43,570 nt of DNA. Source: Tautonia marina. GTDB lineage: Bacteria; Planctomycetota; Planctomycetia; Isosphaerales; Isosphaeraceae. The notes under the pieces were generated by a model, which had not been told where the DNA came from, searched no databases, and saw only the letters and a program-made list of their open reading frames with translations. Where the stretch lies: contig NZ_WEZF01000033.1 of NCBI RefSeq assembly GCF_009177065.1, forward strand, positions 1 to 43,570, given 5' to 3'. The stretch's first letter is position 1. Every line of letters begins with the position of its first letter. Shown one piece after another: positions 1-43,570 of this stretch. Position numbers and translations under genes: made by a program.

Positions 1-4
1 GGTG

Positions 5-345
5 TGCGGTGCGCCTTCGGGTGCGCTGGTCGGTGCGCCCCCGGTGCGCAAGCTCGGCAAGCTCATCTCCATTGCGATTCAAGGACTTGCGGCAATCGGC
101 CTCGATTCGTTTCGTCAAACGGGCGCCTGGCGGTTGGGTTTGTTTCGTCTCGCGAGGCGGAAGCCATTCTGAGGTCGTGTGGTGGGTCGTCTCGTGGTGC
201 GGTGCGCCCCAAGGTGCGCCGGTGGGTGCGCTTCGGGTGCGCTGGTGCATTGGGGCGGATGGTGCTTTGAAGTCAAGGACTTCGGTCAATTGACCCCGGT
301 TCGTTTCGTCAGAACGGCTTTGCTCGTTTGACTTCGTTTCGCGCC
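5..345. repeat. Degenerate tandem repeat, 194-bp period, rich in GGTGCGC
   Basis: Three landmarks recur at exactly 194 bp: TGCGGTGCGCC at 5 and 199, TCAAGGACTT at 79 and 273, and TTCGTTTCGTCA at 106 and 300. Each unit opens with a cluster of GGTGCGC heptamers. About 1.7 units are visible, and the array may continue left of the window. I see no convincing gene in 1-850. The reading frames here are repetitive and carry no recognisable domain. Confidence 0.7.
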
Positions 346-782
346 GCAAAGGGCCGGGCCAACAAACAGGCATCTGAGGACCGAGGACCATCAAGGCACC
401 GCTCGGAAACTGCCTTGGAATCGAGTTGCCAAAGAGACGAGGCCGAGGAGCGAGGGGGCCAACAAGCCACGCTTTGATCATCGAGAAACGGAGGACCGGC
501 AGTCACATAAAATCGGGCGATCGTGGAAATTGAGGCGGAGAGTCGATGTGAGGACTGCTCGCTCAAGCACGATTGGAGGGTGAAGATTCCGTGGAATCGG
601 GATTTGGGCGGCGATCCTGAGCGGCAAGGGGACGTTCGAGTACGTCGCCGACGCCAGGCCCCTTGGCCGAAGCCCCTACCTCTCCCCCGGCCGACCCGCG
701 CCTCTCCGGCACAGGTGGCAAGTGAGCCCGCCTTGAAGCCCGGGATACCAGAAGGACCATCGATCCAAGCAACGGAGACAAC

Positions 783-827
783 CCTCCCGCCCCGTCGCCG
801 AGGAAGCGGCGGAGCGGGGTCGGGAGG
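783..827. terminator. GC-rich hairpin downstream of the large secreted-protein gene
   Basis: CCTCCCG (783-789) pairs with CGGGAGG (821-827), and the inner CCCCG and CGGGG segments can extend the stem. It lies about 25 nt past the stop codon of the minus-strand gene ending at 851. No T-run follows on either strand, so termination is an inference from position and stem strength. Confidence 0.35.
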
Positions 828-850
828 AAACGCGCCGGGAACGGATCAGG

Positions 851-3800
851 TCAGTTCAGGTCAAGCTTGTCGGCCAGGAAGGCCCGGAAGCGGCCCCTGC
901 TGGTCTGGCCGAGGCGTTCCAGTTCGGCGTCGAGGGCGGCGAGGCTTTCGACGCTGCGGAAGGAGGTCGGAACCCAGGCCGGGAGCGGGGATCGAGTGGA
1001 AGGCGCGATCGTCCGGGCCGCGGCCTGCACCTCGACGGCCGAGCCGATCGGTTCGGTCGGCAGCTTGAGCAGGTTGATGACGTAGTTCCGGAACGCGACC
1101 CGGTCGCTATGGCCGCGATCGGCCAGCCACTGGTCAAGCTCCGCGACGCTGCCGACCGAGAGCAGTTCGTGGGGGAACCACGAAGGAACGTGCGGCCTCG
1201 GTTGGTGGGGGACGCCGTTGGGGGGCATCGGGGTGGGTCTGGGCGTGTGAATGGGAGTGGGAAGGACGAGGATCTCGCGGCCGAAGTCAGAGACGTAGTT
1301 GCCGCTGGGCAGGGTGTCGTAGTTGCCGTCGAGCAAGACACCGTCGCTCGCCAGGCCGTCTTCCGGCATGCCGTTGATCGTAAGCTGATAGCGGAACGCG
1401 TGGATCGGCAGACGAATGGCCGGGTAGAGCTGGACCGAGAGGCCATCGGCGCTGATCACGGCGTCGACGATGTCGATCTCGCGCCCGACGGCATGTGGGC
1501 CGGACGAGACGATCAGGCTGTAGTTGGCGACATTGGTCGCGGGTCCGACGTCCATCGGGTCGGAGAAGGTGACGACCAGAACGGTCGGTTGGTGGTGGAC
1601 GCCAAGCCGGTCGAGGTCGGTGACGACCGGGGGCCTGACGACCTCGGTGGTCACGGTCACGGTGTTGTTCGCGGGGTCGGTGTCGGTCTCATTGACCACA
1701 ACGACGGCAGTGTTGGTGATCGTCGCCCGAGTCCCGCCGTTGGTGGAGGTGGGAGTGACGACGATAGTCACGGTGGCCGAGGCGCCCGCGGCCAGATTGC
1801 CAAGGTTCGCCGTGACGATCCCGGCCGCTTCGCTCGCCGTCCCCTGGCTCGGCGTGGCCGAGACGAAGGCGACGTTCGCCGGTAAGGTGTCGGTCACGAC
1901 CACGCCGGTCGCGCCGCTCGGGCCATTGTTAGTGACCGTTAAAGTGTACGTCAGGTTCTGACCCACGACGACGGGATCGGGGGTGTCAGCCTTGGCAATC
2001 GCCAGATCGACGGCGGCCAGGACGTCGGTCCTTGCGGTGGCGGTGTTGTTGGTGTCGTCGGTGTCCTCTTCATTGGCGCCGACGTCGGCGGTGTTGGTGA
2101 TCGTCGTGCCACCAGCGGCGGCGGTGGGAGTCACAACGATGGTGAGCGTCGCCGAGGCGCCCGCGGCCAGATTGCCAAGGTTTGCCGTGACGATCCCGGC
2201 CGCTTCGCTCGCCGTCCCCTGGCTCGGCGTGGCCGAGACGAAGGCAACGTTCGCAGGCAGAGTGTCGGTCACGATCACGCCCGTCGCGTCGTTCGGGCCG
2301 TTGTTGGTCACCGTCAGGGTATACGTCAGGTTCTGACCAACCAGGACCGGATCAGGGGTGTCGGCCTTGGCAATTGCCAGGTCGATGGCGGCCAGGACGT
2401 CGGTCCTTGCGGTGGCGGTGTTGTTGGTGTCGTCGGTGTCCTCTTCATTGGCGCCGACGTCGGCGGTGTTGGTGATCGTCGTGCCAGCGGCGGCGGCGGT
2501 GGGGGTGACGACGATGGTGATGGTCGCCGAGGCGCCCGCAGCGAGGTTGCCGAGGTTCGCTGTGACGATCCCGGCGGCCTCGCTCGCCGTCCCCTGGCTC
2601 GGCGTGGCCGAGACGAAGGTGGCGTTCGCCGGCAGGGTGTCGGTCACGATCACGCCCGTCGCGTCGTTCGGGCCGTTATTGGTCACCGTCAGGGTGTAGG
2701 TCAGGTTCTGGCCGACGAGAACAGGATCGGGCACGTCGGTCTTGGTGATCGCCAGGTCGACGCCGACGATTTCGGAAAGAATCGCCTCGGAGAACTCCGA
2801 TGTCTCGATCCGAGGAGCCGCCGCGGTCACGAGCGAGGCGGTTGCGGTGACGGCCAGGCCGGCAGCAATGGGCGTGGCGAACACGGAATTGATCGGCGCG
2901 TTGCCTGCGGCATCGGTGGTGACGGTGGTTTCGAACAAGAAGGTCTGCCCTTCACCGAATCCACTCGGGTCGGCAACCGGGCTGGAGAAGAACTGCACGA
3001 CGAACGTCTGGTTTGGCAGGCTGTTGAGCGTGCCAATGATGGTCAGATTGGTGGCCGTGCTCACGGCCGAGGTCAGCACGGGGAAGTTCTGGAAGTTGTT
3101 CGGCCCAAGGTCGGGATCGAGCGGGTCGTTCAGCGTGACACCGTCGTCGCCGAGGTCGATGCCCAGGCCGCCGTTGTCGTCGATCGCATTGGTCATGATC
3201 ATGGTGCCGCGGGGTGCGCCCCCACCGTTCGGCAATCCGGTGACAGCCACGCCGTCCCCTGCATTGAAGCGGATGGTGTTGCCGACACCGGCGATCGCCG
3301 GAGCACCGCCGATTGAGTTGTCGTTGGCATCGAAGGAGACCTCGACACCGTGAAGGGCGTTCCCGAGCGGCACGGCCCCCGAGACATCGGTGCCGATCAG
3401 GTTGCTTCGTACCTCGTTGCTGTTGGCGGCCCTGCCGTCGAGGGCAACACCCCGGATCAGGATGCCGTCGTTCCCGTTGCCGGAAATCAGGTTCGGAGCA
3501 CCGGGGAAGACGGCGCCGCCGGTGGTGCCGATCCGATTGAACGAGGTGTTCTCGATAAACACGCCGTTACTGCCGTTGCCCAGCGGCCCGGTACCGGCGG
3601 CGTTGGTGCCGATGTAGTTGTTCGCGATCCGGTTACCATCGGCCGTGGGTCCATCGAAGGCGAGGATATGGACGCCATTACTCCCATTGCCGGAAATCAG
3701 GTTGCGAGCGTCCGGAGTGCTGCCACCAACGGTGTTCTGATCGGCCGCTTCATTCACGGCGTGGATAAAGACGCCGTTGCCACCGTTGGGCGCGGCGGTC

Positions 3801-4348
3801 GAGCCGTCGAGGGTGGTGCCAATGAAGTTCCCCTCGATCGTGTTGAGGCTGGAGCTGTTGATCTCGATGCCGTCGCCGGAGAAGTTCTGGATCACCAGGC
3901 CGCGGATGGTGCTCTGATCGGAGCCGATCGCCAGTTGGAGACCGTCGCTTCCGACCCCCGCGCCGGTACCGTCGAGGACGATCTGATAGACGGCGTCGTT
4001 GCCATTGGTCAGCGTATTTGCCGAGGCCCCGGCCTGGGTGAAGCCGTCGATCGTCACCACGTCGGTCAGGAGCGGCAGGGCAGCCGCGGGGGCGATGACG
4101 TGCGGACCGGCCCCGGCGATGTTGAAGACGATGTCGTCGGCCCCTGCGGCGTTATTCGCGTCGACGATGGCCTGCCGGAGCGTTCCCGTTCCCGCGCCTG
4201 GGAGCGGATCCACGCCGCCGTTATCACCGATGCTGGTGACGGTGAAGGTGGCCAGGAGCGTCCGTGACTCCATGAGTTCCAGGGTCGGCCGCCGGCCGAG
4301 ACGGAATCGCTTGCGTCCTGATCCGCGGGAGAATCGTGTGGTTGTCAT
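851..4348 (-). CDS. Secreted parallel beta-helix / DUF11-repeat surface protein (planctomycete giant-protein type)
   Basis: A predicted 1165-residue extracellular protein. I chose the ATG at 4348 because it is followed by a basic segment and then LELMESRTLLA (about residues 23-33), which resembles the LEPRxLL motif seen at the N-terminus of many planctomycete exported proteins. The open frame continues upstream to 4507, but that part looks non-coding. Residues ~60-400 contain repeated N-x-IG-T and GNG-V-I patterns typical of a right-handed parallel beta-helix. Three near-identical ~125-residue DUF11-type repeats follow; each begins near 'LAI.K.D.PDPV.VGQNLTY' and contains TDTLPAN. A C-terminal Ig/SbsA-like segment (TFSDPMDVGPATNVANYSL) comes next, then a short tail. 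I see no PEP-CTERM anchor. It is transcribed away from the glycan operon. A structural or adhesive surface role is inferred; the ligand is unknown. Confidence 0.85.
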   Translation of the reverse strand: MTTTRFSRGSGRKRFRLGRRPTLELMESRTLLATFTVTSIGDNGGVDPLPGAGTGTLRQAIVDANNAAGADDIVFNIAGAGPHVIAPAAALPLLTDVVTIDGFTQAGASANTLTNGNDAVYQIVLDGTGAGVGSDGLQLAIGSDQSTIRGLVIQNFSGDGIEINSSSLNTIEGNFIGTTLDGSTAAPNGGNGVFIHAVNEAADQNTVGGSTPDARNLISGNGSNGVHILAFDGPTADGNRIANNYIGTNAAGTGPLGNGSNGVFIENTSFNRIGTTGGAVFPGAPNLISGNGNDGILIRGVALDGRAANSNEVRSNLIGTDVSGAVPLGNALHGVEVSFDANDNSIGGAPAIAGVGNTIRFNAGDGVAVTGLPNGGGAPRGTMIMTNAIDDNGGLGIDLGDDGVTLNDPLDPDLGPNNFQNFPVLTSAVSTATNLTIIGTLNSLPNQTFVVQFFSSPVADPSGFGEGQTFLFETTVTTDAAGNAPINSVFATPIAAGLAVTATASLVTAAAPRIETSEFSEAILSEIVGVDLAITKTDVPDPVLVGQNLTYTLTVTNNGPNDATGVIVTDTLPANATFVSATPSQGTASEAAGIVTANLGNLAAGASATITIVVTPTAAAAGTTITNTADVGANEEDTDDTNNTATARTDVLAAIDLAIAKADTPDPVLVGQNLTYTLTVTNNGPNDATGVIVTDTLPANVAFVSATPSQGTASEAAGIVTANLGNLAAGASATLTIVVTPTAAAGGTTITNTADVGANEEDTDDTNNTATARTDVLAAVDLAIAKADTPDPVVVGQNLTYTLTVTNNGPSGATGVVVTDTLPANVAFVSATPSQGTASEAAGIVTANLGNLAAGASATVTIVVTPTSTNGGTRATITNTAVVVVNETDTDPANNTVTVTTEVVRPPVVTDLDRLGVHHQPTVLVVTFSDPMDVGPATNVANYSLIVSSGPHAVGREIDIVDAVISADGLSVQLYPAIRLPIHAFRYQLTINGMPEDGLASDGVLLDGNYDTLPSGNYVSDFGREILVLPTPIHTPRPTPMPPNGVPHQPRPHVPSWFPHELLSVGSVAELDQWLADRGHSDRVAFRNYVINLLKLPTEPIGSAVEVQAAARTIAPSTRSPLPAWVPTSFRSVESLAALDAELERLGQTSRGRFRAFLADKLDLN
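1607..2731 (-). repeat. Three tandem 375-bp DUF11-coding units
   Basis: The coding sequence repeats with a 375-bp period (125 codons): the segment at 1982-2006 recurs at 2357 and, more diverged, near 2731. The two units 1982-2356 and 2357-2731 are nearly identical at DNA level across long stretches. The third (1607-1981) is more diverged at its C-terminal end. Near-identity at synonymous sites points to recent duplication or gene conversion. Confidence 0.85.
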
Positions 4349-5217
4349 CACGGAACGATGCCTCAATCTAGGATTCCACGGATCGCCAGATCGACATGCG
4401 GAAAACATGCATCCTTTCGAGCAAAACGACATCCTCACGTTCGATTCGGCCGGTCCGGCTTTCCGTGTCAAAACCTCGAATTCAGGGAAGATCAGATGAG
4501 GGTTCAATCTCCGGCGGAACCGGCAACGGCATTACCCACCGGTGGTGGTCGGCAAGGCTGATGATCATCTCGGCGCGGACGACGAGCGCAGGCCGGACGA
4601 GCCCATCCTCCCCGTCACGATTCCTTGCGTGATGTGACCGCCGCGATCAGGCGGATCAGTCAAAATGCCTGGAGATCACACAACGGCGCACACACCTTCG
4701 GGACGGTTCGGACCGCTTGCACGGCCCTTTTGATCAGCGTTGTTGAACCTCGCACTCGGGCTCGTTGGGAAAAGCCCGCCCTTGTTCTCGGACCTCGATG
4801 ACGCTCTGTCAGCCGATCACATTCATAAAAAAAGCCCTGACGATGCGATCATGTGCGATGCATCGACAGGGCCACCGTGGCCATGGCACCATCCTTCTCG
4901 AATGGACCGTCTTCATTGTGGCGCGGCCCGACCGAGACCGCAAGATGCTTATTCGGCTTATTCGACAGAATTTCGCCCGGCACCGCAAACATCCTGAACG
5001 ACGAATTTTCTCGGCGTGGTGATTTGATGAGAGCGAGGAGACGAGGTTGGCCGGGAATGGCCCAGAGAGGCTGGCCAGGTGGGTTGGGGGCCGGTCCCCG
5101 CGTCGGGACCGATTGGTTATGATATGCAGCCCCTGGGTGATCGGCCCGAGCGCGGTCTCGGATGCGGTGGGTCCTGGGCCTTGAGTCAGGGATTCGGCCC
5201 TCGGAGGAATTGATCGG
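4349..5217. other. Intergenic region between the secreted-protein gene and galE
   Basis: The two genes diverge across this 0.87-kb stretch. Small open frames occur, but none has a recognisable domain or a supporting ribosome-binding site. It holds the minus-facing hairpin listed separately (4827-4872). GGAGG at about 5201-5205 is the ribosome-binding site of galE. I cannot assign promoters with confidence. Confidence 0.5.
4827..4872 (-). terminator. Rho-independent terminator facing the minus strand
   Basis: GCCCTGACGATGC (4834-4846) pairs with GCATCGACAGGGC (4860-4872) with one mismatch and a 13-nt loop. On the minus strand the stem is followed by seven T residues (4827-4833). This is a textbook intrinsic terminator, yet no minus-strand gene lies directly upstream of it; galE runs the other way. 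It may end a small RNA or antisense transcript, or insulate the upstream gene. Confidence 0.65.
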
Positions 5218-6216
5218 ATGAAGCTCTTGTTGACCGGAGGCGCCGGTTATATCGGCAGCGCCTGCTTGCGGTGGCTCTTGAAGCACGGGCACGACCCGAT
5301 CGCCTTCGATGACCTGTCGGAAGGGAACCCGCCGAGCGTGCCGAGCGATCGCCTGGTGGTGGGAGACATTCTCGATACGAACGCCCTGACCGAAGCCCTG
5401 AAGAAACACCGGGCCGAGGCGGTGATGCACTTCGCGGCGCTGGCGATTGTGCCCGATTCGGTGAAGGACCCGGATAATTACTACCGGGTCAACGTGATCG
5501 GGACCAAGAGCGTGCTCGATGCGATGCGGCGGGCCGAGGTGCCCCGGATCGTCTTCAGCAGCACCTGCGCAACGTACGGCAATCGGGCGGAGATGCCGTT
5601 GACCGAAACCACGCCGCAGGATCCGGAGCATCCGTACGGGACAACCAAGCTGGCGGCGGAGCGCTTGATCAAGGATTACGCGGCGGCGTATGGCCTCGGT
5701 TATGCGATCTTGCGGTACTTCAATGCCGCAGGAGCCGATCCGGACGGAACGTACGGGGAAGATCGGCGTCACGAGACGCACCTGATTCCGTTGACCCTTC
5801 AGGCGGCGGCCGGTTTACGTCCGAAGCTGACCGTCTTCGGCACCGACTGGCCGACACGAGACGGCACCTGCGTTCGGGACTATATTCACACCGAGGACCT
5901 GGCCGACGCGCATCAGAAGGCCGTCGAGGCGATTGGGCCGGGCGACGGTCGGATTTACAACGTCGGCTCCGGCCACGGGGCGACGGTGTTGGAGGTGATT
6001 CGGGCCTGCGAGGAGGTGGTCGGGCGGCCGATTCCTCGGGATCTGGCCGGGAGACGGCCGGGAGACCCTCCGGAGCTGGTCGCCAGCCCCGAGAAAATCG
6101 CCTCGGAATTAGGCTGGAGCCCCCGTTATACTGACATCCGAGCGATCGTTGAGACCGCCTGGCGATGGCTCGAATCCCACCCCGACGGCTACGGCCCGAA
6201 GCCGTCCCGGCACTAA
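5218..6216 (+). CDS. galE: UDP-glucose 4-epimerase
   Basis: A 332-residue extended short-chain dehydrogenase/reductase. It carries the N-terminal NAD-binding GGAGYIGS (residues 7-14), the catalytic S-S-T pattern in FSSTCATYG (about 118-126), and YGTTK (about 139-143), which supplies the catalytic Tyr and Lys. It also has RYFNAAGA, DGTCVRDYIHTEDLA and YNVGSGHGATVLEV. The length matches the GalE family. It interconverts UDP-glucose and UDP-galactose (or the N-acetyl forms) in the cytoplasm. The ATG at 5218 follows GGAGG with good spacing. It is the first gene of a plus-strand operon of sugar-handling genes, so its likely job is supplying UDP-galactose or UDP-GalNAc for the exopolysaccharide. 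The exact sugar specificity cannot be read from sequence. Confidence 0.93.
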   Translation: MKLLLTGGAGYIGSACLRWLLKHGHDPIAFDDLSEGNPPSVPSDRLVVGDILDTNALTEALKKHRAEAVMHFAALAIVPDSVKDPDNYYRVNVIGTKSVLDAMRRAEVPRIVFSSTCATYGNRAEMPLTETTPQDPEHPYGTTKLAAERLIKDYAAAYGLGYAILRYFNAAGADPDGTYGEDRRHETHLIPLTLQAAAGLRPKLTVFGTDWPTRDGTCVRDYIHTEDLADAHQKAVEAIGPGDGRIYNVGSGHGATVLEVIRACEEVVGRPIPRDLAGRRPGDPPELVASPEKIASELGWSPRYTDIRAIVETAWRWLESHPDGYGPKPSRH

Positions 6217-6244
6217 GCCTCTCGCCTCGAAGGATTTCGCATCC

Positions 6245-7327
6245 GTGACCGCCCCCCTGCCCCGACCGGAGCCCTCGACCTCCCAGGACCTCGACGCGAT
6301 CGGCGCGGTGGCGATCGGCCGCAACGAGGGGGATCGGCTGATCGCCTGCCTCGATTCGCTGATCGGCCGGGTGGGCCGGATCGTGTATGTCGATTCGGGA
6401 TCTCAGGATGGGAGCGTCGCCGAGGCAAGGGCCAGGGGGGTCGAGGTCGTCGAGCTGGACACGAGGATTCCGTTCACGGCCGCGAGGGCGAGGAACGCGG
6501 GGCTTGAGCGGTTGCTGGAGCTGGAACCGGGGTTACGGTTCGTCCAGTTCGTCGACGGCGATTGCGAAGTGGTCGACGGCTGGATTGATCGGGCCCGTTC
6601 GGAACTGGAGTCAAGGTCCGAGCTGGCGGTGGCGTGCGGGAGGCGTCGGGAGCGGTATCCAGAGGCATCCGTTTACAATCGCCTGGCCGATCTGGAGTGG
6701 GATACGCCGGTCGGCGATGCCGAGGCGTGCGGCGGCGATGCCTTGATGCGGGTCGAGGCGTTGCGGCAGGTCGGCGGGTTTGACCCGACCTTGATTGCCG
6801 GGGAGGAGCCGGACCTCTGCTTCCGGCTTCGGGATCAAGGGTGGAAGGTCGCCCGAATCGACGCCGAGATGACCCGGCACGACCTGGCGATGGCCCGGTT
6901 TGGCCAGTGGTGGCGTCGTCATGTCCGGGCGGGGCACGCCTATGCCGAGGGGGCCTGCCGTCATTTTCAGAAGCCCGGCCGCCCGTGGTTTCGCCAGGCA
7001 ATGAGCAACGGCGTCTGGGGCCTGGCCGTGCCGATCGCCAGCCTCGGGCTGGCCTGGCCGACCGGAGGGTTGAGCCTGCTCGGTCTGCTCGGCTACCCCT
7101 TGATCGCCTTCCGGGCCACTCGAAGGCAGCGGAAGCGGGGAACGCCGGGGGGGCAATCGGCGATCTTCGGTGTTTCGTGCGCCGTCTCGAAATTCCCGCA
7201 GGCGATTGGAGAGCTTCGGTTCGTGGCCAATCGCTTACGAGGACGTCGGGGGGCTCTGATCGAATATAAAGGCCCCGAGTCGCCTGCCAATCTTCAGGCC
7301 GTCCGTGCGGTGAAGGGTCGGCGATGA
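6245..7327 (+). CDS. Family 2 glycosyltransferase
   Basis: A predicted 360-residue GT-A enzyme. The GTG at 6245 is preferred because AAGGA precedes it at good spacing and it clears the galE stop; an upstream in-frame ATG lies inside galE. Visible motifs are VAIGRNEGDRL, VYVDSGSQDGS (nucleotide-binding Asp), VDGDCEV (DxD-like metal site), and GGDALMRVEALRQVGGFD followed by GEEPDLCFRLRDQGW, the usual acceptor/catalytic region. A hydrophobic segment near the C-terminus suggests membrane attachment at the cytoplasmic face. It sits 28 bp after galE and before two more glycosyltransferases. Donor and acceptor are not predictable; transfer to a lipid-linked glycan is inferred. Confidence 0.88.
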   Translation: MTAPLPRPEPSTSQDLDAIGAVAIGRNEGDRLIACLDSLIGRVGRIVYVDSGSQDGSVAEARARGVEVVELDTRIPFTAARARNAGLERLLELEPGLRFVQFVDGDCEVVDGWIDRARSELESRSELAVACGRRRERYPEASVYNRLADLEWDTPVGDAEACGGDALMRVEALRQVGGFDPTLIAGEEPDLCFRLRDQGWKVARIDAEMTRHDLAMARFGQWWRRHVRAGHAYAEGACRHFQKPGRPWFRQAMSNGVWGLAVPIASLGLAWPTGGLSLLGLLGYPLIAFRATRRQRKRGTPGGQSAIFGVSCAVSKFPQAIGELRFVANRLRGRRGALIEYKGPESPANLQAVRAVKGRR

Positions 7328-7412
7328 GGACTCCCAAAAGGGCCTTGCCAGGCGGTTCGGGTGCTGCTTCTGGCTTCTTCGAGGACACGAGGCGCGCTGC
7401 ACCGAGGATCGC

Positions 7413-8687
7413 ATGAACGAGTTTTCCAATTCGTCTCGAAGGCTTGTGTTCGTTCATGGTCCCTGGCAGTTGCTGGTGGCGACCGCGGCGGTTCGCCAGG
7501 CGTCCGCGTCAGCATCCCGATCCGGTGGCCCGACCGAATCGATTCTGGTGATCTTTCCGCTGGATACGGGGCCAAGCACTCCGGAACTGCGGGAGGTCAT
7601 CGAGCGTCTGGCGGGAGCTACCTGGACATGGGACCGGGTGGTGACGGTCGATCAGCCGTTGCGTGATCTGTCTGCCGAGGGGGTGGCCGAGGCCATTGCC
7701 TCGCTCCGGTCGCGGGTGGGTGCTTCCAGAGCGGATGAGATCTGGCTCGATTGTCTCTGGGGAGGAATTGAGAAGGTTGCGGCCGAAGCCTTTCCGAACG
7801 CTCGAATCATGCTCTATGAGGACGGCCTGCACACGTTTGTCGAACACGAGGACCATCATCTTTCAATTGGAAGATTTCTGAACGAGCCGAAACGTACCTA
7901 CCGCGCGATCCGAGCGAGACTCGCGCAGCGACGGTTCCCGGATCGCCTGAAACGGTGGTCGTTGCTGCGCAGGCATCTGGATCGGGTTGGGGGGAGCTAT
8001 CTCTGGACGGATCAGGTCATTCCCGTACCGGCATATCAGCGGCACTTGCCTCGAGTCCGGCTTCAGGCCAACGTGCTTCGGGAAACCATTCGGGACGGGT
8101 CGAGGGTTGCTCCCCTTCCATCGGTTGCGTCGGAGATGGATCGGAGCGCGGAGCCCCGGGCCCTCGTGCTTGGCCAATGCTTTTCGAATTACGGCGATCT
8201 CCCTCGGGACGAGGAGCTTTCCTGTTATCGAGAGACGGTGATTACGTTGCGCAAGGCGGGCTTCTCCGTGCTCTGGAAAGAGCATCCTCGAACTCGAGAG
8301 CCGTTTCTGAAGGCACTGGCAAGCGAGGTTGAGGGAATCGTGGCGATGCCGGAGCTTGGTCCCTGGCCGGTCGAGCTGTTTGCCGAACGGTTGCGGCTTT
8401 CGTGTTGCGCGGCGGTGTCGTCGACCTCCCTCTTTTCGTTCCCGCTGCTGTTCGGTTTGCCGTCCTATACAATGATGACCGATGCGATTCAGGCGTTGTT
8501 CCGATACCCGAACGATCAGATGGCGCGGTTTGTGGTGGCTTCTGTTCCTCCGGTGACGCGCGCCGTGAGCCTGTCGAAAGAGACGCAGACGGTGACCACC
8601 CTCGGCTCCCCGTCAGGGCTTGCGATTCCCGATCCGGACCACCGAGACGCCATCGACGGGCAGCCGGGGGCACGTCTTGGCGTCTGA
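7413..8687 (+). CDS. Putative sialyltransferase-like GT-B glycosyltransferase (GT52 / polysialyltransferase type)
   Basis: A 424-residue protein. The opening LVFVHGPWQLLVATAAVRQ resembles the start of GT52 and bacterial polysialyltransferase-like proteins. Three motifs of bacterial GT-B sialyltransferases appear in order: the D/E-D/E-G motif in YEDGLHTF, the HP motif in LWKEHPRTREPF, and a Ser/Thr motif in AAVSSTSLFSFPLLFG near the C-terminus. This motif set, not overall similarity, supports the call. It would transfer a sugar, possibly a nonulosonic acid, onto the glycan. No CMP-nonulosonate synthesis genes are visible here, so the donor is unproven. The ATG at 7413 has GAGG about 5 nt upstream, and a terminal TGA ends the gene 39 bp before the next. 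Confidence 0.6.
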   Translation: MNEFSNSSRRLVFVHGPWQLLVATAAVRQASASASRSGGPTESILVIFPLDTGPSTPELREVIERLAGATWTWDRVVTVDQPLRDLSAEGVAEAIASLRSRVGASRADEIWLDCLWGGIEKVAAEAFPNARIMLYEDGLHTFVEHEDHHLSIGRFLNEPKRTYRAIRARLAQRRFPDRLKRWSLLRRHLDRVGGSYLWTDQVIPVPAYQRHLPRVRLQANVLRETIRDGSRVAPLPSVASEMDRSAEPRALVLGQCFSNYGDLPRDEELSCYRETVITLRKAGFSVLWKEHPRTREPFLKALASEVEGIVAMPELGPWPVELFAERLRLSCCAAVSSTSLFSFPLLFGLPSYTMMTDAIQALFRYPNDQMARFVVASVPPVTRAVSLSKETQTVTTLGSPSGLAIPDPDHRDAIDGQPGARLGV

Positions 8688-8726
8688 TCGGATCACGAAC
8701 CAGAAGCTACCCAGGAGATTGCTGGA

Positions 8727-10064
8727 TTGCACCCTTCGAGGCCGTTAAGTCCCTCCCTTGATCCCTCAGCCGCACCGGCGGAGGACGGTGGTCCGCCACT
8801 GTCGATTGGCCTGTACTGTCCCGGATGGCCGCCGGAGGGGTTCGCCAATGGGATCATTACCTACGTTGAGGCGATCGCCGAGGGAATGACCCGGCTGGGC
8901 CATCGGCCGTACATTCTGGCCGGCTCGGTGGCCGAGCCGATCTCGGAGGCTCCCCCCGCTCCGGTGCTGGATTTGCGGCCGCTGTATGCACCGGGATTGC
9001 CTGGGAAGGTGGCCGAGGCGCTGGCCTATCGTCTCGATCCGAAGGCGCCGGCGACGCGCATCATGCGGATCGCTCGAGGATTACGGCGGGTGATCCAAGG
9101 AGCGGAAGGATACCCCCGGCTGGACATCCTGGAAGTGGAGGAGACCTTGGGCCTTCCCGGAACCCTGGGACGCCGGAGACGGGTACCGGTGGTGGCTCGG
9201 CTGCACGGCCCCTGGTTCCTGAACGGTCCGAACCAAGGGGGTGATCCGTTGTCTCGGGAGTTCGCTCGCCGGGTGCGGATCGAGGGGAAGGTGTTGCGAG
9301 TCGTCGAGGGGATCACCGGCCCTTCGCAAGACGTGATTGACCGAACACGTGCGTATTACAATGAACCGTTACCCGAGGCCGAGGCGATTCCGAATCCGGT
9401 TCGCCTGGTGCCGGCCGATCGTCAATGGCGGGTCGAGACCAGCGAACCGGATCATATCGTCTTCATTGGTCGCTTTGATCGTCATAAGGGCGGAGACACG
9501 ATTCTCGACGCCTTCGCCGTGCTGCTGCGCGATCGTCCCTCGGCGCGGCTGACGTTCGTGGGTCCGGATCGGGGGCTGGACCGCGACGGTCGGCACTGGA
9601 CGTTGCCGGAGTACCTGGAGCATCGGCTCCCGGGGGCCCTGGCCGAGGGTCGCGTTCAATGGCTCGGCCGTCGCCCTCCCTCGGACGTGGCGGAACTTCG
9701 GCGGCGAGCCGCGGTGACGGTGGTCGCTTCTCGCTATGAAACGTTTGCCATCACCATTACCGAGGCGATGGCCGCCGGGTGCCCCCTGGTGGCCACCCGA
9801 GCCGGTGGAGCAAGCGAGTTGTTCGAGGACGGCTTGCACGGCCGTTACGTGGACCCGGAAGACCCGGAGGGGATGGCCTCGGCCCTCGCCTGGATGCTGG
9901 CCGATCCCGCGCGATCGGCCAAGCTGGGTGCCGCCGCGGCGGAGTACTGTCGCCGGAATTACACTCCGGAAATTGTCGCCGAGCAAACCATTCGCTTTTA
10001 TCGCCGAGTGCTGGCCAAGCGCGCGACGCCAGGCATCCTTGAATCGAAGGAGTCCCGTCCGTGA
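8727..10064 (+). CDS. Family 4 (GT-B) glycosyltransferase
   Basis: A 445-residue GT4-type enzyme. The TTG at 8727 is chosen because AGGAG lies about 10 nt upstream and the protein homology begins soon after (LSIGLYCPGWPPEGFANGIITYVEAIAEGM). The C-terminal donor-binding half contains IVFIGRFDRHKGGDTILDAF, RLTFVGPDRG, and ETFAITITEAMAAGCPLVAT, which holds the E-x7-E signature. It probably acts in the cytoplasm on a lipid-linked acceptor using a nucleotide sugar. Its stop overlaps the next start in a GTGA, indicating translational coupling with the polymerase gene. Confidence 0.9.
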   Translation: MHPSRPLSPSLDPSAAPAEDGGPPLSIGLYCPGWPPEGFANGIITYVEAIAEGMTRLGHRPYILAGSVAEPISEAPPAPVLDLRPLYAPGLPGKVAEALAYRLDPKAPATRIMRIARGLRRVIQGAEGYPRLDILEVEETLGLPGTLGRRRRVPVVARLHGPWFLNGPNQGGDPLSREFARRVRIEGKVLRVVEGITGPSQDVIDRTRAYYNEPLPEAEAIPNPVRLVPADRQWRVETSEPDHIVFIGRFDRHKGGDTILDAFAVLLRDRPSARLTFVGPDRGLDRDGRHWTLPEYLEHRLPGALAEGRVQWLGRRPPSDVAELRRRAAVTVVASRYETFAITITEAMAAGCPLVATRAGGASELFEDGLHGRYVDPEDPEGMASALAWMLADPARSAKLGAAAAEYCRRNYTPEIVAEQTIRFYRRVLAKRATPGILESKESRP

Positions 10065-12331
10065 GTCAGACCGCCGTGGTCGCCCTGCTGGCCTGGCCTG
10101 TCCTCTGTTTGCTCTTTTTTGCGGTCCTCGGACCGTGGAAAGGAGTGATCACGTCTTATATCGGATCGTACTTACTCCTGTCGGGCAAGGTCATCGTGCC
10201 GATGTCGGGCCTCCCCGACTACACGAAGTTCACAGCGGCCAACCTGGGCGTTTTGATCGGCATCCTGATCTTCGATAGCCGTCGGTTTGGGACCTTCCGG
10301 CCGCGATGGTACGACGCGGCGGCGCTGATTGTGTGTTGCACCCCGATCGCGTCGTTCCTGCTCAATGGGCTGGGGGCATGGCCATTGATTTCGGCGGTCA
10401 ACTCCGTGATTCAATCCTGGGGTCTTCCCTACTTCGTTGGCAGGCTTTACTTCGGGAAACCGGGAGCCGACCGAGAGCTGGCGATCGGGATGACCGTGGC
10501 CGGTGTGCTGATGACGCCGGCCATTCTGTACGAGGTCTTCGGCCAGACATCGATCAGTGAGCTTGTTTACGGACTTCGACAGTACAATGGTTTCAAGTAT
10601 GGATTTTATCGACCGATTGTAATGGCGACCAATGCGCTGGAACTGGCGCTCTGGTCAACCCTGACGGGGATCGTGTCGTTTAGCCTGTGGGTGACCCGTG
10701 CCGTTCCGAAACTGGCTGGTGTGCCCTTCGGCCTCTGGACAGCGACGGCCATTGCCGGGGCAGTGATTTGCCTGGAAACGGCGGCGCTGGGCTTTCTGAT
10801 CATGGGGATCTTCTTGATCGCCATCACGGCGGGACGATCGCGGTTTGGTCCGTTGCCCGAGTTGCTGGCCTCGGGAGCGGTACTCCTTGTCATTCCGAAG
10901 GCGGGGTTCAGGGTCGCGTTGATGGGTCTGACCGGGATCGGCCTTGTCCGTTACCTTTCGCTTCATCGGGCTCGCCTGCTGATCACGATGGCGAGCTTGA
11001 TCGCTCCGGTTTATCTATTTTTACGGATTACCAAGCTGGTGACCCGAGAGGCGTTGACATCGACCATCTATGCAATCCTCGGACGCGAACGGGGTTGGTC
11101 GTACACGTTTCGGATCATCATGGAAGATCGGATGCTTCGCCATGTGATGCAACGGCCGCTTTTTGGATGGGCGACCTATGCCGAGGGACGGGCTCGGGCG
11201 CCGGATGTCCGGATCCTCGACAGCATGTGGATTGTGTTTATGGGGATCTATGGGATTGTCGGAATCACGGCACTTTATGCGATGCTCTGCCTTCCCGTGG
11301 TGTTGACGAGCCGTCGACGGCCGGTCGAGACCTGGTCGGAGCCGCGTCAGGGGGCCGCCATCGGCCTGGCGATCGCGATTTTGATCTACACCTACGACAG
11401 TATGCTTAATGCCTATACGATGATTCCGGTTCCGTTGATCGTGGGGCTCGTCATGGGCCTTCCCGCCGTGATGGGGCAGGCTCGAAGCTGGGTTGCACAG
11501 GGACGAAGTGACCGAGAGCTTGAGCAAGTCGAGCAGCTGGCGGCGATGGGGAGAGTCGATGAGGCCGAGGCATTGTGCCATCGCGTGATCTCGGTTCGGT
11601 TGGCCGATCGATCGGGGCATGAAGCGCTGGCTGATGCCTACGATCGGCTGGCGGATTTGCGGGAGACACTCGATCGGTTCGAGGAGGCGGAGCCGGCCCG
11701 GCGCCAGGCGCTGGAACTGCGGATCGCCGTGGCGGCCTCGTCGCCGAACGATCCGGCGGCAAGGGCAATCCTGGCGGGGTGTTGCGAGCGGCTCTCGCGG
11801 AATCTGGTGACCCGGAATCGAGGGACCGAGGCGGTCGAGCTTCGGGAACTGGCCCTGGAGCAACGAGCGGCCGTGGCGGCCGTGTTCCCAGAGGATCCGA
11901 GGGCCTTGATTGCCTATGCCGACGACCTGAACGACCTGGCCTGGTTGCTGGCCGTTGGCGGCGACTCAACCATGAGCGACCCGACCCGGGCGGTGGCGAT
12001 GGCCGAGCAGGCCGTTCGGATTCGCCCGGATTGCAAGTCGTACTGGAACACGCTGGGGGCGGCCTATGTGCGGGTGGGCGATCCCAGCGCGGCGCTGTCG
12101 GCGCTGCGTCATTCCTTACGAATCGGTCCCGACGAGACGGGCTTTGACGAGGTTCTTCGGGCGCTGGCAATGGCCTCGCTGGGGGATATCGAGGGGGCCC
12201 GAGAGGCGCTTGGCCGGGTTGATCAGTTGCTGCAAGGGAATCAGGAAGCCTCCGCCTCGCTGATTCGACTGCGCGCCGAGGCCGCGAACCTGCTGGGCTC
12301 CTCGGTCCCGGCCGTGGTTCAATCACGGTAA
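10061..12331 (+). CDS. O-antigen polymerase/ligase-like membrane protein with C-terminal TPR domain
   Basis: A 756-residue fusion. Residues ~1-470 are polytopic, with roughly ten or more hydrophobic spans, and have the O-antigen ligase/Wzy layout, including a long loop (LTSTIYAILGRERGWSYTFRI, a few residues over this excerpt) and a late span followed by GIYGIVG. Residues ~480-756 are soluble, alpha-helical and contain TPR-like repeats such as SYWNTLGAAYVRVGDPSAALSALRHSL. The GTG at 10061 overlaps the previous stop by 4 nt and has GAAGGAG upstream. It likely polymerises or ligates lipid-linked repeat units at the periplasmic face, with TPRs contacting other assembly proteins. Whether it is a polymerase or a ligase cannot be decided from sequence. 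Confidence 0.82.
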   Translation: MSQTAVVALLAWPVLCLLFFAVLGPWKGVITSYIGSYLLLSGKVIVPMSGLPDYTKFTAANLGVLIGILIFDSRRFGTFRPRWYDAAALIVCCTPIASFLLNGLGAWPLISAVNSVIQSWGLPYFVGRLYFGKPGADRELAIGMTVAGVLMTPAILYEVFGQTSISELVYGLRQYNGFKYGFYRPIVMATNALELALWSTLTGIVSFSLWVTRAVPKLAGVPFGLWTATAIAGAVICLETAALGFLIMGIFLIAITAGRSRFGPLPELLASGAVLLVIPKAGFRVALMGLTGIGLVRYLSLHRARLLITMASLIAPVYLFLRITKLVTREALTSTIYAILGRERGWSYTFRIIMEDRMLRHVMQRPLFGWATYAEGRARAPDVRILDSMWIVFMGIYGIVGITALYAMLCLPVVLTSRRRPVETWSEPRQGAAIGLAIAILIYTYDSMLNAYTMIPVPLIVGLVMGLPAVMGQARSWVAQGRSDRELEQVEQLAAMGRVDEAEALCHRVISVRLADRSGHEALADAYDRLADLRETLDRFEEAEPARRQALELRIAVAASSPNDPAARAILAGCCERLSRNLVTRNRGTEAVELRELALEQRAAVAAVFPEDPRALIAYADDLNDLAWLLAVGGDSTMSDPTRAVAMAEQAVRIRPDCKSYWNTLGAAYVRVGDPSAALSALRHSLRIGPDETGFDEVLRALAMASLGDIEGAREALGRVDQLLQGNQEASASLIRLRAEAANLLGSSVPAVVQSR

Positions 12332-12584
12332 CCAGGCATGATCGGACTCGAACCGATCCAGGGGTGTTTTCGAGGTTCGATTCTCCTTCCAGGAGTGCCG
12401 ATGAGCCGGGAACGCTCCGGAGGGGTTTCGCCATGGGGTTCTTTGACAAAAAAAGGTGCTTAAAGCGGCTCATTTTTCTGATAGTAACATCAGGGGGGGC
12501 ATTGTCTCGGGGCCGGCCGCAGGTTGCGTCGAGCCCGGCGAAATGATCCCGCCGAGGAGCCACAGTGCCCGGTTTTGCTCGACG
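12332..12584. other. Intergenic region before the large LamG protein gene
   Basis: About 250 bp without a defensible gene. It contains an AT-rich patch with TTGACA (12443-12448) and an A7 tract, but no matching -10 at normal spacing. A short stretch near 12341-12360 resembles the T-arm of a minus-strand tRNA, but no tRNA surrounds it. The upstream operon may end here, as the composition changes sharply. Confidence 0.4.
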
Positions 12585-15500
12585 ATGAACGATCGGCCGC
12601 CAGAGCCGGGCGGGCCTGCTGCGACTCCCCCCCTTGACGATTCCCGTCTCCGGCAATGCCGTTCGATCGTGCCTTTGGGCAGGACCGTCGCGGTTGTCGG
12701 GGCGTTGCTGGGGCTGCTTGTTGGTTACGCAACCGTGATCTGCTGGGATCACGGTCACGAGCCACCGATCAGGACCTTGGCAACACTCGTTCAGAATGGA
12801 AACCTGCCTTCCGACGTTGGACGGCCGGCGGCCGGCCCCGGAGCCATCTCATCGGGGCCAATCATGTCTTTTACCGATCCGGACACCCTGCCCGAGCCCT
12901 TGCTCTGGCTTCGTGCCGACCGCGGTGTTTTCGGACACGGCGCCGCGCACTGGAATGGGACCTCTCACACTCAGCTTGTTGGTCCTGGGCAAGCCGATCT
13001 GCAAACCGGCAATGTCGATTTTGCGTTTGCGTGCTGGGTTCGAGTCAACGCGATCCCTTCGGAGGTCGGGTTGTCGAACCCGAATACTCACATTGCCAGC
13101 AAGTGGGGAACGGGCTCGGAATGGTTGCTGTGCCTGAACTCTCCGACCGGAGCAGACCAGTTCTGTTTCACGGCCCGAGGAGCCGGGAGCGTTAATGCCC
13201 CTCGATCGGCGTTTCCCGGCGGAATTGAAGTCGGGCGCTGGTACTTCGTGGTCGGTTGGCACGATGCCACCACCGATCCCTCGGCCCGGACGCTCAATTT
13301 GAGCGTTGACGGCGTGACCGTTGGTTCGACGTCTTACAGCAGTTCGCCGATCAATAGCTGGACGGCATTCACGTTGGGAGCCACCGCCAAAACGGTTGGC
13401 TATCCTCCGATCAGTCTCTGCCGCGCCGCGTTCTTCAAGAACTCACTGGGAGGGATCGGGGCGAACATCGACGCGATGATTGCGTCGATGTACAACGCGG
13501 GGGCAGGAGCCGATCTTGATCAGTTAAATCCGGAAGATCTTCGCAATTGGGGCATGGTGGCTTACTGGCCGCTGGACGAACTCAGAGGGACTCGTCAAAA
13601 CATCTACAGGTCGCATCCTGACCATAGGCTGCTGGACTCGACAGGAATTGAGAGCGTTGGGGGGCCGTTAGCTGGTCGGGCAGCGCACGACAGCCTGGTG
13701 ACCGGCTGGACGGATCAGATCAACGGGCGAATCTTTTCGTCGGCCGGATGCCCGTGGCGAGGAGACTCGGCCCGTTTGTTCTCGAATGCTCGGGATCGTC
13801 AATTCGAGCACGGCGAGGTCCTCCTCTCGGGTCGATCGGAGTGGACGGCGACCCTGACGGGAGCAACACGATCGGGGCTCGGGTTTGGGCTTTATAGTGA
13901 GTCGGATGGGGCCGGAGAGGAGGAGTACCTGGAGCTTCGCGTCGATCATGACGGTGTTCCGGAGTTGGCCGTCAAACCGGTCGGAGCTGCCGAAATGGTC
14001 GTCCGAGCCTCGGACGCCATTACCGGCCGACGCTCGATCACTCTCGCGGAAACCGAATCCGTTCCTCTGGAAAGCGACAACGTGCCTCGCCTGCGATGCA
14101 AGGTGACGGTGGGCTCCGAGCATCCGTTTGCCACAACGGATGTCATCCGGGTTTCGGGTTTGGGACCGCCCTTTGATGGTGAACACTGGGTCACTCATGC
14201 CACCGAGGAGCAAGTCTACTACATCGTCGATAACCCGGCGACCCCACCGGACACGGCTGGGTCTCGACGGTTTTCCGGGGGATCGCCGGCCACAAATCCC
14301 GCTCCGGAAGGTGTCGTGTCCGCAACGTTGGACCACCGATTCCGGGAGGATTGGTCGGGGTCGGAATGGACGATTGCGGGCTGGGTGCGCAAGACCAGCG
14401 AGAGTGTTGATGGTCAGATCGGTGGTAGCGGCCTCTTCGCCGCGAAGGACTGTTCCGACCTTCGAGCGCTGAGCACGCGACCCCAGATTCTTCATGCGGG
14501 GGACGGTTCTCCGGGTTCGTATCAGCTGGATCTTCCGGGAGGTCCGTCGGCGACGTTCGGGGCAGCCCCGCTGGAGAGCTGGGTTCATCTCGCCGCCGTT
14601 CGATCAGGGAATGTGATCACGCTGTATTATGATGGAATTTCGTCGGGAACGCTCGATGTTTCAACCGATCCGGAGCTTGGTTCGACCTTCTCAGGCCTGA
14701 GTTTTGGTGGCAACGCCGAGCTGAGCGCGGGGTTGCCCTGCTTGCTGGACAACTGGGGCGTCTGGCTGGGTCGGGCGTTATCATCGGCCGAGGTCCAGAC
14801 GCTTCACGGAAGCGGCACGGGGTTGTCCTTTGCAGGGCTTCCGGAACCGCTGAGGTCGGACGTCACAGCCTGGTACGACTTCGACGAGGTTTCCGGCACG
14901 GCTTTGGATGCTTCGGGGCACTTTGCCTTGACGGAACGAGGCGTGGTGGCATCGGGGGAAGGGGTTGGCGGAGGCATTCCGTTCAGCTCGGCACACTCGG
15001 ATGGTCACGTCTTTGGGACCGGATGCACGCAGATCGCCGATGAGTTTTCCACGGATGCCGGGAAAGCGCTGGAGTATCGACGCTGGGTGCTGACGGTCCG
15101 TCGATCCGGATCGGAGATCTCCTTTTTTCGCAACGCCGCGCTGATCGGTTCGGGAAGCCTTCCGCCCGAAGTCCTGGGCCCCTCGTCAGGGGTGTCCCGG
15201 GTACTTGGGACCTCGAACCGGCTCGGTGCGCCTCATGGTGCCATCGAGCATGTGCATTTGACCGGCAGCGTGCTGGACGGACCGGCCATTTTTGGATTGG
15301 CGGCTCAGTTCTCGGTGCGGCCAAGCCAGACCAATGGGATGGGTCCATTAGGGGTTCAGTTTGATGCCACCTTGTTTCCGCTCGTCGATCGCATGGCGGC
15401 CCAGGATTATGATTATCTCTGGCGATTTGTAAGGTCAGGCACTCAGGAACTTCATGATCCGTATCTCTCTCCGGTCAGTGGCCAGGCTTACGCCCGATCG

Positions 15501-17621
15501 ACCGGCTTTTATGTCTCTCAGGTCTTTGAAAATGAAGGAACGTATGACGCCCATCTGGTCGTGCTGACCCCGCGCTACAACCGGAAAGGGGAAGCGCAAC
15601 CGCAGACATGCCTGTTTGCCGGAAAGGTGGCCACCATTCAGGTCGACCCCTGGCCGGAAACTGGGACAACGTATTACGTCTCGTCGACGCATCCGAATCG
15701 AAGCGACGAGGGCCCGGGAACATCTCCGGAGGAGCCTCTGGAGAGCATTACCGAGGCGTTCAAACGGTTCAATTGTGCGTACACGCGAGTGCTACTGAAA
15801 CGCGGAGACGTGTTTCCGTTTCGTGATACGCTCGATCTGAATTATCGGCGAGGCCCGTTACTGCTCGGTGCTTACGGGGATCCGGCCGCGGAAAAACCGA
15901 TCATCCTTGCTCCGCCGTATCCCGAAGGAAATCTTGGCCACATCGGCTTTGAAGGAACCTTTGACCTGCGGATTTCGGGAATCGCATCTCGTGAGCTCAC
16001 GACCCGGTCGAAACCGGTGTTCAGGATCTGGACCAGGAACCGAAATCTCCTCTTTCATGATCTTGATATTCGCGAAGCGGGCATGTGTTTTCAATTTGGG
16101 AGTGGTGATCGTGGTCTGATGATTGATCGGTCTTATCTTGGATCGGCGTCGGATTACACAATTTACACCACAGGAGGATTTGAGTTCAGCATGACTCGTT
16201 GCGCGCTGGAGGCATCTCCGGGGCAACACTTTGTTCGACTGAATCAATCCCAACGGTCACATGTGGCACACTGCTACCGTCATGAGAGCCCCTTCCCTTC
16301 GACGAAAACGTGGTTCACTCCGCGACACCAGACCCGTTATTTCGTGGTGACCGACTCGGCCGGTGATAATCTGCAAACGGTCATCAGCACAACCGAGCAG
16401 CATTACACGGGCCCCCAGTGGGGGCTCATCGAACGCAATCACCTGCGCTTCATCGACCTGCACAGTAGTAGTTCGACCACGGCTCGCGGCAACGTGATGG
16501 TGGTCGATCTTGCTCAACCGAACCAGATCAACAAGCACATCTACTGGCGTGATGAGGGGGCAGCGCGCAGCAAACGCGCCGAGGATGGCCGAGGGTACGG
16601 CAATCAACTGCTTCCGACCATGGTCGTGCGCCACTGGCTCTCGGATCGAACCCTCCTTGTGAATGAGTCAAACTATAATTACGCTCCGGAATCCGTACTC
16701 GTCCCCCCGACGATTGTTCCGGTTGCGGAGGTTCCGGGAGGGGCGATTTTGGCGGCCTCGGGCTTTGGCGAGGGAGGACCGGAGCCCTGGTCACTTCGCT
16801 GGATGCGGCGGCCGGCGGGAGGAGACGCTCCGTTCGAGCCGCTGGTTGGTCACAAGAGCGCGAGCATCGTCGATCTCAGCCCAGCGCCCGGGGCCTACGA
16901 GTACCGGATCGATCTGGTCACGGAATCGGGTCTTGAGGCCGTTGGATCGGACGTGGTGACGATTGAGATTCCGGGCACGCAATCCGATTATCGGATTGAG
17001 GTTCCAAGCCCGGCGGAATGTTTCGCGGACGAGTCTTCAACATCCTTCCGTGTCGTGCTCCAGGGCGATCCTCCGACCAGCCCGGTCACGATCACTCCTA
17101 GCAGCAACGGACCAGGACATTTTGATCCCACGTCTGTCGTCCTTTCCGCCGAAACTCCGTCGGCTCAGTTCCGGTTTTCCCCGGATCCGGCCCCAGGAGG
17201 AGTCGGAACATGGCTGATTTCGACAAGCAATGATGCCGGTCTGGTTAACCCAGCAGCCGAAACGTTCACGGTTTTGGAGCGTGTTACAGACCCACCGACT
17301 AACCCCACGGATCCGCCGACTGATCCGACTGATCCGACTGATCCAACTGATCCGCCAGCAGATCCCCCGAAGCAACCCCGGCCGAAACCGGTTCGCCTCA
17401 GACTGATCCCCGACGTGACTCCTCCGGTCGGGAACAATGGTCGGGGCCTGGCGGGCTTTCCTCAGAGGAGAGGTCATTCCGAAGGAACGCCACCTCCTGA
17501 GAGCCTTCCCGGTCACCTACCAGTTGCGCCACCAGTTCCCAACGGCGAGGCCTTTCGGCCGAACCGGGAACCTTCCGCATCCACCGGGCGACCTCTGGTT
17601 CCCTGGTTCCGCAAACGTTGA
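12585..17621 (+). CDS. Giant membrane-anchored or secreted LamG/PKD/parallel beta-helix protein
   Basis: 1678 residues from the ATG at 12585. The open frame extends back to 12456 and no start has a clear ribosome-binding site, so the N-terminus is uncertain; 12585 was chosen because a single hydrophobic span (LGRTVAVVGALLGLLVGYA) follows soon after. Domains, approximate: LamG/concanavalin-like jellyroll at 138-285, second LamG at 589-742, PKD-like at 905-1020, parallel beta-helix at 1025-1362 opening with GTTYYVSSTHPNRSDEGPGT, an Ig-like pair, then a Pro/Asp/Thr linker (PTDPTDPTDP) and a basic tail. This layout suits a cell-surface or extracellular carbohydrate-binding protein. Its place after the polymerase gene suggests binding or modifying the exopolysaccharide. 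No catalytic residues could be assigned. Confidence 0.75.
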   Translation: MNDRPPEPGGPAATPPLDDSRLRQCRSIVPLGRTVAVVGALLGLLVGYATVICWDHGHEPPIRTLATLVQNGNLPSDVGRPAAGPGAISSGPIMSFTDPDTLPEPLLWLRADRGVFGHGAAHWNGTSHTQLVGPGQADLQTGNVDFAFACWVRVNAIPSEVGLSNPNTHIASKWGTGSEWLLCLNSPTGADQFCFTARGAGSVNAPRSAFPGGIEVGRWYFVVGWHDATTDPSARTLNLSVDGVTVGSTSYSSSPINSWTAFTLGATAKTVGYPPISLCRAAFFKNSLGGIGANIDAMIASMYNAGAGADLDQLNPEDLRNWGMVAYWPLDELRGTRQNIYRSHPDHRLLDSTGIESVGGPLAGRAAHDSLVTGWTDQINGRIFSSAGCPWRGDSARLFSNARDRQFEHGEVLLSGRSEWTATLTGATRSGLGFGLYSESDGAGEEEYLELRVDHDGVPELAVKPVGAAEMVVRASDAITGRRSITLAETESVPLESDNVPRLRCKVTVGSEHPFATTDVIRVSGLGPPFDGEHWVTHATEEQVYYIVDNPATPPDTAGSRRFSGGSPATNPAPEGVVSATLDHRFREDWSGSEWTIAGWVRKTSESVDGQIGGSGLFAAKDCSDLRALSTRPQILHAGDGSPGSYQLDLPGGPSATFGAAPLESWVHLAAVRSGNVITLYYDGISSGTLDVSTDPELGSTFSGLSFGGNAELSAGLPCLLDNWGVWLGRALSSAEVQTLHGSGTGLSFAGLPEPLRSDVTAWYDFDEVSGTALDASGHFALTERGVVASGEGVGGGIPFSSAHSDGHVFGTGCTQIADEFSTDAGKALEYRRWVLTVRRSGSEISFFRNAALIGSGSLPPEVLGPSSGVSRVLGTSNRLGAPHGAIEHVHLTGSVLDGPAIFGLAAQFSVRPSQTNGMGPLGVQFDATLFPLVDRMAAQDYDYLWRFVRSGTQELHDPYLSPVSGQAYARSTGFYVSQVFENEGTYDAHLVVLTPRYNRKGEAQPQTCLFAGKVATIQVDPWPETGTTYYVSSTHPNRSDEGPGTSPEEPLESITEAFKRFNCAYTRVLLKRGDVFPFRDTLDLNYRRGPLLLGAYGDPAAEKPIILAPPYPEGNLGHIGFEGTFDLRISGIASRELTTRSKPVFRIWTRNRNLLFHDLDIREAGMCFQFGSGDRGLMIDRSYLGSASDYTIYTTGGFEFSMTRCALEASPGQHFVRLNQSQRSHVAHCYRHESPFPSTKTWFTPRHQTRYFVVTDSAGDNLQTVISTTEQHYTGPQWGLIERNHLRFIDLHSSSSTTARGNVMVVDLAQPNQINKHIYWRDEGAARSKRAEDGRGYGNQLLPTMVVRHWLSDRTLLVNESNYNYAPESVLVPPTIVPVAEVPGGAILAASGFGEGGPEPWSLRWMRRPAGGDAPFEPLVGHKSASIVDLSPAPGAYEYRIDLVTESGLEAVGSDVVTIEIPGTQSDYRIEVPSPAECFADESSTSFRVVLQGDPPTSPVTITPSSNGPGHFDPTSVVLSAETPSAQFRFSPDPAPGGVGTWLISTSNDAGLVNPAAETFTVLERVTDPPTNPTDPPTDPTDPTDPTDPPADPPKQPRPKPVRLRLIPDVTPPVGNNGRGLAGFPQRRGHSEGTPPPESLPGHLPVAPPVPNGEAFRPNREPSASTGRPLVPWFRKR
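17318..17353 (+). repeat. 9-bp tandem repeat encoding a T-D-P linker
   Basis: Four tandem copies of GACTGATCC (the last is AACTGATCC) lie in frame inside the large LamG protein gene and encode a (TDP)n linker. Such a run is prone to slippage, so linker length may vary between strains. Confidence 0.8.
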
Positions 17622-17646
17622 GGATGATGGAACGTTCGATTGAGAA

Positions 17647-17699
17647 CCCTGGCCGATTGCCGTCGCTCCCAACAGGAGCATTCGGCCAATCGGCCAGGG
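17647..17699. terminator. Bidirectional terminator hairpin between convergent genes
   Basis: CCCTGGCCGATTG (17647-17659) and CAATCGGCCAGGG (17687-17699) are perfect 13-bp arms, with an inner GCTCC/GGAGC stem. It lies between the plus-strand LamG gene (stop at 17621) and the minus-strand hsp20 gene (stop at 17758). A T-run is lacking, but the position and strength fit a shared terminator. Confidence 0.65.
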
Positions 17700-17757
17700 C
17701 TCATTCCGAAGTGTCGGTTACCGGTTGCATGGCCTGGTTGGACCGTGTCTCCCCCCA

Positions 17758-18216
17758 TCAGGAGGACTGAGAGGCGGCCGGCCCGACCTTGATCTGCTTG
17801 GGACGAGCCGATTCGGCCTTCGGCAACGTCAGCCGCAAGACACCGTGGTCATGCTCCGCCTTTGCGCGATCCGCGTCAACGGGGACCGAGAGGGTCACCG
17901 TCCGGCGGAAGGTACCGTGACGCCGCTCGCGGAGGTGCCACGTTTCTTGCTCCTGCTCTTGCTCGGTTTGTGTCTCGGCCTGAATCGTCAAGGTATCGCC
18001 ATGAATGGTTACCTGAACGTCTTCGGGCTTGATTCCGGGCAGCGACGCCCGGACCACAAAAGCCTCTGGCGTTTCCGAGATATCCAGGGGAAGCACCAGG
18101 GCCGATCCTCCTGAAGCGAGGCTGTCAGGCCGCACAAAGCTCTCTTGCAAGAGCGTGTTGAACGCATCGCGGAGGCTCACCATCTCGCGGAACGGATCCC
18201 AGCGTTCGATCGCCAT
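17758..18216 (-). CDS. Hsp20 / alpha-crystallin family small heat-shock protein
   Basis: A 152-residue ATP-independent holdase chaperone. The ATG at 18216 is preceded by GGAGGGAGAACG, a strong ribosome-binding site; the open frame further upstream is unlikely to be translated. It begins MAIERWDPFREM, typical of bacterial Hsp20. The alpha-crystallin domain covers about 40-135 and includes VVRASLPGIKPEDVQVTI, ERRHGTFRRTVTLSVPVD and HGVLRLTLPK. The C-terminal IKV matches the I-x-I/V oligomerisation motif. It acts in the cytoplasm on unfolding proteins. Upstream, the divergent region holds two TGCCA-type palindromes that could regulate it. Confidence 0.95.
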   Translation of the reverse strand: MAIERWDPFREMVSLRDAFNTLLQESFVRPDSLASGGSALVLPLDISETPEAFVVRASLPGIKPEDVQVTIHGDTLTIQAETQTEQEQEQETWHLRERRHGTFRRTVTLSVPVDADRAKAEHDHGVLRLTLPKAESARPKQIKVGPAASQSS

Positions 18217-18661
18217 CGTTCTCCCTCCCCGATTCTTTTGTCGATGTGCCCGGCGCGTACCAAGGGCGTTGCCCGGAACCCGGACGTCTCTTGAAAACAA
18301 CACGCTGCGCTCAATCCGGGTCGTCATTGAGCCAAACCGATGCTGCTCAGTCGGACATGCCCCGAATCGCATCGGGCAATTAGTTGCAATCAGCGTGCCG
18401 CCCGCAAAATGCTCTCCTTAACCACATACGAAAAAATCATTTGCGTCAAATGTCCTCTGGAAGCCAATTGATCAGTACTGCCAAAATGACACCAACCCCC
18501 CTGTCGCCATCGTGGCGCCCCTCGGCAATCATGCCATTTTGGCAAGTGCGACTTGAACTTGACACCGTTCCATGAGCGTCACCTAACATGATCTCATTCG
18601 GTACAGCGATTGCTGAGATTGTACTGCGGGCAGTGATTGGCCCTTTTGGAATCCTTCGAGC
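18217..18661. other. Divergent intergenic region between hsp20 and the FHA gene
   Basis: Roughly 445 bp with no supported gene. It includes an AT-richer stretch at 18421-18620 with the palindromes listed separately. Short open frames here have no recognisable product. Confidence 0.5.
18479..18544. promoter_or_regulatory. Pair of 13-bp TGCCA-N3-TGnCA palindromes, candidate operators
   Basis: TGCCAAAATGACA at 18479-18491 and TGCCATTTTGGCA at 18532-18544 share the layout TGCCA-N3-TGnCA. The second is perfect in its arms, the first has one mismatch, and they are spaced 53 bp start to start, close to five helical turns. They sit upstream of hsp20 and upstream of the FHA gene. Regulator identity is unknown; a stress-response operator is an inference from the neighbour. 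Confidence 0.45.
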
Positions 18662-18826
18662 ACGCGAGGGAGGACCCTCATCGCTATTCCCGATGGTCAC
18701 GCTGAACCGAATGGCTTCCAGGCTCCGGCTCCGCACTCCACGCTCTGGGCCGCGGGAGGGCTCCGTCTGCGGCTGATCGATCCCAAGGGCCAGCGAACCA
18801 TTGCGATCGTCCACCGGCCGTTTGCG

Positions 18827-19951
18827 TTGATTGGACGAGCCACAACGGCAGACATCCCGGTCTTGAGCCGGGACGCGAGCCTGAGGCATGTCTACTTGCA
18901 CCGGAATGCCCACGGGGTGTTTGCGGTCGATCTGGTTTCCCGCACGGGAACGCGGTTTGATGGCGCGCCGCCCCGTTCCCGAGCCGCCTGGCTCCGGCCC
19001 GGCCAGGGCCTGGAGTTGGCGGGACATCGAATCGAGTTGCTCGAACCCGGCTCGGAGAAGGGTCGTCCGGCCGTTTTGCCCGAGATTGATCCGCTGGCCG
19101 AAGAAACTCACCTTGCGCCCCTGGTGCTGCGGCCCGAGGATCATCCCGATCAGGCGGCCTCGATGCTTTCCGAGCTGTCGTTTCTGGGTCGGAGCCGGGC
19201 CTGTGCCCTCCGAGTCGAAGGAGAGACGGTTGCGCGGGTTCACGCGGTCCTGGTTCGATCCGCCTCGGGGAGTTTCCTGGTCAACCTCGCCGGTTCCGGT
19301 CTGACGATCAACGACGAGCCGGCCCCCTTGGTCGTCGGGTTGCACGATGGGGATCACCTGGGACTGGGTCAGCGTCGGTTTCTGGTGCAACTCCATCCGG
19401 GGCTTCCGGAGGGTTTTGCGACTTTACCGGCGACGCTGGGGCATTCGTTTCCCGTTGTCTCCTCGAACGGGTCGCTCGTGGCCCCTCCGCTCCCCAATGC
19501 TCCGGATCATGACGACGTGACGCGCGCCCTCCAGGCGGTCCGGGACGGCCAGGACGACTTGATCCGGACCAACGACCAGTTTCAGCACGCCCTGGTTGCC
19601 GCCGTCCGACAGCTCTACCAGGAACAAACCGCCCTGTTCGAGCGTCACCTCGATCGCCTCGACCGCCTTCAGCACGAGGTCGCCGAACTCCGGGCCGAAC
19701 TTCGGGAGCGTCTTGGCCCAGCTCCGTTGCTCCCCCCTGCCCCCGATCGTTCGAACATCTTGCCCCCCCCTGCTCCCGCCCCTCTGGACATCCCCCACCC
19801 CTCGCCGACTCCCGGTTCGGAACGGGCAACCTCGTGGCTGATCGACCGCCTCGGCGAACTCGAAGGGGAAGTCGAACAGGAATCACGATCGGGCTGGCGC
19901 GACCTGCTCTCGCGGCTCGGAACCCCCTTGCGAGCCCGAGACGACCTCTGA
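18827..19951 (+). CDS. Protein with two FHA domains and a C-terminal coiled coil
   Basis: FHA domains bind phosphothreonine peptides. FHA-1 shows ALIGRATTADIPVLS, SLRHVYLH and DLVSRTGTRFDG; FHA-2 shows SFLGRSRACALRVEG, VARVHAVLV and NLAGSGLTIND. Residues ~225-300 form a Gln/Leu-rich coiled coil (HLDRLDRLQHEVAELRAELRERL), followed by a Pro-rich linker and a charged tail. The TTG at 18827 is the first ATG/GTG/TTG in frame, but it cuts into FHA-1. The same frame is coding-like upstream (LRLRLIDPKGQRTIAIVHRP) and open from 18617. The true start may therefore be a rare ATC (18680) or ATT (18686) behind GGAGG at about 18669. The cytoplasmic partner is unknown; the plasmid encodes a tyrosine kinase (Wzc) but no visible Ser/Thr kinase. 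Confidence 0.75.
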   Translation: MIGRATTADIPVLSRDASLRHVYLHRNAHGVFAVDLVSRTGTRFDGAPPRSRAAWLRPGQGLELAGHRIELLEPGSEKGRPAVLPEIDPLAEETHLAPLVLRPEDHPDQAASMLSELSFLGRSRACALRVEGETVARVHAVLVRSASGSFLVNLAGSGLTINDEPAPLVVGLHDGDHLGLGQRRFLVQLHPGLPEGFATLPATLGHSFPVVSSNGSLVAPPLPNAPDHDDVTRALQAVRDGQDDLIRTNDQFQHALVAAVRQLYQEQTALFERHLDRLDRLQHEVAELRAELRERLGPAPLLPPAPDRSNILPPPAPAPLDIPHPSPTPGSERATSWLIDRLGELEGEVEQESRSGWRDLLSRLGTPLRARDDL

Positions 19952-20138
19952 GCCTTCAAATCGCCGAGCCGCCAGAACGCCCCAGAACGGCTCGTCGTGA
20001 CGAAACGACCAGAACGTCGACGAGCGTCCCAGAATCGCCCCTGGAGGCATCCTGGGACGTCTGGCGGCCCCTGCACCGCCGGCGGTCGCGGTGATTTGGA
20101 GCAAAAGCCACTCAGACCCCACGCGAACCGCCTCTTAC

Positions 20139-20220
20139 TACCGATTAACCGGACACCCTTCGGGCATCATTCGCCCCTCTCGCATTCCCCGCGCCTTCTA
20201 CCGATTAACCGGACACCTTT
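20139..20220 (+). repeat. Origin iterons 1 and 2
   Basis: Two copies of a 22-bp repeat with core GATTAACCGGACACCYTT occur at 20139-20160 and 20199-20220, both in TACCGATTAACC form and 60 bp apart. They are direct repeats upstream of the replication initiator gene, the hallmark of iteron-controlled plasmid origins. Confidence 0.85.
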
Positions 20221-20340
20221 CGTTCCTGTTTTGTCGAAGCCCACCCGTCACCGGTTGGTAGTCCGACCAACCCAGATTCCGAGCTGAGCCCCCACTGCTG
20301 CCCTCCCTGAAATTCTTCAAACCCAAGTGAACTCATGTCC

Positions 20341-20537
20341 TAGAGATTCACCGGACACCCTTCCTGTCAATCGCCGCCGCGACGACAAGCCAACACCATG
20401 CAAACGATCATGCATTGACAAGGAGATTTTGACGCTGTGGCTCTCAAAGGCCCAATCAACTCGTTCCCGGCCTGGGCCAAACCCTCGGGGCGGATGACAC
20501 GGTGAACACCGGTCCTACAGATTCACCGGACACCCTT
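20341..20537 (+). repeat. Origin iterons 3 and 4 (variant form)
   Basis: Copies at 20341-20362 and 20516-20537 read GATTCACCGGACACCCTT, with TTC in place of TTA, in the same direction and 175 bp apart. A degenerate further copy (CGATTGACCGCCCATACC) starts near 20591. The wider spacing suggests a control role, such as handcuffing or autoregulation, but that is inference. Confidence 0.75.
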
Positions 20538-20673
20538 GTGAAACCGTGTTGATTGGGTCAGGGCCTCCTCTGCCGAACAGCGTGCACTCACGATTGACCG
20601 CCCATACCGAACAAACAGCCAGAAAAGATTCTGGGCGCCTTTGGCGTTGGCCTCTCAAAATTTTGGGCGCCTT

Positions 20674-20761
20674 TACCGATTAACCGAGCATACTTTGGGG
20701 TGCACCTAACGATTAACCGGACACCCTTTCGCGTGCACCTAACGATTAACCGAGCATACTT
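20674..20761 (+). repeat. Origin iterons 5-7, phased every 33 bp
   Basis: Copies start at 20674, 20707 and 20740, exactly 33 bp apart. The outer two end GAGCATACTT while the middle one ends GGACACCCTT, so two half-site classes alternate around a shared GATTAACCG core. Regular phasing close to the AT-rich stretch marks this as the probable core binding array for the initiator. Confidence 0.85.
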
Positions 20762-20768
20762 TGGATCC

Positions 20769-20795
20769 GCAAGTCTTTTGATAGAAAAGACTTGC
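20769..20795. other. Perfect inverted repeat in the origin
   Basis: GCAAGTCTTTT (20769-20779) and AAAAGACTTGC (20785-20795) are perfect 11-bp arms around a 5-nt loop. It lies directly after the last iteron. It could be an initiator dimer operator, a single-strand initiation hairpin, or a terminator stopping read-in towards rep. Confidence 0.7.
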
Positions 20796-20803
20796 GTTCC
20801 CCT

Positions 20804-20831
20804 AGACTTTTGTTTTAAGACTTTTGTTTTA
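20804..20831 (+). repeat. Two 14-bp AT-rich tandem repeats, likely DNA-unwinding element
   Basis: AGACTTTTGTTTTA occurs twice in tandem (20804-20817 and 20818-20831). Short AT-rich tandem repeats beside iterons are the usual melting site of iteron origins. Function is inferred from position and composition. Confidence 0.65.
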
Positions 20832-20843
20832 AGAACAACAACA

Positions 20844-20874
20844 ACGCGCGCGCTCGCGTACGTGCGCACGCGCG
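20844..20874. other. Alternating purine-pyrimidine tract (Z-DNA-prone)
   Basis: The stretch is almost entirely alternating purine-pyrimidine: ten bases at 20844-20853 and twenty at 20855-20874, rich in CG steps and including the palindrome CGTGCGCACG (20861-20870). Such tracts can flip to Z-DNA under negative supercoiling. Its place between the melting element and rep is striking. Confidence 0.6.
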
Positions 20875-20991
20875 AAGGGCGGGCAATTGCTGGAGGTTTT
20901 GCCATTGTTGTTGCATGATTTCTCCACGGGGACGGAGAGAGACCGTTCCGGACTTCGGCTCCCGGAACGCCCCTGGAACAGGACCGCCACC

Positions 20992-22530
20992 GTGGACAAG
21001 CCCGACCGAGACCCCTCGCTTTTCGACGATGCGGACGACCCGGAACTCACCGATGAAAAGACGGCGGAACCCGTCTTCAAGGACGAGCTGAACCTGGCCG
21101 AGTTTCCGATCGCCTCGCTCGCGGATCGGGTTCCCGACGGCCAGACCACGCTCGTGTTCGAGGACCGGCTCGATCGTCGCGATGGTCCGCCGATCGTTCG
21201 CCGTCTTACCATCATGGGGACAGCGAAGCATGGATTGCCGACGTCGATGGATGATGAGATTCTCGTCGGCCTGATCCAGCTGACCAAGCGATGGAACAAT
21301 TTCACCGAGCCGAAAGTCAAATTTTCCCGTTACGAATTGATCGAACTGCTGGGTTGGCCTCAGACGGGCCAGAGCTACCGGAGAATCGAAGAGGCGTTGC
21401 ATCGCTGGGTTGGTATTGTTCTCTCATATGAAAATGCATGGTGGGATAACACTGAGAAAAGTTGGGTGGATGAAAACTTTCACGTTTTAGATAACGTTAC
21501 GCTTTTTGACAAAGAGCGGCGTCGCCCTTCCCGGAGTGCCGGCGCGGCCCAGGAGGCGGGAGTTCGGAAGCGAGGCAAGCGGGGAAACGCCCCTCCTCCC
21601 CTCTCAAGTTTCAAGTGGAATGAGGTGATTTTCCGCAGTTTTCAGAGCGGAAACCTGAAACAGATCGATCTTGAATTTTATTTAAAGTTGAGATTGCCCA
21701 CAACAAAACGACTGTTCCGATTTCTCGATAAAAGATTCTATCGAGTCGATCGGCTTGAATTCGACCTGCGGACGTTCGCCTGTGAGCATGTCGGCCTGAG
21801 CCGCTCGTACAAGCCGACTGAACTGAAACGTCGCCTGCGTCCTGCCATCGCCGAACTGGAGCAGCAAGGGTTTTTGGAAGCCATGAGCGAGGAGGATCGC
21901 TACCTCCGCAAGGCACGAGGATCCTGGCAGATTGTCTTTCTGCGAGGTCCCCGGGGGCGTTCCACGATCGAGCCGACCGCCGAGGAACGCCTCGAGCTGA
22001 TGGCGATGCTGACGAATCGGGGCGTCACCTCTCGGATTGCCGTCGAGCTGGTTGAGCGATACCCGCCGGAGATGCTTCGCGCAAAGGTCGCTATTTTTGA
22101 CTGGATGGCGGGGCAGGACGACAAGCGCCTGGCCAGGAATCCGGCGGGGTATCTGGTGGCCTCGATCCGAGACGATTACCAGGCTCCCGAGGGGTACATT
22201 CCCCCTGACGATGCGGAGGTACTCGCCCGGGCTGAGGCGTCGGTTGCTGAGGAAGAGCGTCGGCGTCGAGAGGCAGAAATTGAGGCCGATGAGCGACTTC
22301 GGGCAGAAGAAGCGGCCGAGGTTGCTCGCATTGCCGAACTTCGAACGCGATGGGACGCCCTGTCTTCGGCCGATCGAGAGGCCATCAAAGCTCAGGTCAA
22401 GGCGGCTCACCCCGGGCTTCGTCGTTCCCGGGTCGCGCTGGAACGCTTCTGCCTGGAAACACTTGACGCTCGACTCAACGGGCAAGGCCCTCCCGGTCAA
22501 CCGTTCTTGTTTCCGGATGATGATGCCTGA
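20992..22530 (+). CDS. Plasmid replication initiator protein (RepA / 'replication initiator protein A' type)
   Basis: 512 residues from the GTG at 20992, which has AGGA about 8 nt upstream; the frame is open to a TTG at 20887. Recognisable blocks are LNLAEFPIASLADR, DRRDGPPIVRRLTIMGTAKHGLPT, DDEILVGLIQLTKR, FSRYELIELLGWPQTGQSYRRIEEALHRW (helix-turn-helix-like; this excerpt is longer than the core) and IDLEFYLKLRLPTTKRLFRFLDKRFY, which together match the replication initiator A family. The C-terminal part (about 410-490) is rich in Glu/Arg/Ala and forms a long charged helix. It should bind the upstream iterons, melt the AT-rich repeat and recruit host replication proteins. Internal AT-rich codon patches (21420-21510) differ from neighbouring genes, consistent with horizontal origin. 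Confidence 0.88.
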   Translation: MDKPDRDPSLFDDADDPELTDEKTAEPVFKDELNLAEFPIASLADRVPDGQTTLVFEDRLDRRDGPPIVRRLTIMGTAKHGLPTSMDDEILVGLIQLTKRWNNFTEPKVKFSRYELIELLGWPQTGQSYRRIEEALHRWVGIVLSYENAWWDNTEKSWVDENFHVLDNVTLFDKERRRPSRSAGAAQEAGVRKRGKRGNAPPPLSSFKWNEVIFRSFQSGNLKQIDLEFYLKLRLPTTKRLFRFLDKRFYRVDRLEFDLRTFACEHVGLSRSYKPTELKRRLRPAIAELEQQGFLEAMSEEDRYLRKARGSWQIVFLRGPRGRSTIEPTAEERLELMAMLTNRGVTSRIAVELVERYPPEMLRAKVAIFDWMAGQDDKRLARNPAGYLVASIRDDYQAPEGYIPPDDAEVLARAEASVAEEERRRREAEIEADERLRAEEAAEVARIAELRTRWDALSSADREAIKAQVKAAHPGLRRSRVALERFCLETLDARLNGQGPPGQPFLFPDDDA

Positions 22531-22571
22531 TCAGGCGTCATTCGTGGTCGTGATCAGGAGGCCATGCCGTG

Positions 22572-23720
22572 TCAGACGCGAAGGAAGAGACGTCGCTTGT
22601 AGAGGTACAGCAAGAAGAGCCATTGGACCAGCAGGGTCCCGATCGCGGTGGCCACGGGAAAGAAGTTGCCGGGAACCAGACGGTCTGAGAGCGTAATGAC
22701 CCCTCCCAGAAAGAACCGCGCGATCTGATCGAAGTCGAGGAACCGCGGAACCACGTAGATGGTGATGGCGTTGACGCCGACGACCACCAGAACAAAGGAC
22801 CATCGCCGCCACTTCAAGACGTCGATCAGGGTGTAAAAGGCGGCAAGCAGGATCAGGCTCCATCCTCCGGCAACGAGCACGAACGAACTTGTCCATAAAT
22901 TTTTGATGATGGGAAACCACGCCCCCCAGAGGGTGCCGACGATTACGCTCAGGATGCCGGCCAGGAGCAGGCCGAGTGCCTTCTGCCAGGGGGAATGTTG
23001 CCTCGATCGCAGCCAGGCGCCGCTGAACGCGCCGATCAGGACTGTGGCGACGGCCGGGATCGTCGAGAGCAATCCCTCATTATCACCGAACCCGTAATAC
23101 GGTTCGAGGATCTTCCCCGGCAGGTAGTGGCGATCGACCCATCCGGCAAGGTTTCCTTCCTTGGTGAAGTCGCCCGCCATCCCTCCCGGGGGAGCAACCC
23201 CAGCCAGCAAGGCCCAGTAGCCGAGCAAAATGGCCGCGCAGATGAGTATCTGGGTGCGAATGGAAGTGGACATCACGATCAACGCGGCGATCCCGTAGCA
23301 GAGGGCGATCCGTTGCAGGACCCCTGTGATCCGCAGATTGTCCCAGTCGAACTGCAACACACCGTTACAGAGCAGGCCGAGGGCGAACAGCAGGATCACC
23401 CGTCGTCCGATCCGACGAGAGACCGCCCCCTTGCCCTGCTCGGCGGCCTTGCTCAGGGAGAACGGCAAGACGGCTCCGACGAGGAACAGGAAGAGGGGAA
23501 AGATCAGGTCGTAAAAGCGAAATCCTTCCCAGTCGACATGCTCGAATTGCCGGGCGAGGGTCGAGGCGGTTGCCGACCCGGACCAGGCCGCCCAGGCCAG
23601 GACCAGGCGATCGCCGCCGACGATGCAGAGCATGTCGAACCCTCGGAGGGCGTCGATCGAAAGCAGGCGATCGGATCGAGGGGGCGGGGCCGTGGCCGGC
23701 GGGGCCTGGGTGTCGAGCAT
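22572..23720 (-). CDS. Polytopic acyltransferase, heparan-alpha-glucosaminide N-acetyltransferase / DUF5009-like
   Basis: 382 residues from the ATG at 23720; the frame extends to a TTG near 23750 and neither start has a good ribosome-binding site. It begins with a Pro-rich leader, then LLSIDALRGFDM, the signature of this membrane acyltransferase family. HVDWEGFRFYDLIFPLFLFLVG provides the conserved His/Asp/Phe-Pro pattern. About ten hydrophobic spans follow. Family members move an acetyl group from cytoplasmic acetyl-CoA onto an amino sugar on the other side of the membrane. It lies between rep and the par genes, separate from the glycan genes, but decoration of the exopolysaccharide is a plausible role. 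Confidence 0.82.
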   Translation of the reverse strand: MLDTQAPPATAPPPRSDRLLSIDALRGFDMLCIVGGDRLVLAWAAWSGSATASTLARQFEHVDWEGFRFYDLIFPLFLFLVGAVLPFSLSKAAEQGKGAVSRRIGRRVILLFALGLLCNGVLQFDWDNLRITGVLQRIALCYGIAALIVMSTSIRTQILICAAILLGYWALLAGVAPPGGMAGDFTKEGNLAGWVDRHYLPGKILEPYYGFGDNEGLLSTIPAVATVLIGAFSGAWLRSRQHSPWQKALGLLLAGILSVIVGTLWGAWFPIIKNLWTSSFVLVAGGWSLILLAAFYTLIDVLKWRRWSFVLVVVGVNAITIYVVPRFLDFDQIARFFLGGVITLSDRLVPGNFFPVATAIGTLLVQWLFLLYLYKRRLFLRV

Positions 23721-23915
23721 GCGAGGTCGGTCCGGGGGGGGGTGGCACAATCAAAGGAACGGCCTTCGGGACGTGTCGTCGTCACCGATTGAGCAATCAA
23801 GATCGGGAAGCAGCTTACCGGATGCCCCCTGGCACTGGCCACGCCCCACAGAGTGGAGGTCAGCGGCGCGATTCCCGATCCCCCGCTTTGACGGCTTCGT
23901 CACGGGGGGACCAGG

Positions 23916-24383
23916 TCAATTCTCCGAGTCGCCGTCCCCTTGGCGGTTGGAACGTCGATCGCGAGAGTCGTAGAGGACCATCGACCCGACGAGCGGCCGG
24001 AGCAGATCGTTGACCACCTCGGAGCGGTCCTTACCCACGTGGATTGCATAGAGCCAGAGTTTCTTGTCCAGCTCCTCCTCGATGGCGAACATGCGCTGAA
24101 CACGCCGGAGCTTGGAAGATCCCCTGCCCCGGCCTTTGGACCGAGATGATCCTGTCGAGGAGGATGCCCCTGACGACTTCGGGGCCGATTCGACCTCGGC
24201 GGCGGGCTCCGAATCGACTGATTGACGGTCGTCGCCGTCGCTCATGGAGGAGGAGGAGCGGGGGCCGGCGGTGGCCTCGGCGGCGGCCATCCGGCGCTCG
24301 AACTCGGCCTCGGTCATCGCGGGTCGGACCAGTCCGGTTCGGCTTTCGGGGCCCGGAATTCCCCCACGTCTGGTTGTACTCAT
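23916..24383 (-). CDS. Ribbon-helix-helix protein, probable centromere-binding partner of ParA
   Basis: 155 residues from the ATG at 24383, preceded by a G-rich site (GGCAGGGGGGG). The N-terminal two thirds (about 1-100) are low-complexity, Ser/Glu/Asp/Arg-rich and probably disordered. The C-terminal RVQRMFAIEEELDKKLWLYA, followed by HVGKDRSEVVNDLLRPLV, fits a ribbon-helix-helix fold of one strand and two helices. It follows parA on the same strand, 150 bp downstream. In type Ib partition systems a small RHH protein (ParG or omega type) pairs with a short ParA and binds repeats upstream of the operon. This gene fits that role, with the CAAGG array as the candidate target. The long acidic N-tail is unusual. 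Confidence 0.7.
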   Translation of the reverse strand: MSTTRRGGIPGPESRTGLVRPAMTEAEFERRMAAAEATAGPRSSSSMSDGDDRQSVDSEPAAEVESAPKSSGASSSTGSSRSKGRGRGSSKLRRVQRMFAIEEELDKKLWLYAIHVGKDRSEVVNDLLRPLVGSMVLYDSRDRRSNRQGDGDSEN

Positions 24384-24533
24384 TCGAATGCCCCCCCTGC
24401 CCTTGATCATGGTTCGTTGAGCGCTTTGGCCTGGCTCGGCGTGTGTTTTGGATTTGGTGCGTTGGTTGAACCGTCGCCGCGACGGCCAGTCACCCTCGCC
24501 CGGTGGCCGGCCGTCGCGCCGCGTCGACGGCTC

Positions 24534-25424
24534 TCACGCAGCGGCGCCAGAGGCGCCGCCCTGCTCCTCGATCGGTGCGTCATCCTCGGAGGGTGCTTCG
24601 TGCGGCACGTCCCCGTCGGGATCGCTGCGTGTCGGTTCGACCGACTCGCCCCCCCGGATCAGGAACGCTTCGGCCGCGGCCTGATAGGCGCGGCTCCCGG
24701 CTCCGTAAGGGTCGTAACGGACCAGAGGAACGCCCCGGGCATAAGCTTCCCGGAAGCGAACCGAGGTCGGCACCGACCGTTCGAAGGCCAGGTCGCCGAA
24801 GTAGTCGCGCACTTCGGCTTCGATCTGGCGGGCCACCAGGGTTCGATCGACCCGGGTGATCAGGACGCCGGTGAGCATCAAAGGCCCGGCGTCGGTGAAT
24901 TCCTGGCGAAGCGAGCCGACCTCTCGGATCAAGGTTTCAAGCGTCTTGACCCCGGCCAGGGCGGCGATGCACGGATCGATCGGGATGACGACCTCGCCGA
25001 CAGCGTAAAGGATGGCCACGTTGAGCGGCGTTTGCACGGGGCTGGTATCGAGGATCACGACATCGTGATCACAGACCCGACGCAGCACGCGGCGGACCCG
25101 GAACTCTCTGCCCTGGCCAAGCCCCTGGCTGCCCCCCATCTGATCGGAGCAGGAACCGAGGCGATCTCCGGGGGGGATCACGTCGAGTCCCTCGACACAG
25201 GTGGGCAAGACCACGTCGGCTATTTCTGCGTCGTCGAGCAAGAGGTCGGCCAATCCTTCCGACGGTAACCCCGCCGGGAAGAGGCCAAGCGACGCATTGC
25301 CCGACGGGTCGGCGTCGATCAAGAGGACTCGCCGTCCCAGGTCAGCCAGGCTGGCTGCCAGGTTGATGGCGGTCGTGCTCTTACCGACCCCCCCTTTTGC
25401 GTTGGTCACGGCGACGCTCCGCAT
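24534..25424 (-). CDS. parA: ParA-family partition ATPase
   Basis: 296 residues from the ATG at 25424, which has GGGGAGGAACGG upstream. The deviant Walker A KGGVGKSTT (about 10-18) with its signature Lys, the A' segment RVLLIDADPSGNAS, and Walker B HDVVILDTSPVQT are all present. No N-terminal helix-turn-helix domain precedes Walker A, so this is a small (type Ib-like) ParA. The C-terminal ~30 residues are acidic and Pro-rich. It drives plasmid copies apart on the nucleoid by ATP-dependent DNA binding. Its partner should be the RHH protein downstream. The repeat array begins about 160 bp upstream of its start, where type Ib centromeres lie. Confidence 0.93.
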   Translation of the reverse strand: MRSVAVTNAKGGVGKSTTAINLAASLADLGRRVLLIDADPSGNASLGLFPAGLPSEGLADLLLDDAEIADVVLPTCVEGLDVIPPGDRLGSCSDQMGGSQGLGQGREFRVRRVLRRVCDHDVVILDTSPVQTPLNVAILYAVGEVVIPIDPCIAALAGVKTLETLIREVGSLRQEFTDAGPLMLTGVLITRVDRTLVARQIEAEVRDYFGDLAFERSVPTSVRFREAYARGVPLVRYDPYGAGSRAYQAAAEAFLIRGGESVEPTRSDPDGDVPHEAPSEDDAPIEEQGGASGAAA

Positions 25425-25582
25425 CGACCGTTCCTCCCCGATCGGTAGTCCCCTGCCCGTCTTCTCGATCGGCAGACCTCGCCGGCCGGAAACGTTTGGG
25501 GTTCGGCCGTAAATAACGACTAGAGATCGTGTTACGGCGTGAGATTGGCTTATGGTTTGCTTGAGTACCAGGTTTCCTGAAA

Positions 25583-26445
25583 CCTTGCACAACAGGCAAC
25601 CAAACGTTCAAGGCATCCTGGTTCCTGGGAACCATTGTCCTTGTGCGTATCGGTTCGCCATCACGCTCGACTCCAATGTTCCCGGGAATCAAGGTGCCAG
25701 TCAGACTCGGTTCCTTGACAACCGAGTTGGCTGGAACACCTTGGTTTGACGGTTCGACCATGCACCAGGAAGCCTTGATTCCCATGAGAACTTGGTGAGA
25801 AAGGCGGCTTGGTTCCTCGGAATCGTAGGTGGAGGGGTGGTCTTGGTGGCTGCATAACCAAGACGCCAAGGTCGTCACTTATCCCGAGTTGCCAAGGTGG
25901 CTTGGCAACCAAGTTCACTTGAAACCTGAGTCACCTTGACGATCCAAAAGCCAAGTTTCTCTAAGCGTCTCGAACGCTAGAAGCCAAGTGATCTATTAAC
26001 CAAGGCGCCAAGGTCTTCAATGGCCCTGGTAACCAAGAAGACGAAGCAACCGATGTTGCCAGGGCGTCTTGAAGCCTCGGTGCCTTGATTCCAAGGACCA
26101 TTCATGGCCTTGGTGTCAGAGGTGCCATCATTGGCAATCTTTCCAGGTCCAAGGGAATCATGGGGCCAAGAAGATATGGTTGCCTTGGTTTCAAGGTGCC
26201 AGGCGTTCCTTGACGACTTGGATTCCAGGTCGCTTGAGCATCATGGTTTGTCATGTTTATGGACGACCTGGAACCTGAGGAAAATTGGTTCACACGGTGC
26301 CAGTGTGGTCAAAACGCCTTGGTTCCTGAAAACCAAAGGTCCGCAAGAAGACCCAGTGAACCTGGTTCCTCTTGAACCAAGGTATCAAAGTGATGCGTTG
26401 TCAGGGTGCCAGGTGACCAAGGCGTCAAGGTTTCGAGGGCCCTTG
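25583..26445. repeat. Dense CAAGG/CCTTG pentamer array, candidate partition centromere
   Basis: By hand I count 24 exact pentamers in 863 bp: twelve CAAGG (starts 25609, 25690, 25867, 25893, 26001, 26009, 26092, 26150, 26192, 26378, 26418, 26426) and twelve CCTTG (25583, 25639, 25713, 25739, 25773, 25934, 26083, 26108, 26183, 26208, 26317, 26441). About two would be expected by chance. Near-misses such as CCAAG, GCTTGG and ACTTGG fill many gaps. Flanks share a looser consensus, AWCAAGGYG, and GGTGCC and GGTTCC also recur. Several neighbours are 23-26 bp apart. The segment is visibly poorer in GC than its surroundings. Open frames through it are repetitive and not protein-like. Its place upstream of parA suggests a centromere. 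Confidence 0.75.
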
Positions 26446-26460
26446 ATTCCTCGGTGCGTT

Positions 26461-27942
26461 GTTGGGCGAAGGCGGGCGTGAAACCGGGGCCGAACGGTCA
26501 GTCTTGCCGTCCCTCGTGAAGGGCAGGGGAGAGGGCCGTTCCGGTTCGAATCCGACAGAGATCGAGCAGAGGTCAGCGCAGGACGGTCATGAAGAAACAA
26601 GGGAGAGCGCAGAACCAGGGCAGGGGGGGACAGCCCGAGATGGAGGCCCGAGGTTCCGTTGCCAGGTCTCACCGCGAGCGCGACTCACCACGGCGGCGGC
26701 GGATCTCCTGGGTGGTTCGGTTCGGCCGATCCGTCGCGCGGTCGTCGGTGTGTTTGAGCGGGTCCTTGATCTATTCGCCGGTCACAGCCTGGCGCAACAG
26801 GTTCGAGCCGGCGGTGATCCGGAAGCGATGGACAGCAGAAGATCCGTTTTGTGGACTCCTGATAGTGTCTTGAGCGGTCGCGTGGCCATCCGGAGCAAGG
26901 CGGAGATTCTTTGCCTTAAGTGTCGAAACACTCACGGACCCGATCGCCGACGGCCTCGACCTGTCTTCCTGGTGTGTCATTGAGGGGTGATCGTGAGGGA
27001 TTCCGGCCGTCTGAACCGCCTGGAAACGGTTGGCGCGACTGGCGTTCTGAGACGCGATTCTACGGTCCGATAATCAATATTATGGTCGCATTGGTGGAGG
27101 CTTATGAAAATCGGCTCCGGCGTGCTTAGGTTTGCTGTCACTGGACAACGGTCTTCAAGCGCCGACGTGCCAACGACCTCTGCGAGGAAGGCTCCGAACA
27201 GGAGATCAGGTAACTCTCGGAGCCGGGGTGGGAGAATGGTGAAGGACGACGTTGTCCGGTTCGCGTCCTGGTTCTTCGGTGAGCGTTTGGTGGGCAGTGG
27301 TGCGATCGAGACAGGCACAAACCGGAGGACTCGATCGTCTTCAGTCGGAGCGAATCGTGGTGCTGCCATGACCACGATCGGTTTTGCGATGACCAAAAAC
27401 AGGAGAACCGGTGTCACGAACACCGGGTTGGTCTCTATCACAAGGGAGGCCACGGCGTGAAGCGTGGTCTCGACATGGACGTTTAGGACTTAACGATTTG
27501 AGTGCCGGCTGAGGAGTGAGATGGTGTTTCAGACCGTTGAGCGAGCAATGGCATGGCGAGTGCTGGACGTTGGGAACCGACCATCTTGGGCATTGGCCGC
27601 CGCTGGAGAGTTCCGCGGCTGCTCATCGATTCTTCGCAATCCTTCTGCGTGTTGCGTTGAAGCGACATGGGAGCGGTGATGCTTCGCTGCTAGTTGACGA
27701 TGCCTGGACGCGTTGCTATGCTGCCGACACGGTTATCCTCCGAACGCTTCGGTTCAGGCATTTTCTGATCGCATGATTATCAACACAAGTTGTTAGCTCG
27801 CAGCGATCTTCCAACCGATCACCTCTCTTCCTGGCTTCAAGAAGCGTTTTTCTGACTGTCACTGAAGCCCCCTTCAGTCCGCGGTCATGAGAACCTCCTG
27901 CTGAATCTCACTCCTGAGCACCCACCCTGGAGATACCGCCCG
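26461..27942. other. Gene-poor region between the repeat array and the sugar transferase
   Basis: About 1.5 kb in which I cannot support a gene. Open frames of 90-170 codons exist on both strands (for example 27104-27460 plus, opposite 26977-27453 minus), but they overlap each other, lack domains and have weak or misplaced ribosome-binding sites. Composition is uneven. GGTTCGAATCC at 26543-26553 resembles a tRNA T-loop, but no cloverleaf surrounds it. The region may be decayed genes or the upstream control region of the sugar transferase. Confidence 0.45.
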
Positions 27943-28671
27943 ATGAGCACTACGGCGCCCCAATCCATTCTCTTGTCCGAGCAAATTGCCCGGATGGTGG
28001 AGAGGGAGTCTGCGAAACAGGCGTTGCCAGGACCTTCGCTTGCCGTTGCCCCGACGACGATTGCCTCACGCTTCAAGCGGGCCATTGATTTTTCGGCCTC
28101 GGCCCTTGGGCTGGTGCTGCTGGCGCCGCTGATGCTCGCGATCGCCGCAGTGGTGAAGCTGAGCTCTCCTGGACCGGTCTTCTTTCGACAGCTCCGTCTC
28201 GGTCGCGGTGGCGAACCTTTCTACGTGCTGAAGTTTCGCACCATGGTGGCTGATGCCGAGCGTCGCCTGAGTGACCTCGAATCGCACAATGAAGCGGCCG
28301 GTGGTGTGCTGTTCAAAATTCGGCGCGATCCGAGAGTGACCCCGCTGGGTCGCTTCTTGAGGCGTTCGAGTCTCGATGAACTGCCGCAACTGATCAATGT
28401 GCTCCGAGGTGAAATGAGCCTGGTCGGTCCTCGGCCGTTGCAGCTTCGCGACTCGTACCGGCTCGAGGCGCTCGATCCCGAAGCGTTCAACCGTCGTTTG
28501 AGTGTGATGCCTGGGATTACCGGCCCCTGGCAGATTGGTGGCCGCAGTGATGGGACCGCCGGGATGGTTCATCAGGATCTCGATTATGTCGAGAACTGGT
28601 CCCTTTCGGCTGACCTGAAAATTCTGGTCCTGACGGTCCCGGCCGTTCTGTCTGCTCGTGGTGCCTGCTGA
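27943..28671 (+). CDS. Initiating sugar transferase (undecaprenyl-phosphate phosphoglycosyl transferase, WcaJ/PglC type)
   Basis: 242 residues; the ATG at 27943 has GGAGA about 10 nt upstream. It has one membrane-embedded hydrophobic segment (SALGLVLLAPLMLAIAAVVK) followed by the family motifs SSPGPVFFRQLRLGR, FYVLKFRTM, RFLRRSSLDELPQLINVLRG and MSLVGPRPL. It lacks the large N-terminal multi-span region of WcaJ, so it has the minimal monotopic layout. It transfers a sugar-1-phosphate from a nucleotide sugar to a polyprenyl phosphate at the cytoplasmic face, starting the lipid-linked glycan. EpsI follows 90 bp later. The sugar is not predictable from sequence. Confidence 0.94.
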   Translation: MSTTAPQSILLSEQIARMVERESAKQALPGPSLAVAPTTIASRFKRAIDFSASALGLVLLAPLMLAIAAVVKLSSPGPVFFRQLRLGRGGEPFYVLKFRTMVADAERRLSDLESHNEAAGGVLFKIRRDPRVTPLGRFLRRSSLDELPQLINVLRGEMSLVGPRPLQLRDSYRLEALDPEAFNRRLSVMPGITGPWQIGGRSDGTAGMVHQDLDYVENWSLSADLKILVLTVPAVLSARGAC

Positions 28672-28761
28672 GGCATTTCAACAGACGTGAAGACTCGGCG
28701 GATTCGCGCTCTGCTCGGTTCGTCTTGCATGGCCCGCAGTGGCCTTGGGAGGAGATGTTTC

Positions 28762-29541
28762 GTGCCTGATCAGCCTCAACTTGACCAGTCCGCTCCGGTC
28801 GTGCGCCGCCCCCTTGGGCCGTCTCCCTGGATCTGGATGATCGTGGGTTGTGTGCTGGTGGCAGCCTCGGGGTTGGTGCGCGTTCGTCAAGAACAACTGT
28901 TCGCCGACGCCTCGCTGAGTGTGAAACAATCGCCGTTTCCGTTGCGAGACCTGCCCCAAGTGCTGGGTGGGCACTGGGAGATGATTCGAGAGGAAGAGCT
29001 GGAAGCCGAGACGCAACAGATCGCCGGATGCACGGATTATATGTATCGGTTCTATGCCAACTCCCACACAGGAGTCATGCTCAAGGTGCTGGTGGCCTTT
29101 GGGCCGGCCACTCAGGTCTTTCCTCACTCGCCGGAGATTTGCTTCCCCTCTCAGGGGTATCAAGCCACCGGCAAGGCCCGGCGCGTCAATGTGCCGGTGA
29201 AGACCTCCGACGTGACCCCTGCTTCCGAGTCCGAGCCGACCGCGACCATTCCCTTCCGGGCGATGACCTTCAGCCGTCCTGAAGCGGGACGGGAAGAGTT
29301 CATCGAATCCCATTATTCGTTTTGGCACGACGGTCGCTGGGACCCGGACGCCAAGGAGACGAAACGCAAGTTTCAGCATCGGCCGGCCATGTTCAAGGTT
29401 CAGGTCGATCGGACGATCACCTCCAGGGAACGAGAATCCTCTCAGAGCCCGAGTGAAGAGTTTGTGGCGGCCCTGGTCACGGAACTCAACCAACGCATCG
29501 ACGAGTGGATCAATCATCCTGATCCCCACGTGAGCGAGTGA
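28762..29541 (+). CDS. epsI: Exosortase-associated protein EpsI
   Basis: 259 residues from the GTG at 28762, chosen because GGAGGAGA lies 7 nt upstream; the frame is open back to 28687. One N-terminal membrane span (IWMIVGCVLVAASGLV) is followed by a periplasmic domain. VLVAFGPATQVFPHSPEICF followed by PSQGY contains the family's H-x-P-x-x-C-x-P-x-x-G pattern. Family members accompany exosortases and polysaccharide genes; the biochemical role is not settled. Here it is a stand-alone gene rather than fused to the exosortase, which sits about 9 kb downstream. It forms a two-gene unit with the sugar transferase. Confidence 0.9.
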   Translation: MPDQPQLDQSAPVVRRPLGPSPWIWMIVGCVLVAASGLVRVRQEQLFADASLSVKQSPFPLRDLPQVLGGHWEMIREEELEAETQQIAGCTDYMYRFYANSHTGVMLKVLVAFGPATQVFPHSPEICFPSQGYQATGKARRVNVPVKTSDVTPASESEPTATIPFRAMTFSRPEAGREEFIESHYSFWHDGRWDPDAKETKRKFQHRPAMFKVQVDRTITSRERESSQSPSEEFVAALVTELNQRIDEWINHPDPHVSE

Positions 29542-29585
29542 CCGAAAGCCGATCCAGACACCTTATGCGTGACCCCGGGACGAAC

Positions 29586-29864
29586 CTACGAACCATGCGA
29601 TCGACTTCTGACCACACCATGCAGGTGCGGCACAGAGAGCATCCGCGCCGTCCCATCTCGACGCAACCCGCCCCGTTGCGATATCAACTCGTGTTCGAGC
29701 CGTTTCGCAACCGCACAGCAGAGCATTCCCAGGCCACCAATCACCAGCACGACAACCGCAACCGGTGCCAGATAGATGGCAAGAAGCGTCAAGATCACCC
29801 GGCGCAGCGGATCCCTGCCGCGTTGGACGTCCTCTTCGTTGCCTCGCATCTCACCCGTGGTCAT
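29586..29864 (-). CDS. Small single-span membrane protein of unknown function
   Basis: 92 residues. The ATG at 29864 has GAGGAG about 9 nt upstream, which is the main support for translation. A charged N-terminus (MTTGEMRGNEEDVQRGRDPL) precedes one long hydrophobic segment (ILTLLAIYLAPVAVVVLVIG), and an Arg-rich tail follows. I recognise no family. It lies convergent to epsI and upstream of the PEP-CTERM gene, so a role in the exosortase system is possible but unsupported. It could be a chance frame. Confidence 0.5.
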   Translation of the reverse strand: MTTGEMRGNEEDVQRGRDPLRRVILTLLAIYLAPVAVVVLVIGGLGMLCCAVAKRLEHELISQRGGLRRDGTARMLSVPHLHGVVRSRSHGS

Positions 29865-30285
29865 GGATCCGACTCCTCATGCTCGAATCATGGGGTCAAT
29901 CCTGACCCCTCTCTGACCATAGGACACAAATGGACCCGTGTTGCGTTTCTGCAACATCATGCCACGCGAATCGGGGAAACGTGGCCCCCTCAATTCACAA
30001 ATTCTACGTCAAGAACACAACGAAGTCATGGGCATTCCTCTCTAAAATCGTGTTTTATGGCGGTTTCCAGTATTAAAAAACTGAAATGGGTTCCGCTGAG
30101 TCGGGTCGACGCCCGAGCGGCGGGGCATGGTTTCGGTCGCACCGTTGATCTTTCAGCAATCACTCGGCAAGATCAGTAGTCGAGCGACGGGATCACTGTT
30201 GGAACGAGACCCAGAGTGGGAATCGAGCAGTGGTTACCGATGTGACACCAGGGTGTTTCCCTTTCCCTTCGAGGTCATCAACATT
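29865..30285. other. Leader region of the PEP-CTERM gene with a small hairpin
   Basis: About 420 bp with no gene. GGGGTCA and TGACCCC (29892-29909) form a perfect 7-bp hairpin with a 4-nt loop. An AT-rich part (29995-30090) is the likeliest promoter zone for the gene at 30286, but I cannot pick unique -35 and -10 boxes. I found no sigma-54-type TGGC-N8-TGC element. Confidence 0.45.
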
Positions 30286-30951
30286 ATGACGAAACGATTT
30301 ACCTTCCTGGCCGCGCTCGCGCTGGTGGCCTCGTTCGCCTCCAGTGCAATGGCTCAGGGCACCGCGACGATTGGTTTCGCCGGCTTCTCTCAGTCTGCTG
30401 GCGCCAGCTCGATTGATTACTCGTCGAACGGTGGTGCGCTGCCGGCCTACCTCACGGCCACGACCGAGGTCAATTTCACCATCAACAACCCGGTCTTCAT
30501 GATCGATCCGCTGGGCCCGACCAACTACACGGGCGCCACCTTCACCCTGACGGCCGAATCCAACACGGCTGCCGCGGCCGGTGTTCAGGGAGGATTCTTC
30601 GGCACGTTCTCCATCATCGGCTCGGGTGGCGAAAACCTCCTGAGCGGCACCTTCGACTCGGCCTTGCTGAGCCAGCGGGGTTCGGGCCGTGCGGCCTTCG
30701 AAACCGGCTCGGTCGACTTCACGTCGGACATCTTCTTCCCGGTGATCAGGGAGGAGTTCAACTTCAGCATCATTGGTGGCTTCACCAACCTGTTGGCCAA
30801 CAATGGCGTGTTCCAGAACTTCTCGGCTGACCGACTCTCGGGTGACTTCTCCGCCATCCCCGAGCCGGCCACCCTGGCCATGGCCGGTCTGGGCATCTTC
30901 GCCCTGCCGCTGGCTGTTCGGGCCGCTCGCCGTCGCCGATCCGCCAACTGA
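30286..30951 (+). CDS. PEP-CTERM sorting-domain protein (exosortase substrate)
   Basis: 221 residues from the ATG at 30286, chosen because a classic signal peptide starts there (MTKRFTFLAALALVASFASS, cleavage near AMA-QG). The mature part is Ser/Thr/Gly/Asn-rich and beta-strand-like, with no known enzyme motif. The C-terminus has the full tripartite sorting signal: the recognition motif IPEPATLAMAGLG, a short hydrophobic span (IFALPLAVRAA) and a basic tail (RRRRSAN). The exosortase encoded at 38732 should cleave near the PEP and attach or release the protein at the envelope. It is the only such substrate in the window and is monocistronic with a strong terminator. Confidence 0.93.
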   Translation: MTKRFTFLAALALVASFASSAMAQGTATIGFAGFSQSAGASSIDYSSNGGALPAYLTATTEVNFTINNPVFMIDPLGPTNYTGATFTLTAESNTAAAAGVQGGFFGTFSIIGSGGENLLSGTFDSALLSQRGSGRAAFETGSVDFTSDIFFPVIREEFNFSIIGGFTNLLANNGVFQNFSADRLSGDFSAIPEPATLAMAGLGIFALPLAVRAARRRRSAN

Positions 30952-30994
30952 TCTGAGTTTGACTTGAGCTGAGCAACCCTCAGTGCAACAACTC

Positions 30995-31036
30995 AACGCC
31001 GTCCCGGCCTTCTCTGGCCGGAGCGGCGTTTTTTTA
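30995..31036 (+). terminator. Rho-independent terminator after the PEP-CTERM gene
   Basis: AACGCCG and CCGGCC on the left pair with GGCCGG and CGGCGTT on the right, each with a 2-nt internal bulge, around a short TTCTCT loop. A run of seven or more T follows directly. It ends the PEP-CTERM transcript about 45 bp past its stop. Confidence 0.92.
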
Positions 31037-31465
31037 TTTCCCAGCGTTCAATGCCGGGTCTTTGTCCGAGTATTCGGCTCGTTTGCCGGACGCTCGGGAA
31101 CTTCGGTCAAGCGTAGCCATCGAGATTTCCTGGCCCTGAAGGTTCTCCCCCGGCATGAGCGCTGTCGCCCGTTGGCTGGAGGCGCGAGCGGGGAAGGCTC
31201 AACCCTTGGGGTCGAGGTTCTCAGGAGCGAGCGGTCGTGACCGGTCGTCGGCTGACCGGTTCATGTGAGTCTCGTTCACTCCTTCGAGTCTCGTTCATTC
31301 GTTTGTGAGAGCGTAAGGAGTCGAACGGCTTTTGCCTTGATCCCCTGAGGTTGGGGGGCATCAGGAGCATCGCGCAAGTCAAGACCCGACCCCTCCCTTG
31401 ATGGTGAATCAAGGGAGGGGCGGCCGAGCTGCGTGGACTCGATTCAGACGCTGCTCAACCGCGGA
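31037..31465. other. Intergenic region between convergent genes
   Basis: About 430 bp without a gene. It contains a 12-bp direct repeat, GAGTCTCGTTCA at 31267-31278 and 31286-31297 (19-bp period), and the hairpin at 31390-31420 listed separately. Confidence 0.5.
31390..31420 (-). terminator. Perfect 13-bp hairpin downstream of the TPR gene
   Basis: CCCCTCCCTTGAT (31390-31402) and ATCAAGGGAGGGG (31408-31420) are perfect arms with a 5-nt loop, about 45 bp past the stop of the minus-strand TPR gene. There is no clear T-run, so termination is inferred from place and stability. Confidence 0.6.
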
Positions 31466-34400
31466 TCAGCGAGCGAGGATGTCTTGCAGCTCGTCCTGAT
31501 GCCACGGGTCGATCGTGTTGGGATCGAGACCGAGGGTGCGGGCCTGGTCAAGATGGGTGCGGAACTGATCGTTTCGGCCCGATTTCAGCGACGCAAGGGC
31601 AAGATAATAATGTCGGGCGGCGGTGGGCTCGATCGCAACCGCTTGCTCAAGCGCCTGGATCGCCTCGTCGAAGCGCTTCTGACGAATCAAGATCACGCCT
31701 CGGGCACCCAGAACCGCGGGAACCGGCCCGACCCGGCGTTCCATGCGGTCGATCTCCGCCAGCCCTTGCTCGGGCTGTTCAAGCCCTTCCGAGAGGACAA
31801 GGCCCAGGTTGTACAGCGCCAGCAGGTCGCCGGGGCGTCGCTCGAGGATCTCGCGATAAAGCTCGGCCTCCTTCTGGTAATCTCCCGCATGATGGTAGAG
31901 GATCGCCGAGGCGGTCAGCAAATCCGGGTCTCCTGGTCGCTTGTTGAGCAGCGTTGCGATGATGGGGCGGGCACGGGCGACCTGATCGACGCGCTGGGTG
32001 ATGGGAGCAGCCTGAACTGCCTGAAGTACGGCCTCGGTCAGGCCGATCCGGGCAGTCTGGTCGGTCAGATCAACCGCTTCGAGCGACGCGGCGCACTGTT
32101 CCAGAGCTTCTTCAAATCGGCCTCGAACGGCCAGCACCAGGCCGGAAACCCACTGGGAACCCGGCGTGGTCTGAGCCAGATCCTGGGCAATCTGATCGGC
32201 TGCTTCCAGGGCTTCCGGGGTGCCGACGGTTAGCAATTGCAACGCGGCGGCACGGGCGAACAGGTCGCCACCGGGGGAGGTTAATCGATTGGCAACCTGC
32301 TCGACCAGATCGCTTGGGTTCCCGGCATTGGCTCGGATCAGCTGATCGGAGCGAAGGTCGGCCACCTCCGGATCTCCGGGGCGGAGCAATTCCAGTCGGC
32401 TGAGCTGCGAACCGGCCTCGGCCAGTCGATCCGCCTTGAGCAAGGCTCGCACGTGAAGCACGATCGCCTCGGCAGGAGCGGTCGAGAGGTCGGCCGAGAT
32501 CTCGGTGATCTGGGCCGCACGGTCGAACTCTCCCAGTTCGATGAGCAGCCGGGCCAGTTGGTTTCGTGCCTGAACCGCCCGGCCATCCGTCAGCGGCAGG
32601 TCGGCCATCAAGGTTTCGAACACCGGAATCGCCTCGCGGCGTTGTTCGGGCTTCGGTGCCCGAGACTGCACCACGCCGATCGCCAGCCGACGCTCGGGAG
32701 TCATCGGGCCGTTGCTGGCCAGATCCCGAGCCCGCTTCCAGGTTTCCGGATCGCCGGGGGCGCGTTCGGTCAGCACCATGGCCAGTTGCAACGCCGCGCC
32801 GGCGGCCACGCTCGGGTTGTCCATCAGGCGTTCGAGCAGCGGTTCGGCCCGATCGGGACGGCCGGTCTGCTGGTAGAACGAGGCGGCACCGATTATCAGG
32901 TCCGGGTTGACGATTTCGTTGTCCAGCGCATCTTCCAGGACCTTGTCCGCCGCCTGAAGGTCGCCGATGGCCCAGCGGAGCCGGGCTTCCAGCAGTTCAG
33001 ACGGGATGCCCGTCGAGCGTTCGAGCGCGCGATCAATGGTTCGCTCCAGAGTGGCCTGGTCGCGGCCGAGGCGGACCTGAGTGGTGATCAATTCCAACCA
33101 CGGCGCCGCGTTCTTCGGAGTCGCCTGCTTTTCGGCCTGCTCATCGAGCAACTGTTCCAGCTCATCATAGCGGCCGGCTAGCAACAGCGCCCGGGCCCGC
33201 ACGGTATTGGCGACGGCCGGGGCCCCGGGATCCTCTACCGCCGAGTCCTGGAGCCGATCCGCGCCGTCGAGCCCCGCACCGACAGCCAGCAAAGCCTGGG
33301 CCGAGACGCGACGGATTCCGGCGGCAGATCCCGGCCCCGATTCGGCCGTGAGCTGTTCCAACTCCTCGACCTGGCCGAGTTTCACCAACTGATCGACCAG
33401 GCGAAGCAAGGCTTCCCGGTTCCCCTGTTTCCAGGCGGTTCGGTAGGCTTCGGCCGCGCCTTCAGGATTCCCGATCACTTCCTGAATGCGTCCGTTGAGC
33501 ATGTGAGCCGAGGACAACCCCGGGACCTCCTGCAGAACTTCCCCGACCAGCGTAAGACATCGGTCCCGCGCTTCGGTGTCGCCGCGTTCGACCTGGTGCA
33601 GCAGGATCGATGCGGCGGCCATCCGAGTGGAGATGGCGTTCTCGCCGTTGGAGAGCTTGAGGCGATCGAGGTAAAGCTCCGCCTCGGGAATCCGGTTAGC
33701 CAGCAAGGCAACCTCGATCAGCTCCAGGATCGGTTCCGGAGCGTTGGGGGCGAGCTTGCTCCAGGAGAGGAAGGCGGCTCGGGCTCCGTCGTAATCCCCC
33801 TGGGCCATCCGGAGTCGGCCAAGCGCTTGCCAGAGTTCCCGTTGTGCGTCGGAGCCAAGCTGGTCGATGCCGTCAATCAACCGTTGCTGAGCCTCTCGTC
33901 CTCGGCCCAGATCGACCAGCAAGCGCGCCAGGGTCAATCGAAGCGTCGGGCCGTCGCCGGCTTGCTTCATCCCCTCTTCGAGCAACGCAAGGGCCGCTTC
34001 GGGGTCTCCCGATCGCTTGAGCAACTCGGCTCGGGCGGCCCAGAGGCGGGAGTTGGTCGGCCAGGTCTTCTGCGCCTCCTTGAGCCGATCGTCGGCCTGG
34101 TCGGGCTGGTTGGCGAGAAGGTGCCGATCGGCTCGCATCAATTCCAGCTCAAGACGCTGGAGGCTTTGGGGAGGCAGAACGTCCTCCGACATCTCCTGCA
34201 CCCGTTCCGCATCCTGATCGAACGCCGCCCACGATCGGGTGGCCGGTTCCTGCCTGGATTGCTCGCTGAGACGAAGCCGGAGCAGGAGCAGAAGCAAGGC
34301 GGGATCATCGTCGAAGGTGGTTCGGGCTGTCGTCAGCAGGTCGATGGCCTCTCGTGTGCGGCCCAGATTTTCCAGCACGTCGGCATGGCTGATCACCAGA

Positions 34401-35887
34401 ACCAGCGACGAACCGGAATCGGCCGCCTCCACGTCCTGGAACAGCGCTTCGGCTTCCTCGTTTTTGCCGACCAGCACATAGCAAGAGGCCAGCTCCTGGG
34501 TCGCCTTATTCTGAACCAGCGGCGGGTTTCCCCTCCGCGCTCTCAGCGCTTCGAGGATCGTGATCGCGTTTTGCACGTCTCCGCGAGCGTTGGCATCGAG
34601 TGCCAGGAGCAATTGATAACGTGGGTCGTTGTCGTTGCCGCCGGAGAGCCGCTTGAACTGGTCGATCAGTTGCTTGGCCTTCTCGATTTCCCCCGTTTTG
34701 AGGGAGACGTAGGCGAGCCACCAGGCGAGATCGGCATCGTTGCCGCCGGCGACTTTCAGGCCCTCATCCCACTGCGTCATGGCATCGGCGGTTCGTCGCT
34801 CGTAGTGATCGATCAGGCCGCCGAGCATGGCGACGCGCTGGCGGTTTTCACGGTGGTAGTCCTCGGGGATGGCCTGAAAGGCGGTTTTGGCAGTTGCCGT
34901 GTCCCCCTGTTCGAGGCTGTGTTCGACGAGTGTGATCAGAACCTTCGGATCCTCAGGGGCCTGGTCCCGCGCGTCTTCCAGGGCTTGACCGGCCTTTTCG
35001 GGATCATCCGACTCTCGGTAGAAGAAAAAGCGAACGAGCAAGGCCTCGGCGGAATCGGGAAGGATGGAGGCGAGTTCCGTCAGGACCTCATCGGCGTTGC
35101 CGTCAACCTCGGGGTGATCCCGATAAAGCCGGGCCATCCGCCAGGCGACCTCCAGAATGCCCTCGATGGGTTTCTCATCATCCGGGGCCTTGGCCAGAGC
35201 CTCAGGATAGAGTTCCCAGGCACGTTCATAGGCATCCAGCGCCGTCGGAATGTCCCTTTGGCCTTCGTAGGCTTTGCCCAGCAGTGCCTGAGTCCGCGGG
35301 TCGTTCGGGTCGAGGGCCTGGGCCAGCTCGATCGCGGCGGGATAGCGGCCCTGGGCCACCACTTGCTCGGCCAGCCCGCTTTGCTGGTAATCGGCCTGAA
35401 GCGCGTCACTCAGGCGGATGTAAAGATCGGCCAGGCGATAACGGACCTCGTCGAGTTCTTCCTTGGGCAGATTTGAGAAGCGCACAAGAATCCGCTGGTG
35501 AATCTGGGCAACACGCTCCTCATACGGTCCGGCTCCGGTGGCGCGTTCGGCCATCAACTCGGCCCGAAGGATCGCCATCTCCGGATCGTCGGGGTTGCGT
35601 TCGAGATAGGAGTTGAGGTGCCGCAGCGCCTGGTCAGACTGACGGGCTGCCCGGCGGAGTTTCGCCTCGGCTGTTTCCGCGTCCTCGGCCTCTCGGCTCT
35701 CGGCGAGCAATCGTTCACTCTCGGCGACCAGCGACCGAATTTGCCGGGCCGCTTCATTGCCGAGCCGGGCAGGCCGGGTGAGCTGCAAGGTGAACAGCAC
35801 ACCCCCCAGGACCAGGGACAGAATGACAAGAGTTGCCACGGCGCGCCGATTCAGCCGCCACTTCGTCGGAGGATTCGTCTCAGCCAC
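31466..35887 (-). CDS. Very large TPR-repeat protein, exosortase-system PrsT-like
   Basis: 1473 residues from the GTG at 35887. That start is preferred because a basic segment and one membrane span (RRAVATLVILSLVLGGVLF) follow it, and because a good promoter lies at 35965-35995, overlapping the farther upstream start. No clear Shine-Dalgarno is visible. Almost the whole protein is tetratricopeptide repeats, for example DPRTQALLGKAYEGQRDIPTA and LLALYNLGLVLSEGLEQPEQ. The likely topology is an inner-membrane anchor with a periplasmic TPR solenoid. PEP-CTERM polysaccharide loci often carry a large TPR lipoprotein (PrsT); this one has a membrane span instead of a lipobox. It is divergent from wzc. 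Scaffold for polysaccharide assembly or export is the likely role, by context. Confidence 0.82.
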   Translation of the reverse strand: MAETNPPTKWRLNRRAVATLVILSLVLGGVLFTLQLTRPARLGNEAARQIRSLVAESERLLAESREAEDAETAEAKLRRAARQSDQALRHLNSYLERNPDDPEMAILRAELMAERATGAGPYEERVAQIHQRILVRFSNLPKEELDEVRYRLADLYIRLSDALQADYQQSGLAEQVVAQGRYPAAIELAQALDPNDPRTQALLGKAYEGQRDIPTALDAYERAWELYPEALAKAPDDEKPIEGILEVAWRMARLYRDHPEVDGNADEVLTELASILPDSAEALLVRFFFYRESDDPEKAGQALEDARDQAPEDPKVLITLVEHSLEQGDTATAKTAFQAIPEDYHRENRQRVAMLGGLIDHYERRTADAMTQWDEGLKVAGGNDADLAWWLAYVSLKTGEIEKAKQLIDQFKRLSGGNDNDPRYQLLLALDANARGDVQNAITILEALRARRGNPPLVQNKATQELASCYVLVGKNEEAEALFQDVEAADSGSSLVLVISHADVLENLGRTREAIDLLTTARTTFDDDPALLLLLLRLRLSEQSRQEPATRSWAAFDQDAERVQEMSEDVLPPQSLQRLELELMRADRHLLANQPDQADDRLKEAQKTWPTNSRLWAARAELLKRSGDPEAALALLEEGMKQAGDGPTLRLTLARLLVDLGRGREAQQRLIDGIDQLGSDAQRELWQALGRLRMAQGDYDGARAAFLSWSKLAPNAPEPILELIEVALLANRIPEAELYLDRLKLSNGENAISTRMAAASILLHQVERGDTEARDRCLTLVGEVLQEVPGLSSAHMLNGRIQEVIGNPEGAAEAYRTAWKQGNREALLRLVDQLVKLGQVEELEQLTAESGPGSAAGIRRVSAQALLAVGAGLDGADRLQDSAVEDPGAPAVANTVRARALLLAGRYDELEQLLDEQAEKQATPKNAAPWLELITTQVRLGRDQATLERTIDRALERSTGIPSELLEARLRWAIGDLQAADKVLEDALDNEIVNPDLIIGAASFYQQTGRPDRAEPLLERLMDNPSVAAGAALQLAMVLTERAPGDPETWKRARDLASNGPMTPERRLAIGVVQSRAPKPEQRREAIPVFETLMADLPLTDGRAVQARNQLARLLIELGEFDRAAQITEISADLSTAPAEAIVLHVRALLKADRLAEAGSQLSRLELLRPGDPEVADLRSDQLIRANAGNPSDLVEQVANRLTSPGGDLFARAAALQLLTVGTPEALEAADQIAQDLAQTTPGSQWVSGLVLAVRGRFEEALEQCAASLEAVDLTDQTARIGLTEAVLQAVQAAPITQRVDQVARARPIIATLLNKRPGDPDLLTASAILYHHAGDYQKEAELYREILERRPGDLLALYNLGLVLSEGLEQPEQGLAEIDRMERRVGPVPAVLGARGVILIRQKRFDEAIQALEQAVAIEPTAARHYYLALASLKSGRNDQFRTHLDQARTLGLDPNTIDPWHQDELQDILAR

Positions 35888-35964
35888 GTGCAAGAACCGG
35901 GGTGGAGGATTGAAAAGGGCTCGACGCACAACGCACACAAACGATCGGTTGGAAATCAATCCAA

Positions 35965-35995
35965 ATGATACGGCTAGAGCTGTCTCGTGTGTCAA
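35965..35995 (-). promoter_or_regulatory. Sigma-70-like promoter for the TPR gene
   Basis: On the minus strand TTGACA (35990-35995) is followed after 19 bp by TATCAT (35965-35970). The -35 is a perfect match and the -10 matches five of six, though the spacer is longer than the usual 17. Transcription would begin near 35958, giving a leader of about 70 nt before the GTG at 35887. Confidence 0.45.
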
Positions 35996-36173
35996 CGGTC
36001 CTCGGATTGCACCGAAGGGTTCCCATCAGGCCGAGCGTCACGAAATTTCAATTTGACCGTCTTCGAGGCAGAGGGATAGACTGACCAGAGCCCCGCTCTC
36101 ATTCATGTGATTAGCCCGACTCTGCCGACCGTCTCGGCACCATCGATCGTCCCGCCCCAGGTAACACACCGCG

Positions 36174-38567
36174 ATGGATACAGCCGACACGCCTCGCCCT
36201 CGTTATGAACTCGCCCGTCTGACCGAGTTGCCTCCGGCCCTGCGCACCCCCTTGCCGCCGGTTTCGCCGACCTCTCCGGTCGGCAGTGGCGGCTTGCCGA
36301 TCAGCCCCCGGCTTGTCCTCCGAGGCCTGGCCCGGCACTGGTGGCAGGCGCTGTTGCTCTGGATCATCGGCTCGGCCGCATTGGCATCGCTGGTCTATCT
36401 GAAATATGAGCCGACCTACCGAGCGTCCAGCCAGGTGATGGTCAATGTCGATAACTCCAACCCGTATTCTTCGAGTCGGGACATTACGAACCGCGGTCTT
36501 GCCGATCCCCGAATGCAGACTCACCTGCAACTGGTCAATAGCCAAAGAGTCCTGTCCAGCGTTATTAATGACCCCGACAGTATGATCGCGTCGATTGACT
36601 GGATTCGCCAGGCGGAGAACCCCGAAGCCGTTTTGAATGACGTGATCACCGTCACTCCGGGCAAAGGCTCCGCGTTGCTGTTCGAAGTTGCTGCCGAGAC
36701 CCCTGGAAAAGACGAAGCGACCACCATTGTCAACGCCGTCGTCGACGCCTTTCTGGATTTGGATGATGATTTGGCCAATGCCCGTGTTCAAGGGGCCATT
36801 GCAAACATGGAAGACTATCGAAATAAGCTGGTCGACGAGGTCGAACGCCTGGAAAACGAAGTAAAGGAACTGGCCAAGGAATCGGACCTTCCCTCGATTT
36901 TGCGCAATTTCAAGGACACCACCACCCTGACCGACGTTGACCCTGATTCCCAGGACCAGGGCGAATCGGACGGCAAGATCACCGTGGAGGTCAGTGAATT
37001 CAAGCGACTCCATCAGGAACTGCTCAATCTGGAATACGCCGAGATCGAAGCACGTTCCGAACTGGAAGCCGTTCGACGCCAGGCGGCAACGGCGAACCCC
37101 CGATCCCGGATCGAAGACCGCGTGGAACAGGCGTTCCTGGCCAACGAGACCGTTCGAGCGTTGCGAGACGCCCTCCGAGACCTCGATGTTCAGTACGATG
37201 AGGCCCGCCGCCGCATCCGCAATCCGGGCGACCCTGCTCTGAACCGTCTGCAAGCCGACCGCCAGCGGCTGATCGAACGTTACAATCAACTTTGGGACGA
37301 TCTTGAGCCGACCCTCCGCGCCCAGCTCTCCATGGACGAAAACGACCCCACCGTCCTCGTCCGCCAGGCGGAGCAACAACTGAACAACCTGTTGTTGCAG
37401 CGCGATCTGATCCAGAAAAAGCTCGACCGCGTGAAGCATGAAGAGCAGAGCCAGGGTGTCAAAGCCCTGGAAATGAACTTCTTACTTACGGAACTGTCTC
37501 AGCAGCGCAAGATGCAGGAAACCGTGGATCGTCGGCTCGAGGCGCTGAAGTTCGACTCCGATGACAGTCTTCCCCTCCAGAATCTGGAAGGGCTAGGCTT
37601 GCGAGTCACGAAGACCTTCACCGTTATTAGTAAAGCCAGTAAAGCCGAGCTTCAGGTCAACAAGCGAGACAAGTTCATGGCCGTCACGCCCCTGGCGATG
37701 CTCGGCCTGGTGCTGGGTCTGGTCACGCTGGTCGAGATGCGAGGCGGACGGGTCAGCGGTCCCGATGACCTCTCCGGCCGGTTCGGCGCCGATGTCTTCT
37801 CGGTGCCGCCGTTGCCGACGGTTCGCTCCAACGCTCAGGGCAGCCTGGAAGCCCCTGGACGCGATCCGAAGTTCGAGCAGTTCGTCCAGCAGCTTGACCA
37901 CGTGCGGGTTGCCCTCTGCGGCGAAGGCGGACACGACGGCCGGGGCCGCTGTGTCTTGATCACCAGCGCCGTCGGCGGCGAAGGCAAGACGACCCTGGCC
38001 GCTCAGCTCGCCGTCCGGTGTGCCGAGGCCGGAGCTTCGACCGTCCTGATCGACGCCGACCTCCGCCGGGCGACCCTCGGCCGTCTCTTCGAGGTGCCCG
38101 ACTGCCCCGGACTCAGCGACGTCCTTCGCGGTGATGCCACGCTCGAAGACGCCCTGGTGCCGATCAACCAGGTCGGCGGCTGCCAGCTCCTGCCCGCCGG
38201 ATCGCCCGAGGCCAACCCGAACCGCATCCTGCGGGGCAAGAACTTCGCCCCGATGCTCGAACGGCTGCGACGGACCTTCGACGTGGTGATCATCGACACC
38301 TCGCCGGTCCTTCCTGTTCCCGACGCCTTGATCCTCGGCCGACTGGCCGACGGGGCCGTCATCGCCACCCGGCACGACCAGAGCCGTTTCCCGGCCGTCG
38401 AGCGGGCCAACAACCTGCTGACCGGCGCCGGTATCCCGGTCCTCGGCGTGGTAGTCAACGGCGCCCGGCCCTCCGGCTCTCGCGTCACGGGAGGCGACTA
38501 CTACGCGGCCTACACCTCGCGAAGCGATCGTGTTCCGGAAGACTCCGGAACCTCCCCGGTCGTCTGA
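36174..38567 (+). CDS. Polysaccharide co-polymerase with tyrosine autokinase domain (Wzc/BY-kinase type)
   Basis: 797 residues. The N-terminal Wzz-like part has span 1 (about 55-78, ALLLWIIGSAALASLVYL), a long periplasmic coiled-coil region and span 2 (about 505-525, AVTPLAMLGLVLGLVTLVEM). The cytoplasmic kinase domain has Walker A ITSAVGGEGKTTLAAQLA (about 597-614), Walker A' TVLIDADLRRATLG and Walker B VVIIDTSPVLPVPDALI. The C-terminal tail GGDYYAAYTSRSD has three Tyr, a small autophosphorylation cluster. Such proteins set chain length and control export through phosphorylation cycles. It opens the plus-strand run leading to the exosortase and the last glycosyltransferases. The ribosome-binding site is weak. 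Confidence 0.93.
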   Translation: MDTADTPRPRYELARLTELPPALRTPLPPVSPTSPVGSGGLPISPRLVLRGLARHWWQALLLWIIGSAALASLVYLKYEPTYRASSQVMVNVDNSNPYSSSRDITNRGLADPRMQTHLQLVNSQRVLSSVINDPDSMIASIDWIRQAENPEAVLNDVITVTPGKGSALLFEVAAETPGKDEATTIVNAVVDAFLDLDDDLANARVQGAIANMEDYRNKLVDEVERLENEVKELAKESDLPSILRNFKDTTTLTDVDPDSQDQGESDGKITVEVSEFKRLHQELLNLEYAEIEARSELEAVRRQAATANPRSRIEDRVEQAFLANETVRALRDALRDLDVQYDEARRRIRNPGDPALNRLQADRQRLIERYNQLWDDLEPTLRAQLSMDENDPTVLVRQAEQQLNNLLLQRDLIQKKLDRVKHEEQSQGVKALEMNFLLTELSQQRKMQETVDRRLEALKFDSDDSLPLQNLEGLGLRVTKTFTVISKASKAELQVNKRDKFMAVTPLAMLGLVLGLVTLVEMRGGRVSGPDDLSGRFGADVFSVPPLPTVRSNAQGSLEAPGRDPKFEQFVQQLDHVRVALCGEGGHDGRGRCVLITSAVGGEGKTTLAAQLAVRCAEAGASTVLIDADLRRATLGRLFEVPDCPGLSDVLRGDATLEDALVPINQVGGCQLLPAGSPEANPNRILRGKNFAPMLERLRRTFDVVIIDTSPVLPVPDALILGRLADGAVIATRHDQSRFPAVERANNLLTGAGIPVLGVVVNGARPSGSRVTGGDYYAAYTSRSDRVPEDSGTSPVV

Positions 38568-38731
38568 TCGATCGCTCTTATGCCCAAGAGCGGGCGGATC
38601 GGGTCCGGTGATCGCCTCGCTCATTGCCTTTCGATTCGCCGGGACCAATCGGGGTGCCGGCGGCCCTGGTCCCAGATCGCTTGCCTTGATTCTCTTTCCT
38701 TGTTGATCGTGCCTCTGGAGCGACCCGAACC

Positions 38732-39673
38732 ATGAGCCAACCGACTGACTCCCGGCCCGAACGCGGGCCGGCACCCGCGGCCCTTGCGACCCACCTGGTC
38801 GCGGTTGCCGCCGTGCTGTCGGTCCTGGTCTGGGCCTATCTTCCCCAGCTTGCGAAGCTGGTCGAAACCTGGGAAAACGACCCGAACTACTCGCACGGAT
38901 ACCTGGTGATTCCGGTCTGTGGCTTCATGTTCTGGTGGCTCTGGCCCCGAGGGGCCGAGGTCGACCGCCTCCGCCCGTCCGTCTGGGGATGGGTCCTCCT
39001 GGTCGGGGTCGTGGGAGCCCGGTACGCCGCCTTGCAGTACGGGAAGTTCTGGATCGAGGGCTTCACCCTGGTCCCGACCGTCGCCGCGTTGGTGCTGGCC
39101 TATGGCGGCTGGCCCCTGCTGAAGCGGACCTGGCCCGCCGTGGCGTTCCTGGTCTTCATGTATCCGATCCCCCCGGCCCTGAACAGCAACGTCTCGCTCC
39201 CGCTGCAACGGATGGCCTGCGTCAGCAGCGCCGCGCTGTTGCGGTTGCTGGGCCTGTGGGTCATGGACGAGGGGAACGTTCTGGTTGTTGGTGGGGAAAC
39301 GCTGGAGGTGGCCGCCGCCTGCAACGGCCTGGCCATGCTGATGAGCCTCGCGGCCACGATCACGGCCACGATCATCCTCGTGCCGATGGCCAACTGGAAG
39401 CGGGTCATCCTGTTGCTGAGCGTTGTGCCGATCGCCTTGCTATGCAACGTCTTGCGAATCTCCGGCACGGCCTGGGCCTACCACTTGCTCGGCTCGACCC
39501 AGGGCGAGAAGATCGCCCACGACGTCGCCGGATGGCTGATGATGCCCCTGGCCCTCATCCTGGTCCTGATCGAGCTGGCCTGGCTCTCATGGCTGGTTAC
39601 CGAGGAAGAGGAAGCCAAGCCGATCTCGCCCACCCTGCTGACGACCGCCGCCCTGGCTCGTCCGCCTCGATGA
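38732..39673 (+). CDS. Exosortase (cysteine transpeptidase-like membrane protein)
   Basis: 313 residues, about eight membrane spans; ATG at 38732 with GGAG upstream. The exosortase active site is complete: Cys197 in EVAAACNGLAM, Arg242 in CNVLRISGTAW, and His263 in KIAHDVAGWLMMP. Early family features include YSHGYLVIPVCGFMFW and FLVFMYPIPP. It recognises the PEP-CTERM tail and cleaves at the outer face of the inner membrane. EpsI is encoded separately (28762) rather than fused. It follows wzc by 164 bp and precedes a GT26 gene by 36 bp. I cannot assign the exosortase subtype from sequence alone. Confidence 0.94.
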   Translation: MSQPTDSRPERGPAPAALATHLVAVAAVLSVLVWAYLPQLAKLVETWENDPNYSHGYLVIPVCGFMFWWLWPRGAEVDRLRPSVWGWVLLVGVVGARYAALQYGKFWIEGFTLVPTVAALVLAYGGWPLLKRTWPAVAFLVFMYPIPPALNSNVSLPLQRMACVSSAALLRLLGLWVMDEGNVLVVGGETLEVAAACNGLAMLMSLAATITATIILVPMANWKRVILLLSVVPIALLCNVLRISGTAWAYHLLGSTQGEKIAHDVAGWLMMPLALILVLIELAWLSWLVTEEEEAKPISPTLLTTAALARPPR

Positions 39674-39709
39674 GTCAGTGAACTGGCCAGACTTCAGCCC
39701 GAGAAGCCC

Positions 39710-40561
39710 ATGCGACCCTCGCCGACCCGCGTCTGGGGCCTGCCCCTCGCCCCGCTCTCTCGATCCGAAGCCGCCGAGGCGGTCGCGGCCTTGATCGACG
39801 CCGGCCAGCCGTCCTACTTCATCACGGCCAATGCGCACTACGCGATGGTCTCGCACGGCGATCCGACCTTGCGAGCCATCAATGAGGACGCCGCCTTCCT
39901 GCTGGCCGACGGCGCCCCCTTGGTCTGGGCCTCCCGGTGGCGCCGCGCCCCCTTGCCCGAGCGGGTCGCCGGCTCCGACCTGATCTATGATCTCTGCGCC
40001 CAGGCCGCCGCCCGAGGGGACCGCGTCTTCTTTCTCGGCGGGCCTCCCGGCGTGGCCCAGGCCGCGGCCGATCGCCTCCAGGAACGCTATCCCGGCCTGA
40101 TCGTCGCCGGAGTGGCCTGTCCCCCGTTTCGCCCTTTGAGCGACACGGAACAGGCCGCCTTGATCGGTCAGATCCGAGACGCCAGGCCCGCCCTGCTCTT
40201 CGTCGCCTTCGGCCAGCCGAAGGGAGAGCGCTGGATTCGCCAGCACCTTGACGAGCTGGGCGTGCCGGTCTGTGTGCAGGTGGGAGCCTCGTTCGAGTTC
40301 GTGGCCGGCTGTGTCCGCCGGGCTCCCCGCTGGGTGCAGCGGATCGGCATGGAGTGGGCCTGGCGGATCGGCACCGATCCGGTCCGGCTCGGCCCTCGAT
40401 ACGCCCGCAACGCCGCCTTCCTGCTGTGGATGGTCCTGGGTGATCTCCGTCGCGGTCCCGGTCCCGAGCCGGAATCGAGGACTCCGAACACCCCTCCGCA
40501 ACTGGCCGAGGCCGGCTCCTCGACCGGCCTGACCGCTCCTCCGGCCGGCCCCGTCTCCTGA
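39710..40561 (+). CDS. WecG/TagA/CpsF family glycosyltransferase (GT26)
   Basis: 283 residues. Family motifs are YFITANAHYAMV, LLADGAPLVWAS (catalytic-region Asp), DRVFFLGGPPGVAQAAADRL, LLFVAFGQPKGERWI, and VCVQVGASFEFVAG followed by RRAPRWVQRIGMEWAWRI. Relatives transfer ManNAc or similar sugars to a lipid-linked acceptor as an early, often second, step. It lies between the exosortase and the asparagine synthase-like gene, an arrangement common in exosortase-linked polysaccharide loci. The ATG at 39710 lies 36 bp after the exosortase stop. The donor sugar is not predictable. Confidence 0.93.
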   Translation: MRPSPTRVWGLPLAPLSRSEAAEAVAALIDAGQPSYFITANAHYAMVSHGDPTLRAINEDAAFLLADGAPLVWASRWRRAPLPERVAGSDLIYDLCAQAAARGDRVFFLGGPPGVAQAAADRLQERYPGLIVAGVACPPFRPLSDTEQAALIGQIRDARPALLFVAFGQPKGERWIRQHLDELGVPVCVQVGASFEFVAGCVRRAPRWVQRIGMEWAWRIGTDPVRLGPRYARNAAFLLWMVLGDLRRGPGPEPESRTPNTPPQLAEAGSSTGLTAPPAGPVS

Positions 40562-40594
40562 CGATCCCAGCAACCTGATCGGATCAACTCCTTC

Positions 40595-42568
40595 ATGTGC
40601 GGTATTGCCGGGATCCTCGGCCGGATCGACGATCGCAACCGCGAAGCGCTCGACCGGATGGCCTCGGCGATGGCCCATCGCGGTCCCGACGGCGACGGCC
40701 GATGGACCTCGACGCCTGACCCGAATGGCTTCGGCTGCCTGCTGGCTCATCGTCGGCTGTCGATCCTCGACCTCTCCGACGCGGCCGATCAGCCGATGAT
40801 CGACCCTCGATCCGGCTCGGCCCTCGTCTTCAACGGCGAGCTGTACAACTTCCGGAGCCTCCGGGACGACCTGAGGGCCGAGGGACAGACGTTCCGATCG
40901 ACCGGGGATACCGAGGTCCTGCTCCAGCTCCTGAGCCTCCGAGGGGCGTTGGCCGTTCCCTCGTTGCGGGGGATGTTCGCCTTCGCCTGGTGGGATGAGC
41001 CGACCCGCCGCCTGACCCTGGCCCGTGACCCGCTCGGGATCAAGCCATTGTACGTCGCCCGGAATCCCGACCGAGGCCCCGACGCCGCCTGGTCGCTGGC
41101 CTTTGCCTCGGAAGTCCGCGCCCTGCTGGCCTCGGGTCTTTTGGGAAAGCCCCGGCTCGATCCGGTGGCCGCGGCCTGCTACCTTTGGAACGGCTTCATC
41201 CCCGGCCCAGTCACAGCGGTTCAGGGGGTCGAGTCGCTCCGACCGGGAGCGGTTCGAATCGTCGACGCCGGCGGGAAGACCATCCAATCGGATCGATGCT
41301 GGTCGATCCCTCGACCGGACCCCGGATCCGGGTCGGCCAACGGTTCGCACGAGGCGATCGACCACTCCCTGAGCGAGGCCCTGCGCGATTCGATCGGCCT
41401 GCATCTGGTCAGCGATGTTCCGCTGGGGGTCTTCCTGTCGAGCGGGGTCGATTCCGGAGCGGTGGCCAACCTCGCGCAACGGTCGTCCGACCGGCCCTTG
41501 CAGACCTTCACGCTGGCCTTCGAGGAAGGGGAACTGAGCGAGGCCCCCTTCTCCCGGGCGATTGCCAAAGCGATCGGCTCGGAGCATCACGAGGTCGTCC
41601 TGAGCGAATCGCGGTTCGTGGCCGACCTGCCCCGGGCACTCGACGCGATCGACCAACCGACGTTTGATGCTCTGAACACGTATTTCATGGCCACGGCTGT
41701 TCGAGAGGCCGGCTTGACCGTGGCCCTGGTCGGGACGGGAGGGGATGAGCTGTTCGGCGGTTACGATAGTTTCCGGGTCTTGCCGACGCTTTGCCAGTGG
41801 TCCCGGCGATCGCGAGGAGTGCCGCCTCGGCTCAAAGAACTTGCGGCGAGCATCGTCTCCTCGGCGAAGGGGGCCCGGCGTCGAGGGCCGATCCCTCCTC
41901 AAACGCGCTGGGCAAAACTGCCGGAAATGGCAGCTGCGGGAGAGGATTTGCTTCGCTTGTACCAGCTTTCTTACGCCCTCTTTCTCCCCGACTTGCAAGG
42001 CCGGTTGATGCCCGATGCTCCTGGCGGAACCGCCCTGCAACACGGCTTGCCGGCCGTCCTGGCCGACGAGCTGGCCGACGAGATCCGCAGCCGGGACGTA
42101 CTCGACACCATCAGTGTGTTGGAGCATCGTTGTTTCCTGGGAGAACGCCTGCTGAGAGACTCGGATGCCGCCGGCATGGCCCCGTCGCTGGAGATTCGCT
42201 TGCCGCTGGTCGATTCGGTCCTGGCCGAGCATGTCTTTCGGATGCCGACCGATTCGCGATACAATCCGATCGGTCGTAAAATGGCACTGAGGCGGTCGGG
42301 CCTGGTCGGGCTCGACCCTGCATTGTTTGACCGGCCGAAGCGTGGGTTCGAGTTGCCGCTCAATCGCTGGATCGATCAGAGCCTGGGGGATGAGATTGAT
42401 ACCTTGATGCGGGATCACTCGGCCGCGTCGGCGATTGGCCTCGATGGGCCGACCGTCGAACTCCTGTGGGACGGCTACCGATCGGGGGCGCCGGGGCTTT
42501 ACTGGTCGCGAGTCTGGTCGATTTACGTTCTGCTTCGTTGGTGCCATACTCACGGCGTCCTGTCCTGA
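40595..42568 (+). CDS. asnB: Asparagine synthase (glutamine-hydrolysing)-type amidotransferase
   Basis: 657 residues. Cys2 of MCGIAGILG is the class II glutaminase nucleophile; the remaining glutaminase motifs are AHRGPDGDG, LAHRRLSILD, FNGELYNF, GDTEVLLQ and RDPLGIKPLY. The synthetase domain has the PPi loop FLSSGVDSGAV (about 280-290; Ser replaces the first Gly of the usual SGG), FTLAFEEG and VGTGGDELFGGYDSF. It would use glutamine ammonia and ATP. In exosortase/polysaccharide loci such paralogues probably amidate a glycan precursor or a protein rather than make free asparagine; that is inference. It starts 33 bp after the GT26 gene. Confidence 0.92.
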   Translation: MCGIAGILGRIDDRNREALDRMASAMAHRGPDGDGRWTSTPDPNGFGCLLAHRRLSILDLSDAADQPMIDPRSGSALVFNGELYNFRSLRDDLRAEGQTFRSTGDTEVLLQLLSLRGALAVPSLRGMFAFAWWDEPTRRLTLARDPLGIKPLYVARNPDRGPDAAWSLAFASEVRALLASGLLGKPRLDPVAAACYLWNGFIPGPVTAVQGVESLRPGAVRIVDAGGKTIQSDRCWSIPRPDPGSGSANGSHEAIDHSLSEALRDSIGLHLVSDVPLGVFLSSGVDSGAVANLAQRSSDRPLQTFTLAFEEGELSEAPFSRAIAKAIGSEHHEVVLSESRFVADLPRALDAIDQPTFDALNTYFMATAVREAGLTVALVGTGGDELFGGYDSFRVLPTLCQWSRRSRGVPPRLKELAASIVSSAKGARRRGPIPPQTRWAKLPEMAAAGEDLLRLYQLSYALFLPDLQGRLMPDAPGGTALQHGLPAVLADELADEIRSRDVLDTISVLEHRCFLGERLLRDSDAAGMAPSLEIRLPLVDSVLAEHVFRMPTDSRYNPIGRKMALRRSGLVGLDPALFDRPKRGFELPLNRWIDQSLGDEIDTLMRDHSAASAIGLDGPTVELLWDGYRSGAPGLYWSRVWSIYVLLRWCHTHGVLS

Positions 42569-42601
42569 CCCCCCCTGCTCCGAGCTGCTTCACCATTCGC
42601 C

Positions 42602-43561
42602 ATGTGCCGTCCCCGCCTTTGCCTCATCACCCCCTGCCGAGACGAAGCCGCGTATGCTCGTCGGACCCTCGACAGCGTACTCGGTCAGAGCCGGCCGCCG
42701 GATCTCTGGGTGATCGTCGATGACGGCTCGACCGACGAAACGCCGGAAATTCTCGAGGATTACGCTCGGAAGCACGACTGCATTCGGGTCATCCGGCGAC
42801 CGGATCGCGGGATCCGCAAGGTCGGCCCTGGTGTGATCGACGCGTTCTATGCCGGCTATGAAACCATTCGGTCGCTTGAGTTTGATTACATTTGCAAGCT
42901 CGATCTCGATCTGGACCTTCCCCCTCGTTACTTCGAGATCCTCATCGACCGGATGGAGGCCGACCCCCGGATCGGCACCTGTAGCGGCAAGCCCTACTTT
43001 CGCCAGGGGGAGCACCTCGTCAGCGAGATGTGCGGCGATGAAAATTCGGTTGGCATGACCAAGCTCTACCGCCGCCAGTGCTTCGAGCAGATCGGCGGGT
43101 TCGTCGAGGAAGTCATGTGGGACGGGATCGACGGGCACCGTTGCCGGATGCTCGGCTGGATCGCCGCGAGCTGGGATGACCCGGACTTGCGCTTCGAGCA
43201 CCTCCGGCCGATGGGAAGCAGTCACAAGGGGTGGTGGACCGGACGCGCCCGGCATGGGTTCGGTCAGTACTACATGGGGACGATCCCCTCGTACATGATT
43301 GCCAGTGCCTTGTTTCGGATGACACGGCCACCGCTCGTCGTTGGGGGGCTGGCCATGCTCTCCGGATACTTCGGGGCCTTACTCCGAGGGGCCGATCGCT
43401 ACAACGACGCCAAGTTCCGCCGCTTCCTGCGCGGCTATCAGCGCCGCTGCCTGCTCTTTGGTAAGGCTCGGACCACCCGGAACTACGAGCAGCGACTGGC
43501 CGCTCAGTGGTCTCCCGACGCTCCGCCTTCCGGTGCGCTGTCGAATCGCTCGTACGCCTGA
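42602..43561 (+). CDS. Family 2 glycosyltransferase
   Basis: 319 residues, complete, ending 9 bp before the window edge. GT-A motifs are CLITPCRDEAAYARRTLDSV, WVIVDDGSTDETPEIL, and YICKLDLDLDLPPRYFEIL (DxD), then GTCSGKPYF and MTKLYRRQCFEQIGGFVEEVMWDGIDGHRC across the acceptor region. A hydrophobic C-terminal segment (PLVVGGLAMLSGYFGALL) suggests membrane association. It follows asnB by 33 bp and closes the visible operon. Transfer of a sugar to the growing lipid-linked glycan is inferred. Confidence 0.9.
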   Translation: MCRPRLCLITPCRDEAAYARRTLDSVLGQSRPPDLWVIVDDGSTDETPEILEDYARKHDCIRVIRRPDRGIRKVGPGVIDAFYAGYETIRSLEFDYICKLDLDLDLPPRYFEILIDRMEADPRIGTCSGKPYFRQGEHLVSEMCGDENSVGMTKLYRRQCFEQIGGFVEEVMWDGIDGHRCRMLGWIAASWDDPDLRFEHLRPMGSSHKGWWTGRARHGFGQYYMGTIPSYMIASALFRMTRPPLVVGGLAMLSGYFGALLRGADRYNDAKFRRFLRGYQRRCLLFGKARTTRNYEQRLAAQWSPDAPPSGALSNRSYA

Positions 43562-43570
43562 TCTACCGCT

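Follow-up and report, generated by a model that had tools for sequence, protein, structure and literature searches.

The window, meaning the whole stretch of 43,570 nucleotides that was analysed, is one entire contig (C33) of the Tautonia marina genome. The gene under study lies in a glycan locus between two glycosyltransferase genes, and the contig also carries replication and partition genes and a second glycan cluster:

851 to 4507, minus strand: 1218-aa ORF with DUF11 and CARDB domains
5218 to 6216, plus strand: GalE, UDP-glucose 4-epimerase (TIGR01179, 399.6 bits, above cut-off; 86-97% identity in three same-genus genomes)
6149 to 7327, plus strand: GT2-type glycosyltransferase (PF00535; 71-91% identity in the three relatives; true start probably further in)
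7273 to 8775: segment lacking DNA similarity to the syntenic region in the three same-genus genomes (DNA comparison)
7413 to 8687, plus strand: PF07388 protein P0001, proposed CMP-nonulosonate transferase (424 aa, open frame, ATG start)
8727 to 10064, plus strand: GT4-type glycosyltransferase (PF00534)
10061 to 12331, plus strand: TPR protein, syntenic in the three relatives
12456 to 17621, plus strand: 1721-aa protein with a LamG/ConA-like domain (PF13385), present in the G040 and G041 stretches
20887 to 22530, plus strand: replication initiator RepA (PF10134)
24534 to 25592, minus strand: ParA-type partition ATPase
27943 to 43561: second glycan cluster (EPS/exosortase) with sugar transferase, tyrosine autokinase, exosortase, WecG/TagA-type glycosyltransferase and amidotransferase

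Over 89-91% of its length, RepA shares 58-61% identity with the RepAs of four planctomycete plasmids, and C33 is likely a plasmid. Two plus-strand ORFs (2742-3353 and 3350-4267) were rejected as genes, being antisense to the domain-bearing 1218-aa ORF.

P0001 had been described in the initial annotation as a sialyltransferase-like enzyme of a planctomycete glycan locus, with EDG, HP and Ser/Thr motifs in the right order and an N-terminus resembling GT52. The Pfam profiles support the first part of this description: P0001 matched PF07388 (alpha-2,8-polysialyltransferase, GT38 type) with 78.2 bits (E 1e-21, cut-off 23.3), which is beyond chance, and the alignment, from residues 11-355 to profile positions 2-315 of 316, was nearly full length. 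E. coli UTI89 NeuS, used as positive control, reached 152.4 bits with the same model. The resemblance to GT52 was not supported, as PF07388 was the sole Pfam family for P0001 at E <= 1. The GT52 and GT80 sialyltransferases share the D/E-D/E-G and HP motifs with P0001 (PMC2169525), but neither of these types was matched by P0001 in Pfam at that threshold. P0001 differs from NeuS in that pairwise BLAST found no similarity between the two, and an NCBIfam search gave one match at chance level. By its sequence, P0001 is thus a remote member of PF07388, and it is the single match to this family in the whole T. marina genome.

To assign residue roles, P0001 was aligned to E. coli K1 NeuS, and NeuS was then aligned to the M. 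haemolytica polysialyltransferase MhPST (5wcn; E 1.6e-38). The roles of the D/E-D/E-G and HP motifs, the CMP site and the acceptor contacts in MhPST were taken from PMC5517516, and those of the HP motif also from PMC2169525. The following sites were located:

7818 to 7826, plus strand: E136-D137-G138, D/E-D/E-G motif, aligned to NeuS and via NeuS to MhPST E152-E153-G
8277 to 8291, plus strand: K289-E290-H291-P292-R293, HP motif, predicted CMP binding and acceptor contact
8370 to 8375, plus strand: V320-E321, predicted CMP ribose contact (MhPST A322-E323)
8418 to 8426, plus strand: S336-S337-T338, predicted phosphate contact (S337-T338 corresponding to MhPST S339-T340)

The motif order first noticed by eye was confirmed in this way, and the alignment places in P0001 the CMP-binding Lys, Glu and Ser/Thr residues together with both motifs. 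K289 and H291 have the same residue numbers in MhPST, and R293 aligns with MhPST K293. If P0001 works as MhPST does, D137, its predicted catalytic base, would act on the acceptor hydroxyl, and the CMP moiety would be bound by K289, H291, E321 and S337-T338. Among the six aligned members, the first motif is EDG in P0001 and G124, SDG in Nonomuraea, EEG in NeuS and G425, and GDG in G165; all but G425, which has RP, retain the HP pair.

The fold was predicted with AlphaFold from three sequences and the resulting model was poor (mean pLDDT 45.3, pTM 0.42; block means 50-84 over residues 1-130). With this pLDDT-45 model, Foldseek returned epimerases at ranks 1-2 and MhPST 5wcn and 5wc6 at ranks 3 and 4 (TM 0.30-0.34). 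VIA placed MhPST 5wc6 and 5wcn at ranks 1-2 with the same model (Z 10.0 and 9.9; rmsd 7.0 and 7.2; 193 residues), followed by NeuC at Z 9.0, with 4r83, a GT80-type sialyltransferase, at Z 7.5. The structure comparison proposed at the outset was thus run on a poor model, with the GT38 enzyme on top in VIA and epimerases first in Foldseek. The model agrees weakly with a GT-B fold. The match does not discriminate between sialyl- and Kdo-transferases, because the Kdo transferase KrkA is reported to be equally similar to MhPST, with a DALI Z of 10.2 to 5wcn (PMC12887879).

The initial annotation had remarked that CMP-sugar synthesis genes are absent from the window, and indeed Pfam profiles for the NeuB family (PF03102) and cytidylyltransferases (PF02348) gave no match on C33. 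The genome search for neuA/neuB-like genes that it had proposed located them on another contig, C19. The NeuB encoded there is short (294 aa) and scores 275 bits in PF03102 and 266 bits against TIGR03569 (cut-off 400). A fusion protein encoded upstream of it combines a cytidylyltransferase domain resembling PseF (133 bits, cut-off 206) with a phosphatase domain resembling KdsC. Among solved structures, this protein comes nearest to a HAD hydrolase and to NeuA enzymes; the cytidylyltransferase domain is closest to PseF and NeuA proteins. The genome accordingly holds the NeuB-type and CMP-nonulosonate synthetase-type genes that a nonulosonate-using system would need, with both the NeuB and PseF matches under the NCBIfam equivalog cut-offs. 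This core is conserved in two genomes of the same genus (G041: NeuB 98%, NeuA 90%; G042: NeuB 92%, NeuA 77%). As a phosphatase is fused to the cytidylyltransferase, the genes suggest a 9-phosphate route such as that of Kdn or Neu5Ac-9-P. The shortness of NeuB was not accepted as proof of Kdn, since a 66% homologue in Methylomagnum sits among other genes. The C19 cluster also contains Wzm/Wzt-like genes, a pyruvyltransferase, a KEHP-type glycosyltransferase (PF05159, 25.9 bits) and, judged by eye, a sulfotransferase-like gene.

The main rival donor is CMP-Kdo, which would also be available because KdsB is encoded on contig C29, above its family cut-offs. P0001 would then transfer Kdo onto the glycan of the locus. 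The HP motif is common to beta-Kdo transferases (PMC5517516) and the fold match to MhPST is shared by KrkA, but the sequence family of P0001 is PF07388 and no Kdo-transferase family, and its homologues in G124, G425 and Nonomuraea adjoin NeuB/NeuA-like genes. We regard transfer of Kdo as unlikely.

PF07388 is rare in these bacteria. It was found in 1/45 genomes of the order, in 4/392 genomes of the phylum and 3/397 of the class (overlapping samples), and in 1/9 genomes of the class of G124, while TIGR03569 matches with E <= 3.5e-30 occurred in 8/45 genomes of the order, so that NeuB is the commoner of the two in the order. The neighbourhoods of other planctomycete PF07388 genes were covered for three of the four other genomes with a match, namely G124, G425 and G165 (the fourth being G462), and in two of the three (G124 and G425) the gene was linked to nonulosonate genes. 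The closest homologue found was that of G124 (Ca. Brocadiia MAG CSMAG_2295, JAUWIN010000006.1), which has the same motifs and 33% identity over 397 aligned columns (E 1e-43). Its gene differs in setting from that of P0001: a gap of ten bases separates it from NeuB on its 5' side, a DUF6716 (NeuE-type) gene stands nearby further on (L014:2424-3743, minus strand), and it is not part of a GalE/GT2/GT4 locus. The G124 NeuB, cut by the contig end, is 69% identical to the C19 NeuB. Behind the homologue, a 76-aa fragment (L014:2149-2376, minus strand) shares 68% identity with the beginning of the C19 cytidylyltransferase, the remainder of which had no match there. In G425, the PF07388 gene directly follows a NeuA-like gene, with NeuB in the same run and NeuC recognized by eye. 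The G165 member (L016:9422-10687, minus strand), in which GDG replaces D/E-D/E-G, had no nonulosonate query match around it in 19.9 kb.

A further locus in Nonomuraea gerenzanensis (NZ_LT559118.1, L049) was reached via NeuB and is therefore not an independent draw. Its PF07388 protein scores 89.9 bits and, unlike P0001, has SDG instead of EDG. The gene order is a 730-aa ORF joining NeuA (cytidylyltransferase), phosphatase and NeuB parts (L049:7672-9864, plus strand), a GT2-like ORF (by eye), PF07388 and DUF6716 (443.5 bits; L049:12099-13325, minus strand), and the NeuB and NeuA parts resemble those of C19 (63% and 44%). Streptomyces teichulosonic acid contains Kdn (PMC11481543), and we infer a link between this polymer and the Nonomuraea locus. 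A 314-aa protein at L049:13268-14212 (minus strand) has no Pfam match and shows DDG, PHR and PAE by eye, like a further sialyltransferase-type protein.

Searches for other relatives were largely negative. No relative came out of PDB sequence searches, whether P0001, alignments A1 and A3 or the G425 homologue served as query. Plasmids searched by tblastn with P0001 and the G124 protein contained no homologue, and a scan of viral contigs gave none; the genome-contig scan yielded no match with P0001 and one with alignment A1. PADLOC reported nothing on this DNA.

PF07388 being the family of NeuS, P0001 may instead be a true polymerase of a poly-nonulosonate such as poly-Kdn. R293 stands at the acceptor-binding K293 of MhPST, and the G124 and Nonomuraea relatives carry a NeuE-type DUF6716 gene, as does E. 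coli UTI89, where PF07388 and DUF6716 (L045:4474-5622, minus strand) are side by side. DUF6716 was, however, found in 0/45 genomes of the order, T. marina included, with the E. coli control positive, and the Wzm/Wzt-like genes are on another contig. Unlike in the NeuS and MhPST systems, the P0001 gene lies between GT2 and GT4 genes, away from the nonulosonate genes, a position that suggests a single step in a mixed glycan. We consider a true polymerase unlikely. P0001 might also use a different CMP-sugar, or its gene might be out of use, which would fit its rarity, its lack of linkage to donor genes and a nearest homologue of only 33% identity. Against this, the reading frame is uninterrupted and none of the aligned catalytic residues has been lost, and we consider this highly improbable. 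P0001 is an intact, rare PF07388 enzyme.

Comparison with the three genomes of the same genus (G040, G041 and G042) showed that the synteny of GalE, GT2, GT4 and TPR is kept in all of them; the LamG protein was not found in the G042 stretch. DNA similarity ends at 7203-7272 (in G040, the gap begins at 7204) and resumes at 8776 (G040 and G042) or 9124 (G041). The PF07388 gene is thus wholly inside a non-homologous gap between the conserved GT2 and GT4 genes. The same slot holds GT4 and GT2-like ORFs in G040 (the latter by eye), WbsX and GT4 in G042, and a 276-aa ORF and GT2 in G041. The GT4 protein itself is 29% identical to its G041 counterpart over the first 132 residues (38 of 129) and 67% over the rest (211 of 313); the corresponding values are 53% and 67% for G040 and 52% and 59% for G042. 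The GT2 gene is no marker of the locus, because plasmids of unrelated bacteria also carry sequences that match it at 53-59% (46 records).

The 276-aa protein of G041 (L032:9264-10094, minus strand) is 52% identical to a 282-aa protein of G042 (L040:10232-11080, plus strand), encoded in an ORF overlapping the end of neuB. This overlap, from one gene pair, hints that the slot may serve nonulosonate transfer. The slot of G042 itself has neither PF07388 nor the 276-aa gene, and the same is true of G040, which is the one of these three genomes without a TIGR03569 match. No Pfam match was found for the 276-aa or 282-aa protein, nor a PDB-profile relative for the latter. An assignment of the 276-aa protein to GT42, made by eye against CstII, was rejected, as Pfam, NCBIfam (best E 0.035, unrelated) and PDB gave no relative; PF06002 was found in 0/45 genomes and in no control either, and is hence uninformative. 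The model of this protein was useless (pLDDT 34), and a search of 392 genomes returned one match, weak and partial.

Taken together, we consider it probable that P0001 is an inverting GT-B transferase of PF07388 which transfers a CMP-activated nonulosonic acid to the glycan made by its GalE, GT2 and GT4 neighbours, in a locus that is probably plasmid-borne. The short NeuB and the fused cytidylyltransferase-phosphatase of C19 would supply the activated donor, perhaps Kdn through a 9-phosphate, and the gene would have arrived within a cassette into the variable slot. This reading is supported by the nearly full-length PF07388 match with catalytic residues aligned to NeuS and MhPST, by the top VIA ranks of MhPST as far as a pLDDT-45 model can indicate, by the donor-type genes conserved in two same-genus genomes, by the linkage of the homologues in G124, G425 and Nonomuraea, and by the neuB-overlapping homologue of the G041 slot gene. 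It is weakened by the absence of nonulosonate genes from the window and the C19 cluster having its own KEHP-type glycosyltransferase, by the unlinked G165 gene, by the lacking pairwise similarity to NeuS, by the poor model, by the presence of KdsB, and by NeuB and PseF matches that stay under the equivalog cut-offs.

The initial annotation held that a nonulosonic acid in this phylum would be notable. This view is weakened by Ca. Brocadia sapporoensis, an anammox planctomycete. Sialic acid in its EPS is mentioned in PMC9631793, after Boleij 2020. In our literature search, with most subscription papers outside its reach, nonulosonic acids came up together with Planctomycetes and with Brocadia, and in no paper with Isosphaeraceae; sialic acid, Planctomycetes and NeuB came up together in the context of catabolism. 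If the proposed function is true, a planctomycete glycan locus employs an enzyme of the polysialyltransferase family, best known for its part in E. coli K1 and meningococcal capsules, and the donor pathway behind it is built differently, with a short NeuB and a phosphatase fused to the cytidylyltransferase. The protein would then be a testable enzyme for the role of nonulosonic acids in such bacteria and might lead to new CMP-sugar transferases, with the 276-aa family as a further candidate.

More speculatively, unrelated CMP-nonulosonate transferases (PF07388 here, the undescribed 276-aa family in G041) might replace one another at a single fixed position, along with the acceptor-side part of the GT4 that follows, and be fed by one conserved pathway, perhaps for Kdn. 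Such exchange could give a serotype-like switching of a plasmid-encoded, sialic-acid-like coat across the genus, an idea that we find possible and somewhat doubtful. As a separate observation, a 41% relative of the GT4 of the window lies ~6 kb from a NeuB-like gene in another genome (L033, G014 C66).
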